This document shows positions 1 through 64,000 of a stretch of 64,000 nt of DNA, one piece after another (position 1 is the first letter of the stretch; the number at the start of each line of letters is the position of its first letter). The stretch covers positions 496,001-560,000 of the forward strand of contig NZ_CP052757.1 in NCBI RefSeq assembly GCF_009708005.2, given 5' to 3'. This DNA is from Cellulosimicrobium protaetiae. Its GTDB lineage: Bacteria; Actinomycetota; Actinomycetes; Actinomycetales; Cellulomonadaceae. Under the pieces are notes generated by a model that ran no database searches, was not told where the DNA came from, and saw only the letters and a list, made by a program, of their open reading frames with translations. Both the position numbers and the translations under genes were made by a program.

Positions 1-39
1 GCCGAGAGCCTGACGTCCCACGCCTGGGTCGCGGTGTAG
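1..39 (+). CDS. C-terminal end of an upstream gene (possibly rsmG)
   Basis: The first 13 codons are open and end in TAG at 37-39, giving the tail AESLTSHAWVAV. The reading frame enters from outside the window, so the product cannot be identified from sequence. In related actinomycetes the gene just before parA is rsmG (gidB, 16S rRNA m7G methyltransferase), so that is the best guess from gene order alone. The short distance to parA suggests co-transcription. Confidence 0.4.
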   Translation, partial: AESLTSHAWVAV

Positions 40-75
40 CGCATGCTGGAACTGACGACGGAAAGGATGAGACGC

Positions 76-1244
<1,169 letters not shown>

Positions 1245-1248
<4 letters not shown>

Positions 1249-2672
1249 GCGAGAAGCGTCGGGGACTCGGTCGAGGCCTGGGTGCACTGATCCCCACAAG
1301 CTCTGAGGGAAAGCGCCCGGTCGACGTGTTCTTCCCGAGCCCCGCTCCCGAGGACGGGGGGCGCGAAGAGGCGCAGGTAGGTCCGTCGACGAGTCTGGCG
1401 TCGCCGACTGTCGCGACCGGTGCGGAGGGGGAGCGCGTCGGGGTGACCACCCTCGTCGCGGACGACGATGCAGGGCCGTCGAACATCGGGACCCTGACCT
1501 CGATCGCACCCGCGGATCACGATGGTCTTGACGCACCCGCGGGTTCTTCAGAGTCCTGGGACGACGCAATCGTCCTCGACAGAGGTGCTCCCTCGCGCGA
1601 GGTCGAAGGTGGGTCGGCGAGCAGCGAGGACTCGAGCTTCTCGGAGCCGCGCGAGCTCGAGGTTTCACGTGAAACGGTCGGCGAGGCCGCCATCCCTGCG
1701 CAGTCGGAGCTGAGACGAGGTGTCGCACCGACCGGACCGACGAGTGGGGCCAGCGAAGACTCGACCGCACCATCCGCGGACTCGACCACGACACAGGCGG
1801 TCTCCGCTGACTGGACCGGGCAGCCCGGAGACGATCTCGTTCCCGTCCCGGGCGCGCGCTTCGCCGAACTGCCGACAGCCTCGATTCGACCGAACCCGCG
1901 CCAGCCGCGCAGCGTCTTCGACGAAGGCGAGCTCGACGAACTCGTCGGCTCGATTCGGGAGATCGGCGTGCTGCAGCCCGTGGTGGTGCGCCCGGTCACG
2001 GGGAGCGAGGGCCAGTACGAGCTGATCATGGGTGAGCGGCGCTGGCGCGCGACCCAGGCCGCCGGCCTCGATGTGATCCCGGCGATCGTCCGTGAGACCG
2101 ACGATGGCGATCTCCTCCGCGATGCACTTCTGGAGAACCTGCACCGCAGCGCTCTGAACCCGCTTGAGGAGGCTGCTGCCTACCGCCAGCTCCTCGACGA
2201 CTTCGGGTGCACGCACGAGGAGCTTGCCGATCGCATCTCTCGGAGCCGCCCGCAGATCTCCAACACGCTGCGGCTCCTGCGCCTGCCTCCCCTGGTGCAG
2301 CGTCGTGTCGCTGCGGGAGTGCTGTCGGCAGGACACGCACGCGCTCTCCTCGGACTGACCGACGGCGCCGAGATCGAGCGCCTCGCGCAGCGGATCGTGG
2401 CGGAAGGTCTCTCTGTGCGGGCGACCGAGGAGATCGTCGCGATGGGCGGACTCGACGGGGAGCGGCGGGCGCCGCGGGCTCCGCGGGCCGGTCAGCGCTC
2501 GGCGGCCATCGACGAGCTCGCGCACCGGCTCTCTGATCGCTTCGAGACTCGGGTCAAGGTGGACCTCGGGAAGAATAAGGGCCGCCTCACGGTCGAGTTT
2601 GCCTCGGTCGAGGATCTCAACAGGATCCTCGACGTCATGGTTCCGGACGATCCGGGCCTCTTGCGCAACTAG
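1245..2672 (+). CDS. parB: Chromosome-partitioning protein ParB (Spo0J)
   Basis: ParB is a CTP-dependent DNA clamp that loads at parS and spreads to organise the origin region. The start [17 protein letters not shown] is the typical ParA-contacting N-terminus. It is followed by about 180 acidic/Ser-rich residues that look disordered. The ParB/Srx core begins near [15 protein letters not shown], with the CTP-binding motif GERRWRA at 263-269. A helix-turn-helix follows ([21 protein letters not shown]), then a C-terminal dimerisation region. At 475 residues it is long for the family because of the linker. It overlaps parA by 4 bases. A second parS lies inside it at 1662-1675. Confidence 0.97.
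1662..1675. promoter_or_regulatory. parS site inside parB
   Basis: A perfect GTTTCACGTGAAAC palindrome lies in the linker-coding part of parB. It is again read as Val-Ser-Arg-Glu-Thr, as in parA, and falls where the protein is poorly constrained. Confidence 0.95.
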
Positions 2673-2820
2673 CGCGCGCTCCGCGGAGCACGTGACGGAT
2701 CAACAGCGGGCGGGGTCACTCTCGGCACAGTACGGAGCCGGGAGCGACCTCGCCCGTCGTCGCCTCCGGCCGTGTGGACCACCCACCGTCGTCCTCTGCG
2801 CTGGGAGCGCTGAGTGCTCT

Positions 2821-2834
2821 GTTTCACGTGAAAC
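2821..2834. promoter_or_regulatory. parS site, repeat copy 1
   Basis: Perfect core, extended to the 16-bp palindrome TGTTTCACGTGAAACA (2820-2835). This is the first of three sites spaced 61 bp apart. Confidence 0.95.
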
Positions 2835-2881
2835 ACGGATCGTCCGCGGGTCTCTCCTTCACGCGAGTGGCCAGCGCTCCT

Positions 2882-2895
2882 GTTTCACGTGAAAC
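2882..2895. promoter_or_regulatory. parS site, repeat copy 2
   Basis: Perfect core within the 16-bp palindrome TGTTTCACGTGAAACA (2881-2896), 61 bp after the previous site. Confidence 0.95.
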
Positions 2896-2942
2896 ACGGA
2901 TCGTCCGCAGGTCTCTCCTTCACGCGAGTCACCAGCGCTCCT

Positions 2943-2956
2943 GCTTCACGTGAAAC
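2943..2956. promoter_or_regulatory. parS-like site with one mismatch, repeat copy 3
   Basis: GCTTCACGTGAAAC differs from the perfect core at one outer base (T to C at the second position). Its 61-bp spacing shows common origin with the two preceding sites. Confidence 0.8.
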
Positions 2957-3787
2957 ACTCCTCCAGCACCGCCGCCCTGACCCAACGTCCGTCGCCGGAC
3001 CAGGTGCCGCTACGGATTGCGCGCGCGACCACCCCACTCCCTCCCCGAGAAGTGACAGCTCCCGAGTCGGTGTCGGGGGCTCCGTCACGTTCCTCGCGTC
3101 GTGCGCGCGGAACGGAGGGTTCGCCGAGTTGATGGAAGCACGAGGGTCGATACGGCAAGGAGACCTCGACACCCGTTCCCGGCAGCGAGAACTCCGTGTG
3201 CGCTGTCACTGGGTGCAAGGCGATCGAACCTTCGGAGCCTTGCCCGCGCGACGGCGCGGTGGCCTGCCGACCTGGTGAGCGCCAAGGACGCAGGTACCGA
3301 CGGCCATGGCAGCGACTGGTCACGCGAGCCGTGACGGACGAGGAGCGTAGCGCGTTGCCGCTGGCTGGGTGAGGTTGCGGCGGCGCAGACCGTCGAAGCA
3401 TCGCAGACACGCGCGGAAGCGAAGCATGGCGCGGAAGGGGCTGTGCGTGGGGACTCTGCCACGAGCCGGGCGCACCGCACGCAGCAACATCGCCCAAGGG
3501 ACGGGGGAGGGTTATGTGCGCATCAGATGAGGCTCGCAGAGGGGTGCAGCGCGTTCGCCGGGAACTTCGTCGGCGAGACGTGGCGGCGGTGACGCGGCGG
3601 AGCACGCCGGGGGGCACCTGAAGCGGCCACTGCGTCATGATGCGAGCGAACCCTTCGCAGCGCTCTCGAACAGAGAATCGCGATGTCCGCAACCCACCTT
3701 GTCGACCTGCCTGCCCGCTAGGCGAGGCTCTCACCGAGGCCTCGCCCGATCTCATGCGTGACTTGTCGCGGACCGTGATCAACGCGC

Positions 3788-3852
3788 TGCTCGCTGCTCG
3801 ATTCTCCTCTTCGTTGCTCGCTCCTCGTTGCTCGCTCCTCGCTCCTCGCTGC
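3788..3852 (+). repeat. Low-complexity CTCGCT/CTCGTT run
   Basis: Irregular repetition of GCTCGCT, CTCCTCGTTG and CTCGCTCCT over about 65 bases. It is not a clean microsatellite and has no visible function. A similar but more regular tract occurs at 63896-63959. Confidence 0.6.
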
Positions 3853-4067
3853 GGATGCGGCAGCGGTCGTCGGTGTCGAATGGGCCCGCGTACGGCGACG
3901 CACACAGCTCCGTGCAACCGATTCCGCCACCAGGACTTGGATACCCGGCCGGCACGACCGATGTTTCGGTCCCGAGGCTGCGAACCGGGACGTCCTACCC
4001 GCCCGGCTCCTCGAGCGCAGGACGCGGGCTGAGACGGCGCTGATCACGGTCGTCGCGGACTGCAACC

Positions 4068-4560
4068 TGCAACCTCGCCAGGCGTCTGGACCCGCCGTGT
4101 AGACAAGCTGGGTACGGCGCTCGGCATCGAATCGCTGAGCATGTAGCAGGCCTCGCGCATAGCGGCCGAGACGAGCAGGTCGAGGTCCTTCGCTACCGTC
4201 CACTGGAGTCGGAAGGACCGTCTACGTTCGCGACCGACGAGGCTCTGACCAGGAAGGTCCGTGAGACCGGCCGGGTGATCAACGCCGTGGTCCTGGTCGC
4301 TACGGGCGAGAACGGGGACGGGCACGGCGAGGTCCTGACCATGCGCGTCGCCACCAGCGAGACCGGGGCGGCGTCGAACGAGTTCTTCGCCGACCTGGTC
4401 GCCCGCGGCTTGGCTGGCGTGGAGATCGTGAAGAGCGATGCGCGCGGGCCTGGTGGAGGCCATCATTGCGAACCTGCCCAGCGCGACGTCTGGCAGCACA
4501 ACGCGGCGGACCGGACAGAAATCCATCCCCAGCGCCATGTCCTGCGGGTCATGGGCCACT
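4068..4560 (+). pseudogene. Decayed IS256-family (mutator-type) transposase fragment
   Basis: Translation in shifting frames gives an ordered run typical of IS256 transposases: GVWTRRVDKLGTALGIESLS in frame 1, DEQVEVLRYRPLESE in frame 3, then TGRVINAVVLVATGENGDG, RVATSETGAASNEFFADL and VARGLAGVEIVKSDA. AGLVEAIIANLPSA then resumes in frame 1. There is a TAG at 4144-4146, a frameshift between 4146 and 4170, and another near 4436-4440. The second catalytic Asp of the DDE set is in the KSDA stretch. The N-terminal third and everything after the WQ motif are missing, so it is inactive. No terminal inverted repeats or target duplications were found. Confidence 0.8.
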
Positions 4561-4639
4561 CAACGTGAACCCGATCGGGTCTCCCGACTCCGAGTCCACA
4601 AGCACGAACTCCTCGCCACTGTCCGCGAGCTGCGCGCAC

Positions 4640-4653
4640 GTTTCACGTGAAAC
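4640..4653. promoter_or_regulatory. parS site
   Basis: Perfect GTTTCACGTGAAAC palindrome about 80 bp beyond the transposase remnant. Confidence 0.93.
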
Positions 4654-4869
4654 ACGGACTCCGTGCCTGCGAGGCCACCAGCGCATCGAGCGGCGCCGCG
4701 CCCAGACCTACCCGTGGTGCGAGCGGGTAGAAGCATCCGTGAACCGACGCACGCCCGCCACCGAGCATGTGGGGACGTCTCGACAGATCGCGAGCCGGGC
4801 GGGTCAGGTGCGAGGACGTCTCGTGACGGAACGCCGTGGAGAGGATCAGACGACGCGTCGTAGAACGAC

Positions 4870-4883
4870 GTTCCACGTGAAAC
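4870..4883. promoter_or_regulatory. parS site (GTTCCACGTGAAAC variant)
   Basis: This matches the Bacillus-type parS core with C at the fourth position. The flanks extend the dyad (ACGAC on the left, GTCGT on the right). It lies 14 bases beyond the stop codon of the leftward ligase gene. Confidence 0.9.
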
Positions 4884-4896
4884 GTCGTCCCCGACG

Positions 4897-5949
4897 TCAG
4901 CGCCGAACGTGCCGGACGACGAGCGAACGGTAGAGCGCGGCGAGGTCGAGGCCGGCGGCGCGTGCAGCCTGCGGGAGCAGGGAGGTCTCGGTCATTCCTG
5001 GCGCCACGTTCACCTCGAGGAAGTGGACGACACCGTCCGGATCGAGGATGACGTCGGTCCTCGACAGGTCGCGGAGGCCGAGTGCGACGTGCGCACGCAC
5101 GGCAACCTCGCGCACGACCTGGAGCACGTCGTCGTCGAGGCGCGCCGGAGCGAAGTACTCGGTGCGTCCCGGGTTGTATCGCGCGTCGAAGTCGTACGGG
5201 CCTGAGGTGACGATCTCGACCGGGGGGAGGGACTCGGGGCCTCGGCCCAGGTCCACCACGCTCACGGCGAGCTCGACCCCTCGGACGGCGCGCTCGATGA
5301 GGGCGACGTCGCCGTACGCGAAGCAGTCGACCATCGCGCGGGGGAGCTGGTCCGCCCGCTCGACGAGCGTTACCCCGAGTGCGGACCCGCCGTGGGTCGG
5401 CTTGACGACGAGGGGGAGTCCGAGCCTGCTGACCACCGCGTCCAGGACCGGTTGCGCGCCAAGCTCGCGGAACAGGCTCTGGGGGAGTGTCACGTACTCG
5501 GGTGTGCAGAGCCCGGCCCCGAGCGCGACACTCTTGGCGACGGGCTTGCTCCAGGCGGCACGGCTCTCGCGAGGCCCTGTGCCGACGTACGGCACACCGA
5601 CGAGCTCGAGCACGTCGCGGACGGAACCGTCCTCGCCGCTCGCACCGTGGAGGAGGGGCCACACGACGTCCGGGCGGGCGGAGTCGAGGAAGGGCAGGAG
5701 GTCGGCGTCGACGTCGTGGACGGTCACCTCGAGGCCCGCTGCCCGGAGGCTCTCGGCCACCCGACGCCCCGACCGCAGAGAGACGTCGCGCTCGTGCGAG
5801 AGGCCTCCCGCGAGGATCGCGACATGCCCTCCCGGGGGAGCCACGTCGTCCGGCCCCAGAAGGTGGAAGGGCTGGTCAGGGCGCTGCTGACCGGTAGGCG
5901 AGGTGGTGTCCCGCCCGGTCGCCGTCGGGTTTCCCGTGGTCGTGTCCAC
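4897..5949 (-). CDS. ddl: D-alanine--D-alanine ligase family ATP-grasp protein
   Basis: A 350-residue ATP-grasp enzyme predicted to join two D-alanines for peptidoglycan precursors in the cytoplasm. Visible family features are AILAGGLSHERDVSLRSG (substrate loop), WPLLHGASGEDGSVRDVLE, the ATP-binding stretch PLVVKPTHGGSALGVTLV, and the metal-binding end FLEVNVAPGMTETSLLPQ. I chose GTG at 5949, with AGGAG about 12 bases upstream. The frame is open further upstream but that part is a shadow of the neighbouring gene. It lies 71 bases after the aminotransferase and is probably co-transcribed with it. Actinomycetes often have another Ddl near murF, so this may be a paralogue. Confidence 0.88.
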   Translation of the reverse strand: MDTTTGNPTATGRDTTSPTGQQRPDQPFHLLGPDDVAPPGGHVAILAGGLSHERDVSLRSGRRVAESLRAAGLEVTVHDVDADLLPFLDSARPDVVWPLLHGASGEDGSVRDVLELVGVPYVGTGPRESRAAWSKPVAKSVALGAGLCTPEYVTLPQSLFRELGAQPVLDAVVSRLGLPLVVKPTHGGSALGVTLVERADQLPRAMVDCFAYGDVALIERAVRGVELAVSVVDLGRGPESLPPVEIVTSGPYDFDARYNPGRTEYFAPARLDDDVLQVVREVAVRAHVALGLRDLSRTDVILDPDGVVHFLEVNVAPGMTETSLLPQAARAAGLDLAALYRSLVVRHVRR

Positions 5950-6020
5950 TGTGCTGACGGACTCCTGTTCGGTGCCGGGCGCCGCCGGTCGGGCAGGGCT
6001 CGGGGAAGGGGTGAGGTGCT

Positions 6021-7349
6021 TCAGGCCAGGTTGGGCGAGGGGTTCTCGACGTCCGTGACGTCGGGGTCGAGCTCCGCGTTCGTCCCGAAGATCTCGACGA
6101 GCTCCTGCTCGGCGTTGACGACGCCGGCGAGGCGTCGCACCCCCTCGCGGATGCGCTCCGGGGTGGGGAAGCAGTAGGACAGCCTGACGTGGCTCGATCC
6201 CGTTCCGTCCGCGTAGAACGCGGTGCCCGGGACGTAGGCGACCCGTGCGGTGACTGCCCGCGGCAGCATGGAGCGTGCGTCGAGGCCGTCGGGGAGCTGG
6301 ACCCAGGTGTAGAAGCCGCCGTCCGGCACCGTCCATCGTGCGGAGGGGAGGTGCTCCGCGAGGGCACCGATCATCGCGTCGCGCCGCTCCCGGTAGAGCT
6401 CGCGGAACTGCTTGATCTGTCCCTTCCAGTCGCACGTCTCCAGGTAGGCCGCGATGGCTAGCTGGGAGGCGTTGGACGGGCACAGGATCGCTGACTCGCT
6501 CGCCAGCACCAGCTTCTCGCGGACGGCGTGCGGGGCGACGACCCACCCCACCCGGTAGCCCGGCGCGAACGTCTTCGAGAACGACCCGAGGTAGAGGACG
6601 CCCTCGTCGTCGAGCGAGCGAAGAGCGGGGAGGGTCTGACCGTCGAACCCGAGGAGCCCGTACGGGTTGTCCTCGATGACGAGCACCCCGTACCGCTGAG
6701 CGATCTCCAGGATCCGCGGCCGACGCTCCGCGGTCAGGGTCACCCCGGCCGGGTTGTGGAAGTTCGGCACGGTGTAGAGCAGCTTGACGCGACGTCCCTC
6801 GGCGGCGAGGTGTCCGAGCGTCTCCTCGAGCGCCTCAGGGACGAGGCCGTGCTCGTCGAGCGGCACGTGGACGACGTCGGCCTGGTACGACCGGAACACC
6901 CCCAGGGCACCGACATAGCTGGGCGCCTCGGCCACGACGACGTCGCCCGGGTCGACGAAGATCCTGGTCACGAGGTCCAGGGCCTGCTGGGATCCCGTCG
7001 TCACGACCACGTCGTCGGGGTGGCACTCGATACCTTCGAGCCGGACGACGTCGAGGATCTTCTCGCGGAGCGTCTCGTCGCCCTGGCCCGACCCGTACTG
7101 GAGCGCCGTCGCACCTCGGGTCGCGACGAGCCGCTGCATGGTGTCGGCGATCTGGTCGAGGGGAAGGCCCTCGAGGTAGGGCATGCCGCCCGCGAGCGAG
7201 ACGACCTCCGGACGGTTCGCGACGGCGAACAGCGCGCGGATCTCCGACGCGCGCATCCCGTGCGCTCGCTCCGCGTAGGCACCGAACCAGGGGTCGAGCC
7301 GGGTGCCGCCGGGGGCGGGCTGCTGCGGGGGAGTCGTCGGTCCAGTCAC
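6021..7349 (-). CDS. PLP-dependent class I/II aminotransferase
   Basis: A 442-residue fold-type I aminotransferase resembling the 2-aminoadipate/LysN-like group found beside parB in many actinomycetes. Landmarks are the N-terminal EVVSLAGGMPYLEGLP, VVVTTGSQQALDLVTRIF (cofactor phosphate loop), YTVPNFHNPAGVTL (Asn and Pro near the ring), VIEDNPYGLL (Asp pairing with the pyridine), the Schiff-base Lys in GSFSKTFAPGYRVGW, and a C-terminal Arg in HVRLSYCFP. GTG at 7349 was chosen, with a GGGG run just upstream. No DNA-binding domain precedes it, so it is not a MocR regulator. The amino-acid substrate cannot be read from sequence. Confidence 0.88.
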   Translation of the reverse strand: MTGPTTPPQQPAPGGTRLDPWFGAYAERAHGMRASEIRALFAVANRPEVVSLAGGMPYLEGLPLDQIADTMQRLVATRGATALQYGSGQGDETLREKILDVVRLEGIECHPDDVVVTTGSQQALDLVTRIFVDPGDVVVAEAPSYVGALGVFRSYQADVVHVPLDEHGLVPEALEETLGHLAAEGRRVKLLYTVPNFHNPAGVTLTAERRPRILEIAQRYGVLVIEDNPYGLLGFDGQTLPALRSLDDEGVLYLGSFSKTFAPGYRVGWVVAPHAVREKLVLASESAILCPSNASQLAIAAYLETCDWKGQIKQFRELYRERRDAMIGALAEHLPSARWTVPDGGFYTWVQLPDGLDARSMLPRAVTARVAYVPGTAFYADGTGSSHVRLSYCFPTPERIREGVRRLAGVVNAEQELVEIFGTNAELDPDVTDVENPSPNLA

Positions 7350-7390
7350 GCACCCCAGTCTCGCACGGGGTTCGGGGGATCCCGTGAAGA

Positions 7391-7434
7391 CGCCGGAGGG
7401 CGGACCACCGCGCAGGGTGGCCCGCCCTCCGGCG
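7391..7434 (-). terminator. Strong hairpin terminator after trxA
   Basis: A perfect 13-bp stem (CGCCGGAGGGCGG at 7391-7403 with its complement at 7422-7434) encloses a second small stem, CCACC/GGTGG. It lies 44 bases beyond the trxA stop and before the aminotransferase start. No T-tract is present, as is usual in actinomycetes. Confidence 0.85.
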
Positions 7435-7477
7435 AAGCGGTGTCGTGGGTTCGGGCGGGTGGACCGCCCGAGCGGTC

Positions 7478-7810
7478 TCAGACCGTGGTGCCGAGGACGG
7501 CGTCGATCTCCTCCGTGAGCGCGCGCTTGGGGCGTGCGCCGATGATCGACTTCTGCAGCTCCCCGCCGACGTACACGTTGAGCGTCGGGATCGACACGAT
7601 GCCGTAGGCGCCGGTCGTCTCGGGGTTCGCGTCGGTGTCGAGCTTGGCGATCTTGATCTTGCCGTCGTACTCCTCGGCCAGCTCCTCGAGGATCGGCGCG
7701 ACCTGGCGGCACGGGCCGCACCAGGTGGCCCAGAAGTCGACCAGGACGGGGACCTCGGACTCGAGGACCTCGGCACGGAAGGTGTCGTCGGTGACCGGGA
7801 CGGTCGGCAT
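7478..7810 (-). CDS. trxA: Thioredoxin
   Basis: A 110-residue cytoplasmic thioredoxin with the redox site WCGPC in VDFWATWCGPCRQVAP, the cis-Pro loop VSIPTLNVY and normal family length. The ATG at 7810 has an ideal ribosome site (AGGAGG, 5 bases upstream). It follows thioredoxin reductase by 95 bases on the same strand, and a strong hairpin ends the unit. TrxB keeps it reduced, and it delivers electrons to ribonucleotide reductase and other disulfide enzymes. Confidence 0.97.
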   Translation of the reverse strand: MPTVPVTDDTFRAEVLESEVPVLVDFWATWCGPCRQVAPILEELAEEYDGKIKIAKLDTDANPETTGAYGIVSIPTLNVYVGGELQKSIIGARPKRALTEEIDAVLGTTV

Positions 7811-7905
7811 GGAGACCTCCTGCGGGACGGGGGCGGTCGGTGTGCACCGCCGGGGTGGACCGGGATCGGGAGAGCCCGGTTCGCCGGGTGGGTGAGGGGC
7901 GGGGA

Positions 7906-8934
7906 TCAGGCCTGGAGCTCGGCGAGCGCTTCGGGCAGCTCGTCGGGGTTGGGGGTCTGCGGGGTGCCGGCGAGGTCCTCCAGGCCGGCGGCGTCGGCGA
8001 GCTCGGTGAGGTAGCGCTGCGCGTCGAGCGCTGCCGCGCACCCGGAGCCGGCCGCGGTGATGGCCTGGCGGTAGGTGTGGTCGACCGCGTCGCCGCACGC
8101 GAACACGCCGTCGAGGTTGGTCGCGGTGGTGCGTCCGACGACCTGGATGTAGCCCTCGTCGTCCAGGTCGATCTGGCCCTTGACGAGCTCGGTGCGCGGT
8201 TCGTGACCGATCGCGACGAACAGGCCGGTCGCGGGCAGCTCGCGCTCCTCACCGGTCACGGTGTCGCGCAGAGTCACGCCCTCGACCTTGTTCTCGCCGC
8301 CGATCCCGGCGACCTCGCTGTTCCAGGCGAAGTCGATCTTCGGGTCGTTCAGCGCGCGGTCGGCCATGATCTTGGAGGCGCGCAGCTCGTCGCGACGGTG
8401 CACCAGGGTGACCTTCTCGGCGAACCGGGTGAGGAACGTGGCCTCCTCCATCGCGGAGTCGCCACCGCCGACGACGGCGATGTGCTGGTCGCGGAAGAAG
8501 AACCCGTCGCACGTCGCGCACCAGGAGACACCGCGGCCGGACAGGCGCTTCTCGTCGTCCAGGCCGAGCTCGCGGTAGGCGGACCCGGTCGCGAGGATGA
8601 CCGCACGCGCGCGGTAGGTCTCGCCGTTGCCCGTCACGACGGTCTTCACGGGCCCTTCGAGGTCGAGCAGCGTGGCGTCGTCCCACTCGATGCGCGCGCC
8701 GAACCGCTCGGCCTGCTTGCGCATGTTCTCCATGAGGTCGGGGCCCATGATCCCGTCGGGGAAGCCCGGAAAGTTCTCCACGTCGGTCGTGTTCATCAGG
8801 GCACCGCCGGCGGTGACCGAGCCTGCGAGAACGAGCGGGGCCAGGCCCGCGCGCGCGGCGTAGATCGCCGCGGTGTACCCCGCGGGACCCGACCCGACGA
8901 CGATCAGGTTCTGGACGGCTGACTGCTCGGTCAC
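7906..8934 (-). CDS. trxB: Thioredoxin-disulfide reductase
   Basis: A 342-residue low-molecular-weight flavoprotein. It has the FAD-binding [20 protein letters not shown], the redox-active pair CATC in [12 protein letters not shown], the NADPH site [15 protein letters not shown], and the second FAD motif [15 protein letters not shown]. The GTG at 8934 is preceded by GAGGAG at a 6-base spacing. The C-terminal tail is about 20 residues longer than in E. coli. It is the first gene of the trxB-trxA unit. Confidence 0.97.
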
Positions 8935-9042
8935 GTGCTGCTCCTCGGATGCTCGGTGCGTGGTGGCCGACCACGCGAGAGTGTGAACGCCGCCGGGGCG
9001 ACTTCTGTTCCACGGTACGGGGGATGGTGACCCTCGCCTGAC

Positions 9043-9093
9043 GGGGCGCGCGGCTCGCGCCCCGATCCACCGACCCCGGTGCACGCACCGGGG
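9043..9093 (-). terminator. Tandem hairpins downstream of the pseudokinase gene
   Basis: Two perfect stems lie in the spacer leading to trxB: CCCCGGTGC/GCACCGGGG (9074-9093, 2-base loop) and GGGGCGCG/CGCGCCCC (9043-9063). With the hairpin at 9138-9170 they make a convincing leftward termination zone. Confidence 0.75.
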
Positions 9094-9137
9094 CCCGCCC
9101 CCGCCCATCCATCGCGTCCGGCGCGTTGTCGCGCCGC

Positions 9138-9170
9138 GCCCGGGAGGCAGCAGAGCACCGACGCTCCCGG
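9138..9170 (-). terminator. Hairpin just after the pseudokinase stop codon
   Basis: CCCGGGAG and CTCCCGGG form an 8-bp stem about 12 bases beyond the stop codon at 9182. Confidence 0.6.
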
Positions 9171-9181
9171 GCGGGTCAGCG

Positions 9182-11053
9182 TCAGGAGACGAGGATCTCG
9201 TTGATCTCCGCGCGGTACTCGCCCGCCGGGTTCTGCGGGAGCTCCGTGAACCACAGGACGATCGACTCGGCCTCCACCGGCTGGTCGAACGTGAACTCCA
9301 CGCCCGGGGCGAGCGGTCCGGACGCGAGCACCTCACCATCGGTCGGCGTGCTCGGGCTCGTGGCCCGGATCTCGACGTTGCCGCCGGTGACGGCCGTGTC
9401 GAGCACGATCGAGGAGACCGGTGCCTTCTGCTCGAGCGTGACCGCGAAGCCGATCCCGGACCGCAGACCGGCGAAGTCGGCCGCGTTGTACCGCCGCGAG
9501 ATCCAGGTCGTGTCCGGCTGCTGGTCGTAGGCGAGCCCGACGAGCTCGGGGTGCTCCCCGGCGTTGTTGCCGGCGGCGTCCCCCTCGGGGTCGAGTGCGG
9601 CGCCCGACGCGATGACGGGGCGGACGTCGGCCGGTGGGGCCTCCTCCTCGCCGCCGTCCGCGTCGCCGCTGCCGTCGCCCTCGCTCGGCGCGGTCGAGCC
9701 GTCGCTCGTGGTCTGCTCGCCCGCCTGGAGCGCGGGGCCGAAGCCGTCGAACGCGGTGTTCACGGCCCAGACGACGCCCCAGACCACGAGGCCGAGCACC
9801 AGCACGAGGACGATGGGGGTGGCGTTGAAGCGGCGAGGTCCGCGGCGGGGCGCGGGCTCGCTCCAGCCCTGGGGGGTCTCCGCCGTCGTCGGGGGGCCGG
9901 GCGGGGGAGCGGCGGTCGCGTACTGGGCGGTCGCGCCGGCGTCGTAGGCCGCAGGGGGCGGAGGGACCGCGTACGCGCCGGTCGCCGGACCGGCGGTCGG
10001 GGGGACGACGGCCGTGGCCCCGGAGGCGGGGTCCATGGCGTAGGCCGCGCCGGGACCGGCCGAGCCGGGCACCGCTCCGACGCGGTGGATGCGGCCCGTC
10101 GTCGGACGCCGCACCGGGGGTGCGGGCGGGGGCGTCCCGGGGGGCGCGCTCGTCGACCCGTCGAACGCCGAGCGCACGGACTGGCGGCTCACCCCGGCCG
10201 TCGCGGGCTGGACGAACGTGGGCAGCGCCGCGACGACGGAGACCTCGCCCCACGGCTCGACGGCGCTCACGACGTCGGCCGGGGAGCGTGGCCCGTCCGC
10301 GGCGTCCGCGGCGTCGGTCCACTCCTGCGCCGTGCCCTGGGCGCCGGTGAAGGTCTGCGCGCAGAGCGTGTCGAGCTCGGCGGGGACGTCGGGCCGGACC
10401 GCTGACAGGGGCTGGACGGTGTCGCCCGCGCGCTGCGCGGGGAGGGGGTGGATCGCGTCGCTCGCGATCCAGGGGACGTCCAGGGACGGCCCCGCCCACC
10501 GTGCGGTCATGGCGTAGTAGAGGAGGGCGACGAGACCGACGGCGTCGGCGCGCGAGGTCCGGTCGGCGTCGTGCTGGTCGTGGCCCGCGACCCCGGCGTC
10601 GAGGCCGAGGCCGGTGACGAGCACGCGGCTGCCGTCGACCCGGACGGCGTCGGGGCGCAGCGCGAGGTGGTGGACCCCGCGCCGTCGGGCGACCTCGAGC
10701 GCGGCCGCGGCCTCGCCGACGATGGCGCGCGCCTGCTGGGGGTCGACGATCCCGCCGGCGACGACCTCGCTCAGCGTGACGCCCGTGTACCGCTCCGTCA
10801 CGACGTACGCGACGCCGTCCTCGGCCCCGACGTCGAGGACGCGCGTGAGGCGGGGGTCGACGACGAGCGCGGCGCGGCGGGCGGAGTCGAGCGCCTCGGC
10901 GACGTGCTCACCGGAGACGACCGAAATCCTTACCGGTCGGTCGAGGATCTGGTCGTGCGCCGACCATGCGGTGACGTCCGACAGGTCGGACGGGAGCTGC
11001 TCGTCAAGCCGGTAGCGCGCGACGAGCAGCGTTCCTGGGGCCACGCCGTTCAC
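9182..11053 (-). CDS. Membrane pseudokinase with C-terminal discoidin-like domain, partner of MurJ
   Basis: A 623-residue protein in three parts. Residues about 10-280 resemble a Ser/Thr protein kinase fold but lack catalytic motifs: the HRD-Lys-Asn loop is replaced by [12 protein letters not shown] and no DFG is present, so it is a pseudokinase. A Pro/Ala-rich linker leads to one membrane segment ([19 protein letters not shown]). The extracytoplasmic end (from about [17 protein letters not shown]) resembles an F5/8 or NedA-like carbohydrate-binding fold. In Mycobacterium the same kinase-like and NedA-like parts are fused to MviN. Here they form a separate gene 97 bases after murJ. GTG at 11053 has GGAGGAGGT upstream. 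The role in regulating lipid II flipping is inferred from that homology. Confidence 0.85.
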
Positions 11054-11150
11054 CGGACCTCCTCCGTGGGACTCGTGGTCGACACACCATGGTACGCGGG
11101 CACCGAATGCCCCGATTTCACCCGATCCCTGGGAGCGCCGCCCGGTGCGC

Positions 11151-13070
11151 TCATCGCCGGACGAGCCGGCGCACGCGGCTCACGAGCGGGCCTGCGAGCT
11201 GGTCGAGCTCGCGCACCCGCATGAGCTTCAGACCGCCCGCGTAGACGAGGGTCATCACGGTGCCGGCGAGCGTCACGACGACGACTGCCTGCCACCACGA
11301 GAGCCCGTAGATCCCGTCGGGCGGGTCGCCCGTGACGAGGACGAAGGCGCGCAGCACGCCCCACCCCGCGACGGCGCTCACGGCGGCCGCGAGGACGGCC
11401 TTCACGTGCATCCGCAGGATCCGGGCGCCGTCGAGCCCGTGGAGCGTCCTGCGCAGGCCGACGGTGCGCAGCGCGACCGCCACGAGGTTGGACAGGCTCA
11501 TCGCGAGGCCGATCCCCACCACCCAGAGCGCGGGGTCGAGCACCGTGGTCGCGAGCCAGGAGACACCGACCAGGACGAGCGTGCCCGGGACCTGGATCCA
11601 GAAGACCGTCCGACCGTCCTCGAACGCGTAGTAGACCCACTTCATGAGGACCATGCCCCCGAGGGGCACGAGTCCTAGCGCCATCGCGCGCAGCACGTCC
11701 GCGACGGCGGCCCCCGACGCGGGGTCCACGGACGGGACGAGGAGCTTCGTGACGGGGAGCGCGAGCACGACGAGCACGGCGGTGGCGAACACCGTGAACA
11801 CGCCGACGGTGCGCACGCCGCGCGAGAGGTCGTGCCGCACGCGCGCGAGGTCCCCCGCGTGGGCGGCGGCGCTCATGCCCGTGAAGAGCGCCGTCGCGAT
11901 CGACACCGTGACGAGCGAGTGCGGCAGCAGGTAGATCATGAGGGCCTGCGTGTACGCCGCGTTGCCGGCCACGGCGAGGGCGCCGGAGAACGCGTCGGGC
12001 GCTCCGGTGACGAGGCCTGTGACGGCTCCGAGCGACCCGGGGTCGTCGCGGTAGGGCCCGAAGGTCTGGGCGAGGGCGGCGCGGGGTGCCTCGCTCGCGA
12101 AACGGGTCGTGAAGAGCACGCCCACCTGCTCGAGGAGGACCGCCGCGAACGTCCACAGCGCCACCTGGCCCGCGGACCGCAGCCCGATCCCGTGCAGGCC
12201 GAACCGCAGGTGCCAGCGGAAGCCCGCGCGCCACAGCGGGACCACGAGGATGAGCGCCTGCGCCGCGACCCCGAGCGTCGCGGTGCCCGCGAGCAGCGCG
12301 ATCTTGGGCCCGTCCCACTGCGTGAGGTCGTCGACGTTCCCCGACACCGCGGGGCCGTAGATCGCGATGAAGGCCGCGAACCCCGCGATGGACACCACGT
12401 TGTTGAGCACCGGCGCCCACATGAACGGCCCGAACTGGCCGCGCGCGTTGAGCACCTGCCCGAGCAGCGTGTACAGCCCGTAGAAGAAGAGCTGTGGCGT
12501 GCACCAGAAGGCGAACGCGACGGCGAGGGAGGTCTGCGGTGCGGTCCACCCCGGCCCGGTGTACAGCGCGACGAGGATGCTCGACCCGGCCGTGAGCAGC
12601 GCCGACAGCGCGAGCAGGATGACGCCCGACAGGGTGAGCAGCTTGTCGAGCCGCTCCTGCGTGTTGCGCGCGCGGTAGGCGCGGACGATCTGCGGCACGA
12701 GCACCGCGTTGAGGACGCCGCCCGCGAGGATCGCGAACAGGACGTTGGGAATCTTGTTCGCGACGTCGAACGCGTCGGCGACGAGGCCCGTCGTCCCGAT
12801 GGCCGCGACGAGGAGGACGTTGCGGACGAGCCCGAGCCCGCGCGAGACGAACGTGCCCGACGCCATGAGCGCCGACGAGCGGCCCAGCCCGCCCGAGCGG
12901 GCCGCGGGCGGCTCCGTGGTCCCGGCCTCCGCCGCCTCGTCCGGGGTGCCCGTCGCCGCGGGGTCGCCCGGGAGGGCGCCCTCGGACGGTACGACGTCGC
13001 GCGTCGTCCCGGGACGGGGGCCCCGACCTGCACCGGTGCGCCGGACGTGCCGCGGCTGGTCCGGGCTCAC
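11151..13070 (-). CDS. murJ: Lipid II flippase MurJ (MviN)
   Basis: A 639-residue polytopic membrane protein of the MOP superfamily that flips the peptidoglycan precursor lipid II across the membrane. After about 60 hydrophilic residues come the family hallmarks ASGTFVSRGLGLVRNVLL, ANKIPNVLFAILAGGVLNAVLVPQIVRAY and WAPVLNNVV, with about 14 hydrophobic segments. It lacks the C-terminal kinase-like half of mycobacterial MviN, which is encoded by the next gene. Its GTG start overlaps the stop of the DUF6049 gene by 4 bases (GTGA), so translation is coupled. The order pcnA-NUDIX-DUF6049-murJ matches Rv3907c-Rv3910. Confidence 0.95.
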   Translation of the reverse strand: MSPDQPRHVRRTGAGRGPRPGTTRDVVPSEGALPGDPAATGTPDEAAEAGTTEPPAARSGGLGRSSALMASGTFVSRGLGLVRNVLLVAAIGTTGLVADAFDVANKIPNVLFAILAGGVLNAVLVPQIVRAYRARNTQERLDKLLTLSGVILLALSALLTAGSSILVALYTGPGWTAPQTSLAVAFAFWCTPQLFFYGLYTLLGQVLNARGQFGPFMWAPVLNNVVSIAGFAAFIAIYGPAVSGNVDDLTQWDGPKIALLAGTATLGVAAQALILVVPLWRAGFRWHLRFGLHGIGLRSAGQVALWTFAAVLLEQVGVLFTTRFASEAPRAALAQTFGPYRDDPGSLGAVTGLVTGAPDAFSGALAVAGNAAYTQALMIYLLPHSLVTVSIATALFTGMSAAAHAGDLARVRHDLSRGVRTVGVFTVFATAVLVVLALPVTKLLVPSVDPASGAAVADVLRAMALGLVPLGGMVLMKWVYYAFEDGRTVFWIQVPGTLVLVGVSWLATTVLDPALWVVGIGLAMSLSNLVAVALRTVGLRRTLHGLDGARILRMHVKAVLAAAVSAVAGWGVLRAFVLVTGDPPDGIYGLSWWQAVVVVTLAGTVMTLVYAGGLKLMRVRELDQLAGPLVSRVRRLVRR

Positions 13071-15397
13071 TCGACACGCTCCTCGTCCCGGGACCGGGAG
13101 GCGTCGGCCGTCGCCGAACCGTCCGGCCCGGGCCCCTGCGGCGCGGGCTGGTCGAGCGTGGCGCCCGCCACGCGACGGGGCGACCGGCCGCGACGCACGG
13201 TGCGCCAGATCCCGGCGAGGAGCGCGATCCCGAGGAGCACGGCGACGACGACCGTGCCGACCGACTCCCAGTCCGCGCGGACGCGCACGACGAACTCCTC
13301 GGGCTCGGCCACCCGGACCTGCGGCTGCGCCGCGCTGACGAGCTCGACCTCGACGGTCACGTTGCCGCTCCCGAAGCCCTCGACCGGGACGGCGACGCTC
13401 GTCTCGGTGGGTACGAGGTCACCGTCCGCGTCCCGGGTCGCCGCCGGGATCGTCACCGTCCTGCGCTCGGGGGCCCGCAGCCGCGGGTCGTCGGGGCGCA
13501 GCACGACCTGCACGGTCGCGTCCTGCTCGAGGGTGCTGCGGACGCGCACCGGGAGGTCCTCCTCCTCGGCGATGAAGAGGAACGGGGCGCGCGTCTCGAC
13601 GGAGAGGCTTCCCCGGACGTTCGCGGACCGCTGCTCGGCGGCCTGCACCGCGAGCACGCGCGACGGCTCGGACGCCCGGAACGCGACCGCCGTCGGGGTC
13701 ACGAAGGCCGGCTCGAGGGGACGCGTGATCGTCGCGGGATCTGCGGCGACGGTCGCGAACGCGGCGAGGTCCGTGCGGGACCGGTCGAGGCTCCGGAGCT
13801 GGGTCGCGGAGATCTCGCCCGCACCGGGAGCGTCGTCCGGCAGGGGGGTGCGGTCGACGGCGGGCGGCGCGACCGCCAGCAGGTCCTCCACCGGGGCGAG
13901 GTCGACCCAGGCGGCCGCACGCAGCGCGTCGAGGCGGGCGGTGAACCGCGCGGGGTCCGGCCCCCAGGTCCGGGGCAGCGCGACGAGCACGTGACGCTGC
14001 TCGGCGGGCCGTTCGCGGGCGATCACGGCGGTCTCGGCGAGGAGCCGCTGCGTCGCGGTCACGCCCGACCCGTCGCCGGCCGAGAGCAGCGCGGTGAGCA
14101 CCGGGTCGGCCACGAGCGCCGTGACGGGGCCGGCGGTCGTCGTGACCTGGGCGACGCCGGACGGCGTGTACGTCAGCGAACCGTCGGGGACGAGCCCGCC
14201 CGGTCCGACGATCGTCGCGGTCGCGCCGGACGCCGCCGCGAGCGTCGTCGTGGAGAGGTCGGGGACGGCGTCGGCCGGCCACGCGAGATCGGTGCGCCAC
14301 CCCGCGGTCAGCGCGGACGCCGACGTCTCGTCCACCGTCCCGGCGCCGGACCCGGCGGAGTCCTGGTCGTCTGCGGTGCCCTGAACGCCCGCAGCGTCCT
14401 GCCCGTCCGTGTCCTCGGGCGCCGTGCTCCCGGAAGGTGCGCCCCCGGAGGTCGAACCGCCGGTGACGGCCTCGTCCGACGTCCCGGGGCCGGACGGGAG
14501 CGGCGTCCCCGCGGGCAGCGCGAGGCCCGCGTGCGCGAAGGCCGCGACGTCCGGGTCGTAGGCGTGCAGCGCGAAGGTCGACCGACCGGCGGACACCGTC
14601 GCGACCTCCTCGGCCCACGCGTTCACGGCAGGGTCGGCCGCGCCCGCCGCAGCGGCGAGGAGCGCGGGGTCGGCGACCCACCCCACGTCGGTCGTGCCTC
14701 CGGTCGCCGCGAGCACCCGGCCGAGCCGCCCGTCCGCACCGACGGCGGCCGAGAGGGCGTCGTCGTAGGCGACGGGGTCGGGGTCCACGGCAGGGCCTGT
14801 CAGGGCGGCGACGACGCTGAGGCGGACCGGCGTCACCTCGCCCGACGGCGCCCACAGCACGAAGGTGCGCTGCACGGCCTGGCGCGACCCGCCGTCGGAC
14901 ACCGTGACCGAGAGCCCGCGCGGCCCCCAGTCGCTCGACGCGTTGAGGTTGAGCTCCGCGACGGGCACCGTGAACGTGACCTCCGTGCTCGCGCCGGGCG
15001 CGAGGGGCTGCCCGAGGTCCTCGGTCGCGACGCGGACGCCGACGCGTCCGTCGAGCGGCGTCGTGGCCCAGCTCTCGAGGGCGGAGCGCGTGCTCAGCGC
15101 GCGACCGTCGATCCCCAGGGCGACGGACGGCGACTCGAGCGTCCCCGCCGTCCCGTTCGTCACGCGGGCCGAGACCGAGAGGGTGTCGCCGGGGCCCAGT
15201 GCCTCCGGCCCGAGGGAGGTCACCTCCAGCACGACGGCCTCCTCGGACTCCGCCGTGTCGGCGGCGGCGGGCCGGGCCGTCGGCACCCCGCCCAGCACGA
15301 GCGCGAACGTCACGGCGAGCAGGAGGGTCAGGACGACGAGGAGCCGGGCCGGCGGCACGGCGCACGGGCGCGCGCCGCTGTGGGGGGAGGGCGTCAT
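13067..15397 (-). CDS. DUF6049 family secreted/membrane-anchored protein
   Basis: A 776-residue protein with an N-terminal signal/anchor (LLVVLTLLLAVTFALVLGGV). A large Ala/Thr/Asp-rich extracytoplasmic region includes an Ig-like start (GDTLSVSARVTNGTAGTLES) and a Gly/Ser/Asp-rich insert near residues 300-360. A C-terminal membrane segment (VGTVVVAVLLGIALLAGIW) precedes a basic cytoplasmic tail. It corresponds by position and architecture to Rv3909 of Mycobacterium, of unknown function. It is sandwiched between the NUDIX gene (4-base ATGA overlap) and murJ (4-base GTGA overlap), which argues for a role in cell-wall export. No enzymatic motif is visible. Confidence 0.85.
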   Translation of the reverse strand: MTPSPHSGARPCAVPPARLLVVLTLLLAVTFALVLGGVPTARPAAADTAESEEAVVLEVTSLGPEALGPGDTLSVSARVTNGTAGTLESPSVALGIDGRALSTRSALESWATTPLDGRVGVRVATEDLGQPLAPGASTEVTFTVPVAELNLNASSDWGPRGLSVTVSDGGSRQAVQRTFVLWAPSGEVTPVRLSVVAALTGPAVDPDPVAYDDALSAAVGADGRLGRVLAATGGTTDVGWVADPALLAAAAGAADPAVNAWAEEVATVSAGRSTFALHAYDPDVAAFAHAGLALPAGTPLPSGPGTSDEAVTGGSTSGGAPSGSTAPEDTDGQDAAGVQGTADDQDSAGSGAGTVDETSASALTAGWRTDLAWPADAVPDLSTTTLAAASGATATIVGPGGLVPDGSLTYTPSGVAQVTTTAGPVTALVADPVLTALLSAGDGSGVTATQRLLAETAVIARERPAEQRHVLVALPRTWGPDPARFTARLDALRAAAWVDLAPVEDLLAVAPPAVDRTPLPDDAPGAGEISATQLRSLDRSRTDLAAFATVAADPATITRPLEPAFVTPTAVAFRASEPSRVLAVQAAEQRSANVRGSLSVETRAPFLFIAEEEDLPVRVRSTLEQDATVQVVLRPDDPRLRAPERRTVTIPAATRDADGDLVPTETSVAVPVEGFGSGNVTVEVELVSAAQPQVRVAEPEEFVVRVRADWESVGTVVVAVLLGIALLAGIWRTVRRGRSPRRVAGATLDQPAPQGPGPDGSATADASRSRDEERVE

Positions 15398-16113
15398 GAG
15401 TGGTCGGTCGAGCTCCGTGGGGCGGGCGGTTCCGGCCCGCCCCGGCCGTCGTGCGGACGGTCGGGCGGGCGGACGATCGTCCGGGTCACCCTACTCTCGA
15501 CGACACCGTGGAACCGCGCCGGCCGGCCCTCGAGGACGCTCTGCGCGACGGCGGCGATGCGCCGCTCGTTGGGGTAGGCGAGCCGGTCCGTGAGATCGAC
15601 GACGGGGATCCACGCGACGTCCTCCGCCTCGCCGTCGGGGTCGCCCTCGACCGTGAGGTGACCGCCTGTCGCGCGCAGCAGGAAGTGGTGGACGACCTTG
15701 TGCACGCGACGGTCGTCGCCGGTGAACCAGTAGTCGATGACCCCGAGCGGCTCCTGGACCGCACCCCGGATGCCGGTCTCCTCGGCGATCTCGCGGACGG
15801 CTGCCTGCTCCGGGGTCTCCTCGCCCTCGAGGTGGCCCTTGGGCAGGCACCACTCGAGGCGGCCGCCCCGGTTGCGCCGCGCGATGATCGCCGCGGACGG
15901 ACGCCCGTCCGCGACCGTGATGACGAGCCCGCCTGCGGAGACCTCGTCGACCACGGGGAGCGGCGCCGGCGCCGGGGCGGGGCGGGCCCGGGGGTCGATG
16001 CGCAGGGCGTGCCCTCCGGGCGGAGCGGGGACCGGGGCGGGGCGTCCGCGACCGCTGCCACGCCCGCCCGCCGGATCCCTCCGGGGCTCGTCGGCGTGCG
16101 CAGGGGTGGACAT
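15394..16113 (-). CDS. NUDIX hydrolase (MutT4-like)
   Basis: A 239-residue protein whose central domain carries a complete Nudix box (GHLEGEETPEQAAVREIAEE then TG), where REIAEE supplies the Mg-binding glutamates. It is preceded by ARRNRGGRLEWCLPKG. A Pro/Ala-rich N-terminus of about 55 residues and a charged C-terminal tail flank the domain. It corresponds to MutT4 (Rv3908) by gene order. The substrate is unknown; nucleotide diphosphate derivatives are the family norm. It is the first gene of the leftward unit NUDIX-DUF6049-murJ-pseudokinase. The start has no good ribosome site but a TAAAGT hexamer 6 bases upstream, suggesting a leaderless message. Confidence 0.9.
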   Translation of the reverse strand: MSTPAHADEPRRDPAGGRGSGRGRPAPVPAPPGGHALRIDPRARPAPAPAPLPVVDEVSAGGLVITVADGRPSAAIIARRNRGGRLEWCLPKGHLEGEETPEQAAVREIAEETGIRGAVQEPLGVIDYWFTGDDRRVHKVVHHFLLRATGGHLTVEGDPDGEAEDVAWIPVVDLTDRLAYPNERRIAAVAQSVLEGRPARFHGVVESRVTRTIVRPPDRPHDGRGGPEPPAPRSSTDHS

Positions 16114-16119
16114 GTCCCA

Positions 16120-16125
16120 ACTTTA
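16120..16125 (-). promoter_or_regulatory. Possible -10 box of a leaderless transcript
   Basis: On the minus strand TAAAGT (TANNNT consensus) ends 6 bases before the NUDIX ATG. The lack of a Shine-Dalgarno sequence fits leaderless translation, which is common in actinomycetes. Confidence 0.5.
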
Positions 16126-16195
16126 CCGAGTGCGCGTACGCTCCCCGGGGACCGGCTCCCCGGCGCGGGGACGGGATCTGGCAGGCTTGGGTGTC

Positions 16196-17707
16196 GTGCC
16201 CCAGCCTTCGACACCCGAGCCCGCCACCCCGTCGACGCCGCCGTCGCTCGAGCTGCAGCGCCGCGCCCTCGCGGTGCTCACCGAGATGGCGCCCGCGGCG
16301 ATCGAGCTCGGCGAGGCGTTCCGCGCCGCCGGCCACGAGCTCGCGCTCGTCGGAGGCCCGGTCCGCGACGCGTTCCTCGGCCGGGCGAGCAACGACCTCG
16401 ACTTCGCGACGTCGGCGTCCCCCGACGAGACCGAGGCGATCCTCGCGCGCTGGGGCGACGCGCACTGGGACATCGGCAAGGAGTTCGGCACGATCGGCGC
16501 GAAGCGCTTCGGGCGCGGCGCCCCGGGGGACGACCTCGTCGTCGAGGTGACGACGTACCGCACGGACGCCTACGACCCGACGTCCCGCAAGCCCGTCGTG
16601 GCGTTCGGCGACTCGCTCGAGGGCGACCTGTCGCGCCGTGACTTCACGGTCAACGCGATGGCCGTGCGCGTGCCCGACATGACGTTCGTCGACCCGTTCG
16701 ACGGCCTCGGCGACCTCGCGCGCCGCGTGCTGCGCACCCCGATCGCGCCCGAGCGGTCGTTCGACGACGACCCGCTGCGCATGATGCGTGCCGCGCGGTT
16801 CGCGGCCCAGCTCGAGTTCGTCGTCGACGGCGGGACGCTCGCCGCGCTCGTCCTCATGACCGACCGCATCGAGATCGTGTCCGCGGAGCGCGTGCGGGAC
16901 GAGCTCTCGAAGCTGCTCTGCGCGGCGGCACCGCGTCGCGGGCTCGAGGTGCTCGTGGACACGGGCCTCGCGGACCACGTGCTGCCGGAGCTGCCGGCGC
17001 TCAAGCTCGAGATCGACGAGCACCACCGGCACAAGGACGTGTACGAGCACTCGCTCACGGTGCTCGACCAGGCGATCGCGCAGGAGACCGGGCCCGACGG
17101 CGCGGTCCCGGCCCCCGACCTCGTGCTCCGCCTCGCCGCGCTGCTGCACGACGTCGGCAAGCCGCCGACGCGGCGCTTCGAGGACGGGGGAGGCGTGAGC
17201 TTCCACCACCACGAGGTGGTCGGCGCGAAGATGGTCGCCAAGCGTCTCAAGGCGTTGCGGTACGACAAGCAGGTGGTCAAGGACGTCGCGCGCCTGGTCG
17301 AGCTGCACCTGCGGTTCCACGGCTACGGCGACGGCGCCTGGACCGACTCGGCGGTGCGCCGGTACGTGACCGACGCCGGGCCGCTGCTGGAGCGCCTGCA
17401 CCGCCTGACGCGCGCCGACTGCACCACGCGCAACCGGCGCAAGGCCCAGCGCCTGCGCGAGTCGTACGACGACCTCGAGCGCCGGATCGCCGACCTCCAG
17501 GCGAAGGAGGAGCTCGACGCGGTCCGTCCGGACCTCGACGGCCAGCAGATCATGGCGATCCTCGGGATCCGGCCGGGCCCTGTCGTCGGGAAGGCGTACA
17601 AGCACCTGCTCGAGCGCCGTCTCGACCGCGGACCGGTCGACGAGGAGACGGCGCGCTCGGAGCTCCTGGCCTGGTGGTCGGAGCAGCCGGAGTCGTCGGC
17701 CTCCTGA
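16196..17707 (+). CDS. pcnA: CCA tRNA nucleotidyltransferase (HD-containing)
   Basis: A 503-residue class II tRNA nucleotidyltransferase that builds or repairs the CCA end of tRNAs. The head has the nucleotidyltransferase signature GGPVRDAFLGRASNDLDFAT with the metal-binding Asp pair, the RRDFTVNAMAV motif, and the ERSFDDDPLRMMRAARFAAQ motif. An HD domain (LLHDVGKPPTRRF with a preceding HHRHKDVYEHSL) occupies the middle. I chose GTG at 196 bases into the 16-kb block (16196) because conservation begins soon after. An in-frame ATG at 16112 overlaps the divergent NUDIX start and is less likely. It corresponds to Rv3907c. Confidence 0.95.
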   Translation: MPQPSTPEPATPSTPPSLELQRRALAVLTEMAPAAIELGEAFRAAGHELALVGGPVRDAFLGRASNDLDFATSASPDETEAILARWGDAHWDIGKEFGTIGAKRFGRGAPGDDLVVEVTTYRTDAYDPTSRKPVVAFGDSLEGDLSRRDFTVNAMAVRVPDMTFVDPFDGLGDLARRVLRTPIAPERSFDDDPLRMMRAARFAAQLEFVVDGGTLAALVLMTDRIEIVSAERVRDELSKLLCAAAPRRGLEVLVDTGLADHVLPELPALKLEIDEHHRHKDVYEHSLTVLDQAIAQETGPDGAVPAPDLVLRLAALLHDVGKPPTRRFEDGGGVSFHHHEVVGAKMVAKRLKALRYDKQVVKDVARLVELHLRFHGYGDGAWTDSAVRRYVTDAGPLLERLHRLTRADCTTRNRRKAQRLRESYDDLERRIADLQAKEELDAVRPDLDGQQIMAILGIRPGPVVGKAYKHLLERRLDRGPVDEETARSELLAWWSEQPESSAS

Positions 17708-17779
17708 GCGGGATGCGCCCGGTGTCGGTCCGGTCGAGACCTCCGGGGTGGTCGTGCCGAGGCACGGCCCCCGCCCGCC

Positions 17780-17795
17780 GAGGTAGAACCATGGC
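17780..17795 (+). repeat. Single copy of the CGAGGTAGAACCATGG element
   Basis: CGAGGTAGAACCATGG here closely matches the units of the 21-bp tandem repeat at 63647-63709. Both lie just downstream of a rightward gene (pcnA here, the aldolase there), hinting at a dispersed extragenic element. Confidence 0.6.
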
Positions 17796-17825
17796 TCCCC
17801 GACGTGATGCGCTCGTCCGCCGCGA

Positions 17826-17870
17826 ACGACATGGGTGCCGCTGTCGCGTGGACAGCGGCACCCATGTCGT
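17826..17870. terminator. Perfect 20-bp hairpin between convergent genes
   Basis: Arms at 17826-17845 and 17851-17870 are perfectly complementary over 20 bp with a 5-base loop (GCGTG). It lies between pcnA and the leftward MFS gene and probably terminates transcription from both sides. Confidence 0.85.
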
Positions 17871-17877
17871 CCTCGAC

Positions 17878-17914
17878 GGCGCGGGAGGTCGTGCTCGGCT
17901 CGACCTCCCGCGCC
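17878..17914. terminator. Second 14-bp hairpin between convergent genes
   Basis: GGCGCGGGAGGTCG at 17878-17891 pairs with CGACCTCCCGCGCC at 17901-17914 around a 9-base loop, 4 bases before the MFS stop codon. Confidence 0.85.
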
Positions 17915-17918
17915 CGAG

Positions 17919-19457
17919 TCAGACCTCGTCGTCGGCGAAGACCACGTCTTCCTTCGCGCGGGCTGCGCTCGGGGGGGCGACGTCCGGCTCGGTGGGGCCG
18001 TGGTCGTGGCCCGGCGCCTGGGCCGGGGACTTGCGCAGGAGGAACGAGAGGCCGACGGCGACGAGCATGACCGCGGTGCCCCAGACGAACGCGTCGCCGA
18101 CGCCCTCGGCGAGCGCGGACTGCGGCGACGCGCCCGCCTCGCCGTAGGCGATGGAGCGGGTCGTCATGACGGCGACGAACATCGCCGTGCCGGCGGCGCC
18201 TGCGAGCTGCTGCGCGGTGCCGATCGACGCGGAGCCGTGCGAGTACTGGTGCGGCTCGAGCGCCGAGAGCGCGGTCGTGAACAGCGGCGTGAACATGAAC
18301 GCCAGGCCCAGGCTCAGCGTGACGTGCAGCGCGAGGACGAACCACGGCGACGAGTCCGCGTGGATGGTCGTGAACGCCGCGAGCGCGACGGCGACGACGC
18401 TCACGCCGGGGATGACGAGCGGGCGCGGACCGACCCGGTCGTAGAGCCGGCCGACGGTCGGGCCGAGCAGACCCATGAGGAGCCCACCGGGCAGCACGAT
18501 GAGGCCGGTCGCGAGCGGCTCCAGACCCATCGCGTCCTGCAGGAACAGCGGCAGGAGGATGAGGGAGCCGAACATCGCGACCATGCCGACGGCCATGATG
18601 CCGAGCGGCACGCTGAACCCGCGGTGCGTGAAGACGCGCAGGTCGAGCAGCGCCCGGTCCTCGCGCTGGAGGACGAGCTGGCGCCACACGAACGCGCCGA
18701 GCGCGAGCACACCGAACGCGACGGGCACGACCGGCGGCACGACGGGCGTGTGGCGTGCGGCCTCGCCGATGCTCGACAACCCGTAGACCAGGCCGCCGAA
18801 CGCGAACGCGGCGAGCACGAGCGAGAACGGGTCGAGGCGCGAGTGCGTACGGTCGGCGACGTCCCGGATGTACAGGAACCCCAGGACGAGCGCGACGAGG
18901 GCGATCGGGAGCACGATCCCGAACACCCACCGCCAGCTCAGCGAGTTGAGGATGAGACCGGAGAGCGACGGGCCGAGCGCCGGGGCGGCGGCCATGACGA
19001 TCGAGATGTTGCCCATGACCTTGCCGCGGATCGACGGCGGGACGAGCGTCATGATCGTCGTCATGAGGAGCGGCATCATGATCGCCGTGCCGGACGCCTG
19101 CACCACGCGGCCGGTCAGCAGCCACGCGAAGCCGGGGGAGAGCGCGGCGAGCAGGGTGCCTGCACTGAACAGCGACATCGCGAGCAGGTAGGCCCCGCGC
19201 GTCCCGAGCCGCTGCAGCAGGAACCCGGTCGCCGGGATGACGACGGCCATCGTGAGCATGAAGGCCGTCGTGAGCCACTGCCCGGTGCTCGCCGTGATGC
19301 CGAGGTCCTCCATGAGCGGCGCGAGCGCCACGCTCATGGTGGTCTCGTTGAGGATCACGACGAACGCAGAGCCGAGCAGCAGCGCGATGACGAGGAGGTC
19401 CGCGCGGGGCAGACGGTCGACGGGGGCCGAGGTGTCGTGGATGGGGGAGGCTGTCAC
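17919..19457 (-). CDS. MFS drug-efflux transporter, DHA2 (EmrB/QacA-like) family
   Basis: A 512-residue transporter with about 14 membrane segments. The start LLVIALLLGSAFVVILNETTMSVALAPL and the motif GQWLTTAFMLTMAVVIP are typical of proton-driven multidrug exporters of the DHA2 group. The loop motif GRLYDRVGPRPLVIPG is a variant of the MFS motif A. The GTG at 19457 has GGAG 8 bases upstream. It is convergent with pcnA and separated from it by two large hairpins. The substrate is unknown, and no regulator gene adjoins it. Confidence 0.9.
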   Translation of the reverse strand: MTASPIHDTSAPVDRLPRADLLVIALLLGSAFVVILNETTMSVALAPLMEDLGITASTGQWLTTAFMLTMAVVIPATGFLLQRLGTRGAYLLAMSLFSAGTLLAALSPGFAWLLTGRVVQASGTAIMMPLLMTTIMTLVPPSIRGKVMGNISIVMAAAPALGPSLSGLILNSLSWRWVFGIVLPIALVALVLGFLYIRDVADRTHSRLDPFSLVLAAFAFGGLVYGLSSIGEAARHTPVVPPVVPVAFGVLALGAFVWRQLVLQREDRALLDLRVFTHRGFSVPLGIMAVGMVAMFGSLILLPLFLQDAMGLEPLATGLIVLPGGLLMGLLGPTVGRLYDRVGPRPLVIPGVSVVAVALAAFTTIHADSSPWFVLALHVTLSLGLAFMFTPLFTTALSALEPHQYSHGSASIGTAQQLAGAAGTAMFVAVMTTRSIAYGEAGASPQSALAEGVGDAFVWGTAVMLVAVGLSFLLRKSPAQAPGHDHGPTEPDVAPPSAARAKEDVVFADDEV

Positions 19458-19862
19458 GGGGTGTCTCCGCTCGCGTCGGGGGCGGCCCGGGCCGTGGTTC
19501 GGACCCGGTCGGGGCAGGGCAGGCTGCGTGGGGGCAGCACGGGGTCGCGTGCGGGGCACGCGACGACGGTGTCGGTTCTCGGTCGGCGGGCCACGGCGCG
19601 AGCGTGGGTGACCCGGGTGAGTCGGCGCGGCGCTGCCACGACGATCCGTACCCTGTACGACCATCCACCATCCTGCGATATTCCCGCCGTCCGTGACGAC
19701 CCCTTTTCCACCCCCGACTCATCGATGCTGCCGACAGCAGATCTCCGCCCCGGTTCGACGTGCGAGAGAGGGTCGCAGCGAGCCGCGAGTGGAGGACGGG
19801 AGCTGACCGCTACCGCGCGTAGCGTCCGGGCCGCACCCACCGCCCAGGAACAGGAGGCCCTC
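19458..19862. other. Divergent intergenic region between MFS and epoxide hydrolase genes
   Basis: About 400 bases with no supported gene. A locally AT-richer stretch near 19640-19720 (CCTGTACGACCATCCACC and TGCGATATTCCC) is the likely promoter area for one or both flanking genes. A ribosome site (AGGAGG) for the hydrolase ends the region. I see no clear operator. Confidence 0.4.
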
Positions 19863-21074
19863 ATGGAGTTCCGACCCTTCACGATCGACGCCCCGCAGGC
19901 AGAGCTCGACGACCTGCACGAACGGCTCGCCCGCACCCGCTGGCCCTCCGAGCTCCAGGAGCGCGGCTGGGAGCGCGGCACCGAGCTGTCGACGATGCGT
20001 CGTCTCGTCGCGCACTGGCTCGACGGCTACGACTGGCGCGCGCAGGAGGAGCGCCTCAACCGCTTCCACCACGTCGTGACCACGGTCGACGGCCGCGACC
20101 TCCACGCGATCCACGAGCGTGCGGTGCGCCCGGGTGCCCCGGCGATCCTGCTGCTGCACGGCTGGGCGGACTCGTTCCACCGGTTCGCGCACGTGATCGA
20201 CCGGCTCACGGGTCGTGACCCCGCGACCGGCCCGGACGAGCCCGTGTTCGACGTCGTCGTCCCGTCCCTGCCGGGCTTCGACTTCTCCGAGCAGCCCGAG
20301 GCGGGGACGGTGAGCGGGCGCCAGAGCGCCGAGGCGGTCGCGCGCCTCGTGGAAGGTCTCGGCTACGAGCGCTACCTCGTGCACGGGGGCGACTGGGGCG
20401 GCGTCGTCGCGCAGGAGGTGGCGCGCGCCCACCCCGACCGTGTCGTCGGTCTCCACCTCACCGACGTCCCGTTCCCCAACCTGTTCCTCGTCGACCGGGA
20501 GTCGGCGAGCGAGGCGGAGCGCGCGATGTTCGCCGCCGTCGACGCGTGGGGCGAGACGCACGGCGGATACGTCGGGATCCAGTCGTCGCGCCCGCTCACG
20601 CTGTCCTACGGCCTGAGCGACTCGCCCGTCGGCCTCGCCGCGTGGCTCGTCGACCACTTCGGGTACCTCTCCGACTCCCTGCCGTCGGACGACGACCTGC
20701 TCACCAACGTGATGCTCTACTGGCTCGGCAACTCCATCCGCTCGTCGATGCGCCTCTACAACGAAGGGCTCGACGGTGACTGGGGCGACGAGACGGGCGA
20801 CGCCGCGTGGTCGGGCGGAGAGGACGACGGGGCGGGCGACGCCGAGTGGTCGGGCGGGGAGAGTGACGGGGCCGGCTGGTCGGCGCGCATCGAGGTGCCG
20901 ACGGCGGTCGCGGTCTTCCCGCGCGACATCTCGCAGCCGCCGCGCGAGTACGCGGAGCGCTTCTTCGACGTCCGGCGGTTCACGACGATGCCGCGGGGCG
21001 GACACTTCGCGGCGCTCGAGGAGCCGCAGCTCGTCGTCGACGACCTCCGGGCGTTCGCCGCCGGGCTCGACTGA
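19863..21074 (+). CDS. Epoxide hydrolase, alpha/beta-hydrolase fold
   Basis: A 403-residue protein with the N-terminal epoxide-hydrolase domain (FRPFTIDAPQAELDDLHERL). The alpha/beta core has an oxyanion-hole LLHGWADSFHRF, nucleophilic Asp in HGGDWGG, and C-terminal catalytic His in RGGHFAAL. It would open epoxides to diols. The ATG at 19863 has AGGAGGC 5-6 bases upstream. An unusual acidic Gly/Trp-rich insert lies between the lid and the last strand and includes a 13-residue tandem duplication (GDAAWSGGEDDGA then GDAEWSGGESDGA). The natural substrate cannot be told. Confidence 0.9.
   Translation: MEFRPFTIDAPQAELDDLHERLARTRWPSELQERGWERGTELSTMRRLVAHWLDGYDWRAQEERLNRFHHVVTTVDGRDLHAIHERAVRPGAPAILLLHGWADSFHRFAHVIDRLTGRDPATGPDEPVFDVVVPSLPGFDFSEQPEAGTVSGRQSAEAVARLVEGLGYERYLVHGGDWGGVVAQEVARAHPDRVVGLHLTDVPFPNLFLVDRESASEAERAMFAAVDAWGETHGGYVGIQSSRPLTLSYGLSDSPVGLAAWLVDHFGYLSDSLPSDDDLLTNVMLYWLGNSIRSSMRLYNEGLDGDWGDETGDAAWSGGEDDGAGDAEWSGGESDGAGWSARIEVPTAVAVFPRDISQPPREYAERFFDVRRFTTMPRGGHFAALEEPQLVVDDLRAFAAGLD
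20796..20873 (+). repeat. 39-bp in-frame tandem duplication in the epoxide hydrolase gene
   Basis: Units 20796-20834 and 20835-20873 differ at a few bases and encode GDA(A/E)WSGGE(D/S)DGA twice. The length is a multiple of three, so the frame is kept. Family members normally lack this loop. Confidence 0.85.
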
Positions 21075-21110
21075 GTCCGGCGAGTCCGGGCCAGTCCGGG
21101 CGAGTCCGGA
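21074..21110 (+). repeat. Short AGTCCGG repeat after the epoxide hydrolase stop
   Basis: AGTCCGG recurs at 21074, 21083, 21093 and 21103 in the gap between convergent genes. No strong stem was found there. Confidence 0.6.
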
Positions 21111-21128
21111 GGACGCGGGTGCGCCCGG

Positions 21129-22514
21129 TCAGGCGCCCTGCCGCCCGGCCGGGACACCGCCGTCGGTCGCCGAGCCGTCGTCGGGCGAGGTGTCCTCCCG
21201 GGCCGACGGCCCGTCGTCCGGCACGACGGCGGACCCCACCACGGTGGGCGTGCGCGCGCCGCGGGTCCACATCACCAGGGCGGCGAGCGCGTACGCCACC
21301 GCGAGGCCGACGAACACGCCGCGCGACCAGCCCGTGTCGGGCAGCGTGAACGCGGCCAGGGCGGCGGCGCCCACGAACGCCGCGTTGTACAGGACGTCGT
21401 AGAAGGCGAAGGCCCGGCCGCGGAACGCGTCGTCGGTGTCGCGCTGGACGATCGTGTCCACCGCGATCTTGGTGCCCTGCGCGGCGAGACCGAGCAGCGC
21501 CGCGCCCGTGTACACGACCGCGCGCTCCGGCGCGGTCACGAGCAGGAGCTGGCTCGCCGCGGCGAGCAGCAGCATGATCGCGATCCACGCCTGCGGCCCC
21601 GTGTAGCGGGAGAGCGTCGGCGTGAGCACCATCGCGCCCGCGCCACCGAGGCCCGTGAGCCCGACGACGATCGCGAACGTCGCCATGCCGGCCGTCTGGC
21701 TCGCCGGGTCGAGGAGGTTCCGTGAGATGAGGATCGACGCGATGAAGACGACCCCGTAGAGGAAGCGGTGCGTCGCCATCGCGAGCAGCGCCTGCCCCGG
21801 GGTGCGCCGTGCGACCAGGTACCGGGCGCCGTCTGCCAGCCCGCGCGCCACGCGTGCGATCTCCGACCGGATCGCCGCCTCGGCCGGGTGCTCCGGACCG
21901 AGCTGCGTGCGCCCGAGGCGCAGCGCCAGGAGCGACGCGACCCCGAACACGAGCGCGGCGCAGACCAGCGCGGACGAGTCCTTGACCCGGCCCGGCTCGA
22001 ACGCGAGCCCGAGCAGGAGGCCGATCCCGCCCCCGAGGAACGCCGCACCCGCGCCGAGCGTGGGCGTGAGCGAGTTCGCGGTGAGGAGCAGCGGGCCGTC
22101 GACGACCCGGGGCAGACCCGCTGACAGGCCCGCGAGGAGGAAGCGGTTCACCGACAGGGCCGCGAGACCGAGGGCGTAGATCCATCCGCTCACGCCGCCC
22201 GAGAGCATGAGGACCGCCATGCCCAGCGTGATGACGACCCGCACCGCGTTGCCCCACGCGAGGACCTGACGGCGCTGCCAGCGGTCGAGGAACACGCCCG
22301 CGAACGGCCCCACGATCGTGAACGGCGCCAGCATCACGGCGAACGCGCCCGCGATGGCGGCCGCCGTGCCCTGCGACTCCGGCGAGAAAAAGAGCAGCGA
22401 CGCCAGCCCCACCTGGAACATGCCGTCCCCGGCCTGGGAGACGAGACGGACGGCGAACAGCCTGCGGAATCCGCGCAGCCGCAGCAGCGCGCGCAGCTCG
22501 GCGACGACACTCAC
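21129..22514 (-). CDS. MFS transporter (MFS_3/enterobactin-exporter-like group)
   Basis: A 461-residue protein with about 12 membrane segments. It begins with the short cytoplasmic start LRGFRRLFAVRLVSQAGDGMFQVGL typical of the MFS_3 type. The motif A-like stretch is GVFLDRWQRRQVLAW, and TDDAFRGRAFAFYDVLYNAAF follows in the second half. The C-terminal tail is acidic and hydrophilic. GTG at 22514 is the start. The substrate is not predictable. It stands alone, convergent with the epoxide hydrolase and divergent from the chitinase. Confidence 0.88.
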   Translation of the reverse strand: MSVVAELRALLRLRGFRRLFAVRLVSQAGDGMFQVGLASLLFFSPESQGTAAAIAGAFAVMLAPFTIVGPFAGVFLDRWQRRQVLAWGNAVRVVITLGMAVLMLSGGVSGWIYALGLAALSVNRFLLAGLSAGLPRVVDGPLLLTANSLTPTLGAGAAFLGGGIGLLLGLAFEPGRVKDSSALVCAALVFGVASLLALRLGRTQLGPEHPAEAAIRSEIARVARGLADGARYLVARRTPGQALLAMATHRFLYGVVFIASILISRNLLDPASQTAGMATFAIVVGLTGLGGAGAMVLTPTLSRYTGPQAWIAIMLLLAAASQLLLVTAPERAVVYTGAALLGLAAQGTKIAVDTIVQRDTDDAFRGRAFAFYDVLYNAAFVGAAALAAFTLPDTGWSRGVFVGLAVAYALAALVMWTRGARTPTVVGSAVVPDDGPSAREDTSPDDGSATDGGVPAGRQGA

Positions 22515-22614
22515 CCGTCAACACTAGGCGGTCGCGCGCACCACGGGCGCCGACGCCGGTGCGCGCGACCCGCCCCCCGGGTCGCGCGCACCTTCTCGCA
22601 TCCTGGGAAACCCC

Positions 22615-22643
22615 TGGTCAGAAACCCTTAGGAAGGTTACCTT
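22615..22643 (+). promoter_or_regulatory. Putative chitinase promoter
   Basis: TGGTCA (22615-22620) and TACCTT (22638-22643) are separated by 17 bases in a locally AT-rich stretch about 60 bases before the chitinase ATG. The near-palindrome AAGGTTACCTT overlaps the -10 and could be an operator. Confidence 0.45.
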
Positions 22644-22703
22644 TGTGTTTTCGTCACGACCCGCCGCAGAGGCCGGGCCCGGAGAAGCAGTGAGGCATTC
22701 TCG

Positions 22704-24422
22704 ATGACACGAACCCCCAGGACGGCGGCCGCAGGGCTCGCCCTCGCCACCACCGCGGCACTCGTCGCCGGCACCGTCGGTGCGGCGCACGCCGCACCGG
22801 CACCCGCCGGCGGAGACGGTGCCAACGGCTACAAGACCGTCGGCTACTACCCCGCGTGGGACGCCGGCAACGCGGACGGCTACCAGGTCGCCGACCTCCA
22901 GACGACGGGCGCGGCGTCCGACCTGACGCACCTCAACTACGCGTTCGGCAACGTCACGACCGACCTGGTCTGCGACATCACCGACCGGGAGGACCCCGTC
23001 GACGGCGGGCTCCAGGGCGACCCGCTCAACGACTACGTGCAGCTCAAGCCCGCCGCCCAGACCGTCGACGGCGTCGCGGACTCCGCCGACCAGGCGCTCG
23101 CGGGCAACTTCCACCAGCTGAAGAAGCTCAAGGAGGCCAACCCCGGCCTCAAGATCCTCATCTCGCTCGGCGGCTGGACCTGGTCCGACAACTTCTCCGA
23201 CGCCGTCTCCACCCCCGAGAACCGGCAGCGCCTCGTCGAGTCCTGCCTCGACGTGTACTTCCACGGCAACCTCCCCGTCGTCGAGGACGCGGAGAACGGC
23301 AGCAAGGGCGGTGCGGGCGTCGCCGCCGGCATCTTCGACGGCGTCGACCTCGACTGGGAGTGGCCCGGCGCGACCGGCGAGCACCCCACGCCGCGCCCCG
23401 AGGAGGACGCCGAGAACTTCGTCCAGTTCGCGCAGCTCCTGCGTGCCGAGCTCGACGAGCTCGGCACCGAGACCGGCGAGGAGTACCTGATCACCGGCTT
23501 CGCCCCGGCCAGCTGGGCCGCGCGCACCAACGGCGGCTGGCTCGACCCGCGCTTCGTCGACGCGCTCGACTTCATCAACGTGCAGGGCTACGACTACCAC
23601 GGCCCCTGGAACACGACCAGCACCGGGCACCAGGGCAACCTGCACGTCTACGACGACCCGACCACGGGTCAGCCCGCCAACTGGGGCCTCGCCGCCGACG
23701 GCGTCCTCGGCGCCTACCACTCGGCCGGCTGGCCCAAGGACAAGCTCGTCCTCGGGCTCGCGGCGTACGGGTACGGCTGGACGAACGTCACCGACCCGAC
23801 GCCCGGTGCCGCGGCGAACGGCTCCCTCCCGTTCACCTACTACTCCGACATCAAGGCCAAGGGCCTCACGGAGTACTACGACGAGGTCGCCGGGCAGGGC
23901 TACTTCTACGGCGACGGCGAGTGGTGGACCGCGGACACGCCGCGCTCCGTGACCGCCAAGGCCGAGTACCTCGCCACCAACGGCTACGGCGGCGGGTACT
24001 TCTGGGACCTCGCCGGCGACGACGACAACGAGCTCCTCGGCACCCTCAAGGGCACGTTCGAGACCGCCACGCCCGGACCGCTCGTGCCCGCCGACGCCGC
24101 GGCGCCCTGGTTCGCGACCGGCGTCTACACGAAGGGTGACGTCGTCTACCACGACGGCGTCGAGTACCGCGCCGCCTGGTGGACGCGCAACCAGGAGCCC
24201 GGGAACCCGAACGGCCCGTGGAAGGCCATCGGGGGCGCCGGCACCGCGCCCGCCGTCGAGGCACCGGCCTGCGGCGACGCCTGGGACGCCGATCGCGCGT
24301 ACGGCGCCGGCGCCGTCGTCACCCGCGCGGGCGTGAGCTACACCGCGCAGTGGTGGACCCACGGATCCCGGCCCGGCACCGACGTCAACGGTGCCTGGGA
24401 CGCAGGCCGGCCCTGCGTCTGA
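22704..24422 (+). CDS. Secreted GH18 chitinase with two CBM5/12 modules
   Basis: A 572-residue exported endo-type chitinase that hydrolyses beta-1,4-GlcNAc chains. A signal peptide ends in the GAAHAAPA region. The GH18 barrel starts at YKTVGYYPAWDAG and carries the catalytic motif DGVDLDWEW, with the acid Glu at residue 219. SLGGWTWSDNF and the substrate stretch INVQGYDYHGPW are also present. Two short chitin-binding modules end the protein (AWFATGVYTKGDVVYHDG-type start with AWWTRNQEPG, then QWWTHGSRPG). The catalytic domain keeps all key acidic residues. It is monocistronic and followed by a strong hairpin. Confidence 0.95.
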   Translation: MTRTPRTAAAGLALATTAALVAGTVGAAHAAPAPAGGDGANGYKTVGYYPAWDAGNADGYQVADLQTTGAASDLTHLNYAFGNVTTDLVCDITDREDPVDGGLQGDPLNDYVQLKPAAQTVDGVADSADQALAGNFHQLKKLKEANPGLKILISLGGWTWSDNFSDAVSTPENRQRLVESCLDVYFHGNLPVVEDAENGSKGGAGVAAGIFDGVDLDWEWPGATGEHPTPRPEEDAENFVQFAQLLRAELDELGTETGEEYLITGFAPASWAARTNGGWLDPRFVDALDFINVQGYDYHGPWNTTSTGHQGNLHVYDDPTTGQPANWGLAADGVLGAYHSAGWPKDKLVLGLAAYGYGWTNVTDPTPGAAANGSLPFTYYSDIKAKGLTEYYDEVAGQGYFYGDGEWWTADTPRSVTAKAEYLATNGYGGGYFWDLAGDDDNELLGTLKGTFETATPGPLVPADAAAPWFATGVYTKGDVVYHDGVEYRAAWWTRNQEPGNPNGPWKAIGGAGTAPAVEAPACGDAWDADRAYGAGAVVTRAGVSYTAQWWTHGSRPGTDVNGAWDAGRPCV

Positions 24423-24437
24423 CGCACCCCGCACGCA

Positions 24438-24471
24438 CGTGAGGCCCCTGCCGGACGGCAGGGGCCTCACG
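24438..24471. terminator. Perfect hairpin between chitinase and ino1
   Basis: A 16-bp stem (24438-24453 with 24456-24471, core GAGGCCCCTGCC/GGCAGGGGCCTC) with a minimal loop lies between the convergent chitinase and inositol synthase genes. It can work in both directions. Confidence 0.85.
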
Positions 24472-24540
24472 CGTCACCGCTCGTCAGGAGAGCGCCGATC
24501 CTCGGCCCTCACCCTGCACTGCGCTCCAGGTCAGCGCTCG

Positions 24541-25632
24541 TCAGCGCTCGACCTCACCGGCGATGAAGGCCTCCAGCTGCGCACGCCCCTTCGTGTCCTC
24601 CATCTGGACCGGCGGGGACTTCATGAAGTACGTCGAGGCCGAGAGGATCGGGCCGCCGACGCCGCGGTCCTTCGCGATCTTCGCGGCGCGCACGGCGTCG
24701 ATGATGATGCCGGCGGAGTTGGGGGAGTCCCAGACCTCGAGCTTGTACTCCAGGTTCAGCGGGACCTCGCCGAACGCGCGGCCCTCGAGGCGCACGTACG
24801 CCCACTTGCGGTCGTCGAGCCATGCGACGTAGTCCGACGGGCCGATGTGGACGTTGCGGTCCTCCTTCTTGCCGCCGAGCGGGCCCTCGAGGTTCGAGGT
24901 CACGGCCTGCGTCTTGGAGATCTTCTTGGACTCCAGACGCTCGCGCTCGAGCATGTTCTTGAAGTCCATGTTGCCGCCGACGTTGAGCTGGTACGTGCGG
25001 TCCAGCACGACGCCGCGGTCCTCGAAGAGCTTGGCGAGCACGCGGTGCGTGATCGTCGCGCCGACCTGCGACTTGATGTCGTCGCCCACGATCGGCACGC
25101 CGGCCTCCTCGAACTTCGCGGCCCACTCCGGGTCGGACGCGATGAAGACGGGCAGGGCGTTGACGAAGGCGACGCCCGCGTCGATCGCGGCCTGCGCGTA
25201 GAACTTCGCGGCAGCCTCGGAGCCGACGGGGAGGTAGCAGACGAGCACGTCGACCTGCGCCTCACGCAGCGCGGCGACGACGTCGACCGGCTCCGCGTCC
25301 GACTCCTCGATCGTCTGCGCGTAGTACTTGCCGATGCCGTCGAGCGTCGGGCCGCGCTGCACGGTCACGCCGAGCGGCGGGACGTCCGCGATCTTGATCG
25401 TGTTGTTCTCCGAGGCGTTGATGGCCTCCGAGAGGTCGAAGCCGACCTTCTTCGCGTCGACGTCGAACGCCGCCACGAACTCCAGGCTCGACACGTGGTA
25501 GTCGCCGAACTGCACGTGCATGAGGCCCGGGACGGTGGCGCTCGGGTCGGCGTCACGGTAGAAGTGCACGCCCTGGACGAGGGACGATGCGCAGTTGCCT
25601 ACGCCGACGATGGCGACGCGGATGGAGGTCAT
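24541..25632 (-). CDS. ino1: myo-Inositol-1-phosphate synthase
   Basis: A 363-residue NAD-dependent enzyme that turns glucose 6-phosphate into inositol 1-phosphate. This feeds phosphatidylinositol and mycothiol synthesis in actinomycetes. The Rossmann start [17 protein letters not shown], the segment [16 protein letters not shown] and the catalytic-region lysines in [12 protein letters not shown] and [13 protein letters not shown] are typical of the short actinobacterial form. The ATG at 25632 has AGGAG 5-6 bases upstream. It overlaps the padR gene by 4 bases (ATGA), so both are made from one message, as in Rv0047c-Rv0046c. Confidence 0.96.
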
Positions 25633-26324
25633 CCTCGCTCCTTGGTGTTCGTTGTTCCAGGGTCCTCGGGACGCCTCGCGCCGTCGGGCTCCTGCTCGGA
25701 TGGTTCCGCAGGATGCGGGGTGCTGCTGGTCCGCGCACGGGTGGTGCTCCGGGAGTGCCCGGAGCTCCGGTCGCGCTCGGTGGTGATGAGACCGTCGAGC
25801 CAGCGCACCTCGCGCTCGACCTGCTCGAGTCCGTGGCGCTGCAGCTCGAGCGTGTACTCGTCGAGCCGCTCGCGGGTGCGAGCCGCGGACTCCCTGACCG
25901 CCTCCAGCCTCTCGGTGAGCCGGGTGCGCCGGCCCTCGAGGATGCGGATGCGGGTCTCGGCGTCGGTCTGCGCGAAGAACGCGAACCGGACGTCGAAGCT
26001 CTCGTCCTCCCACGCGGCCGGCCCCGACGAGGCCAGCACGCTCTGGAGGTGCTCCTTGCCCTCGGCCGTCAGCTCGTAGACGATCCGCGCGCGCTTGCCC
26101 GAGAGGGCGGGCGCGAGCGTCGACTGCGCCGCGGACTGCTCCGTGCCGGTGATGAGCCCGCGGGCCACCAGCGACTTGAGGGCGGGGTACAGCGAGCCGT
26201 AGGACAGCACGCGGAACGACCCGAGCATGATGTTGAGCCGCTTGCGCAGCTCGTACCCGTGCAGGGGCGACTCCTTGAGGAGGCCGAGGATCGCGGTCTC
26301 GAGCACGGGCGTCTTGCTGCGCAC
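25629..26324 (-). CDS. PadR-family transcriptional regulator
   Basis: A 231-residue regulator with an N-terminal winged helix ([24 protein letters not shown] and [18 protein letters not shown]). A C-terminal coiled-coil dimerisation segment follows ([26 protein letters not shown], shown here in parts of one helix). A hydrophilic Ser/Thr/Glu tail ends it. GTG at 26324 has GGAGGT 6 bases upstream. It is the first gene of the padR-ino1 operon. A perfect palindrome sits over the predicted start of transcription of its own promoter, so autoregulation and control of inositol synthesis are likely. Confidence 0.92.
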
Positions 26325-26387
26325 GATCCCACCTCCTGACGCTCCTGCGGCGGTCCCGGGCGGGCTCGCTGTGGCTGATGGTCGACT

Positions 26388-26441
26388 CGATGTATCGAGT
26401 CGATACATCGACAGGTTAGGTCGTCTCGATGTGTCGTGCAA
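26388..26441 (-). promoter_or_regulatory. padR-ino1 promoter and operator
   Basis: On the minus strand TTGCAC (26436-26441) and TAACCT (26413-26418) are spaced 17 bases apart. The expected start of transcription falls in an 11+1+11 perfect palindrome at 26388-26410 (CGATGTATCGA-G-TCGATACATCG). A partial half-site, TCGATGTGTCG at 26426-26436, lies in the promoter spacer. The arrangement is that of a self-repressing PadR gene. Confidence 0.75.
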
Positions 26442-26550
26442 TCTTCGGGGAGTGTCGCGCATCCCGCGACAGATGTGAAGGACCCGCGGAGGCGGCGGGA
26501 CGCCGCGGCGAATCAATGGCGCACGATCGCGCTGTCACTGCGGCAGGCCC

Positions 26551-26578
26551 TTGTCCCGACAGGGCGACGCCCTATTGT
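26551..26578 (+). promoter_or_regulatory. Putative promoter of the penicillin-binding protein gene
   Basis: TTGTCC (26551-26556) and TATTGT (26573-26578) are separated by 16 bases, about 160 bases before the GTG start. CCCT and AGGG flank the -10 box and could pair. Confidence 0.5.
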
Positions 26579-26737
26579 TCAGGGTGGTCCGGCGTGTGCC
26601 GACCCCCAGCCCGACGACGTCCCGCACCCGAGGCGGCGACCCTCGGTCGGGCGGGCGGTCCGCTCGTGGCGGGCCACGAGCAGGTCCGCGGACGACGCGG
26701 TGCCGGCTTCCCGTAGCCCCCCAGAGGAAGGTAGACC

Positions 26738-29137
26738 GTGGCGCGATCCACGAGGACGAACGGACGGACGACCCCCCGCGGGCGCCGTCGGTTCTTCAAC
26801 TACCCGCGCTCGCACGTCACGAGCTTCCGTCGCTGGCTGCCCTCGTGGCGCGTCGTCGTCGGGACCATGCTGACCGGCGTCGCGCTCGTCGCGGGCGTGC
26901 TCGTCGCCGCGTGGTACACGACCGACGTCCCGAGCTCGCTCCCCGGCGTCGACAAGCAGACCTCGACGGTCTACTGGGGCGACGGCGCGACGGAGATGGG
27001 CACGTTCGCCTCGGAGGACCGCACCCTCGTCGACTTCGCGACGCTGCCCGACTACGTGGGCAACGCCGTCGTGGCCTCGGAGGACCGCACGTTCTGGACG
27101 AACTCCGGGGTCGACGTCAAGGGCATCGGCCGAGCGCTGCTCAACAACCTTCAGGGTGGGGACCGCCAGGGGGCCTCGACGCTCACGCAGCAGTACGTCG
27201 AGCGCTACTACACGGACACGGTCACCGACTACGCCGGGAAATTCCGCGAGGTCATCCTCGCGCTCAAGATCACCCAGGCGCAGAAGAAGGAAGTCATCCT
27301 CGGCAACTACCTGAACACCATCTACTTCGGCCGCGGCGCCAACGGCATCCAGGCCGCCGCGCAGAAGTACTACGGGGTGAACGCCGCCGACCTCACGGTC
27401 TCGCAGTCCGCGATGATCGCGGGCATCATCCCGAACCCGACCTACTGGGACCCGGCCAACGACCTGGCCCAGGCGACGCACCGCTGGGACCGCACGCTCG
27501 ACAACATGCTCGAGGACGGGCACATCGACAAGGCGCAGTTCGACGAGGCGATCGCCGCGGGCTTCCCGATGCCGGTCGAGTACGTGAAGTCCGACAAGCT
27601 CGCCGGCCCGACGGGCTACCTCCTCACGGAGGCGCGCGACGAGCTCGCCAGGCTCGGGATCGACGAGGAGGACCTCTTCACGGGCGGCTACCAGGTGACG
27701 ACGACGATCGACCCGGCGATGCAGCAGGCGGCCGTCGCCACCGCCGACTCCTTGCCCCAGGAGGCCCGCGGGGACGACAACCCGGTCTCACCCAACCTCC
27801 GCGCCGCCATCGTGTCGATCGATCCCAACGACGGCTCGATCCGAGCCCTCTACGGCGGCGCCGACTATCTCAGCAAGCCGTTCAACGACGCGACCCAGGG
27901 CTCGGCCCAGGGCGGCTCGACGTTCAAGCCGTTCACGCTCGTCGCGGCGCTCGAGAACGGCCACACACTCGACGAGCGGTACGACGGCAACTCCCCGATG
28001 ACGTTCGACGGTGCGAACGACGGCGGCGACTGGAAGGTCCGCAACTTCAGCGACCACAGCTGGGGCAACATCGACCTCGTCGAGGCGACCGCCCAGTCGG
28101 TCAACACCGTGTACGCCGAGCTCAACATCGAGACCGGCCCGGAGAAGACGGCCGAGGTCGCGACCCGGCTGGGCATCGAGGACGGCAAGGTCGCCCCCAA
28201 CGCGTCCAACGTGCTCGGCACCGCGACGGTGACCCCGCTCGAGCTCACCAACGCGTACGCGACGATCGCGGCCGGCGGGCAGAAGGCGACCCCGCACATC
28301 ATCGCGAAGGTCGTCGACTCGCGCGGCAACCTCAAGTACGAGGCTCCCGGTGCAGAAGACCGGACGCCGGAGTTCAGCACCGAGACCATGGCGGCGACGC
28401 AGTACGCGCTGTCCCAGGTCGTGGAGCAGGGATCGGGCGAGCCCGCCCAGGCGATCGGGCGACCCGCGGCCGGCAAGACCGGCACGTCGAACGAGAACAA
28501 GTCGGCCTGGTTCGCCGGCTTCACGCCGGGTCTCGCGACCGTCGTCGGCCTGTACCAGACCGGGCCGAACAACGAGCAGGAGCAGATCACGCCGTTCGGC
28601 AAGTGGGCCGACATGCGCAACCCCGAGATCACCGGTGGTTCGTGGCCCGTCGAGGCGTGGACGTCGTACATGCAGGCCGCCACGGCGAACCTGCCGGTCG
28701 GCGAGTTCCTGCAGTACACGCCCCCCAAGCCGCAGCCGACCGAGACCCCCACGGAGACCCCGTCGGAGACGCCGACGGAGGAGACGCCGACCGAGGAGCC
28801 CGTGGAGCCGGAGCAGCCGGAGAACGTCACGGTGCCGAGCGTCGTCGGGATGGAGAGCAGGGCCGCCCGCGCCCAGCTCGAGGCGGCGGGGCTCAAGGTG
28901 CAGATCACCGAGGAGTTCTCCGACCAGCAGCCGCGAGGTTTCGTCCTCAGCCAGTCGTCGATGGCCCAGGTGCCGCCGGGGTCGACGATCTCCCTCGTGG
29001 TCTCGAAGGGGCCGGACCCGGGCCAGCAGCCGACCGAAGAGCCCACCGACGAGCCGACCGACGGCCAGGATCCGGGTGGTGGCAACAATGGTGGCGGGGG
29101 GAACCCCGGTGGCGGGGGGAACCCCGGCGGGGGCTGA
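26738..29137 (+). CDS. Class A penicillin-binding protein (PonA1-like) with PASTA domain
   Basis: A 799-residue bifunctional cell-wall synthase. It has a basic cytoplasmic tail, a membrane anchor (VVVGTMLTGVALVAGVLVAAW) and a GT51 transglycosylase with VASEDRTFW and GASTLTQQYVER. The transpeptidase has the active Ser in GGSTFKPF, the SVN motif and GKTGTS. A Pro/Thr/Glu linker (PTETPTETPSETPTEE) leads to one PASTA domain (VPSVVGMESRAARAQLEAAGL) and a Gly-rich tail (NNGGGGNPGGGGNPGGG). GTG at 26738 follows GAGGAAGG. It is the PonA1 orthologue by gene order (Rv0050). The GT51 motif reads EDRTFW, lacking the usual His after Phe, as in several actinobacterial PonA proteins. Confidence 0.94.
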   Translation: MARSTRTNGRTTPRGRRRFFNYPRSHVTSFRRWLPSWRVVVGTMLTGVALVAGVLVAAWYTTDVPSSLPGVDKQTSTVYWGDGATEMGTFASEDRTLVDFATLPDYVGNAVVASEDRTFWTNSGVDVKGIGRALLNNLQGGDRQGASTLTQQYVERYYTDTVTDYAGKFREVILALKITQAQKKEVILGNYLNTIYFGRGANGIQAAAQKYYGVNAADLTVSQSAMIAGIIPNPTYWDPANDLAQATHRWDRTLDNMLEDGHIDKAQFDEAIAAGFPMPVEYVKSDKLAGPTGYLLTEARDELARLGIDEEDLFTGGYQVTTTIDPAMQQAAVATADSLPQEARGDDNPVSPNLRAAIVSIDPNDGSIRALYGGADYLSKPFNDATQGSAQGGSTFKPFTLVAALENGHTLDERYDGNSPMTFDGANDGGDWKVRNFSDHSWGNIDLVEATAQSVNTVYAELNIETGPEKTAEVATRLGIEDGKVAPNASNVLGTATVTPLELTNAYATIAAGGQKATPHIIAKVVDSRGNLKYEAPGAEDRTPEFSTETMAATQYALSQVVEQGSGEPAQAIGRPAAGKTGTSNENKSAWFAGFTPGLATVVGLYQTGPNNEQEQITPFGKWADMRNPEITGGSWPVEAWTSYMQAATANLPVGEFLQYTPPKPQPTETPTETPSETPTEETPTEEPVEPEQPENVTVPSVVGMESRAARAQLEAAGLKVQITEEFSDQQPRGFVLSQSSMAQVPPGSTISLVVSKGPDPGQQPTEEPTDEPTDGQDPGGGNNGGGGNPGGGGNPGGG

Positions 29138-29181
29138 TCCGCCGTCCGGCCGCAGATTTCCAGGGGCCCGCGCGAAGCGGG

Positions 29182-29261
29182 TACCCTGGGGAGCTGCCGT
29201 CCGCTCGTCGGGCGGCAGCAGCACGAATGCATGAACCCTCCTGTCACGGAGAGACCGTGAC
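29182..29261 (+). promoter_or_regulatory. Leader of the rpsF operon with two hairpins
   Basis: TACCCT at 29182-29187 is a plausible -10 box. Right after it, GCTGCCG and CGGCAGC (29193-29219) form one stem, and GTCACGG/CCGTGAC (29243-29261) forms another about 30 bases before the rpsF ATG. rpsF leaders in many bacteria bind the S6:S18 complex, so an autoregulatory RNA is possible. I could not match the known motif with certainty. The first hairpin could also terminate the upstream gene. Confidence 0.45.
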
Positions 29262-29291
29262 CGCGAAGACCAGAGGAGGTGGGTTATCCGC

Positions 29292-29582
29292 ATGCGTCAG
29301 TACGAACTGATGATCATCCTCGACCCCGAGATCGAGGAGCGCACCGTCGCCCCGTCGCTCGACAAGTACCTGTCGGTCATCAAGACCGACGGCGGCTCCG
29401 TCGACAAGGTGGACATCTGGGGCCGTCGCCGCCTGGCGTACGACATCAACAAGAAGTCCGAGGGCATCTACGCGGTCGTCGACTTCACGTCGACCTCCGA
29501 CACCGCCAAGGAGCTGGACCGTCAGCTCGGCCTCAACGAGGTCGTCCTGCGGACCAAGATCCTGCGCACGGACGCTCGCTGA
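29292..29582 (+). CDS. rpsF: Ribosomal protein bS6
   Basis: A 96-residue small-subunit protein starting [19 protein letters not shown], with the conserved [18 protein letters not shown]. It binds S18 and 16S rRNA in the platform. A strong ribosome site (AGAGGAGGTGGG) precedes the ATG. First gene of rpsF-ssb-rpsR-rplI. Confidence 0.98.
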
Positions 29583-29726
29583 TCCTCCCCGCGTCCCCCG
29601 TTCGTCCGTCCCGCACCGGGATGCTGCACGCCGTAGCGCGTGTGGGCGCCGCGTGATGGGATGAGCGACGCGAGACCGTTACGAGCACGAACGCGACGAT
29701 GCTGACGACACACGAAGGAGCTGGCC

Positions 29727-30272
<546 letters not shown>

Positions 30273-30373
30273 TCGCCCGCCACTCCCAGAACACACACCC
30301 GTCCCCGCGGGTGCCGCGCCGCTCGTCGGCGCGGACCGCGCGCGGGGATCGCACCTTGTAGAGGAGCAACACC

Positions 30374-30610
30374 ATGGCGAAGCCTGTGGTGCGCAAGCCC
30401 AAGAAGAAGTCCAACCCGCTGAAGTCGGCCAAGATCGAGTCGGTCGACTACAAGGACACCGCGCTGCTGCGCAAGTTCATCTCCGACCGCGGCAAGATCC
30501 GCGCGCGTCGCGTGACCGGCGTCTCCGTCCAGGAGCAGCGTCAGATCGCCCGTGCGGTGAAGAACGCGCGCGAGATGGCGCTGCTGCCGTACACGTCGAC
30601 GGCTCGCTGA
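30374..30610 (+). CDS. rpsR: Ribosomal protein bS18 (zinc-free type)
   Basis: A 78-residue S18 with the core [22 protein letters not shown]. No cysteines are present, so it is the C-minus form without the zinc ribbon found in some paralogues. The ATG follows GAGGAG. It partners S6 on the 30S platform. Confidence 0.97.
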
Positions 30611-30629
30611 GCGGGAAGGGAGAGAACTC

Positions 30630-31076
30630 ATGGCCAAGCTGATCCTGACCCACGAGGTCACCGGTCTCGGTGAGCCCGGCGACGTCGTCGAGGTGAAGGA
30701 CGGGTACGCCCGTAACTTCCTCGTCCCGCGCAAGCTCGCCACGCCGTGGTCCAAGGGCGCCGAGTCCGAGATCACCGCGATCCGCAAGGCGCGCAAGGCT
30801 CGCGAGATCGCGTCGCTCGACGACGCGAAGGCGATCCGCGACTCGCTGCAGTCGAAGCCGGTCGTCGTCGAGGCGAAGGCCGGCGCTGCCGGTCGCCTCT
30901 TCGGTGCGGTGACGACGGCGGACATCGCGTCCGCCGTGACCGCTGCGGGCGCGTCGGTCGACAAGCGCAAGATCGAGATCGGTCAGCCGATCAAGGCGAC
31001 GGGGGACTACACGGTCTCCGTCCGCCTCCACCCGGAGGTCTCCGCGACCCTCGCGGTGAAGGTCGTCGCTGCCTGA
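30630..31076 (+). CDS. rplI: Ribosomal protein bL9
   Basis: A 148-residue large-subunit protein. The N-terminal domain has the signature [20 protein letters not shown], followed by the long connecting helix and a C-terminal domain containing [15 protein letters not shown]. It follows rpsR by 19 bases with a good ribosome site (GGGAAGGGAGAG) and ends the operon before a large hairpin. Confidence 0.98.
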
Positions 31077-31095
31077 TCTGCTGCTGAGCAGTCCT

Positions 31096-31133
31096 CGAAG
31101 GCCCGGTCCCTCCTCGGAGGGGCCGGGCCTTCG
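31096..31133. terminator. Terminator of the rpsF-ssb-rpsR-rplI operon
   Basis: CGAAGGCCCGG (31096-31106) pairs with CCGGGCCTTCG (31123-31133). An inner CCCTCC/GGAGGG stem extends the helix almost continuously. It lies 20 bases after rplI and 7 bases before the end of the convergent MATE gene, so it can serve both. Confidence 0.9.
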
Positions 31134-31139
31134 TGCTGG

Positions 31140-32570
31140 TCACGCCGTGCCGGTGACCATCCAGGCGCTGCCGCGGGCACGCAGGCCGGTGGTGACGGCG
31201 CGGGCCGCCATGAAGACCCCCGCGAACGCGAGCCACAGCCACGCGAGGCCCGCTGCGCCGTCGGGCGCCCAGTGCCGGACGGCGAGGGCGAACGGCACGT
31301 AGACGACGAGCGTGAGCATGCCCGCCCAGGCGAGGAAGCGACCGTCGCCGGCGCCGATGAGGACGCCGTCGAGCACGAACACCCACCCCGCCATGGGCAT
31401 CAGGAGCCCGCACACGGCCATGCCGACGGCGACGGCGGCGCGCACGTCCGGGTCGGACGTGAAGAGCGGCGCGAACCACCAGCCGCCCGCGGCCATGACG
31501 AGGCCGATCGCCGCGCCCGCTGCGACCCCCCATTGGAGGGTGCGGCGCAGGACGGCGCGGACGCGCGGGACGTCGTCGGCCCCGAGCCCGTACCCGACGA
31601 GCGCCTGCGCGGCGATGGCGAGCGCGTCGAGCGCGAACGCGGCGAGGCCCCAGACGGAGTTCACGACCTGGTAGCCGGCCAGCGTGACCTCGCCGAGCCC
31701 GGTCGCGACGAACACGGTGAGGAGGATCGCGAGGCGCAGCGAGAGCGTGCGGACGAAGAGCGGGGCGCCCGCGCGCGCGTTCGACCAGATGCCGCCGGCG
31801 GCGGGGCGCAGGGACGCGCCGTGGCGGCGTGCGCCGCGCACGACCACGACGACGAGCACCGCGCCCATGGTGAGCTGGGCGACGGCCGTGCCGATGCCCG
31901 AACCGGCGATCCCCAGACCCGCGCCGTAGACGAGGACGACGTTGAGGACGGCGTTGAACGTCGCGCCGCCCGCAGCGACCCACAGGGGCGTCTTCGTGTC
32001 CTGCATGCCGCGCAGCACGCCTGTGGACGCGAGCACGAGGAGCATCCCGGGGAGGCCGAGGGCGGACCAGCGCAGGTAGACGACGGCGTGCTCGGCCACC
32101 TCGCCGGTCCCGCCCATCGCGCCGACGGCCCAGGGCGCGGTCGCCCACAGAGCGGCGGCGAGCAGGACGCCGAGCCCGACCGCGAGCCACAGCCCGTCGA
32201 CGCCGGACTGGAGCGCCTCGCGCGTGTGCCCGGCGCCGATGCGGCGGGCGACCGCAGCCGTCGTCGCGTAGGCGAGGAAGACGCACAGCCCGACGAGCGT
32301 GACGAGGAGCGTCGAGGCGAGCGAGAGTCCCGCGAGCTGGGCGGTGCCGAGGTGGCCGACCACCGCGCTGTCCACGAGCACGAAGAGGGGCTCTGCGACG
32401 AGCGCGCCGAGGGCGGGGACGGCGAGCGCGAGGATCTCGCGGTCGAGCCGGGAGCGGGTGCGGCGACCTGTGGACGACGGCGCGGGGTCGGGTGGCGTCC
32501 GGGTGTCGCCGGAGTGGCCGGGCGGTGTCCGGCGTGTCGTCGGCGTGTCGTCGGACTTTCTTTCATCCAC
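31140..32570 (-). CDS. MATE-family efflux transporter (DinF-like)
   Basis: A 476-residue membrane protein with 12 predicted membrane segments. Family marks are LDREILALAVPALGALVAEPLFVLVDSAVVGHLG (split over the first helix pair), STGVLRGMQDTKTPL and GYQVVNSVWGLAAFALDALAIAAQ. It exports cationic compounds in exchange for Na+ or H+. The N-terminal 45 residues are hydrophilic. GTG at 32570 is the likeliest start, though its ribosome site (AGGGG) is close. The open frame extends upstream through the DnaA-box region, which I take as non-coding. Confidence 0.87.
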   Translation of the reverse strand: MDERKSDDTPTTRRTPPGHSGDTRTPPDPAPSSTGRRTRSRLDREILALAVPALGALVAEPLFVLVDSAVVGHLGTAQLAGLSLASTLLVTLVGLCVFLAYATTAAVARRIGAGHTREALQSGVDGLWLAVGLGVLLAAALWATAPWAVGAMGGTGEVAEHAVVYLRWSALGLPGMLLVLASTGVLRGMQDTKTPLWVAAGGATFNAVLNVVLVYGAGLGIAGSGIGTAVAQLTMGAVLVVVVVRGARRHGASLRPAAGGIWSNARAGAPLFVRTLSLRLAILLTVFVATGLGEVTLAGYQVVNSVWGLAAFALDALAIAAQALVGYGLGADDVPRVRAVLRRTLQWGVAAGAAIGLVMAAGGWWFAPLFTSDPDVRAAVAVGMAVCGLLMPMAGWVFVLDGVLIGAGDGRFLAWAGMLTLVVYVPFALAVRHWAPDGAAGLAWLWLAFAGVFMAARAVTTGLRARGSAWMVTGTA

Positions 32571-32616
32571 ACCCCTGAGGGTAGTGACGAGGCTGGTCAG
32601 GGGCCGCTCACGCTGA

Positions 32617-32726
32617 TGTACACAGGGAGATCGTGAGGTTGTCCACACCGTTTTCCACCGGGTGTGCACAGTGTGGGGGACTGTGTCCACAGGTTCGGGG
32701 GTGCCTGTCCACCGGGCGTGCACAGG
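32617..32726. promoter_or_regulatory. Cluster of DnaA-box-like motifs upstream of dnaB
   Basis: Within 110 bases are TTGTCCACA (32639-32647, perfect actinobacterial DnaA box), TTTTCCACC (32651-32659), GTGTCCACA (32683-32691) and CTGTCCACC (32705-32713). On the other strand are near matches in TGTACACAG, TGTGCACAG and GTGCACAGG. The cluster lies directly upstream of the dnaB promoter. Confidence 0.65.
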
Positions 32727-32731
32727 GTCGT

Positions 32732-32760
32732 TTGCGGGGTGCGGGACCGCGATCTAGTGT
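32732..32760 (+). promoter_or_regulatory. Putative dnaB promoter
   Basis: TTGCGG (32732-32737) and TAGTGT (32755-32760) are spaced exactly 17 bases apart. This implies a leader of about 140 bases before the dnaB ATG, with the DnaA-box cluster immediately upstream. Confidence 0.6.
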
Positions 32761-32907
32761 CGCGGGGTCGTGCCTGTCGGAGGCGGGAGGCGCGGTCACC
32801 GGGACAGTCGTGTGGGTGGCCCGCTGTAGAACACGTGTACGACGAAGGTTTGTCCCGGTCGCGCGGCCCTCGGCGGGTCGTGACGGGCTCGGGGGAGCGA
32901 GGGGCGC

Positions 32908-35499
32908 ATGTCGATCGAGGAGCTCGAGGAGAGCTACGGGGGACCGGGGCCGTCAGGTTTCGACCGGACGCCACCCCAGGACGTCGCGGCGGAGATGAGC
33001 GTGCTCGGCGGCATGCTGCTGTCCAAGGACGCCATCGCCGACGTCATCGAGCAGATCCGCGGCTCCGACTTCTACCGCCCCGCGCACGAGGTCGTCTACG
33101 AGTCGATCATCGACCTCTACGGCCGCGGCGAGCCCGCCGACGCCATCACCGTCGTCGCCGAGCTGACCAAGCGCGGCGAGCTGCAGCGCATCGGCGGCGC
33201 CCCGTACATCCACGACCTCATGGCCGGCGTCCCGACCGCCGCCAACGCCGGGTACTACGCGCGCATCGTGCGCGAGCGCGCCGTGCTCCGGCGCCTCGTC
33301 GAGGCCGGCACGCGCATCGTGCAGCTCGGCTACGCGACCGACGGCGGCGACGTCGACGAGATCGTCAACAACGCCCAGGCCGAGGTCTACGCCGTCACCG
33401 AGCGGCGCACGACCGAGGACTACCTCCCGCTCTCGGAGATCCTCGGCCCGACGTTCGACGAGATCGAGGCCGCGCAGGGCCGCGGCGAGGGCATGACCGG
33501 CGTCCCGACCGGCTACTCCGACTTCGACCGGCTCACCAACGGTCTGCACCCCGGCCAGATGATCGTCGTCGCGGCGCGACCGGCCATCGGCAAGGCCCTC
33601 GCGCTCGACACGCCGCTTCCCACGCCGTCGGGCTGGACGACGATGGGCGACGTCGCGGTCGGCGACCTGCTCGTCTCCGCGGACGGGACGCCCACACGCG
33701 TCGTCGGGGCGACCGAGGTCATGGTCGACCGCCCGTGCTACGAGGTCGAGCTCGACGACGGCACGGTGATCGTCGCGGACGCGCAGCACCAGTGGGTGAC
33801 GTCGACCCGCTCGCAGCGACGCGCGGTGCGCGCCGGCGAGACGCCCGAGTCGTCCGTGCGCACGACCGAGGAGCTCGCCGCCACGGTCCGGACCGCGACG
33901 GCCGACCGGCGCGCGAACCACTCGATCGCCACCGCAGCGCCGCTCGACCTTCCGGATGCCGACCTCCCGATCCACCCGTACGCACTCGGCGTCTGGCTGG
34001 GCGACGGCAGCTCCCGACGCGCCGAGTTCACCTCGGCCGACCCTGAGATCGCGATGCGGATCGAAGGCCTCGGGTACGTCGCACAGCCGAAGGGGAGCGC
34101 GAAGGGTCGTGCGCGGGCGTACAACATGCTTCTCCCTGGGGCCGAGGCCCTGGGTCGAGCGTGCATCGTCTGCGGCACCGAGTTCGCGCCCAAGAGGGCG
34201 ACGCTCTTGGCGTGCGGAAAGGTGTGCGCAGCGCGTTCGCGCGGTATGGAGCGGCCGGCGCCACCGACGTGCCCCGACTGCGGCAAGCCCGGCTGGGGCT
34301 TCCGCCGGTGCCAGGAGTGCCACACCGCGAACGGCACCATGAGCGGTCGGCTCCGGACGCTCGGTGTGCTGTCGAACAAGCACATCCCTGCGTCCTACCT
34401 GCGCGCGAGCGAGGCCCAGCGTCGAGACCTTCTGGCGGGTCTGCTCGACACCGACGGCACCGTCATGCCGCAGGGCAGCGTTCAGATCAGCCTGACGAGC
34501 GAGCGCCTCGCGCGCGAGACGCGTGAGCTCGTCCTGTCGCTCGGGTACCGCACGGGGTGGTCGACGAAGACCGTGAAGGGGCGGACCGAGGCGTCGTCGA
34601 CGGCGTACACGATCACCTTCACGACCGAGGACGACGTCTTCTGGCTGGAGCGCAAGCGCCTCGTCCACAAGGAGCGTCGTCGCCCGGGCACCGCGCGGCT
34701 CACGTCACGGTTCGTCGTCGACGTCCGCCGGGTCGAGTCGGTGCCGGTGCGCTGCGTCGAGGTCGACCATCCCTCGCACCTGTATCTGGCGGGTCGCTCG
34801 ATGGTGCCCACGCACAACTCCGTGCTCGGCATCAACGTGGCGACCCATGCCGCGGTGCATCACCAGATGGCGTCCGTCATCTTCTCCCTGGAGATGAGCC
34901 GTAACGAGATCACCATGCGTCTTCTTGCCGCCGAGGCACGGGTGCCGCTGACGCGGATGCGGTCCGGGAAGATGGACGAGCAGGACTGGCAGAAGCTCGC
35001 GTCGACGATGGGCAAGGTCGCGGAGGCACCGTTGTTCATCGACGACTCGCCCAACATGTCGCTCATGGAGATCCGGGCGAAGTGCCGCCGCCTCAAGCAG
35101 CGGCACGACCTCAAGCTCGTCGTGATCGACTACCTCCAGCTCATGAGCTCCGGGAAGCGCGTCGAGTCGCGCCAGCAGGAGGTCTCCGAGTTTTCGCGTG
35201 CGCTCAAGCTCCTCGCGAAGGAGCTCGAGGTCCCGGTCATCGCGATCTCACAGCTGAACCGTGGTCCGGAGCAGCGCGGGGACAAGAAACCACAAATGAG
35301 CGATCTTCGTGAAAGTGGATCTATCGAACAAGATGCTGACGTTGTGATTCTTTTGCATCGCGAGGATGCATACGAAAAAGAATCGCCGCGGGCGGGCGAG
35401 GCCGACCTCATTGTTGCGAAGCATAGAAATGGTCCGACCGACACGATCACCGTAGCGTTCCAGGGCCATTATCAGCGGTTCGCCGACATGCAGATGTAG
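32908..35499 (+). CDS. dnaB: Replicative DNA helicase DnaB, interrupted by an intein
   Basis: An 863-residue precursor. Removing the 408-residue intein leaves a 455-residue helicase of normal length. The N-terminal domain (PPQDVAAEMSVLGGMLLSKDAI) binds primase. The RecA-like domain has Walker A ARPAIGK-SVLGIN split by the intein exactly after the P-loop Lys, Walker B LVVIDYLQLM, and the conserved end MSDLRESGSIEQDADVV. It unwinds DNA at the replication fork as a hexamer. The start ATG follows GGGGGAGCGAGGGG. The helicase is inactive unless the intein splices out. Codons in the last 70 residues are strikingly AT-rich compared with the rest. Confidence 0.97.
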   Translation: MSIEELEESYGGPGPSGFDRTPPQDVAAEMSVLGGMLLSKDAIADVIEQIRGSDFYRPAHEVVYESIIDLYGRGEPADAITVVAELTKRGELQRIGGAPYIHDLMAGVPTAANAGYYARIVRERAVLRRLVEAGTRIVQLGYATDGGDVDEIVNNAQAEVYAVTERRTTEDYLPLSEILGPTFDEIEAAQGRGEGMTGVPTGYSDFDRLTNGLHPGQMIVVAARPAIGKALALDTPLPTPSGWTTMGDVAVGDLLVSADGTPTRVVGATEVMVDRPCYEVELDDGTVIVADAQHQWVTSTRSQRRAVRAGETPESSVRTTEELAATVRTATADRRANHSIATAAPLDLPDADLPIHPYALGVWLGDGSSRRAEFTSADPEIAMRIEGLGYVAQPKGSAKGRARAYNMLLPGAEALGRACIVCGTEFAPKRATLLACGKVCAARSRGMERPAPPTCPDCGKPGWGFRRCQECHTANGTMSGRLRTLGVLSNKHIPASYLRASEAQRRDLLAGLLDTDGTVMPQGSVQISLTSERLARETRELVLSLGYRTGWSTKTVKGRTEASSTAYTITFTTEDDVFWLERKRLVHKERRRPGTARLTSRFVVDVRRVESVPVRCVEVDHPSHLYLAGRSMVPTHNSVLGINVATHAAVHHQMASVIFSLEMSRNEITMRLLAAEARVPLTRMRSGKMDEQDWQKLASTMGKVAEAPLFIDDSPNMSLMEIRAKCRRLKQRHDLKLVVIDYLQLMSSGKRVESRQQEVSEFSRALKLLAKELEVPVIAISQLNRGPEQRGDKKPQMSDLRESGSIEQDADVVILLHREDAYEKESPRAGEADLIVAKHRNGPTDTITVAFQGHYQRFADMQM
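33595..34818 (+). mobile_element. DnaB intein, class-3 type, with LAGLIDADG endonuclease
   Basis: Residues 230-637 of the precursor. It begins ALALDTPLPTPSGWTTMGD with Ala instead of Cys/Ser, and ends VPTHN before Ser+1. The class-3 WCT triad is present: Trp296 two residues after the block B His294, Cys616 in block F (RCVEVDHPS), and Thr635 before the terminal His-Asn. Splicing therefore likely starts at Cys616. Both endonuclease blocks are intact (LGVWLGDG at 360-367, LLAGLLDTDG at 508-517), so homing may be active. An insert at 419-471 carries four Cys pairs (CIVC, CGKVC, CPDC, CQEC) like zinc ribbons. Confidence 0.92.
35281..35430 (+). other. Low-GC, atypical-codon tract inside dnaB
   Basis: The first 100 bases (35281-35380) are 43 percent G+C by direct count, in a gene otherwise dominated by G/C-ending codons. 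Codons such as CTT, TTG, AGT, GGA, AAA and CAA cluster here, although the encoded protein segment is highly conserved in DnaB. Low GC continues unevenly past the stop codon to about 35540. Confidence 0.8.
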
Positions 35500-35639
35500 C
35501 GAGTATTTGTTGCGCACCTTTAACGACTGTCGAACCGGTGCCGCTGCGACGCATGTGTCTGAGCAGTTCGCGTCGTGACGCCCGGTGCCGTTGGAACGCG
35601 CGACGGCGGCGTGAAGTGGCCGGTCTTCTGACTCGCTCA

Positions 35640-35667
35640 GCCGCACCCACAAAAGCGCTGGTGCGGC
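35640..35667 (+). terminator. Hairpin after dnaB
   Basis: GCCGCACC (35640-35647) pairs with GGTGCGGC (35660-35667) around a 12-base loop, about 140 bases past the dnaB stop and 48 bases before argS. It may terminate dnaB transcripts. Confidence 0.6.
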
Positions 35668-35714
35668 TTCGTAGGCTGAGGCGCTCAGAGACACGTTCTG
35701 GGGATGAGGGGCTC

Positions 35715-37454
35715 ATGACCGACATCGTCGCGATCTCCGCACAGGTGGAGGCGGCCGTTCGTGCCGCCCTGGCGGAGGCGCTTCCTGCCGAGCTGGCGGG
35801 CGCCGACCCGGTGGTCCGCAGGTCCGCGCGGGCGGACTTCCAGGCGGACGGTGCGCTCGCCGTCGCGTCGAGGGTGGGTCGCCCGTCGCGTGACGTGGCC
35901 ACGGAGGTTGTCCGCCAGATCAGTCGGCAGGCCGACGCGTTTCCTGTCGAGGTGTCGGGGCCGGGTTTCGTCAACGTCACGGTGCCGGACGGTGTGGTGT
36001 GGGCCGCGGTGGCCGCGCGCCTCGCGGACGCGCGGCTCGGCGTCGGGGCGTCGCGCCGGGGCGAGCGGGTGGTCGTGGACTACTCGGGCCCGAACGTGGC
36101 CAAGGAGATGCACGTCGGTCACCTGCGGTCGACGGTCATCGGCGACGCGCTCGTGCGGGTGCTGGGCCACCTGGGCGCGGAGGTGGTGCGGCAGAACCAC
36201 GTCGGCGACTGGGGCACGCAGTTCGGCATGCTCATCCAGTACCTCGACGAGCATCCCGAGGCAGCGTGGCAGGGCCGGGGCGTCGGGACGATGTCGGCGC
36301 TCGACGCCCTGTACCGGGCGGCCCGCGCGGCGTTCGAGGCCGAACCCGGCTTCGCCGACCGGTCGCGCGCCCGCGTCGTCGCGCTCCAGGCGGGCGACGA
36401 GTCCACGGTGGCCGTCTGGAGTGCGCTGGTCCAGGAGTCGGAGGAGGCGTTCGCGCGGGTCTACGACCGCCTCGGCGTCCTGCTGGACGCCGGGGACCTC
36501 GACGGTGAGTCCCGGTACAACGCCGCGCTCCCCGGGATCGTGGCCGAGCTGTTCGCCGCGGGCATCGCGGTCCAGTCCGAGGGCGCTGTCGTCACCTTCA
36601 CCGACGGTGTGAACGACCCCGACGGCGACCCGGTCCCGTTGATCGTGCGCAAGAAGGACGGCGGCTACGGCTACGCGGCGACGGATCTCGCGACGCTGCG
36701 CCTGCGCGTCGAGCACTACCGTGCCGACCGCATCCTCTACGTCGTGGACGCGCGCCAGGCGCTGCACTTCCGGATGGTGTTCGACACCGCCCGGCGTACC
36801 GGCTGGCTCCCCGACGGGGTGTCCGCCGAGCACGTCCCGTTCGGCACGGTCCTCGGTGCGGACGGGAAGCCGTTCAAGACCCGGTCTGGCGCGACCGTCC
36901 GCCTCGCCGACCTGCTCGACGACGCCGAGGCGGCCGCCCGCGCCGTGCTCCGGGAGAAGGGGGACGACTTCACCCCGGCCGAGCGGGACGCCGTCGTGCA
37001 CGCGGCCGCGACGGCGGCGGTCAAGTACGCCGACCTGTCCACCACCCGGACCCGGGACTACGTGTTCGACGTCGACCGGATGGTCGCCTCGTCGGGGAAC
37101 ACGGGCGTGTATCTCCAGTACGCGCACGCGCGCGTGCGGTCCATCCTGCGCAAGGCGGGGTCACAGGGCGTCGACGACGCCGCACCCGCGCACCCCGCGG
37201 AGAAGGACCTGGTCCTGACGCTCGACGCGTTCGACGCGACCCTGCGCGACGTCGCGGCGACCCTGGAGCCGCACCGGCTCTGCGGGTACCTCTACGACGT
37301 CGCCACCGCGTTCACGCGGTTCTACGACCTCTGCCCCGTCCTCAAGGCCGAGGGCGCCGCGCGCGGCAACCGCCTCGCGCTGTGCGAGCTCACGAGCCGC
37401 ACCCTGGCGACGGGCCTCGACCTCCTCGGGATCGCCGCGCCCGAGCGCCTCTGA
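35715..37454 (+). CDS. argS: Arginyl-tRNA synthetase
   Basis: A 579-residue class I synthetase that charges tRNA-Arg. It has the ArgS N-terminal add-on domain and the HIGH-type motif VHVGHLRST (SGPNVAKEMHVGHLRST). The HVGDWGTQFGMLIQYL stretch, RKKDGGYGYAATDLA, the KMSKS-equivalent GADGKPFKTRSG, and a DALR anticodon-binding end (YLQYAHARVRSILRKAG) are all present. The ATG at 35715 follows GATGAGGGG. No lysA/thrA neighbours are present, unlike the usual actinobacterial argS locus, so a second ArgS may exist elsewhere. It shares no obvious function with the glucan genes that follow. Confidence 0.94.
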   Translation: MTDIVAISAQVEAAVRAALAEALPAELAGADPVVRRSARADFQADGALAVASRVGRPSRDVATEVVRQISRQADAFPVEVSGPGFVNVTVPDGVVWAAVAARLADARLGVGASRRGERVVVDYSGPNVAKEMHVGHLRSTVIGDALVRVLGHLGAEVVRQNHVGDWGTQFGMLIQYLDEHPEAAWQGRGVGTMSALDALYRAARAAFEAEPGFADRSRARVVALQAGDESTVAVWSALVQESEEAFARVYDRLGVLLDAGDLDGESRYNAALPGIVAELFAAGIAVQSEGAVVTFTDGVNDPDGDPVPLIVRKKDGGYGYAATDLATLRLRVEHYRADRILYVVDARQALHFRMVFDTARRTGWLPDGVSAEHVPFGTVLGADGKPFKTRSGATVRLADLLDDAEAAARAVLREKGDDFTPAERDAVVHAAATAAVKYADLSTTRTRDYVFDVDRMVASSGNTGVYLQYAHARVRSILRKAGSQGVDDAAPAHPAEKDLVLTLDAFDATLRDVAATLEPHRLCGYLYDVATAFTRFYDLCPVLKAEGAARGNRLALCELTSRTLATGLDLLGIAAPERL

Positions 37455-37548
37455 CCGCCCCGGCACGACGCCGTCGCGCGCCCCGCCGCGCGTCGTCCCG
37501 GTGCGTCGTCCCACTGGCCGCGAGCCTCGATGCCCGTGCCGTGACCCG

Positions 37549-37577
37549 TTGACCTGCTCCGGCACCGGGGCTACCCT
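37549..37577 (+). promoter_or_regulatory. Promoter of the secreted glucanase gene
   Basis: TTGACC (37549-37554) and TACCCT (37572-37577) are separated by 17 bases, one of the best promoter matches in the window. The predicted start of transcription is near 37584. Confidence 0.65.
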
Positions 37578-37601
37578 CTGCGCCCCCGTTCGGAAAGTGC
37601 G

Positions 37602-37615
37602 CCCGAAATTTCGGG
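37602..37615. promoter_or_regulatory. Putative LacI-type operator
   Basis: CCCGAAATTTCGGG is a perfect 14-bp palindrome about 20 bases downstream of the predicted transcription start and 25 bases before the gene. CGAAA-TTTCG palindromes are typical of actinobacterial LacI-family operators. The LacI gene at 39725-40741 is the obvious candidate. Confidence 0.6.
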
Positions 37616-37639
37616 GATCACGACACGAAGGAGTGCCTG

Positions 37640-39565
37640 ATGGATGCATCGACCACGCCCCACCGGAGCGATCCGCCCCGCCGCCGGGGAGCCGCGCTCG
37701 TCGCCGGCGGACTCGTCGGCGGGCTGGCGCTCGCGGCCGGTCTGGCCGCCCCCGCCGCGGCGGAGGGCGTCCCGGCGGCGAGCGTCCCCGCGAAGGCGAC
37801 GCCCGGCGTCGGGCCGTCCGGCCTGACCGGCGCGCAGCGCGCGACGCTGGAGACGTACCTGGAGGACACGTACACCTCGCTGGCCGCCATGACGGACGAG
37901 GGGACCGGCCTACCCGCGGACAACATCGAGGGCGACCTGGACCCGGCGTCGAGCAGCGCGTACACGTCGCCGACGAACATCGGCGGCTGGCTCTGGTCCA
38001 CCGTCGTGGCGCGCGACCTCGGCCTGGTGGACGACGCCGAGGCGCACGACCGCCTCGCGACGACGCTCGACACCGTCGCGTCGCTCGACCGGCACGACGC
38101 GAGCGGCATGTTCTACAACTGGTACGACCCCGCGACCGGCGACCGGGTCGAGACGTGGCCGGACGACGGGAACACGGTCCACCAGTTCCTCAGCTCGGTG
38201 GACAACGGCTGGCTGGCCGCGGGCCTGCGCGTCGTCGCGGAGGCCGAACCGAGCCTCGCCGAGGAGGCGCGCGCGATCTACGACGACATGCACTTCGGCG
38301 CGTTCTACAACCCGGAGGCGCGTCCGGACCTGGGCGTCGGGCTGCTGCGCGGCGGGTTCTGGGACGAGGAGCCGCCCGGCTGCTCGGTCGCGGGCGACTA
38401 CCTCGGCACGGGGACCGACGTCTACTACACGTGCCACCACTACGACACGACCGTCTCCGAGACGCGCATCGCGACCTACCTCGGCATCGCCGAGGGCGAG
38501 GTGCCGCCGGAGGCCTACTACGCGAGCCACCGGACCTTCCCGGACACGTGCGACTGGTCGTGGCAGGAGCAGAAGCCGATCGGCGAGACGCGTGAGTACC
38601 TGGGCGTCCCGGTGTTCGAGGGCGCGTACCGGTACCGCGACCTCGCGGTCGTGCCGGGCTGGGGCGGCTCGATGTTCGAGGCGCTCATGCCGGACATGCT
38701 GGTGCCCGAGGCCGAGTGGGGCCCGACGTCGTGGGGTGTCAACCACCCGCTCGTCGTACGCGCGCACAAGGAGCACGGCCTCGACGAGGCGGGCTACGGG
38801 GCCTGGGGCTTCTCGCCCGCGAGCAACCCCTTCGGTGGGTACGCGGAGTACGGCGTCGACGCGATCGGGCTGCGCTCGGACGGCTACCTGTCCGACGGCG
38901 AGACCGACGTCGACCTCGGGATCGAGGGCTGCCGCGAGGCGACCAACCCCGCGCCGGAGTTCGGCGACGGCGTCGTGACGCCGCACGCGACGTTCCTCGG
39001 GCTCGCGTACGACACCGACGGCGTGCTCGACAACCTGGCCCACCTCGCCGACGACCTCGGCGCCTACGGGCCGGGCGGGTTCTACGACTCCGTCGCGGTG
39101 CGGTCGGGCACGGTCGCCGAGCGCTACCTGTCGCTCGACCAGGCGATGATCGTCGCCGCGATCGGCAACGTCCTCGACGACTCGCGCCTCAAGGACTACT
39201 TCGTCGACGACGAGCTCGAGCAGCGCCTGCGCCCCCTCATGGAGGCGGAGACCTTCTCGGCCACGGCCGACCTCACGCCCGGCGTCGGGGCCGACGTCCA
39301 GGTCCAGGCGCGCTGCCTGGGCCACCGGGCGGCCGTCGCGGTGCGGGCGACGAGCACGGGTGACGGACGCGCGGACGTCACGCTCGCCACGCCCTACGGG
39401 ACGCGGTCGTTCGACGACGTCGCCCCGCACCGCAGCACCTACCAGTCGTTCGCGGCGCGCACGGCGGAGATCCCGTCCGGCACCGCGACGGTGACGGTCA
39501 CGGCCGACGACGGGTCGACGACCCAGGAGCTGTCCTACCGCTACGCGGCTGTCTCCTGCGGCTGA
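37640..39565 (+). CDS. Secreted GH144/glucoamylase-like protein, probable endo-beta-1,2-glucanase
   Basis: A 641-residue exported protein. A signal peptide (RRRGAALVAGGLVGGLALAAG, ending APAAAEG) precedes a Ser/Thr/Asp-rich start. The catalytic part fits the putative glucoamylase (PF10091)/GH144 type: NIGGWLWSTVVARDLGLV, FYNWYDPATG, PGWGGSMFEALMPDMLVPE, WGVNHPLVVRAHKEHGLD, YGAWGFSPASNPFGGYAEYG and VTPHATFLGLAYD. GH144 enzymes cut beta-1,2-glucan to sophorooligosaccharides. The last 90 residues form a separate domain shared with the protein at 53384-54526. The phosphorylase, GH1 enzyme and importer nearby support the beta-1,2-glucan assignment, though PF10091 proteins have other substrates too. 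Confidence 0.85.
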   Translation: MDASTTPHRSDPPRRRGAALVAGGLVGGLALAAGLAAPAAAEGVPAASVPAKATPGVGPSGLTGAQRATLETYLEDTYTSLAAMTDEGTGLPADNIEGDLDPASSSAYTSPTNIGGWLWSTVVARDLGLVDDAEAHDRLATTLDTVASLDRHDASGMFYNWYDPATGDRVETWPDDGNTVHQFLSSVDNGWLAAGLRVVAEAEPSLAEEARAIYDDMHFGAFYNPEARPDLGVGLLRGGFWDEEPPGCSVAGDYLGTGTDVYYTCHHYDTTVSETRIATYLGIAEGEVPPEAYYASHRTFPDTCDWSWQEQKPIGETREYLGVPVFEGAYRYRDLAVVPGWGGSMFEALMPDMLVPEAEWGPTSWGVNHPLVVRAHKEHGLDEAGYGAWGFSPASNPFGGYAEYGVDAIGLRSDGYLSDGETDVDLGIEGCREATNPAPEFGDGVVTPHATFLGLAYDTDGVLDNLAHLADDLGAYGPGGFYDSVAVRSGTVAERYLSLDQAMIVAAIGNVLDDSRLKDYFVDDELEQRLRPLMEAETFSATADLTPGVGADVQVQARCLGHRAAVAVRATSTGDGRADVTLATPYGTRSFDDVAPHRSTYQSFAARTAEIPSGTATVTVTADDGSTTQELSYRYAAVSCG

Positions 39566-39616
39566 CCGGCCGACCGGTTGACCGGCTGTCTTCTCGCCGG
39601 TCGACCGGCACACGAT

Positions 39617-39649
39617 GACGGGAGGGGCGCGGACCGCCTCCCTCCCGTC
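39617..39649. terminator. Hairpin between glucanase and lacI genes
   Basis: GACGGGAGGG (39617-39626) pairs with CCCTCCCGTC (39640-39649). It sits between two convergent genes. Confidence 0.75.
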
Positions 39650-39724
39650 CGTCGTGGTCCGAGCGTGCGCCCGGTACGTGCGTCAGGACCGTGCGTCAGG
39701 GCCCGCGACCGCGCCGGGACCGCC

Positions 39725-40741
39725 TCACGAGCGCGGGGGAGCGGTGGACTCGCGGACGACGAGGCTCGTCGCGAGCTCGGTGCGCAGCGTGTGCCCGCTC
39801 GCGGTGCGGGCGCGGTGCACGAGCCCGACGGCCGAGGCACCCATCTCGACGAGCGGCTGGCGGACTGTGGTGAGCGGCGGGTCGGTCCACGCCGCGACGG
39901 GGAGGTCGTCGAACCCGACGAGCGAGACGTCGTCCGGCACCGACAGTCCGGCCTCGCGCAGCGCCCGCAGCGCGCCGAGCGCCGTGTCGTCGCTGCACGC
40001 GAAGATCGCGGTCGGTGGCTCGTCGAGGGTGAGGAGTCGCTGCGTCCCCTCGTAGCCCGCGGGGACGCCGTACGTGCTCAGGCAGACGAGGTCGTCGTCG
40101 ACGGGGACGCCCGCCCGGATCATCGCGGCGCGGTAGCCGGCGAGCCGCGCGATCGCGTTGTCCTGCTCCGGGACGCCGGTGATCGTCGCGATGCGCCTGT
40201 GCCCGAGCGCCAGCAGGTGCGCCGTCGCCTCGAGCGCGCCCTGGAAGTTGGCGGCCCCCACGCTGAGCACGTCCTCCGGCGGGCGACGGCGCGGGTCGAC
40301 GACGACGAGCGGCACCCCGGCGTCGGCGAGCGCGGCGCGCGCCTCGACGTCGGGCACGGCGACGACGCTCACGAGCCCGTCCGTACCCCGCGCCAGCGCG
40401 TGGCGGACCCACGCGCCGCAGTCGTCGGGGTCGAGCTCCACCGACAGCACGACGTCCAGGCCCAGGCGCCGCGCCTCGGCGACCGCGCCGCGCACGACCG
40501 CCTCGGACCACGGCCCCTCGAAGTCGACGATCCGGACGTCGACGAGCCCCGTCCGCTTCGCGGTGGGGGGCCGGATCGTGTAGCCGTGGCTCCGCAAGAC
40601 CCCGGCGACGCGCTCGCGGGTCGTCGCCGCGACGTCGGGCCGTGCGTTGAGCACCTTCGACACGGTCGGCACGGACACCCCGGCCTCGGCCGCGACGACG
40701 GCGAGCGGGACGGTTCGTCCGCCGGGTGACGAGATGGTCAT
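39725..40741 (-). CDS. LacI-family transcriptional regulator
   Basis: A 338-residue repressor with the LacI helix-turn-helix and hinge (PLAVVAAEAGVSVPTVSKVL, NARPDVAATTRERV) and a periplasmic-binding-protein-like sensor. The sensor includes DGLVSVVAVPDVEAR, AIFACSDDTALGALRALREAG and VSLVGFDDLPVAAW. The ATG at 40741 has GGAGG 5 bases upstream. Its gene neighbours and the CGAAATTTCG palindrome before the glucanase suggest that it represses extracellular glucan breakdown until an oligosaccharide inducer appears. The inducer is not known. Confidence 0.92.
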   Translation of the reverse strand: MTISSPGGRTVPLAVVAAEAGVSVPTVSKVLNARPDVAATTRERVAGVLRSHGYTIRPPTAKRTGLVDVRIVDFEGPWSEAVVRGAVAEARRLGLDVVLSVELDPDDCGAWVRHALARGTDGLVSVVAVPDVEARAALADAGVPLVVVDPRRRPPEDVLSVGAANFQGALEATAHLLALGHRRIATITGVPEQDNAIARLAGYRAAMIRAGVPVDDDLVCLSTYGVPAGYEGTQRLLTLDEPPTAIFACSDDTALGALRALREAGLSVPDDVSLVGFDDLPVAAWTDPPLTTVRQPLVEMGASAVGLVHRARTASGHTLRTELATSLVVRESTAPPRS

Positions 40742-40792
40742 CCCCTCCTTCGTGACGTCCGGGCCGAGGCGGACGTCGACTGGCCGGGGCGG

Positions 40793-42937
40793 TCAGTCCA
40801 CGTAAGCCGAGACTCTGGCCCGGACGGCGTCGGAGACCACGCCGGAGCCGCCGAGGACGACGACCCGGGCGGGGGTCAGCCGGTCGAGCTCCGCCGCGAC
40901 GGACGCGGGGACGTCGTTCGGTGCGGTGAGCAGCACGGGTCCACCGCCCACTCCGGCCGCCGGCGCGCCGGCCAGGCTGTCGGGGAAGTTGAGCCCGTTC
41001 GCCACGTACACGACCGGCACGCCGGGGGTGAACGTCGCTCGTGAGACGGCGGCGGAGGTCGCGTACCGGTCGGGTCCGGACGCTCGGTCCACCCCACCCG
41101 ACGTGAACCGACCCAGCTCCTGCTCGACGGCGGCAGAGACGGAGCCCTTGCCTCCCAGGATCACGATGCGTCCGGGCCGGAGGCGGTCGAGCTCCGTCGC
41201 GACCGTCGCGGGGACCGCGGCGGGGCTCACGAGGAGGACCGGTGCGCCGTCGGCTCCTGCCGCGGGTGCGCCGGCGAGCGCGTCGGGGAACGTCAGCCCG
41301 TTGGCGACGTACGCGACAGGCACGCCGGGGTCGAACGTCTCGTGGGAGATCGCGGCGGACGTCGCGAACCGGTCGGGTCCGGCGAGCCGGGTCACGCTCC
41401 CCGCCGTCAGCCCCCGGAGCTGGGCCAGCACCGTCTCGGGCACGACGCCGCCACCGCCGAGGGCGACGATCCGTGCCGGGCGCAGCCGCCGGAGCTCGTC
41501 GGCGACGGACGCGGGGACCGCGGTGGGCGAGACGAGCAGGACGGGTGCGGCGGACGCGACGGCTGCGGGTGCTCCGGACAGCGCGTCGGGGAAGGACAGC
41601 CCGTTCGCGACGTAGGCGACGGGGACGCCAGGGTCGAACGTCGCCGCCGAGATCGCGGCGGACGTCGCGTACCGGTCGGTGCCGGAGATCCGTTCGGCCC
41701 GGAGGGCGAAGCGGTGGTAGTGCTGCGAGGCGACCTCTTGGACGTGCGCGAGCCTGCGGTACGCGAGATCCCCGGGGCACTCGGTCTGGTGGGTGTCGCG
41801 ATGGCCGAAGACACGGGGTAGCACGACCGACTGCCCCTGCTCGAACCGGCCCCCGGCGGTCTTGCTCGCCGCGGTGAACGTCCCGGTCCCGGCCGGGTCC
41901 ACGCCGTACTGGGCGAGGCGGTAGCCGATGATCTTCGCGACGCCGTCGAGCTGCGCCGCCGGCGGGGTGACGTCCGTGAAGGTGCCGACCATCGCGACGC
42001 CGACCGTCCCGGTGTTGAACCCGCCGGTGTGCGCCCCGATGAGGGCCTTCTCGATGCTGCCGTCGGCGCCCTCGTAGATGTTCCCCCAGGTGTCGACGAG
42101 GAAGTTGTAGCCGATGTCGCACCAGCCGTTCCCGTCCTGGTGGTACGCCTGGTCGTTGCGGATGGCCTGCATCGCCTGCTCGATGCTGGAGTATCCGTTC
42201 GCGTTCACCGTGTGGTGGACGACGCCGCCCTTGAGCGTCGGTGCGGCGTCCCAGGTGCACCTCGCGGGCGCGGCGCCCCACTCCTCGCGCGTGATGATCA
42301 CGGGACCTGCCGCGGCCGCGGCGCTCCGAGCGCGCGGCACGGCTCCGGCGGTGTCGGCGGTCGGCGAGGGTGCCGGTTCCGACGAGATCGTGGTGACCCG
42401 GACCCCGTCCGGGAGGGGCTCGGTCGTGCCGACGGCCGCGACCTGCACCGTGTCGGACTGGCCCAGGTAGACGACGGTCGTGGACTCGTCCCCGGTGGCG
42501 TCGCCACCGGTGTCCGGTCCGTCGGTCGCCCTGTGGACGTGCGTCCAGGGACCCCAGTTCCCGTCGGCGACCCGGGCCCGCACCTGGAGCTCCGGAACGT
42601 CCTGGTCCAGGTCCGCGGGCCAGGTCACGGCGGCGGACTGGAAGCCGCCCGCGACGGTCACCGTCCCGGTGGCGCCGATGTCGTCGGTCCGGAGGGTGGC
42701 GGGCGCCGTGCCGGCGTCCGGCAGGGCGGACGCCGCCGCGGGGAGCGGTGCCGACGGCCCGGACGCCTCGGGAGAGGGCGCGACGGACGAGGCGTGCGCG
42801 GCGGTGGGGCCGAGGGCGGCCGAGAGTGCGAGGAGCGGCACGACGCCGTACCCGAGGATCCTGCGGGGACGTGCCCGCCCTGTCCGGTGCTCCGTATCGG
42901 TCCTGGTCGGGGTCGTTGCACCAGACTGACGCACCAC
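40793..42937 (-). CDS. Secreted N-acetylmuramoyl-L-alanine amidase with three CWB2 repeats
   Basis: A 714-residue exported cell-wall hydrolase. A signal peptide (GYGVVPLLALSAALGPTAAHA) is followed by an Ala/Pro-rich region and a PGRP/amidase_2 domain: IITREEWGAAPARC, VVHHTVNANGYSS, WCDIGYNFLVDTWGNIYEG and VFGHRDTHQTECPGDLAYRRL, which carry the zinc-binding His/His/Cys set. Three cell-wall-binding type 2 repeats follow, each with ISGTDRYATSAAIS-like starts and VYVANGL-FPDALAGAPAA cores. GTG at 42937 has GAGGAGG upstream. CWB2 repeats anchor proteins to wall glycopolymers. Its place inside a glucan locus is unexplained. Confidence 0.93.
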   Translation of the reverse strand: MVRQSGATTPTRTDTEHRTGRARPRRILGYGVVPLLALSAALGPTAAHASSVAPSPEASGPSAPLPAAASALPDAGTAPATLRTDDIGATGTVTVAGGFQSAAVTWPADLDQDVPELQVRARVADGNWGPWTHVHRATDGPDTGGDATGDESTTVVYLGQSDTVQVAAVGTTEPLPDGVRVTTISSEPAPSPTADTAGAVPRARSAAAAAGPVIITREEWGAAPARCTWDAAPTLKGGVVHHTVNANGYSSIEQAMQAIRNDQAYHQDGNGWCDIGYNFLVDTWGNIYEGADGSIEKALIGAHTGGFNTGTVGVAMVGTFTDVTPPAAQLDGVAKIIGYRLAQYGVDPAGTGTFTAASKTAGGRFEQGQSVVLPRVFGHRDTHQTECPGDLAYRRLAHVQEVASQHYHRFALRAERISGTDRYATSAAISAATFDPGVPVAYVANGLSFPDALSGAPAAVASAAPVLLVSPTAVPASVADELRRLRPARIVALGGGGVVPETVLAQLRGLTAGSVTRLAGPDRFATSAAISHETFDPGVPVAYVANGLTFPDALAGAPAAGADGAPVLLVSPAAVPATVATELDRLRPGRIVILGGKGSVSAAVEQELGRFTSGGVDRASGPDRYATSAAVSRATFTPGVPVVYVANGLNFPDSLAGAPAAGVGGGPVLLTAPNDVPASVAAELDRLTPARVVVLGGSGVVSDAVRARVSAYVD

Positions 42938-43060
42938 GGGCCGCCTCCTCGGGTTCGGGGTGTCGGGTCCACGCGGACGCCGGACGATGGCCGAACCTAG
43001 CCCAGATCCTTGCCCAGGGAAAGCACCGATTCGCGAGGTTCGCGAGTCGTCATGGGCGAT

Positions 43061-43103
43061 GCGGTGCCGGGCACTCCTCGCGTGGTCGCGTGCCCGGCAC
43101 CGC
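43061..43103 (-). terminator. Hairpin after the GH1 gene
   Basis: GCGGTGCCGGGCA (43061-43073) pairs with TGCCCGGCACCGC (43091-43103) over 13 bp. It lies just past the GH1 stop and before the amidase promoter region, ending the leftward ABC-GH1 operon. Confidence 0.88.
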
Positions 43104-43126
43104 CTGTGTCGTCGGGGGCCTCCCGA

Positions 43127-44296
43127 TCAGTCGTCGAGCGAGACGGTGCCGCGCGCGACGCCGCCGAGCCAGCCGAGGCTGGGCTTGGGCGTGCGCTCGA
43201 ACGTCTCCGGGTCCCACGCGACGAGCCCGAAGGTCGGGGCGAACGAGCCCCACTCGTAGTTGTCGAGCAGCGACCAGTGGAGGTAGCCGAACAGCGGCAG
43301 CCCCGCCTCCATCTCGGCGTGCAGCGCGCGCAGGGCGTCGCGCGTGTAGTCGATGCGCCGCGCGTCGTCGGCCGTCGCGATGCCGTTCTCGGAGACCAGG
43401 ACGGGCAGGCCGGTGATCTCGTACCCGAGGCGGGCGGCCTCCGCGATGGCGGCCGGGTAGTACTCCCACCCGGTGAGCGTCTTCTCGGAGTCCTCCGGGG
43501 CGGGCAGCGGGCCGTCCACCGTGATGCGCGTGCGCGTGTAGGCCTGGACGGCGATGAAGTCGTCGCCCTTCGCGGCTTCGAGGAAGACGGTCTCGCGCGG
43601 GTAGGCGTACTCGCGCAGGACCTCCTCGGCGCCGGGGTCGGCGAAGAACTGCTGCGGCGCGACGGGCCACCCGACGGGCACCCCGACGGTCCGGACGAGC
43701 TCGACGGCACGGCGGTGCGCGGCGATGAGGTGCTCGGTCGCGACGGGGTCGGGCGCGTGCATGGTGCCCGCCTGGAGCTGCTCGGCGCCCTTGGCGGCCG
43801 TGATCATCATCGCGAGGATGTTCGGCTCGTTGATGGTGAACACGTGCGACGCGCGGTCGAGCAGCGGCAGCACGTGCTCGACGTACCGCGCGAACCGCTC
43901 GACGGACCGCGGGTCGGTCCAGCCGCCGTCCTCCGCGAACCACCGCGGCGACGTGAAGTGGTGCAGCGTGATGAGCGGCGTGACGCCGTGCTCGAGGCAG
44001 CAGTCGACCATGCGGCGGTAGTGGTCGAGCTCGGCGCCCGAGAACCTGCCCTCGGAGGGCTCGATGCGCGCCCACTCGATCGAGAACCGGTACGAGGTGA
44101 GCCCGGACTCGGCCAGCAGCCGGATGTCCTCGGCGTACCGGTGGTAGGAGTCGGCGGCGTCGCCCGACGGCTCGGCGAGGGTCGAGGCCGGGTCGACCTC
44201 GCGCGCCCACCAGTCGCTGTTGACGTTGTTGCCCTCGATCTGGTGGGCCGCCGTCGAGGCGCCCCAGACGAAGGACTCGGGGAAGGTGATCGACAC
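43127..44296 (-). CDS. GH1 beta-glucosidase
   Basis: A 389-residue cytoplasmic glycosidase, no signal peptide. It has the N-terminal signature FPESFVWGASTAAHQIEG, RFSIEWARIEPSEG, the acid/base Glu157 in TINEPN and the nucleophile Glu303 in LVSENGIA. It is shorter than the usual 440-480 residues of the family but keeps the C-terminal HWSLLDNYEWGSF. The GTG at 44296 has GAGGAGAG upstream. It follows the two permease genes directly, so it probably hydrolyses the imported oligosaccharide or the sophorose/glucose disaccharides left by the phosphorylase. Confidence 0.93.
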   Translation of the reverse strand: MSITFPESFVWGASTAAHQIEGNNVNSDWWAREVDPASTLAEPSGDAADSYHRYAEDIRLLAESGLTSYRFSIEWARIEPSEGRFSGAELDHYRRMVDCCLEHGVTPLITLHHFTSPRWFAEDGGWTDPRSVERFARYVEHVLPLLDRASHVFTINEPNILAMMITAAKGAEQLQAGTMHAPDPVATEHLIAAHRRAVELVRTVGVPVGWPVAPQQFFADPGAEEVLREYAYPRETVFLEAAKGDDFIAVQAYTRTRITVDGPLPAPEDSEKTLTGWEYYPAAIAEAARLGYEITGLPVLVSENGIATADDARRIDYTRDALRALHAEMEAGLPLFGYLHWSLLDNYEWGSFAPTFGLVAWDPETFERTPKPSLGWLGGVARGTVSLDD

Positions 44297-44319
44297 AGGC
44301 TCTCCTCGTCGGTCGCCGG

Positions 44320-45213
44320 TCACTTGATGCCGGTCATGGCGATGCCCTGCACGAAGTAGCGCTGCAGGAACAGGAACAGGATGAGGATCGGCGTCACGAC
44401 GAGCACGGACCCGGCCATGAGCAGGCCGTAGTAGGTGCCGTTCGAGCCGACCGAGTACAGCGAGAGCGCGACCGGGAGGGTGTACATGTTCTCGGTCTGC
44501 GCGACGACCAGGGGCCACAGGAAGTTGTTCCACGACCCGAGGAACGTGAGGATGCTCAGCGTCGCGAGCGGCGGCCCGCACTGGGGCAGCACGATCCGGA
44601 AGAAGACCCGGAACTCGCCCGCGCCGTCGATCCGGGCGGCCTCGATGAGCGCGTCGGGGATGCCGAGCATGAACTGCCGCATGAGGAACACGCCCAGCGG
44701 TCCGGCCAGGAAGGGCAGGATGAGCGCGGGGTAGGTGTTGACGAGCCCCATGTTGGACACGAGCACGAACATCGGCACGAGCGTGACGACGCCCGGGACC
44801 ATGAGCGTGAGCATGACCAGGGCGAACAGCACGCGCTTGCCGGGGAAGCTCATCTTCGCGAGGGCGTAGCCGACCATCGAGCAGAAGACGATGTTGCCGA
44901 GCACGACGGCGACGGCGACGACGATCGAGTTGGTGAAGTACTGCCCGTAGTTGAGCTGGGAGAGCCACCGCTCGTAGTTGTCGAGCGTGGGGTTCTGCGG
45001 CCACCACGTGATGGGGCGCTGGAGCAGCTCGCCCTGCGTCTTGAAGCTGCCGAGCGCCATCCAGATGAACGGCATGAGGGTCAGGAGCAGCCCGACGACG
45101 AGCGCCGTGTACGTGGCGCCGCGCGACCAGCGGATCGGGCGCCGCGCCCGACGGCGGGGCGCGCCCTCCGGCGTCGACGTCGCGGGGGTGGTCCGCGAGG
45201 ACGTGACGGTCAT
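44320..45213 (-). CDS. ABC sugar transporter permease (MalG-like)
   Basis: A 297-residue inner-membrane permease with six membrane segments, starting TYTALVVGLLLTLMPFIWMALGSFK. The EAA loop EAARIDGAGEFRVFFRIVLP contacts the ATPase. The ATG at 45213 is 1 base from the stop of the partner permease, indicating coupled translation. No ATPase gene is encoded nearby; a shared MsiK-type ATPase is usual for actinobacterial sugar importers. Confidence 0.94.
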   Translation of the reverse strand: MTVTSSRTTPATSTPEGAPRRRARRPIRWSRGATYTALVVGLLLTLMPFIWMALGSFKTQGELLQRPITWWPQNPTLDNYERWLSQLNYGQYFTNSIVVAVAVVLGNIVFCSMVGYALAKMSFPGKRVLFALVMLTLMVPGVVTLVPMFVLVSNMGLVNTYPALILPFLAGPLGVFLMRQFMLGIPDALIEAARIDGAGEFRVFFRIVLPQCGPPLATLSILTFLGSWNNFLWPLVVAQTENMYTLPVALSLYSVGSNGTYYGLLMAGSVLVVTPILILFLFLQRYFVQGIAMTGIK

Positions 45214-45214
45214 G

Positions 45215-46138
45215 TCAATCCTCCTTCGACCGCAGCAGGCGGAACTGGACGGCGGCCAGCGCGGCGATCAGCGCGAACAGGACGTACGCGGCCGCGGAGG
45301 CGAACGCGTAGTTGCCGTACCCGAACTGGTTGTAGACGTAGTAGCTGATGGTCAGCGTGGAGTTGACCGGGCCGCCCTTGGTCATGACGAACGGCTCCTC
45401 GAACACCTGGAGGAAGCCGACGGACAGCAGCACCGCACCGAGCAGCAGCGTGGGGCGCATGAGCGGGACCGTGATGGAGCGGAACCGGCGCCACGAGCCG
45501 GCGCCGTCGACCTCGGCCGCCTCGTAGACGTCGCGCGGGATCGCCTGGAGGCCGGCCAGGAAGATGATCATGAGCGTGCCCATGTTGCGCCACGCCGCCA
45601 TGACGATGATCGACGGCATCGCCGTCGCGCTGTCGTTGAGCCAGTCCGGGCCGTCGATGCCGACCCAGCCGAGCACGGTGTTGACGAGGCCGGAGTCCTG
45701 GAGGATGAAGCGCCACACGACGGCCACCGCGACGATCGACGTCACGACGGGCGTGTAGAAGCCGACGCGGAAGACGCTGCGGAACTTCTCGATGCCCGAG
45801 TTGAGCGCGACGGCGAGTGCGAGCCCGAGCACCATCGTCAGCGGGATGCCGACGAGGACGAAGTAGAAGGTGTTGAGCAGCGCCTTGCGGAACAGCTCGT
45901 CCTGGAAGACGCCGGTGAAGTTCTCGAGCCCGACGAAGTTCACCGCGAACGGCGTCTTGATGTCACGGATCGTGAGGTCCGAGAACGACATCCCGAACGA
46001 CGCGAGCAGCGGCCCCAGCATGAAGACCGCGAAGACTGCGACGAACGGGAGAGCGAACAGCCAGGCGACGAGCGCTTGCCGTCGCCGGTGGACGGCGCCG
46101 GCCGTACGCCGGCGCCGTCCCTCGGTGGTGGTGGTCAT
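45215..46138 (-). CDS. ABC sugar transporter permease (MalF-like)
   Basis: A 307-residue permease with six membrane segments. It starts VAWLFALPFVAVFAVFMLGPLLASF, and its EAA loop EAAEVDGAGSWRRFRSITVP is intact. It pairs with the MalG-like subunit to form the channel. It lies 15 bases after the binding-protein gene. Confidence 0.94.
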   Translation of the reverse strand: MTTTTEGRRRRTAGAVHRRRQALVAWLFALPFVAVFAVFMLGPLLASFGMSFSDLTIRDIKTPFAVNFVGLENFTGVFQDELFRKALLNTFYFVLVGIPLTMVLGLALAVALNSGIEKFRSVFRVGFYTPVVTSIVAVAVVWRFILQDSGLVNTVLGWVGIDGPDWLNDSATAMPSIIVMAAWRNMGTLMIIFLAGLQAIPRDVYEAAEVDGAGSWRRFRSITVPLMRPTLLLGAVLLSVGFLQVFEEPFVMTKGGPVNSTLTISYYVYNQFGYGNYAFASAAAYVLFALIAALAAVQFRLLRSKED

Positions 46139-46153
46139 GACTGACGGGCCCTG

Positions 46154-47449
46154 TTACCAGCCGAGCCCGAGCGTGTCGGCCTTGGCCTGGATCGCCTTGG
46201 CGGCGTCCTCGGACGTGACCTGACCGTTCGCGACCTTCTCGGCCTCGGTCTCGATCGTCGCGGAGAGCTCGTCCCAGCTCGGCACGGTCGGCGGGGCGAT
46301 CGTGTTCTCGAGCTGCTCCTGGAGCACCTGGGTGCGCGGGTTGGACGTCAGGGGCTCGTAGTCCCACGCGGTGGTGAGGGCGGGCAGGTCGCTCGTCGCG
46401 TCGAACCAGGCCTGCTGCGTCTCGGGCTGGGCGAGCCAGCGCACGAGCTTCCAGGCGCCGTCGGCGTTCTTGGCCTCGGCGAAGACGCCGAGGTGGGCGC
46501 CGCCGATGTACGAGTCGTTGTTCGCGGAGCCCGCGGGCACCGGGACGGTGGCGACGTTCTGCTCGACCCAGTCCTCGCCCTGGAGGTCGGCGAGCACGTT
46601 GACCATCCACGGGCCGGAGATGAAGGCCGGGTCGGAGCCGTCGACGAACGCGCTGTTCTGCGAGTCGCCGTAGCCGGACAGCGGCGACAGCCCGTCGGTG
46701 AAGAAGGACGCGTAGTAGTCGAGCGCGTCGACCATCGCCTGGTTGTCGAGGTCGAACGCGTCGCCCGCCTCGTTGAGGACCGAGCCGCCGGCCTGCGAGT
46801 AGAACGGCAGGATGACCTGCGTGGAGTCCTCCGCGTCGCCCATCGGGAGCTGGAGGCCGTAGGTCGAGCCGTTCGCCTGCATCGCCTGCGCGAAGGAGGT
46901 GAGCTCCTCCCACGACGTGGGCGCCTCGACCCCGGCCGCCGTGGCCAGGTCGGAGCGGTAGTACAGGACGCGGGTCTCGACGTACCACGGCACGCCGTAG
47001 TCGACGCCGTCGGCGACGGTCGAGGCCGCGGCGCCCTCGACGAAGTCGGCGCTGTCGACGAGGCCGTCCGGGACGGGCGCGAGGCCGCCGGTGGCGACCA
47101 TCGTCGGCATGAAGGACGAGCCGATCATGATCGCGTCGGGCACGGTGCCTGCCGCGACTGCGGTCTGGAACTTCGTCATGACGTCGGCCCACGGGATGGT
47201 GGTGACCTCGACGTTCGCGTCGGGGTTCTCCTCCGTGAAGCCCTGGACGAAGTCGGGCAGCTTCTCGCCCTCCTCACCCATCGCCCAGATCGTGATGTCA
47301 CCCTCCGCGGGCGCGTCGTCCACCGTCGTGGTGGACCCGGCATCGGCCTCACCACCCGTGGACTCGTCGTCCGCGCGACCGCACGCGGTCAGGGCCAGGA
47401 GTCCGACGACGCCGATGGCGACCGCCTTGCGTCCGAGCTTCATGAGCAT
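46154..47449 (-). CDS. Sugar ABC transporter substrate-binding lipoprotein
   Basis: A 431-residue lipoprotein with signal LGRKAVAIGVVGLLALTACG, where the lipobox Cys is modified. It has a family 1 solute-binding fold (DITIWAMGEEGEKLPDFVQGF, PWYVETRVLYYRSDLATAAG, VADLQGEDW region). ATG at 47449 was chosen because GAGGAGAGGA directly precedes it. ATGs at 47461 and 47443 are alternatives. First gene of the leftward binding protein-permease-permease-GH1 operon, divergent from the TetR gene. Probable ligand: beta-1,2-gluco-oligosaccharides, inferred from neighbours. Confidence 0.93.
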   Translation of the reverse strand: MLMKLGRKAVAIGVVGLLALTACGRADDESTGGEADAGSTTTVDDAPAEGDITIWAMGEEGEKLPDFVQGFTEENPDANVEVTTIPWADVMTKFQTAVAAGTVPDAIMIGSSFMPTMVATGGLAPVPDGLVDSADFVEGAAASTVADGVDYGVPWYVETRVLYYRSDLATAAGVEAPTSWEELTSFAQAMQANGSTYGLQLPMGDAEDSTQVILPFYSQAGGSVLNEAGDAFDLDNQAMVDALDYYASFFTDGLSPLSGYGDSQNSAFVDGSDPAFISGPWMVNVLADLQGEDWVEQNVATVPVPAGSANNDSYIGGAHLGVFAEAKNADGAWKLVRWLAQPETQQAWFDATSDLPALTTAWDYEPLTSNPRTQVLQEQLENTIAPPTVPSWDELSATIETEAEKVANGQVTSEDAAKAIQAKADTLGLGW

Positions 47450-47494
47450 TCCTCTCCTCATCGAGCAGTCGGCTCGTCGTGCGAGCCACTGGTG

Positions 47495-47524
47495 AAACTA
47501 CCTTAGCGTGCGCTCGGTTAGTAT
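47495..47524. promoter_or_regulatory. Divergent promoter and operator between importer and TetR genes
   Basis: The imperfect dyad TACCTTAGCG-TG-CGCTCGGTTAGTA spans 47499-47523, with the AGCG/CGCT core perfect. TAGTAT (47519-47524) on the plus strand and TAGTTT (47495-47500) on the minus strand are plausible -10 boxes overlapping it. Binding there would control both directions. Confidence 0.5.
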
Positions 47525-47585
47525 TTTCAAGCGGGGCGCCCAGGCCGTACCGTTGGCGCCGACAGACCTGGCGAAGGAGACGGTG

Positions 47586-48326
47586 ATGAACGAGAGCGAC
47601 TCCGCTGGTGGCGCCGCCACGACGGGGACGGCAGGGGGCTCGGGGAGCCGTGGGACGACGACCGCGGCCCGCGGCACGACGGCGGCCGGCCTGCCCGACC
47701 GGCGCATCGTCCGGGGCGAGCAGCGCCGCCGCGAGATCCTGCGCACCGCCGTCGAGGTGTTCGGCGAGCAGGGCTTCCGCGGCAGCTCGCTGCGCGAGAT
47801 CGCGGCGCGCGTCGGCATCTCCGAGGCCGGGCTCCTGCACCACTTCGGCAGCAAGGCGGGCCTCCTGACCGCGACGCTCGAGGAGCGCGACCGGCGCGAC
47901 CTCGTGCGGCGCACCGAGGACGAGGCCGCGGGCGCGGACCTCCTCACGACCATCCGCGACCAGGTCCGGCGCAACGCCGAGACGCCCGGGCTCGTGTCCC
48001 TGCATGTCGTCGTCGCGGCCGAGGCGACGGACGCCGCCCACCCGGCCCACGACGTCGTGCGCGACCGCTACCGCGCGCTGCGCCACCAGGACGACACGCG
48101 CTTCCAGGACGCCGTCGCGCGCGGCGAGCTGCGCCCGGAGGTCGACCCCCAGGCGATCGGCCAGCTCTTCTCCGCCGTCATGGACGGCCTCCAGCTCCAG
48201 TGGCTGCTGGACCCCGACAACGTCGACATGGTCGCCCTCTTCGACCAGTTCCTCGCGCTGCTGCGCCCCGAGGGCTCGACCCCCGCAGCGCCCGCGCACC
48301 GCACCACCGAGCAGGAGACCGCGTGA
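47586..48326 (+). CDS. TetR/AcrR-family transcriptional regulator
   Basis: A 246-residue regulator. After about 40 Gly/Thr-rich residues comes the TetR helix-turn-helix: RRREILRTAVEVFGEQGFRG, SSLREIAARVGISEAGLLHH and FGSKAGLL. The C-terminal ligand domain is helical (QLFSAVMDGLQLQWLLDPDN). ATG at 47586 has AAGGAGA 5 bases upstream; the preceding GTG is in frame too. Its stop overlaps the phosphorylase start by 4 bases (GTGA). It likely controls the phosphorylase and the divergent importer through the dyad at 47499-47523. Confidence 0.92.
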   Translation: MNESDSAGGAATTGTAGGSGSRGTTTAARGTTAAGLPDRRIVRGEQRRREILRTAVEVFGEQGFRGSSLREIAARVGISEAGLLHHFGSKAGLLTATLEERDRRDLVRRTEDEAAGADLLTTIRDQVRRNAETPGLVSLHVVVAAEATDAAHPAHDVVRDRYRALRHQDDTRFQDAVARGELRPEVDPQAIGQLFSAVMDGLQLQWLLDPDNVDMVALFDQFLALLRPEGSTPAAPAHRTTEQETA

Positions 48327-51300
48327 CCCTCACCGCCAGCCCCGCAGGCACGACCACCCTCGCGGGCGCGACGCTCGCCTCGGGCGAGCTGACCGTCGAG
48401 CTCACGGGCGGCGGCGACGTACGCGCCGTCAGCACGGGCGGCCTGCTCGTCAACCAGTACCTGCCGGGCGAGCACGACCGCATGCCCGGTGGCGTCCTGC
48501 TGCGCGCGACCCGCGCGGACGGCGCGGTCGAGGTCGCGCGACTGACCGGGTCGGCGCCCGCGGTGACGTCGGTCGAGGTCGGCACCGACCGCGTCGTGTG
48601 GTCGGGCGAGGCGCTCGGGCTCGCCACGCGCGTCGCGCTGACGCTCGACGGGCGCACGCTCGTCTGGCGCGTCGACCTCACGGCGGGCGCGAGCACGCCG
48701 GCGGACACGCGCTACGACGTCGTGCACGCGCAGGACCTCGCGCTCGCGCCGCCCGCCGCCGCGCTGTCGAGCGAGCCGTACGTGTGCCAGTACCTCCTGC
48801 ACCGCGCGATGGAGCACCCCGACGCGGGCACCGTGCTCGTCAGCCGGCAGACCATGTCGGCGCAGCCGCGCCTCCCGCTCGCCGTCGCGTTCCTCGTCGA
48901 GGGCGCGGTCGCGCACCTCACGGACTCGCTCCAGGTCTTCACGGCGCGGTCGCGGCGCGACGGCGTCCCGCACGGCCTGCTCGGGACCGTCGACTCCGCG
49001 GTGCTCCAGTACGAGTACGCGATGCCGACCCTCGTGTCCCGCCCCCTCGACCTGTCGGGCGGCGCGGCCCGCGTGCACGCGGTCACCGTCGTCGACCCCG
49101 ACGCGCCCGGACCGCTCGCCGCGCACCTCGACGAGGTGGCCGGCTGGGCGGCGGCCGCGGTCGCCGCCGCCGCCGACGAGCGCTCGACCACCCCGCTGCC
49201 GCGGACCGCGTCCGTGCTGCGTGACGCCGAGCTCCTCGCGGGCGACGAGCTCGGCGAGGCCGACCTGCTCGCGGCCGTCGGGCTCGGCGCCGACGACGTG
49301 CTGCTGCCCGAGCGTGACGCCGACGGCACGCTGCTGTCGTTCTTCACCGCGACCGGGACGCACGTCGTCGACGCGCGCAAGGACACCGTCACCGAGCGCT
49401 CGCACGGGCACGTGCTCAAGGCGGGCGACGACGTGCTGCCCACGGACCACGTGCTCTCCACGACGGCGTTCGCGCCGGGTGTCTTCGCGTCGCACGTCGT
49501 CCTCGGCAACACCACGGCGAACCGGCTCGCGACGGTGCACCGGCACCACCTCAACCTGCTGCGGAGCAGCGGCCTGCGGGTGCTCGTCGACGACGGCCGC
49601 GGACCCCGGCTCCTCGGGCTGCCCTCCGCGCTCGTCCTCGACGTCGGCGGCGTCCGCTGGGTCTACGAGACGCCGCTCGGCCGCGTCGACGTGCGGACCG
49701 TCGCGCACGACCGCGAGAACCGCATCGACGTCGACGTGCGCTGCGAGCAGCCCCTCCACGTCACCGCGACGCTCGAGCTCGACGACGAGGCCGGCGGCTG
49801 GGTCGTCGAGCACGTCGCCCCGACGTCGGACGCCGGCGAGGCCGTCGTCGTGCACCCCGTCCCGGGCGGCGACGTCGACGCGCACTACCCCGACCTGCGG
49901 TACGTCGTGTCGTCGAGCGCGCCCGTCGTGCTCGACCCCGAGAGCTCCGCGGGCGCCCCCGCCGGGACCGCGCACCGCCTCACGAGCGCGACCGACACCG
50001 GCGCGCTCCGGCTCGCGATCACCGGCTCGCTGGACGGGGCCGACGCCGCGCTCGCGCTCGCCGGGTCGACCCACGACCCGCTCGCCGACCTCGACGCGAC
50101 GCTCGCGGGCCACCTCGCGACCGTCCGCGGGGTCGTGCGCGGCCTGCGGTTCGCGCCCCACGCGGAGCTCGAGACGCAGGAGCTCGACCTCCTCGTGCCC
50201 TGGTACGCCCACGACGCCCTGATCCACTTCCTCGTCCCGCACGGGCTCGAGCAGTACTCGGGCGCGGCGTGGGGCACGCGCGACGTGTGCCAGGGACCGT
50301 TCGAGCTCGCGCTCGCGGGCGGTCGGTACGAGGTCGCGCGGGCGATCGTGCTGCGCGTCCTCGCGCACCAGCACACGTGGGGCGAGTTCCCGCAGTGGTT
50401 CATGTTCGACGCGTACGGCGAGCGCTACAACGACTCCTCGCACGGCGACGTCGTGGTCTGGCCGCTGTTCGCGCTCGCCCAGTACCTCGACGCGAGCGGC
50501 GACCTCGCGATGCTCGACGAGCCGGTCCCGTTCTGGGACCACGCGCACCGGCGCCCGGCCGCGTCCGGGCCCGACGCCGCGGCGACCGTGCGCGACCACG
50601 TCGCGCGGCTGCTCGACCACCTCGACCGCGACCGCCTGCCCGGTACGGCGCTGCCCGCGTACGGCGAGGGCGACTGGGACGACACGCTCCAGCCGGCCGA
50701 CCCGCGGATGCGCACGGACCTCGCGTCGACCTGGACGTCCGCGCTGCTCGTGCAGGCCGCCGCGCTGCTCGCGCGCACCACGTCCGGCGGCGACCCCGCG
50801 CTCTCGGAGCGCGCCGGGGCCCTGGCCGCCGAGGTGCGTGCGGACCTGCGCGAGCGCGCGCTCGTCGACGGCGTCCTGGCCGGGTACGTGCGCCACGGGG
50901 CCGACGGCGACGAGCTCGTCATCCACCCGTCCGACACCGTGTCCGGGATGCGCTACCGCCTCATCCCCATGACGCAGTCGATCATCGCGGGCATCCTCAC
51001 GCCGCAGGAGGCGGAGGACCACGAGCGCCTCGTGGTCGAGCACCTCCACTTCCCCGACGGCGTGCGCCTCATGGACCACCCCGCCGCGTTCGACGAGGGC
51101 GTCCCGCACACGTTCCTGCGGGCCGAGCAGGCGGCGAACGTCGGCCGCGAGATCGGCCTCATGTACGTGCACGCGCACATCCGCTACGTCGAGGCGCTCG
51201 CGGCCCTGGGCCGCGGCCGCGCGCTCGACGAGCTCCTGCGCATCAGCCCGGTCGACCTCGGCCGCCGCCTCGCGCACGCCGCGCCCCGGCAGCGCAACGC

Positions 51301-51745
51301 GTACTTCTCGTCGAGCGACGCCGACTTCCCGGACCGCCAGAGCTTCGCCCGCGACTTCGACCGGCTGCGCGACGGGAGCGTGGGAGTGCGCGGCGGGTGG
51401 CGCGTGTACTCGAGCGGCCCCGGGATCTACCTGCGCCAGCTGGTCCAGGGCGTGCTCGGGCTCACGGAGCAGCCCGGGACCCTCGTCGTCGACCCCGTGC
51501 TGCCCGCGACGGCCGACGGGCTCGCCGTCGACCTCGAGCTCGCCGGGCGGACGCGCCGCGTCGTCTACCGGGTCGCCGAGCCAGGCCAGGGCGTCCGGGT
51601 GCGCGCGGGGGCCGACCTCGGCGCCCTCGTCGAACTCTCCACGACTCCGCGGGTGGGCGACTACCGCGAGCGCGGCGTCGTCGTCGCGACGCGCGACCTC
51701 GGCGACGCAGGGCTCGTCGAGATCTCCGTGCCCGCAGGGTCGTAG
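48323..51745 (+). CDS. GH94-type phosphorylase, probable 1,2-beta-oligoglucan phosphorylase
   Basis: A 1140-residue cytoplasmic protein without a signal peptide. The N-terminal half is a beta-sandwich with VCQYLLHRAMEHPDAGTVLV and DARKDTVTERSHGHVLKAGD. The (alpha/alpha)6 barrel carries DALIHFLVPHGLEQYSG and AAWGTRDVCQGPFELALAG, where the Asp matches the GH94 acid position. QWFMFDAYGERYNDSSHGDVV and AYGEGDWDDTLQP follow. The length and WGTRDVCQGP motif fit sophorooligosaccharide phosphorylases (SOGP), which release glucose 1-phosphate from beta-1,2-glucans. Other GH94 specificities are possible. It is translationally coupled to the TetR gene. Confidence 0.85.
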   Translation: MTLTASPAGTTTLAGATLASGELTVELTGGGDVRAVSTGGLLVNQYLPGEHDRMPGGVLLRATRADGAVEVARLTGSAPAVTSVEVGTDRVVWSGEALGLATRVALTLDGRTLVWRVDLTAGASTPADTRYDVVHAQDLALAPPAAALSSEPYVCQYLLHRAMEHPDAGTVLVSRQTMSAQPRLPLAVAFLVEGAVAHLTDSLQVFTARSRRDGVPHGLLGTVDSAVLQYEYAMPTLVSRPLDLSGGAARVHAVTVVDPDAPGPLAAHLDEVAGWAAAAVAAAADERSTTPLPRTASVLRDAELLAGDELGEADLLAAVGLGADDVLLPERDADGTLLSFFTATGTHVVDARKDTVTERSHGHVLKAGDDVLPTDHVLSTTAFAPGVFASHVVLGNTTANRLATVHRHHLNLLRSSGLRVLVDDGRGPRLLGLPSALVLDVGGVRWVYETPLGRVDVRTVAHDRENRIDVDVRCEQPLHVTATLELDDEAGGWVVEHVAPTSDAGEAVVVHPVPGGDVDAHYPDLRYVVSSSAPVVLDPESSAGAPAGTAHRLTSATDTGALRLAITGSLDGADAALALAGSTHDPLADLDATLAGHLATVRGVVRGLRFAPHAELETQELDLLVPWYAHDALIHFLVPHGLEQYSGAAWGTRDVCQGPFELALAGGRYEVARAIVLRVLAHQHTWGEFPQWFMFDAYGERYNDSSHGDVVVWPLFALAQYLDASGDLAMLDEPVPFWDHAHRRPAASGPDAAATVRDHVARLLDHLDRDRLPGTALPAYGEGDWDDTLQPADPRMRTDLASTWTSALLVQAAALLARTTSGGDPALSERAGALAAEVRADLRERALVDGVLAGYVRHGADGDELVIHPSDTVSGMRYRLIPMTQSIIAGILTPQEAEDHERLVVEHLHFPDGVRLMDHPAAFDEGVPHTFLRAEQAANVGREIGLMYVHAHIRYVEALAALGRGRALDELLRISPVDLGRRLAHAAPRQRNAYFSSSDADFPDRQSFARDFDRLRDGSVGVRGGWRVYSSGPGIYLRQLVQGVLGLTEQPGTLVVDPVLPATADGLAVDLELAGRTRRVVYRVAEPGQGVRVRAGADLGALVELSTTPRVGDYRERGVVVATRDLGDAGLVEISVPAGS

Positions 51746-51893
51746 GGCCCCGGACCCCGCCGTCCCGTACGGCTCCTCCCGCTGCTCCTGACCTCTCGTG
51801 GAGCTGCGCGAGGCGCCGCGCCGGGTCACGAGGCGCTAGCCTTCGGACCACGCCGCCGTCGGGACGGCGCCACCCGCGACGAAGGAACATGCC

Positions 51894-52502
51894 GTGAGCC
51901 AGCCTCCGTACCAGCAGCACCCGGGCGGCGACGCCCAGCAGCCCCCGCAGACCCCCGGGCCGTACGAGCAGGGCCAGCCGGCCTACGGGCAGCCGGCCGC
52001 CTCCGGGCACTACGGGGCGCAGGCGCCGTACGGGCAGGGCCAGCCCGCGTACGGCCAGCCCGCGCAGCCCGAGCAGCACCAGCCGGCCTACGGGCAGATG
52101 GCGCCGCAGGCTCCTCCCGTGGCGCCGTACCCGCCGCAGGGCCAGCAGCCCTACGGGGCGCCGAACCTGCCGCAGGGCCAGCAGCCGTACGGCGCGCCGT
52201 ACGGGCAGCCCGGCTACGGCGGGCAGCCGGGCTACGGCGGGCAGCCGGGCTACGGCGCGTACGCCCCCGTCGGTCCGCAGCCGATGACCTGGCGCACGAT
52301 CCTCGCGTACGTGTTCAGCCCGATCGCGGTGTTCTTCCTGCCGATCGTGTTCGGCGTGCTCGCGATCGTCTTCTCCGCGATCGCGGCCCGCCGGAACGAG
52401 AAGACGGCGAAGATCGCGCTCGCGGTCGCGATCGCGTGCACCGCCGTGGGCTTCATCCTGGGCGCGATCAGCGGCTACCAGGCGGCGAGCCAGTTCCTCT
52501 GA
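51894..52502 (+). CDS. Small membrane protein with Gln/Pro/Gly/Tyr-rich N-terminus (DUF4190-like)
   Basis: A 202-residue protein. The first 125 residues are low-complexity with repeats such as GQPAYGQPA, GQQPYGAP and GYGGQPGYGG. Two membrane helices follow (ILAYVFSPIAVFFLPIVFGVL and IALAVAIACTAVGFILGAISG) joined by a basic turn AARRNEKTAK. This architecture is common in actinomycetes and resembles DUF4190. The function is unknown. GTG at 51894 follows GAAGGA. It is the only gene on this strand between the phosphorylase and the leftward methyltransferase. Confidence 0.85.
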   Translation: MSQPPYQQHPGGDAQQPPQTPGPYEQGQPAYGQPAASGHYGAQAPYGQGQPAYGQPAQPEQHQPAYGQMAPQAPPVAPYPPQGQQPYGAPNLPQGQQPYGAPYGQPGYGGQPGYGGQPGYGAYAPVGPQPMTWRTILAYVFSPIAVFFLPIVFGVLAIVFSAIAARRNEKTAKIALAVAIACTAVGFILGAISGYQAASQFL

Positions 52503-52539
52503 CGGTCACCGGGCGGGCCGACCAGGACGCGCGCCCGGG

Positions 52540-53355
52540 TCAGCCCGCCTGGCGCGCCACGACCAGGTGGCGGGTCGAGCGCGCCACGAACGGGGTGGAC
52601 GTCGTCCCGTCGTCGCGCGCGCCGGCCCGCAGCCGCGCGTCGAGGTCCTCGAGGACGCCGCGGTAGCGGTCGACCGAGAAGTCCGGGACCCACCACACGC
52701 ACTTGCGCAGGAGCCAGACGACGGCCCCGACGTCGTGCAGCTCCATGCGGCACGTGGCCGTGCGGAGTTCGACGACGTCGAGGCCGGCGGCGTGCGCCTG
52801 CGCCGCCTCGTCCTCCGGGTCTCGGCCGGTGCGGGCCTCGGGCTGCGGCCCGAGGAACGCCTCGATGAGCTCGAACGCCGAGCCGGGGCCCACGTGCTGG
52901 GCGAGGTACGTGCCGCCCGGGCGCAGCACGCGGTGGATCTCGGACCATGCCGGCGCGACGGGATGCCGTGCGGTGACCAGGACGAACGACGCGTCGGCGA
53001 CCGGGAGCGCGCCGTCGACCGGGACGACGACGCGCCCTCCCCACGGGGCCAGGCGCTCGCGCGCGCGAGCGGCGTTGGGCGCCCACGCCTCGGAGGCCAC
53101 GAGCGTCGCGGGGGTGGGATCGCCCCGGTCCGCTGCGGCCCCGAGCGCCTCCGCCAGGACCTCTCCGCCACCGGTGTCGAGGTCGAGCGCGGCGTCCGCC
53201 TGCCCGAGGTGCTGCGACAGGAGGGACACGAAGCGCCACGGCGGGCGCTCCTCGGTGGCGCGGCCGTCGAGCCAGCCGAACCCCCAGCCGGTGACGTCCG
53301 CCTGCCCTGCCTCGGTGATCAGCTCGTCGAAGGGTCGCACGCGCTCCACTCTCAC
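52540..53355 (-). CDS. Class I SAM-dependent methyltransferase
   Basis: A 271-residue protein with motif I ALDLDTGGGEVLAEALG, a motif II-like ALPVADASFVLVTARH and HRVLRPGGTYLAQHVG, typical of the methyltransferase_11 group. The end contains RHLVVARQ. The substrate is unknown. GTG at 53355 is the most upstream reasonable start, without a strong ribosome site; GTGs at 53349 and 53340 are alternatives. It may be co-transcribed with nothing: the next leftward gene is far away. Confidence 0.85.
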   Translation of the reverse strand: MRVERVRPFDELITEAGQADVTGWGFGWLDGRATEERPPWRFVSLLSQHLGQADAALDLDTGGGEVLAEALGAAADRGDPTPATLVASEAWAPNAARARERLAPWGGRVVVPVDGALPVADASFVLVTARHPVAPAWSEIHRVLRPGGTYLAQHVGPGSAFELIEAFLGPQPEARTGRDPEDEAAQAHAAGLDVVELRTATCRMELHDVGAVVWLLRKCVWWVPDFSVDRYRGVLEDLDARLRAGARDDGTTSTPFVARSTRHLVVARQAG

Positions 53356-53383
53356 AGGCGTGACCGGCCGGCGTCGCGGCTCT

Positions 53384-54526
53384 TCAGGCGCAGTCGACGC
53401 CCGCGTACGGGGTCTCGACGACGGCGGGGCCGTGGCCGGTCGCTACGGTCAGCGTGGCCGTGCCCGGCTCGACGGACGCGGACCGCGTGCTGAACGACTG
53501 GTAGGCGTTGCGGCCTGCCGGGACGCCGGTGAACGAGCGCTCGCCCGCGGGCGTGCCGAGGGTGAGGTCGACGGGCTCCTCCCCGACGTTCAGCGCGCGC
53601 ACCGCGACGTGAGCCGTCCCGGCCAGGCACCGCGCATCGACCTCGACGTGGACGGGCGGGAGCTCCCGGACCCGGACGTCGCGGTACGACACGACGTCCG
53701 GTGCCGAGCCGTGGGCCTGGAGCCCGACGTACCCGACGAGGCCGCGGGTGCTCGAGTCCGGGTCGAGCGGGCGGCCGGGGAACGGGACGCCGGGCAGGTT
53801 CTCGTACTCGTTGATGACGACCCCGTCGCGGATCACCGTGTAGTGCTGCCCGACGACGCGGACCTCCAGCTCGTTCCACGTGCCCTTCGCGGTGGGCATC
53901 GCACGGTCGAGGCCGATGTCCGCGAAGCCGTAGACCGACCCGGTCTTGCGGGGGTCGTTCGACCCGCCCTCGGGGGAGTCGTTGACCTGGATCTCGTGCC
54001 CGCAGTTGACCGCGATCCACGAGAGGTTGCCCGTCTCGTTGCCGTTGAACGTCGTCGGGCACCCCTCGACGGGTCCGGACAGGTCGGGGAAGCGCACCTG
54101 CACGCCGCTGTTGGCGCGCGCGTCCCCGGGCGCGTCGTCGCGGAACTGCACGACGAGCGAGAAGTCGCCGTACTGGCGCACCGGGTACCAGAGCGTGCCG
54201 AACCCGCCGCCCGCGCCCGCCCGGGAGCGGATCGTCCCGTCGTCGAGCAGGTCGAACCCGCCGTCGCCCGCGTACTCCCAGGCCTCGAACGACTCCGCGG
54301 TCCCGTCGAAGATCACGTCGTAGGTGTCGTCGGAGGCCGCGGTGGCGGCGGCCTCGGGCCCGGCGGCCTTCGGTGCGACGGACTCCGGTGCGACGGTCTC
54401 CGATACCGACGGCACGACGGCCGCGGCCGGCGCCGCCAGCACGACCCCGACGACGAGCGCGGTCGCCCCGGCGAGACGGGCGCGGTGCGCCCGGCGGCGG
54501 GCGGACGGACGGGTCGTGCTCGACAT
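53384..54526 (-). CDS. Secreted DUF1080 (3-keto-disaccharide hydrolase-like) protein
   Basis: A 380-residue exported protein: signal ARLAGATALVVGVVLAAPAAA, Ala/Pro/Val-rich stretch, then a laminin-G-like DUF1080 fold (DVIFDGTAESFEAWEYAG, GFGTLWYPVRQYGDFSLVVQF, NSGVQVRFPDL, GTWNELEVRVVGQHYTVIRDG, GLVGYVGLQAHG). DUF1080 proteins include 3-keto-glucoside hydrolases and glycan-binding proteins. The last 85 residues are a distinct Cys-bracketed domain clearly related to the end of the GH144 protein. ATG at 54526 has GAGGGAG upstream. A role in glycan processing outside the cell is likely, but the substrate is unknown. Confidence 0.87.
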   Translation of the reverse strand: MSSTTRPSARRRAHRARLAGATALVVGVVLAAPAAAVVPSVSETVAPESVAPKAAGPEAAATAASDDTYDVIFDGTAESFEAWEYAGDGGFDLLDDGTIRSRAGAGGGFGTLWYPVRQYGDFSLVVQFRDDAPGDARANSGVQVRFPDLSGPVEGCPTTFNGNETGNLSWIAVNCGHEIQVNDSPEGGSNDPRKTGSVYGFADIGLDRAMPTAKGTWNELEVRVVGQHYTVIRDGVVINEYENLPGVPFPGRPLDPDSSTRGLVGYVGLQAHGSAPDVVSYRDVRVRELPPVHVEVDARCLAGTAHVAVRALNVGEEPVDLTLGTPAGERSFTGVPAGRNAYQSFSTRSASVEPGTATLTVATGHGPAVVETPYAGVDCA

Positions 54527-54655
54527 CGGAACTCCCTCGTTCGACGCTTGTCCCTCCACCTTCGCACGGATGCCCGGGGCTCTCCACGGCACGACCGCGC
54601 GCACGACCGCGCGCCCGCCTCGCGGCCGACTTCGGCGTGAGCCGCACCCCGCGCG

Positions 54656-55093
54656 TCAGACCGGTCCGGCCGTCCCGTCGTGCGAGGTGGCGGAGCGGGC
54701 AGGGATCTCGGCCGCCTTCTCCCACGAGCCGACGGTGCGCCCGTCGCTCGTCTCGAGCCGGAACGGTGCGAGCGGGAGGTTCCCGGCGCGGCGGCGGGCC
54801 CGGAGCACGTCCATCGCGTCGTCGTCGCTGCCCGCGCCGAACGGTTCGCCACGCCGGGCCCCGGTCGCCGTGACGACGCGGTAGCTGGTCAGGAGGTCGT
54901 CGTCGTGATGCACCTCGTCGGCGACCGCGGCGACCTCCTGGGCGACCTCGAGGTTCGGCAGCGCGACCCAGGTGCGTCCGGGCCCGTCGAGCGTCCAGGT
55001 GTCGGAACCCTCGCGGCGGATCACGTACTCGCGCGAGGCGTTGCGGGCGCGCCAGGTCCCGTCGTCTACGGCAGTCCAGGTGAGCATGTTCAT
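54656..55093 (-). CDS. Small hypothetical protein
   Basis: About 145 residues from ATG at 55093. It contains WRARNASREYVIRREGSDTW, DGPGRTWVALPNLEVAQEVA and an RRRAGNLPLAPFRLETSDG stretch. It has no signal peptide or membrane segment and no family that I recognise. The frame is open upstream to 55222, but codons there look less gene-like. The ribosome site is weak, so the start is uncertain. It stands alone between two leftward and rightward units. Confidence 0.55.
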   Translation of the reverse strand: MNMLTWTAVDDGTWRARNASREYVIRREGSDTWTLDGPGRTWVALPNLEVAQEVAAVADEVHHDDDLLTSYRVVTATGARRGEPFGAGSDDDAMDVLRARRRAGNLPLAPFRLETSDGRTVGSWEKAAEIPARSATSHDGTAGPV

Positions 55094-55601
55094 GAGCTGG
55101 TGCGGGTCGGACGGCGTCCAGTCTCTCGTCGGTCGAGCAGTTCCCCCTGCCGTCGTCCTACGACCCACCCGCAGCGTACGCGCACCGCCCGCGGCGCGGG
55201 TCCACCTCGAGGAGGAGATCACGCATCGCGCGCGTCACACGGAGTCGGCCGTGCGACGGACCCCGCGCTACGCGCAGGGGACTCAGGTGGGCGGGGAGCG
55301 GTGAGGTCTCTCCCTCGGGTCAGCTCCCGGTTCTCTCCCGCGGGATCGGGGTCTGCCTCCGCGAGCCCTTGCTCTCGCGGCCGGGGTGAGCGCCGGGCAT
55401 GCTCGAAGGTGACGGTTCGGTGACGGAATCTGCTCGACTCTGGACGCCCTCCCGCGTAACATGCTTCTATGTGACGGTAACGAGCAGGAAACGATCGTGA
55501 TCTATCAATGGTGATGACAGATCCGGTCGTTCCTCCCGGGCCGTGTGCCTCACGCGGACCGGACCGATCGACCTCATGGCAACGAAGCGGAGGACAAGGA
55601 C
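55094..55601. other. Intergenic region with promoter of the second sugar operon
   Basis: About 500 bases without a supported gene. TCGACT (55434-55439) and TAACAT (55457-55462), spaced 17 bases, form a plausible promoter. GTAACAT and ATGTGAC (55456-55475) make an imperfect dyad over the -10. The direct repeat GGTGACGG occurs twice just upstream (near 55408-55426) and TGTGACGG once at 55470. These could bind the DeoR regulator of the operon. Confidence 0.45.
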
Positions 55602-56885
55602 ATGAAGGACGCGAACACGCGGCGCACGGCCTCGACGGCGAGCCGGCCGCTGCGCCTGGTGGCGCTCACGGCGGTCGCGGGGCTGGCGCTCTCGGCGTGC
55701 GGATTCGGCGGGCAGGGCGGCGGTGGCGGTGACGAGGGCGACGGCACGACCATCGACCTGCTCGTCCCGACGTACTCCGACCAGACGAAGTCGCTGTGGG
55801 AGACGGTCATCGCGGGCTTCGAGGAGGAGAACCCGGACGTCACGGTCAACCTCGAGGTCCAGTCCTGGGACAACATCAACGACGTGGTGCGCACCAAGGT
55901 GCAGTCGGACCAGGCGCCGGACATCCTCAACATCGACGCGTTCGCGGGCTTCGTCGAGGACGACCTGCTCTACCCGGCGGACGAGGTGCTCTCGCCCGAC
56001 ACGATCGCGGACTTCCAGGAGTCCTTCGTCGAGAACGCGTCGATGGACGGCACGCAGTACGGCCTGCCGCTCATCGCGTCGGCGCGCACCATGTTCTACA
56101 ACAAGGACCTGTTCACGCAGGCCGGCCTCGACCCCGAGGCTCCGCCCGCCACGTGGGACGAGCTCAAGGACGCCGCGACGAAGATCTCGGCGCTCGGCGG
56201 GGGCACGTACGGCTACGGACTGCCCCTCGGCTCCGAGGAGGCGCAGGCCGAGACGGCGATCTGGTTCTTCGGCAACGGCGGCGGCTACGGCGACGCGTCC
56301 GAGATCACGGTCGACACCCCGGAGAACCTCGAGGCCACGCAGTTCTTCCAGAGCCTCGCCGTGGACGGCGTGACCCAGCCCGACGCGGGGGCGACCGACC
56401 GCACGCCGCTCATCGACGTGTTCATCCAGGGCAAGATCGGCATGATCGTGGGCCTTCCCCCGACGATCGGCCAGATCGCGGACAAGAACCCCGACCTGAA
56501 CTACGGCACGGCGCCCGTCGCGACGAAGGACGGCTCGCCCGTGACGCTCGGCGTCGCCGACCACCTCATGGCGTTCAAGAACGACGGCGACAAGCAGGAC
56601 GCGATCACGGCGTTCCTCGACTACTACTACTCGCCCGAGGTCTACGTGCCGTGGGTCGACGCCGAGGGCTTCATCCCGGTGACGAAGTCGGGCGGCGAGG
56701 AGCTCGCGACGAAGGAGTCGATCGCGCCGTTCCTCGAGCTGCTGCCCGACGCGCAGTTCTACCCGTCCACGAACCCGCAGTGGTCGGCCACGCAGGGGGC
56801 GATCCAGTCCCTCGTCGGGCAGGTCGCCCAGGGCAAGGACGCGCAGTCGGTCCTCACCGAGATCCAGGGCAAGGCCGACGAGTGA
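55602..56885 (+). CDS. Sugar ABC transporter substrate-binding lipoprotein
   Basis: A 427-residue lipoprotein. The signal LRLVALTAVAGLALSACG has a lipobox Cys followed by a Gly-rich spacer. The solute-binding family 1 fold shows TIDLLVPTYSDQTKSLWETV, GLPLIASARTMFYNKDLF and IFIQGKIGMIVGLPP-like stretches. ATG at 55602 has GGAGGACAAGGA upstream. First gene of a rightward eight-gene operon. The catabolic genes that follow suggest an amino sugar or galactosamine derivative as ligand. Confidence 0.93.
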   Translation: MKDANTRRTASTASRPLRLVALTAVAGLALSACGFGGQGGGGGDEGDGTTIDLLVPTYSDQTKSLWETVIAGFEEENPDVTVNLEVQSWDNINDVVRTKVQSDQAPDILNIDAFAGFVEDDLLYPADEVLSPDTIADFQESFVENASMDGTQYGLPLIASARTMFYNKDLFTQAGLDPEAPPATWDELKDAATKISALGGGTYGYGLPLGSEEAQAETAIWFFGNGGGYGDASEITVDTPENLEATQFFQSLAVDGVTQPDAGATDRTPLIDVFIQGKIGMIVGLPPTIGQIADKNPDLNYGTAPVATKDGSPVTLGVADHLMAFKNDGDKQDAITAFLDYYYSPEVYVPWVDAEGFIPVTKSGGEELATKESIAPFLELLPDAQFYPSTNPQWSATQGAIQSLVGQVAQGKDAQSVLTEIQGKADE

Positions 56886-56991
56886 CGCGTCGGTGACGAC
56901 CGCCGGGCGGCGGGATCCCCACCCCGCCGCCCGGCGCGCCGTCGCCCTCGCACCGTCCACGACCTCACCCCGGCACCCTGAGGACCACACG

Positions 56992-57981
56992 ATGACCACC
57001 GACACGACAGGCACCCAGGCCGGTGCCACGACGGCGAGCCCCGCGCCGCCGTCGGACCACCACGCCGCGCCACCGGGCGCGGACGACCGCTCCCGCCGCA
57101 CCTGGCGCGGCACGCTCTCCGCCCTCCCGTGGATCGGGCCGAGCATCGCCCTCATCGCCCTGATCGTGCTGTTCCCCGCGGGCGTCATGATCTTCAACTC
57201 GACGCGCGACATCTCGCAGTCCGGGGTGGACCGGGGGAGCGCGGGTCTCGAGAACTACGCCGACGTCTTCGCGATCGACGCCCTGCCGCGCGTGCTGCTC
57301 AACACCGTCGTGTGGGTCGTCGTGGTCGTCGGGCTGACCGTCGTCATCTCGCTCGCGCTCGCGAACTTCCTCGACAAGCAGTTCCCGGGCCGCCAGCTCG
57401 TGCGCCTGGCCGTGATCGTGCCGTGGGCGGCGAGCGTCGTCATGACGACGACGGTCGTCTACTACGGCCTGCAGCCCAACTACGGGATCTTCAACCAGTT
57501 CCTCGCCGACATCGGCATCCTCGAGGTGGCCGACTACGGCTTCACGAAGAACGCGACGTCCGCCTTCCTCGTGGCGATCGTCGTCGCGGTGTTCGTGTCC
57601 CTCCCGTTCACGACGTACACGATCCTCGCCGGCCTCCAGGCCGTCCCGCACGAGGTCGTCGAGGCCGCGCGCATGGACGGCGCGTCGAGGTCGCGCACGT
57701 ACTTCTCGGTGATCCTGCCGCAGCTCAAGCCCGCGCTGTCGGTGGCGGCGCTCATCAACATCATCAACGTCTTCAACTCGCTGCCGATCCTGCGGATCAT
57801 GACCGGCTCCATCCCCGGCTACGACGCGGACACGACGACGACGCTCATCTTCAAGCTCATCCAGTCGGACCGTCGTGTCGACCTCGCGTCCGCGCTGTCC
57901 GTCGTGAACTTCGCGATCGTCATCCTCGTGATCGTCGCGTACATGCGGATCGTCAAGCCCATGAAGGGAGTGGACGAGTGA
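56992..57981 (+). CDS. ABC sugar transporter permease (MalF-like)
   Basis: A 329-residue permease. A long hydrophilic N-terminus is followed by LPWIGPSIALIALIVLFPAGVMIF, and the EAA loop is EAARMDGASRSRTYFSVILP. ATG at 56992 follows TGAGGACC. The stop overlaps the next permease by 4 bases. Confidence 0.93.
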   Translation: MTTDTTGTQAGATTASPAPPSDHHAAPPGADDRSRRTWRGTLSALPWIGPSIALIALIVLFPAGVMIFNSTRDISQSGVDRGSAGLENYADVFAIDALPRVLLNTVVWVVVVVGLTVVISLALANFLDKQFPGRQLVRLAVIVPWAASVVMTTTVVYYGLQPNYGIFNQFLADIGILEVADYGFTKNATSAFLVAIVVAVFVSLPFTTYTILAGLQAVPHEVVEAARMDGASRSRTYFSVILPQLKPALSVAALINIINVFNSLPILRIMTGSIPGYDADTTTTLIFKLIQSDRRVDLASALSVVNFAIVILVIVAYMRIVKPMKGVDE

Positions 57982-58910
57982 GCACCACGACGCAGCACGG
58001 TCCCGCCCCGGCGTCGACCCCGTCCGGCGCGCGCACCCCGCAGCCCCGCCGCAAGGCCTCGAAGTACCGCACGGGCGGCCCCGGCGCGCACGGCTCGATC
58101 ACGGGCCGCGTGATCGCGGGGTTCCTGGTCGCGGCGATCTTCCTCGTCCCGTACCTCGTCATGCTGTTCGGCTCGCTGAAGAGCCGGCCCGAGATCCTCC
58201 AGATCCCGCCGACGTACCTGCCGAACGAGTGGCACTTCGACAACTACGTGTCGATGTGGTCGACGCCGGAGACGCCGCTGCCGCAGAACCTCGTCTCGAC
58301 GATCGTCATCTCGGTCTTTGCGACGGTCCTCGTGCTCGTGGTCGCCGTCCCGGCGGCCTACTACACGGCCCGGTTCCGGTTCCCCGGCAGGCTCGCGTTC
58401 CTGTTCCTCGTGCTCGTCACGCAGATGCTCCAGCCGGCGGTGCTCGTCGCGGGTCTGTTCCGGCAGTTCCTCGCCTTCGGCATCGTCGACACGTGGCTCG
58501 CGATGATCCTCGTCAACGCGGCGTTCAACCTCGCGTTCGCGGTGTGGATCATGCACAGCTTCTTCGCGAGCGTGCCGAAGGAGGTCGACGAGGCCGCGCA
58601 GATCGACGGCGCGGGCCGGTGGACCGTCCTGTTCCGCATCAACCTGCCGCTCGTGTGGCCCGGCATCGTCACCGCGATCATCTTCACGTTCGTCGCGGCG
58701 TGGAACGAGTTCGCCGCGTCCCTCGTCATCCTCTCGACGGCAGGCAACCAGCCACTGTCGGTCGCTCTGACGAAGTTCATCGGGCAGTACGACTCCGCGT
58801 GGCAGTACGTGTTCGGGGTCTCGATCGTGGCGATCGTCCCCGTCATCATCCTCTTTGCGATCATCGAGAAGCGCCTCGTCGGAGGCCTGACCGCAGGGAG
58901 TATCAAATGA
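57978..58910 (+). CDS. ABC sugar transporter permease (MalG-like)
   Basis: A 310-residue permease with six membrane segments (VIAGFLVAAIFLVPYLVMLFG first) and EAA loop DEAAQIDGAGRWTVLFRINLP. It starts with GTG overlapping the previous stop (GTGA) and ends overlapping the regulator start (ATGA), so three genes are translationally chained. The ATPase must come from elsewhere. Confidence 0.93.
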   Translation: MSTTTQHGPAPASTPSGARTPQPRRKASKYRTGGPGAHGSITGRVIAGFLVAAIFLVPYLVMLFGSLKSRPEILQIPPTYLPNEWHFDNYVSMWSTPETPLPQNLVSTIVISVFATVLVLVVAVPAAYYTARFRFPGRLAFLFLVLVTQMLQPAVLVAGLFRQFLAFGIVDTWLAMILVNAAFNLAFAVWIMHSFFASVPKEVDEAAQIDGAGRWTVLFRINLPLVWPGIVTAIIFTFVAAWNEFAASLVILSTAGNQPLSVALTKFIGQYDSAWQYVFGVSIVAIVPVIILFAIIEKRLVGGLTAGSIK

Positions 58911-59758
58911 CCACACACCTCACGGGCGACCTCGCGGACCAGCCCGGCCTCGCCGGTCTGAGCAAGTCCGTCCGCTGGGAGCGCATGCTCGCCCTCCTCG
59001 CCGACCGTCGCCGCCTGTCCGTGACGGAGGTGGCCGACGAGTTCGGCATCTCCGAGTCGACGGTGCGCCGCGACTTCGACCAGATGGCCGCGCGGCAGCT
59101 CGCGCACCGCACGCACGGCGGCGTCGTCGCGGCGTCCGTCGCGTACGGGCTGCCGCGCCGGTACAGCAAGCAGGTCGAGGACAAGCAGCGCGTCGCGGCG
59201 GCGGCGGCCGCCCTCGTCCTCGAGCGGTACACCGCGCCCGTCGTCGGCCTCAACGGCGGCACGACGACGACGCTGGTCGCCAAGGCGCTGGGTGAGCAGA
59301 CGGAGGAGACGTCGGAGGACGCGCTCCAGCAGAGCGGCCACGCGCTGACGGTCGTGACGAGCGCGCTGAACATCGCGACGGAGCTCGTCCTGCGCCCGCA
59401 GGTCCGCACCGTCTGCCTCGGCGGCACGGCGCGCGCGCAGTCCTACGAGCTCACGGGCCCGGCCGCGATCCAGATGGCGCGCACGCTGTGGCTCGACGTC
59501 CTCGTCCTCGGGATGCTCGGCATCGACGCCGCCGCGGGCCTGACGTGCGGCGACCCCGACGAGGCCGGAGTGACGACGGCGCTCGTCGAGCGGTCCCGGT
59601 CGGTCGTCGCGGTCGGCACGTCGGACAAGGTCGGCACCCGCTCCTTCGCCCAGATCTGCGAGATCTCGCAGGTCACCACCCTCGTCACCGACAGCGGCGC
59701 CACCACCGACGTCCTCGACCCCCTCCGTGAGGCGGGCGTCGAGGTCGTCGTCGTGTAG
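58907..59758 (+). CDS. DeoR-family transcriptional regulator
   Basis: A 283-residue regulator with the DeoR helix-turn-helix (RRRLSVTEVADEFGISESTV, RRDFDQM) and a sugar-phosphate-sensing C-terminal domain (VVGLNGGTTTTLVAKAL, VLGMLGIDAAAGLTCGD, VAVGTSDKVGTRSFAQI). Such regulators respond to phosphorylated pathway intermediates. It is embedded in the operon it probably controls, between transporter and enzymes. Confidence 0.93.
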   Translation: MTTHLTGDLADQPGLAGLSKSVRWERMLALLADRRRLSVTEVADEFGISESTVRRDFDQMAARQLAHRTHGGVVAASVAYGLPRRYSKQVEDKQRVAAAAAALVLERYTAPVVGLNGGTTTTLVAKALGEQTEETSEDALQQSGHALTVVTSALNIATELVLRPQVRTVCLGGTARAQSYELTGPAAIQMARTLWLDVLVLGMLGIDAAAGLTCGDPDEAGVTTALVERSRSVVAVGTSDKVGTRSFAQICEISQVTTLVTDSGATTDVLDPLREAGVEVVVV

Positions 59759-59821
59759 CGGCGTCGGTCACGCGCGCCCGGCGCCCGCCGGACGCTGCAT
59801 CGCAGAAAGGTACTGAGCACC

Positions 59822-60718
59822 ATGACCACGACCCACGTCAGCGCGGAGATCGCGAGCCAGCCCGAGGTGTGGCGCCGGGCGGCCGAGCTCGCCGCCCGGA
59901 GCACCGACGTCCTCCCGCAGGCGGGTGAGCGCGTCGCCGTCGTGGGGTGCGGGACCTCGTGGTTCGTGGCGCAGGCGTACGCGGCCCGCCGCGAGGAGCT
60001 CGGGCTGGGCGAGACCGACGCGTTCGCGGGCAGCGAGTTCCCGACCGCGCGCCGCTACGACCGCGTCGTGGCCATCACGCGGTCGGGCACGACGACGGAG
60101 ATCCTCCAGCTCCTCGAGACGTTCCGCGGCGAGCTGCGCACCCTCGTGCTCGTCGGCGACCCGACCTCCCCGGGCGCGACCGCCGCGGACGACGCGGTCG
60201 TCATGGAGTTCGCCGACGAGCAGTCGGTCGTGCAGACCCGGTTCGCGACCGCGGCCCTGAGCCTGCTGCGCGCCTCGCTCGGGGACGACGTCGAGAAGCT
60301 CGCGCTCGCCGCCGAGGAGGCCGTGACGTGGGAGGTTCCCGCCGAGCACCTCGACCGCTCGCAGTTCACCTTCCTCGGGCGGGGGTTCTCCGTCGGGCTC
60401 GCGAACGAGGCCGCGCTGAAGATGCGCGAGGCGTCGCTCGCGTGGGCCGAGTCGTACCCGGCCATGGACTACCGCCACGGCCCGATCAGCATCTCCGACG
60501 CCACGAGCGTCGTGTACCTCCTGGGCGCGGAGGTCCCCGGCCTCGTGGACGACGTCGAGCGCACCGGGGCGCTGGCCGTGCGGTTCGACGAGGACCCGCA
60601 GGTCACGCTCGTGCGGCTGCAGCGGCTCGCGGTCGCGAACGCGGAGCGCAAGGGCCTCGACCCGGACGCGCCGCGCAACCTCACGCGGTCGATCATCCTC
60701 GACGCACCGGCGTCGTGA
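59822..60718 (+). CDS. SIS-domain sugar-phosphate deaminase/isomerase (AgaS-like)
   Basis: A 298-residue protein with two SIS domains: VAVVGCGTSWFVAQAYAARR, VVAITRSGTTTEILQLLE, then FTFLGRGFSVGLANEAALKM and SYPAMDYRHGPIS. It is the length of AgaS-type galactosamine-6-phosphate deaminase/isomerase rather than of full GlmS, as no glutaminase domain is present. The expected product would be tagatose 6-phosphate plus ammonia, inferred from the kinase and aldolase next to it. Glucosamine or another amino sugar is an alternative. The stop overlaps the ROK gene (GTGA). Confidence 0.85.
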   Translation: MTTTHVSAEIASQPEVWRRAAELAARSTDVLPQAGERVAVVGCGTSWFVAQAYAARREELGLGETDAFAGSEFPTARRYDRVVAITRSGTTTEILQLLETFRGELRTLVLVGDPTSPGATAADDAVVMEFADEQSVVQTRFATAALSLLRASLGDDVEKLALAAEEAVTWEVPAEHLDRSQFTFLGRGFSVGLANEAALKMREASLAWAESYPAMDYRHGPISISDATSVVYLLGAEVPGLVDDVERTGALAVRFDEDPQVTLVRLQRLAVANAERKGLDPDAPRNLTRSIILDAPAS

Positions 60719-61791
60719 GCGCGCGCACGACCCCGCCGGCCCCGTCCGCCGAGACGGTCGGCGGGCAGGGCGCGGGCCGCCCCGACGGCCCCGTCGTCGT
60801 CGCGCTCGACGTCGGCGGAACGGACATCAAGGCGGCGCTCGTCGACGCGGGCGGCGTGCTCCTCGAGCAGGTCACGCCGACGCGCGCCCAGGAGGGGCCC
60901 GAGGCGTCGTTCGCCGCGGTCCTCGCGGCGATCGCCGCCGTCCGGGAGCGCGTCCCCGCGGGCCGCGAGGTGGCCGCCGTCGGGCTCGCCGTGCCGGGGA
61001 CCGTCGACGAGGAGCACGGGGTCGTGGTCAACGCCGAGAACCTCGACTGGGTCGACCTGCCGGTGCGGGCGCACGCGGAGGAGGCGACGGGGCTGCCCGT
61101 CGGGTTCGGGCACGACGTGCGGGCGGGCGGACTCGCCGAGTGGCGCCTCGGAGCGGGGCGCGGGGCGCACAACCACGCGTACGTGTCCGTCGGCACCGGC
61201 ATCGCGGCGGCCGTCATCCTGCGCGGCGAGCCGTACGCGGCGCACGGCTGGGCCGGCGAGATCGGGCACGGGGGAGCGCGCGAGGGTGAGCCGTGCCCCT
61301 GCGGCGGGCGCGGTTGCGCCGAGACCTTCGCGTCGGCCGCGGGGATGGCGCGCGACTACCGCCGCCTCACCGGGGCGTCGGCGGACGACGTCCCGGGCGC
61401 GCGCGAGGTGCTCGCGCGGGCCGAGGCCGGGGACGACGTCGCGCGCGCCGTCTGGGAGCGCGGCGTCGACCGGCTCGGCGAGCTGGTCGCGGAGCTCGTG
61501 CGGTCGCTCGCGCTGCCCGTCGTCGTGGTGGGCGGCGGGCTCGTGCGCGCGGGCGACGCGCTGCTGCGGCCGCTCGACGCCGCCGTCCGCTCGTACCTCA
61601 CCATCCACCCCGTGCCGCGCCTCGTCCCGGCGGAGCTGGGTTCCGCGGCGGGCGTCCACGGCGCCGCCCTGCTGGGCTGGGACGCCGCGCGCGCCGCCGG
61701 TCACGACGTGCCGCGGCAGCACGCGGTGTCGGCACCCGCCGTCGCCCCGGCCGCTCGCGCGCTCGTCACCGCGGACGGGGTCACCCCGTGA
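60715..61791 (+). CDS. ROK-family sugar kinase
   Basis: A 358-residue ATP-dependent kinase. It has the phosphate-binding start VALDVGGTDIKAALVDAGG, VGLAVPGTVDEEHG, the catalytic-region GHDVRAGGLAEWRLGAG and the ROK zinc site GEIGHGGAREGEPCPCGG followed by RGCAE. There is no helix-turn-helix, so it is an enzyme and not a NagC-type regulator. Likely it phosphorylates the imported hexose or hexosamine. It is coupled by 4-base overlaps to both neighbours. Confidence 0.92.
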   Translation: MSARTTPPAPSAETVGGQGAGRPDGPVVVALDVGGTDIKAALVDAGGVLLEQVTPTRAQEGPEASFAAVLAAIAAVRERVPAGREVAAVGLAVPGTVDEEHGVVVNAENLDWVDLPVRAHAEEATGLPVGFGHDVRAGGLAEWRLGAGRGAHNHAYVSVGTGIAAAVILRGEPYAAHGWAGEIGHGGAREGEPCPCGGRGCAETFASAAGMARDYRRLTGASADDVPGAREVLARAEAGDDVARAVWERGVDRLGELVAELVRSLALPVVVVGGGLVRAGDALLRPLDAAVRSYLTIHPVPRLVPAELGSAAGVHGAALLGWDAARAAGHDVPRQHAVSAPAVAPAARALVTADGVTP

Positions 61792-62804
61792 CGGCCCGCG
61801 TCGTCGCGCTCACCCCGAACCCCGCGTGGGACGTCACGTACGGCGTCGACCGCCTCGTGCCCGGCGAGTCCCTGCGCGTGCGGACGGTCGTCGGCCGCGC
61901 GGGCGGCAAGGGCGTCAACGTCGCGCGCGTCGCCCGCGTGCTCGGGGCACCGAGCGTCGCGGTGTGCCCGCTCGGCGGCCCGCTCGCCGCACCCTTCGCC
62001 GCGGACCTCGACGCCGACGGTCAGCCGGCAGCCGTCGTGCCCGTGGCCGGCGCCGTGCGCCAGTCCGTCGCCGTGGTCCCCGCCCAGGCGGGGCCCGAGG
62101 ACCGCGGGCACCCCACCGTGCTCAACGAGCCGGGGCCCGCGCTCGACGACGCGGAGTGGGCGGCGCTCGTCGCCGCGTGCGTCGCGCAGGTCCGGCCGCC
62201 CGCAGGCGTCGGGGTGCCCGACGTCGGCCCGGAGGCTCCGCCCGGAGCCGCGGCGTCGGCCGTGGTCGCCACGGTCTCGGGGTCGCTGCCGCCCGGCACG
62301 ACGCGCGAGCGCGTCCTCGGGCTCGTCGGGGCGCTGCACGGCGCGGGCGCGCGCGTCCACGTCGACGTCTCGGGCCCCGGCCTGCTGTGGGCCGCCGACG
62401 CCGGGGCCGACCTGCTCAAGCCCAACCGGTCCGAGCTCGCGGAGGCGACCGGCGCGGACGACCTGGTCGACGGTGTCGCCGAGCTGTTCCGGCGCGGCGC
62501 GCGGGCCGTCGTCGTGACCGACGGCGAGCGCGGGCTCACCGCGTACGCGCCCGGCGCCGACACCGCGCGGCCCGTCGTGGTCGGCCGGGCACGCCTGGCC
62601 GAGCCCGTCGCCGGCAACCCCACCGGGGCCGGCGACGCGGCGATGGCCGCGCTCGCCGTCGACCCCGACCAGCCCTGGGCGCGACGCCTCGCGCTCGCCG
62701 CCGCGACGTCCGCCGCGGCCGTCCTGCAGCCCGTCGCGGGCGCCGTCGACCGCGCCGACGTCGACCGGCTGCACACCCACGTCCACACCGAACCGGAGAC
62801 CTGA
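61788..62804 (+). CDS. PfkB-family hexose-phosphate kinase (tagatose-6-phosphate or fructose-1-phosphate type)
   Basis: A 338-residue ribokinase-fold enzyme of the LacC/FruK subgroup. It has TPNPAWDVTYGVDRLVPGE, the GGKGVNVARVARVLGA motif and the ATP/catalytic signature VAGNPTGAGDAAMAALA, whose Asp is the base. It would produce a 1,6-bisphosphate from tagatose 6-phosphate (or fructose 1-phosphate). The neighbouring aldolase supports the first. The C-terminus is rich in Ala, and the start GTG overlaps the ROK stop. Confidence 0.9.
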   Translation: MTARVVALTPNPAWDVTYGVDRLVPGESLRVRTVVGRAGGKGVNVARVARVLGAPSVAVCPLGGPLAAPFAADLDADGQPAAVVPVAGAVRQSVAVVPAQAGPEDRGHPTVLNEPGPALDDAEWAALVAACVAQVRPPAGVGVPDVGPEAPPGAAASAVVATVSGSLPPGTTRERVLGLVGALHGAGARVHVDVSGPGLLWAADAGADLLKPNRSELAEATGADDLVDGVAELFRRGARAVVVTDGERGLTAYAPGADTARPVVVGRARLAEPVAGNPTGAGDAAMAALAVDPDQPWARRLALAAATSAAAVLQPVAGAVDRADVDRLHTHVHTEPET

Positions 62805-63641
62805 ATGCCCCTCGTCACCACCGACCGCCTGCTCGACCCCGCCCGCGCCGAAGGGCGCGGCGTCGGCGCGTTCAACGTCATCCAGGTCGAGCACGCGGAG
62901 GCGTTCGTCGCGGCCGCGACCCGCGTCGGGTCCGGGGTCGTGCTGCAGATCAGCCAGAACGCCGCGCGCTGGCACGGCGCGCTCGAGCCGATCGCCGCCG
63001 CGACCCTCGCGATCGCGCGCGCCGCCGACGTGCCGGTCGTCGTGCACCTCGACCACGCGGAGGACCGCGACCTCGTCACCGAGGCGATCGGGCTCGGCTT
63101 CACGTCCGTCATGTACGACGGCTCCGCGCTCGACTACGACGACAACGTCGCCGCGACCGCCGCGGTCGTGGCCGAGGCGCACGCGCGTGGCGTGTTCGTC
63201 GAGGCCGAGCTCGGCAAGGTCGGGGGCAAGGACGGCGTGCACGCACCCGGCGTGCGCACCGACCCCGCCGAGGCCGTCGCGTTCGTCGAGGCGACGGGCG
63301 TCGACGCGCTCGCCGTCGCCGTCGGGTCCTCGCACGCCATGACCGACCGGACCGCCTCGCTCGACTTCGCGCGCATCGCCGAGCTGCGCGCCGCCGTGCC
63401 CGTGCCGCTCGTGCTGCACGGGTCGTCCGGCGTGCCCGACGCGGACCTCACGCGCGCCGTCGAGACCGGCATGACCAAGATCAACGTCTCGACCCATCTC
63501 AACAACACGCTCACGACGGCGCTGCGCGCCTACCTCGACGCGAACCCCACCGTCGTCGACCCGCGCAAGTACCTCGGCGCCGGCCGTGACGCGATGCGCG
63601 ACGAGGTCGTGCGCCTCCTGGGAGTGCTCCGCGCACCCTGA
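62805..63641 (+). CDS. Class II ketose-bisphosphate aldolase (GatY/KbaY-like)
   Basis: A 278-residue zinc aldolase with the start VGAFNVIQVEHAEAFVAAA, the metal-binding VVVHLDHAEDRD and FVEAELGKVGGKDG, and the phosphate-site LVLHGSSGVPD and INVSTHLNNTLT. Length fits tagatose/fructose-1,6-bisphosphate aldolases of the GatY group, yielding dihydroxyacetone phosphate and glyceraldehyde 3-phosphate. The ATG comes directly after the kinase stop. It is the last gene of the operon in the window. Confidence 0.93.
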   Translation: MPLVTTDRLLDPARAEGRGVGAFNVIQVEHAEAFVAAATRVGSGVVLQISQNAARWHGALEPIAAATLAIARAADVPVVVHLDHAEDRDLVTEAIGLGFTSVMYDGSALDYDDNVAATAAVVAEAHARGVFVEAELGKVGGKDGVHAPGVRTDPAEAVAFVEATGVDALAVAVGSSHAMTDRTASLDFARIAELRAAVPVPLVLHGSSGVPDADLTRAVETGMTKINVSTHLNNTLTTALRAYLDANPTVVDPRKYLGAGRDAMRDEVVRLLGVLRAP

Positions 63642-63646
63642 CCCGC

Positions 63647-63709
63647 CGAAACGGAACCCTGGTCCCCCGACGTAGAACCCCGGTCGGTCGAGGTAGAACC
63701 GTGGTTCTT
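63647..63709 (+). repeat. 21-bp tandem repeat, three copies
   Basis: Units 63647-63667, 63668-63688 and 63689-63709 share the core CGANGTAGAACCNNGGT (the first reads CGAAACGGAACCCTGGT). The spacing of the GAACC core is exactly 21 bases. A single copy occurs after pcnA at 17780-17795. Confidence 0.75.
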
Positions 63710-63738
63710 GTGCCCGACGGCGTGTGGCTGGGTTGGGT

Positions 63739-63837
63739 GGGCGGGGTGGGTGGTGGTGCCGCGTCTACCATCCGCCGCTCGTTCCTCGCGGCTCCCGCCA
63801 GGCCCGCCACGACGCGGCACCACCACCCACCCCGCCC
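63739..63837. repeat. Perfect 27-bp inverted repeat with 45-base loop
   Basis: Arms 63739-63765 and 63811-63837 are exactly complementary (the left arm begins GGGCGGGGTGGG, the right arm ends CCCACCCCGCCC). No ORF of note lies within. It could be a terminator for the aldolase operon, a MITE-like element or an extruding cruciform. Confidence 0.85.
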
Positions 63838-63895
63838 GGCGTCGTCTCGCCCTGGTCTGTGCGCACCACTGGTGACTGCCCGCGTCGTGGGGTTC

Positions 63896-63959
63896 GTCTC
63901 GTGTCTCGTGTCTCGTGTCTCGTGTCTCGTGTCTCGTTCTCGTTCTCGTTCTCGTTCTC
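63896..63959 (+). repeat. GTCTCGT heptamer / TCTCGT hexamer microsatellite
   Basis: Six head-to-tail copies of GTCTCGT (63896-63937) turn into three full copies of TCTCGT and a partial one (63938-63959). No gene is visible around it to the end of the window. Confidence 0.9.
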
Positions 63960-64000
63960 CCTGTCGTTGTCGTGGTCCGGCAGGGCGTCGCAGCGGCAGT

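What the first reader, a model, noticed from the sequence alone, without database searches (positions are those of the whole stretch)
37549..51745. Probable beta-1,2-glucan (sophorooligosaccharide) utilisation locus with two regulators
A secreted GH144-like protein, a binding-protein-dependent importer, a cytoplasmic GH1 and a GH94 enzyme with SOGP-like motif form a complete path from polymer to glucose 1-phosphate and glucose. LacI would control the outer step and TetR the inner steps. A beta-1,2-glucan pathway with this TetR-SOGP fusion of expression in an actinomycete is, as far as I know, not described.
Basis: partly seen in the sequence, partly recalled or inferred. Interest (0 to 1): 0.7.

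Follow-up and report, generated by a model that had tools for sequence, protein, structure and literature searches.

The report
Two-regulator beta-1,2-glucan utilisation locus
A soil-type actinomycete carries a full set of genes for eating the unusual sugar polymer beta-1,2-glucan; the enzymes are of kinds already known, but here they appear to be switched by two separate repressors, each with its own DNA site.

Summary
The host is Cellulosimicrobium-like. The secreted enzyme (37640-39565) fits GH193 (beta-1,2-glucanases) better than GH144. Among solved proteins the binding protein is closest to Listeria Lin1841, the GH1 to Streptomyces griseus SGR_2426, and the GH94 to LpSOGP (13 of 13 checked active-site residues identical). 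That such a pathway is undescribed in actinomycetes is out of date: a GH193 + ABC + GH1 cluster in S. griseus was published in 2025.

The least described part is regulation. A LacI-type site (CGAAATTTCG, 37604-37613) occurs once in the 4.78 Mb genome, just upstream of the glucanase. It recurs beside these genes in most relatives with this LacI, once found blind. A different dyad (47497-47522), also unique, lies between the importer operon and the tetR-SOGP operon; its core is kept across two families, and tetR and SOGP overlap by 4 nt. Binding-protein trees suggest two modules, each with its repressor, were joined. Regulation and enzyme activities are inferred, not shown. An amidase gene in the middle looks unrelated. 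Verdict: new variant of a known kind.

The parts
37549..37577 (+). putative promoter of the glucanase gene (TTGACC, 17 bp, TACCCT)
   Evidence: read by eye; similar hexamers precede the box in many of the relatives printed (not counted); generic scan negative
37589..37613 (.). putative LacI operator: half-site TTCGGAAA plus palindrome CGAAATTTCG (37604-37613)
37640..39565 (+). putative secreted endo-beta-1,2-glucanase, GH193-like; signal peptide by eye; extra C-terminal domain about 533-641
   Evidence: family description from PMC12102758
39725..40741 (-). LacI-family repressor, putative regulator of the glucanase
43127..44296 (-). GH1 beta-glucosidase, SGR_2426-like (sophorose to glucose)
   Evidence: residues of PMC12369401 (Q229, W291 kept; M171 to I) read off the alignment
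44320..45213 (-). ABC sugar transporter permease B
45215..46138 (-). ABC sugar transporter permease A
46154..47455 (-). sugar-binding protein with a lipobox-like start (by eye), nearest solved chain Lin1841
   Evidence: start codon judged from relatives
47497..47522 (.). putative TetR operator, imperfect 26-bp dyad between the two divergent operons
47586..48326 (+). TetR-family repressor, overlaps the next gene by 4 nt
48323..51745 (+). [quoted passage not shown]

Best explanation
This is a beta-1,2-glucan utilisation locus. A secreted GH193-like endo-glucanase cuts the polymer into sophoro-oligosaccharides. A binding-protein-dependent ABC importer takes them in, using an ATPase encoded elsewhere. 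SOGP phosphorolyses chains of three or more units down to sophorose, giving glucose 1-phosphate. The GH1 enzyme splits sophorose (and short chains) to glucose. A LacI repressor acts at one site just downstream of the glucanase promoter and controls the outer step. A TetR repressor acts at one dyad between the importer-GH1 operon and its own tetR-SOGP operon and controls uptake and intracellular breakdown. The two repressors are there because two modules with separate histories were joined. Shown by sequence: gene content, closest relatives, key residues, conservation of the two sites, tree. Inferred: activities, secretion, which protein binds which site, inducers (probably sophorose or sophoro-oligosaccharides), the joining of modules.
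For: SOGP_N, SOGP_2nd and GH94 domains; best solved relative LpSOGP 5h3z at 9.3e-167; 13 of 13 LpSOGP active-site residues checked are identical, including the acid D760 = D787 (residues from passages of PMC5309861). Binding protein: Lin1841 first of 225 solved sequences, 4.1e-58. GH1: SGR_2426 first of 194, 5.6e-137, with Q229 and W291 kept. Outer enzyme: Pfam Glycoamylase + DUF3131, cyclic glucan synthase domains first, D188-E274 spacing 86 equal to SkSGL D160-E246. LacI box: once in the genome; upstream of the glucanase in 14 of 19 loci with LacI at least 60% identical versus 3 of 88 without (exceptions under Tried and rejected); once per genome in 6 of 6 genomes, each time next to these genes; four of the other five were already known to carry it, G074 was blind. 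TetR box: 1 site in the genome at up to 3 mismatches; found in 7 of 121 sequences scanned, in all 7 between SBP and TetR; once per genome in 5 of 5 genomes, chosen because they carry it. SBP tree: TetR-box and LacI-box proteins in separate 100/100 groups. Three genomes with the TetR-SOGP-importer-GH1 module (G231, G273, G212) have no glucanase match at 1e-20, so that module exists alone.
Against: No activity, binding or expression data. The LacI core is short: with up to 1 mismatch a 64 kb window holds 0.41 by chance, so its weight rests on conservation. In G077 the LacI is only 47% identical and the exact box is absent. The closest PDB matches to the outer enzyme are transglycosylase-type domains, not hydrolases. 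That G231, G273 and G212 have the inner module without a glucanase match also fits a small-glucoside role. The TetR-SOGP pairing is not general: of 20 SOGP stretches fetched (of 23 other genomes with SOGP), 4 have this TetR beside it. In G212 the TetR box has 5 mismatches over 24 positions, and tetR and SOGP do not overlap. A 66% identical TetR in G091 has only part of the box upstream. No promoter or terminator was found by generic scan.
Confidence: 0.8

Rival explanations
1. The locus serves sophorosides or other beta-1,2-linked glucosides (plant or glycolipid), and the secreted enzyme trims or remodels them, polymer being incidental.
For: GH1 and SOGP act on short chains (papers cited); G231, G273 and G212 have importer, GH1, SOGP and TetR but no glucanase match in the genome at 1e-20 (G212 by its absence from the list of 38 matches); PMC12369401 discussion raises alkylated sophoro-oligosaccharides.
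Against: A GH193-like enzyme with its own conserved upstream site, and recurrent clustering of glucanase with importer, GH1 or SOGP.
Confidence: 0.13
2. The outer enzyme is a GH189-type glucanotransferase that cyclises or remodels beta-1,2-glucan, so the locus belongs to synthesis or remodelling rather than degradation.
For: Cyclic glucan synthase domains are the best PDB hits.
Against: D-to-E spacing is 86 as in SkSGL against about 196 in the synthase hit (positions read off; the second segment is itself weak, 0.8 bits); PMC12102758 gives extra helices between alpha4 and alpha5 as a GH189 mark; no other synthase domain in the protein; importer and SOGP look catabolic.
Confidence: 0.05
3. One regulator does everything: LacI controls all three transcripts and TetR answers to an unrelated signal.
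For: In Oerskovia (L106) and G027, G044, G074 a close LacI (78-86%) has a box at the importer operon.
Against: No LacI box with up to 1 mismatch elsewhere in the window; the importer and tetR-SOGP operons here share a different conserved dyad.
Confidence: 0.08

Closest known systems
Streptomyces griseus SGR_2422-2427 cluster (PMC12369401; abstract, introduction, part 1 of the discussion and passages seen)
   Same: Lin1841-like importer, SGR_2426-type GH1, GH193 protein
   Different: the text I saw names no SOGP in S. griseus, and TetR has 0 occurrences in the main text; here SOGP is coupled to TetR and the glucanase has its own LacI-type site
Listeria innocua lin1838-lin1843 (PMC3960220, one passage seen)
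   Same: LacI gene, SOGP, ABC importer with Lin1841; same logic of phosphorolysis plus beta-glucosidase
   Different: GH3 instead of GH1; no glucanase and no TetR named in that passage
GH193 SkSGL of Sanguibacter keddieii (PMC12102758; abstract, sections 2.1, 2.2, 2.4, 2.5, part 1 of the discussion and passages seen)
   Same: spacing of the two proposed catalytic residues; Gram-positive, signal peptide; a Sanguibacter inulinus homologue is 70% identical in its best segment
   Different: SkSGL has 724 residues with an Ig-like domain, the window protein 641 with an unnamed C-terminal domain; whether these are alike is untested, and the SkSGL sequence was not in hand
BgrT TetR-family beta-glucoside regulators of bifidobacteria (PMC4746261, abstract start and passages seen)
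   Same: TetR protein beside glycosidases, a phosphorylase and transporters; predicted 18-22 nt palindromes
   Different: membership of our TetR in that branch untested; 'sophoro' has 0 occurrences in its main text

Membership tests
[quoted passage not shown]
   PF21958 4.7e-47, PF21250 6.8e-33, PF17167 4.9e-09
SOGP (GH94, 1,2-beta-oligoglucan phosphorylase) | LpSOGP subsite, phosphate and acid residues (Q621 R630 D631 W758 D760 R907 E917 Y922 H924 Y1004 S1005 S1006 Y141) | tested here: met
   13 of 13 identical with a one-residue chain offset; other residues of the site, if named elsewhere in the paper, were not checked
SOGP (GH94, 1,2-beta-oligoglucan phosphorylase) | phosphorolysis of Sop3 and longer | not testable with these tools
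   needs enzyme assay
GH193 | proposed acid and base with SkSGL spacing (D160, E246: 86 apart), plus clan F and Y | tested here: met
   D188 and E274, 86 apart; invariant with F346 and Y404 in 13 of 13 aligned; the S. inulinus homologue has the same residues, 86 apart. F and Y assigned by position, not by structure
GH193 | grouping with SkSGL in a tree | not tested
   SkSGL sequence not obtained; structure job had not finished at the last poll
GH144 | closest to GH144 enzymes by sequence | tested here: not met
   5gzh only 0.0021, against 1.7e-17 for GH189 8wy1 and 4.3e-21 for 8rf9
GH189 | insertion between alpha4 and alpha5 | tested here: inconclusive
   86 against about 196 residues between the aligned D and E, which speaks against GH189, but the second segment of that alignment is weak (0.8 bits) and no structure was obtained
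SGR_2426-type GH1 | Q229, W291, hydrophobic 171 at subsite +1 | tested here: met
   Q, W, I at the aligned places, read by eye
Lin1841-type sophoro-oligosaccharide binding protein | closest solved homologue is Lin1841 | tested here: met
   best of 225 solved sequences; ligand residues not compared
BgrT (TetR) regulators | falls in the BgrT branch | not tested
   no BgrT sequences in hand

The most novel reading that the evidence does not exclude
A two-key beta-1,2-glucan system: cutting outside the cell and uptake plus phosphorolysis inside it are under two unrelated repressors (LacI and TetR), each with a single operator in the whole genome. It was formed by joining a LacI-glucanase module, as in Cellulomonas and Oerskovia, with a TetR-SOGP-importer-GH1 module that also exists alone, and the TetR is a new kind of sophoro-oligosaccharide sensor.
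Probability: 0.5. Interest if true: 0.5.

Novelty: new variant of a known kind. Interest (0 to 1): 0.4.

Why it matters
It turns a guess about an obscure sugar into testable parts: two defined candidate operators, two repressors, and enzymes and a binding protein with named residues. Beta-1,2-glucans are made by rhizobia and other bacteria that interact with hosts (PMC12369401, introduction), so knowing which actinomycetes eat them, and how they sense them, bears on that exchange. If confirmed, single-site repressors with a known sugar response could also serve as expression switches in actinomycetes.

Tried and rejected
GH144 label: rejected on sequence. GH189: thought unlikely on spacing, but the alignment is weak. 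Amidase 40793-42937 as part of the system: rejected, because tblastn found no homologue in L100 and L102, where LacI and GH1 lie next to each other. A LacI site at the importer operon: not found. The window's TetR in L067-L069, which hold SOGP and GH1: none at E 1e-4. Generic promoter and terminator scan: nothing. A looser LacI pattern gave 9 rows at 2-3 mismatches; the only one with 2 is the site at 37589, and one of those with 3 is the same palindrome on the other strand. NCBIfam gave no model above its cut-off for the nine proteins sent. The structure prediction of the glucanase had not finished at polls 82, 84, 86, 87, 91, 92, 95 and 97 and was given up; one search was a script that only waited.

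Counts to read with care. Fetched: 20 of the 23 other genomes with SOGP (G011, G030, G090 left out) and, with those, 26 of the 37 other genomes with a glucanase. The named scan kept the best 80 of 472. The five misses of the 19 are L094 and L098 (box at the importer operon instead), L112 and L115 (only about 200 bases of upstream stretch), L109 (1 mismatch). The three hits of the 88 are contigs that end soon after the glucanase (L110, L114, L116). Fourteen of the 121 sequences had no glucanase at 40% or more and are in neither count.
Full report
What was checked. The region holds, in order: argS (+), a probably secreted glucanase (+), LacI (-), an amidase with three CWB2 stretches (-), GH1 (-), two ABC permeases (-), a binding protein (-), TetR (+), GH94 (+). 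The window lies at 496001-560000 of contig 1 of a 4.78 Mb genome; its nearest named relatives in the public genome scan are Cellulosimicrobium (C. funkei U11, 97% over the whole glucanase).

The enzymes. The GH94 protein has all three SOGP/GH94 Pfam domains and matches LpSOGP over both halves at 9.3e-167. Twelve catalytic-domain residues named in passages of PMC5309861 plus Y141 are identical in the window protein once a one-residue chain offset is allowed, among them the general acid D760 = D787. LpSOGP acts on three or more units, so sophorose should be left over. The GH1 protein would fill that gap: its best solved relative is SGR_2426 of S. griseus, reported as specific for beta-1,2-gluco-oligosaccharides (PMC12369401, abstract, introduction and part 1 of the discussion). 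In the alignment Q229 and W291 are kept and M171 is isoleucine, the pattern which the paper gives for homologues. The binding protein ranks Lin1841 first among 225 solved sequences. None of the locus genes scanned is an ABC ATPase; two proteins with the OB_MalK domain of such ATPases lie elsewhere in the genome, as expected of importers that share an ATPase (general knowledge).

The outer enzyme. Pfam gives Glycoamylase and DUF3131. Against the PDB the cyclic glucan synthases and the TiCGS domain (GH189) come first, GH144 far behind. PMC12102758 (abstract, sections 2.1, 2.2, 2.4, 2.5, part 1 of the discussion) describes GH193, close to GH189 and mainly in Gram-positive bacteria, with SkSGL E246 and D160 as proposed acid and base. 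The window protein has D188 and E274, the same 86 apart, and both, with F346 and Y404, are invariant in 13 of 13 aligned homologues. A Sanguibacter inulinus homologue also has them 86 apart. In the synthase hit the aligned D and E are about 196 apart (positions read off; the second segment scores only 0.8 bits), which fits the extra helices reported for GH189. I therefore call it GH193-like. The first ~40 residues look like a signal peptide by eye. The C-terminal ~100 residues also end two GH43 and one GH26 protein of the same genome.

How common it is. In 297 genomes sampled from the order, own genome included, SOGP relatives occur in 24 and glucanase relatives in 38 at 1e-20. In 40 fetched stretches the glucanase, importer, GH1 and SOGP recur in many combinations, and so do they, SOGP more rarely, in the best 80 of 472 named loci. 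So parts of the pathway are widespread in these actinobacteria and not peculiar to this genome. G231 and G273 have the TetR-SOGP-importer-GH1 module and no glucanase match at 1e-20; G212 is likewise missing from the list of matches.

LacI. Upstream of the glucanase there is a palindrome CGAAATTTCG (37604-37613), preceded by a half-site, just downstream of a TTGACC-17-TACCCT pair. It occurs once in the genome. Across 121 sequences, of which 107 have a glucanase, it lies upstream of the glucanase in 14 of 19 loci with a LacI at least 60% identical and in 3 of 88 others; misses, repeats and exceptions are given under Tried and rejected. In Oerskovia (L106) it lies before both the glucanase and the binding-protein gene. 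In six whole genomes it occurs exactly once each; four of the five other than the window's were picked knowing that they carry it. In the fifth, G074, the site lay outside anything fetched, and when read proved to lie between a 78% identical LacI and the binding-protein gene: a blind success. With one mismatch allowed such a site is not rare in 64 kb (mean 0.41), so the case rests on conservation.

TetR. The divergent region between binding protein and TetR carries ACTAACCGAGCGCACGCTAAGGTAGT (47497-47522), an imperfect dyad (9 of 13 pairs by my count). It is unique in the genome at up to 3 mismatches over its inner 24 bases, and its 15-base core occurs once in each of 5 genomes that carry it. 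Of 121 sequences, 7 carry it within 5 mismatches, all in this position. In six aligned intergenic regions from two families the core is invariant while the mean column identity is 67%. TetR and SOGP overlap by GTGA in 6 of 7 such loci. The pairing is not general: of 20 fetched SOGP stretches, 4 (L060-L063) have this TetR beside it. A 66% identical TetR in G091 sits by a glucanase and has GCGCACGCTA before it; in that genome matches at up to 3 mismatches number 359, so this is no proof.

Two modules. In a tree of 48 binding proteins, the seven with the TetR box form one 100/100 side and the three with the LacI box another. The window's LacI is 86% identical to that of Oerskovia, yet the binding proteins are only 42% identical. 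The simplest reading is that a LacI-glucanase module and a TetR-SOGP-importer-GH1 module came together, each keeping its repressor. That is inference.

Compared with print. Listeria has LacI, SOGP, GH3 and the importer (PMC3960220, one passage). S. griseus has GH193, importer, GH1 (PMC12369401). TetR-family beta-glucoside regulators, BgrT, were predicted in bifidobacteria in 2016 (PMC4746261, passages). I found no paper on a TetR- and LacI-controlled beta-1,2-glucan locus in searches, which cover only the open library; of many listed papers I saw only titles and abstract starts, and the S. griseus Figure 6 and supplements were not seen and might show more.

Judgement. Pathway: strongly supported by sequence. 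Regulatory split: well supported by comparison, unproven. Novelty lies in the control and the combination, not in the enzymes. On checking, I added the genomes with the inner module but no glucanase match and the SOGP loci without this TetR, moved the GH189 test to inconclusive, and shifted the confidences slightly for that.

Noticed in passing
window 32908-35499: DnaB helicase gene with a LAGLIDADG/homing-endonuclease-like stretch between its DnaB parts, probably an intein.
   Followed up: no
window 40793-42937; L101, L103, L104, L105: The gap between LacI and GH1 may be an insertion spot: amidase with CWB2 repeats here, no gene in C. funkei L100 and L102, about 8 kb in L101, L104 and L105, and no GH1 within the stretch in L103; in L105 it encodes a sugar ABC transporter with a sugar-bind (SorC-type) regulator, SIS protein and transaldolase-like gene.
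   Followed up: partly
window 39236-39565 (protein residues 533-641): The glucanase's C-terminal domain, without a Pfam name, also ends two GH43 proteins and one GH26 protein in the same genome; maybe an uncharacterised surface or sugar-binding module.
   Followed up: partly
window 53384-58880: A 3-keto-disaccharide hydrolase-domain protein lies next to a second sugar ABC transporter; a 71% match to the former starts about 20 bases after SOGP in C. funkei JCM 14302 (L102), cut by the end of the stretch.
   Followed up: no
   Followed up: no
L117-L177, Microbacterium loci: A different TetR (40-47% identical) lies near the glucanase in 36 of 37 loci titled Microbacterium (not L155); two unnamed loci share AACAC-A/G-TGTTAGG before the glucanase.
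   Followed up: no
window 59644-59668: A 3-mismatch match to the extended LacI pattern before the SIS-domain gene at 59822; probably chance.
   Followed up: no
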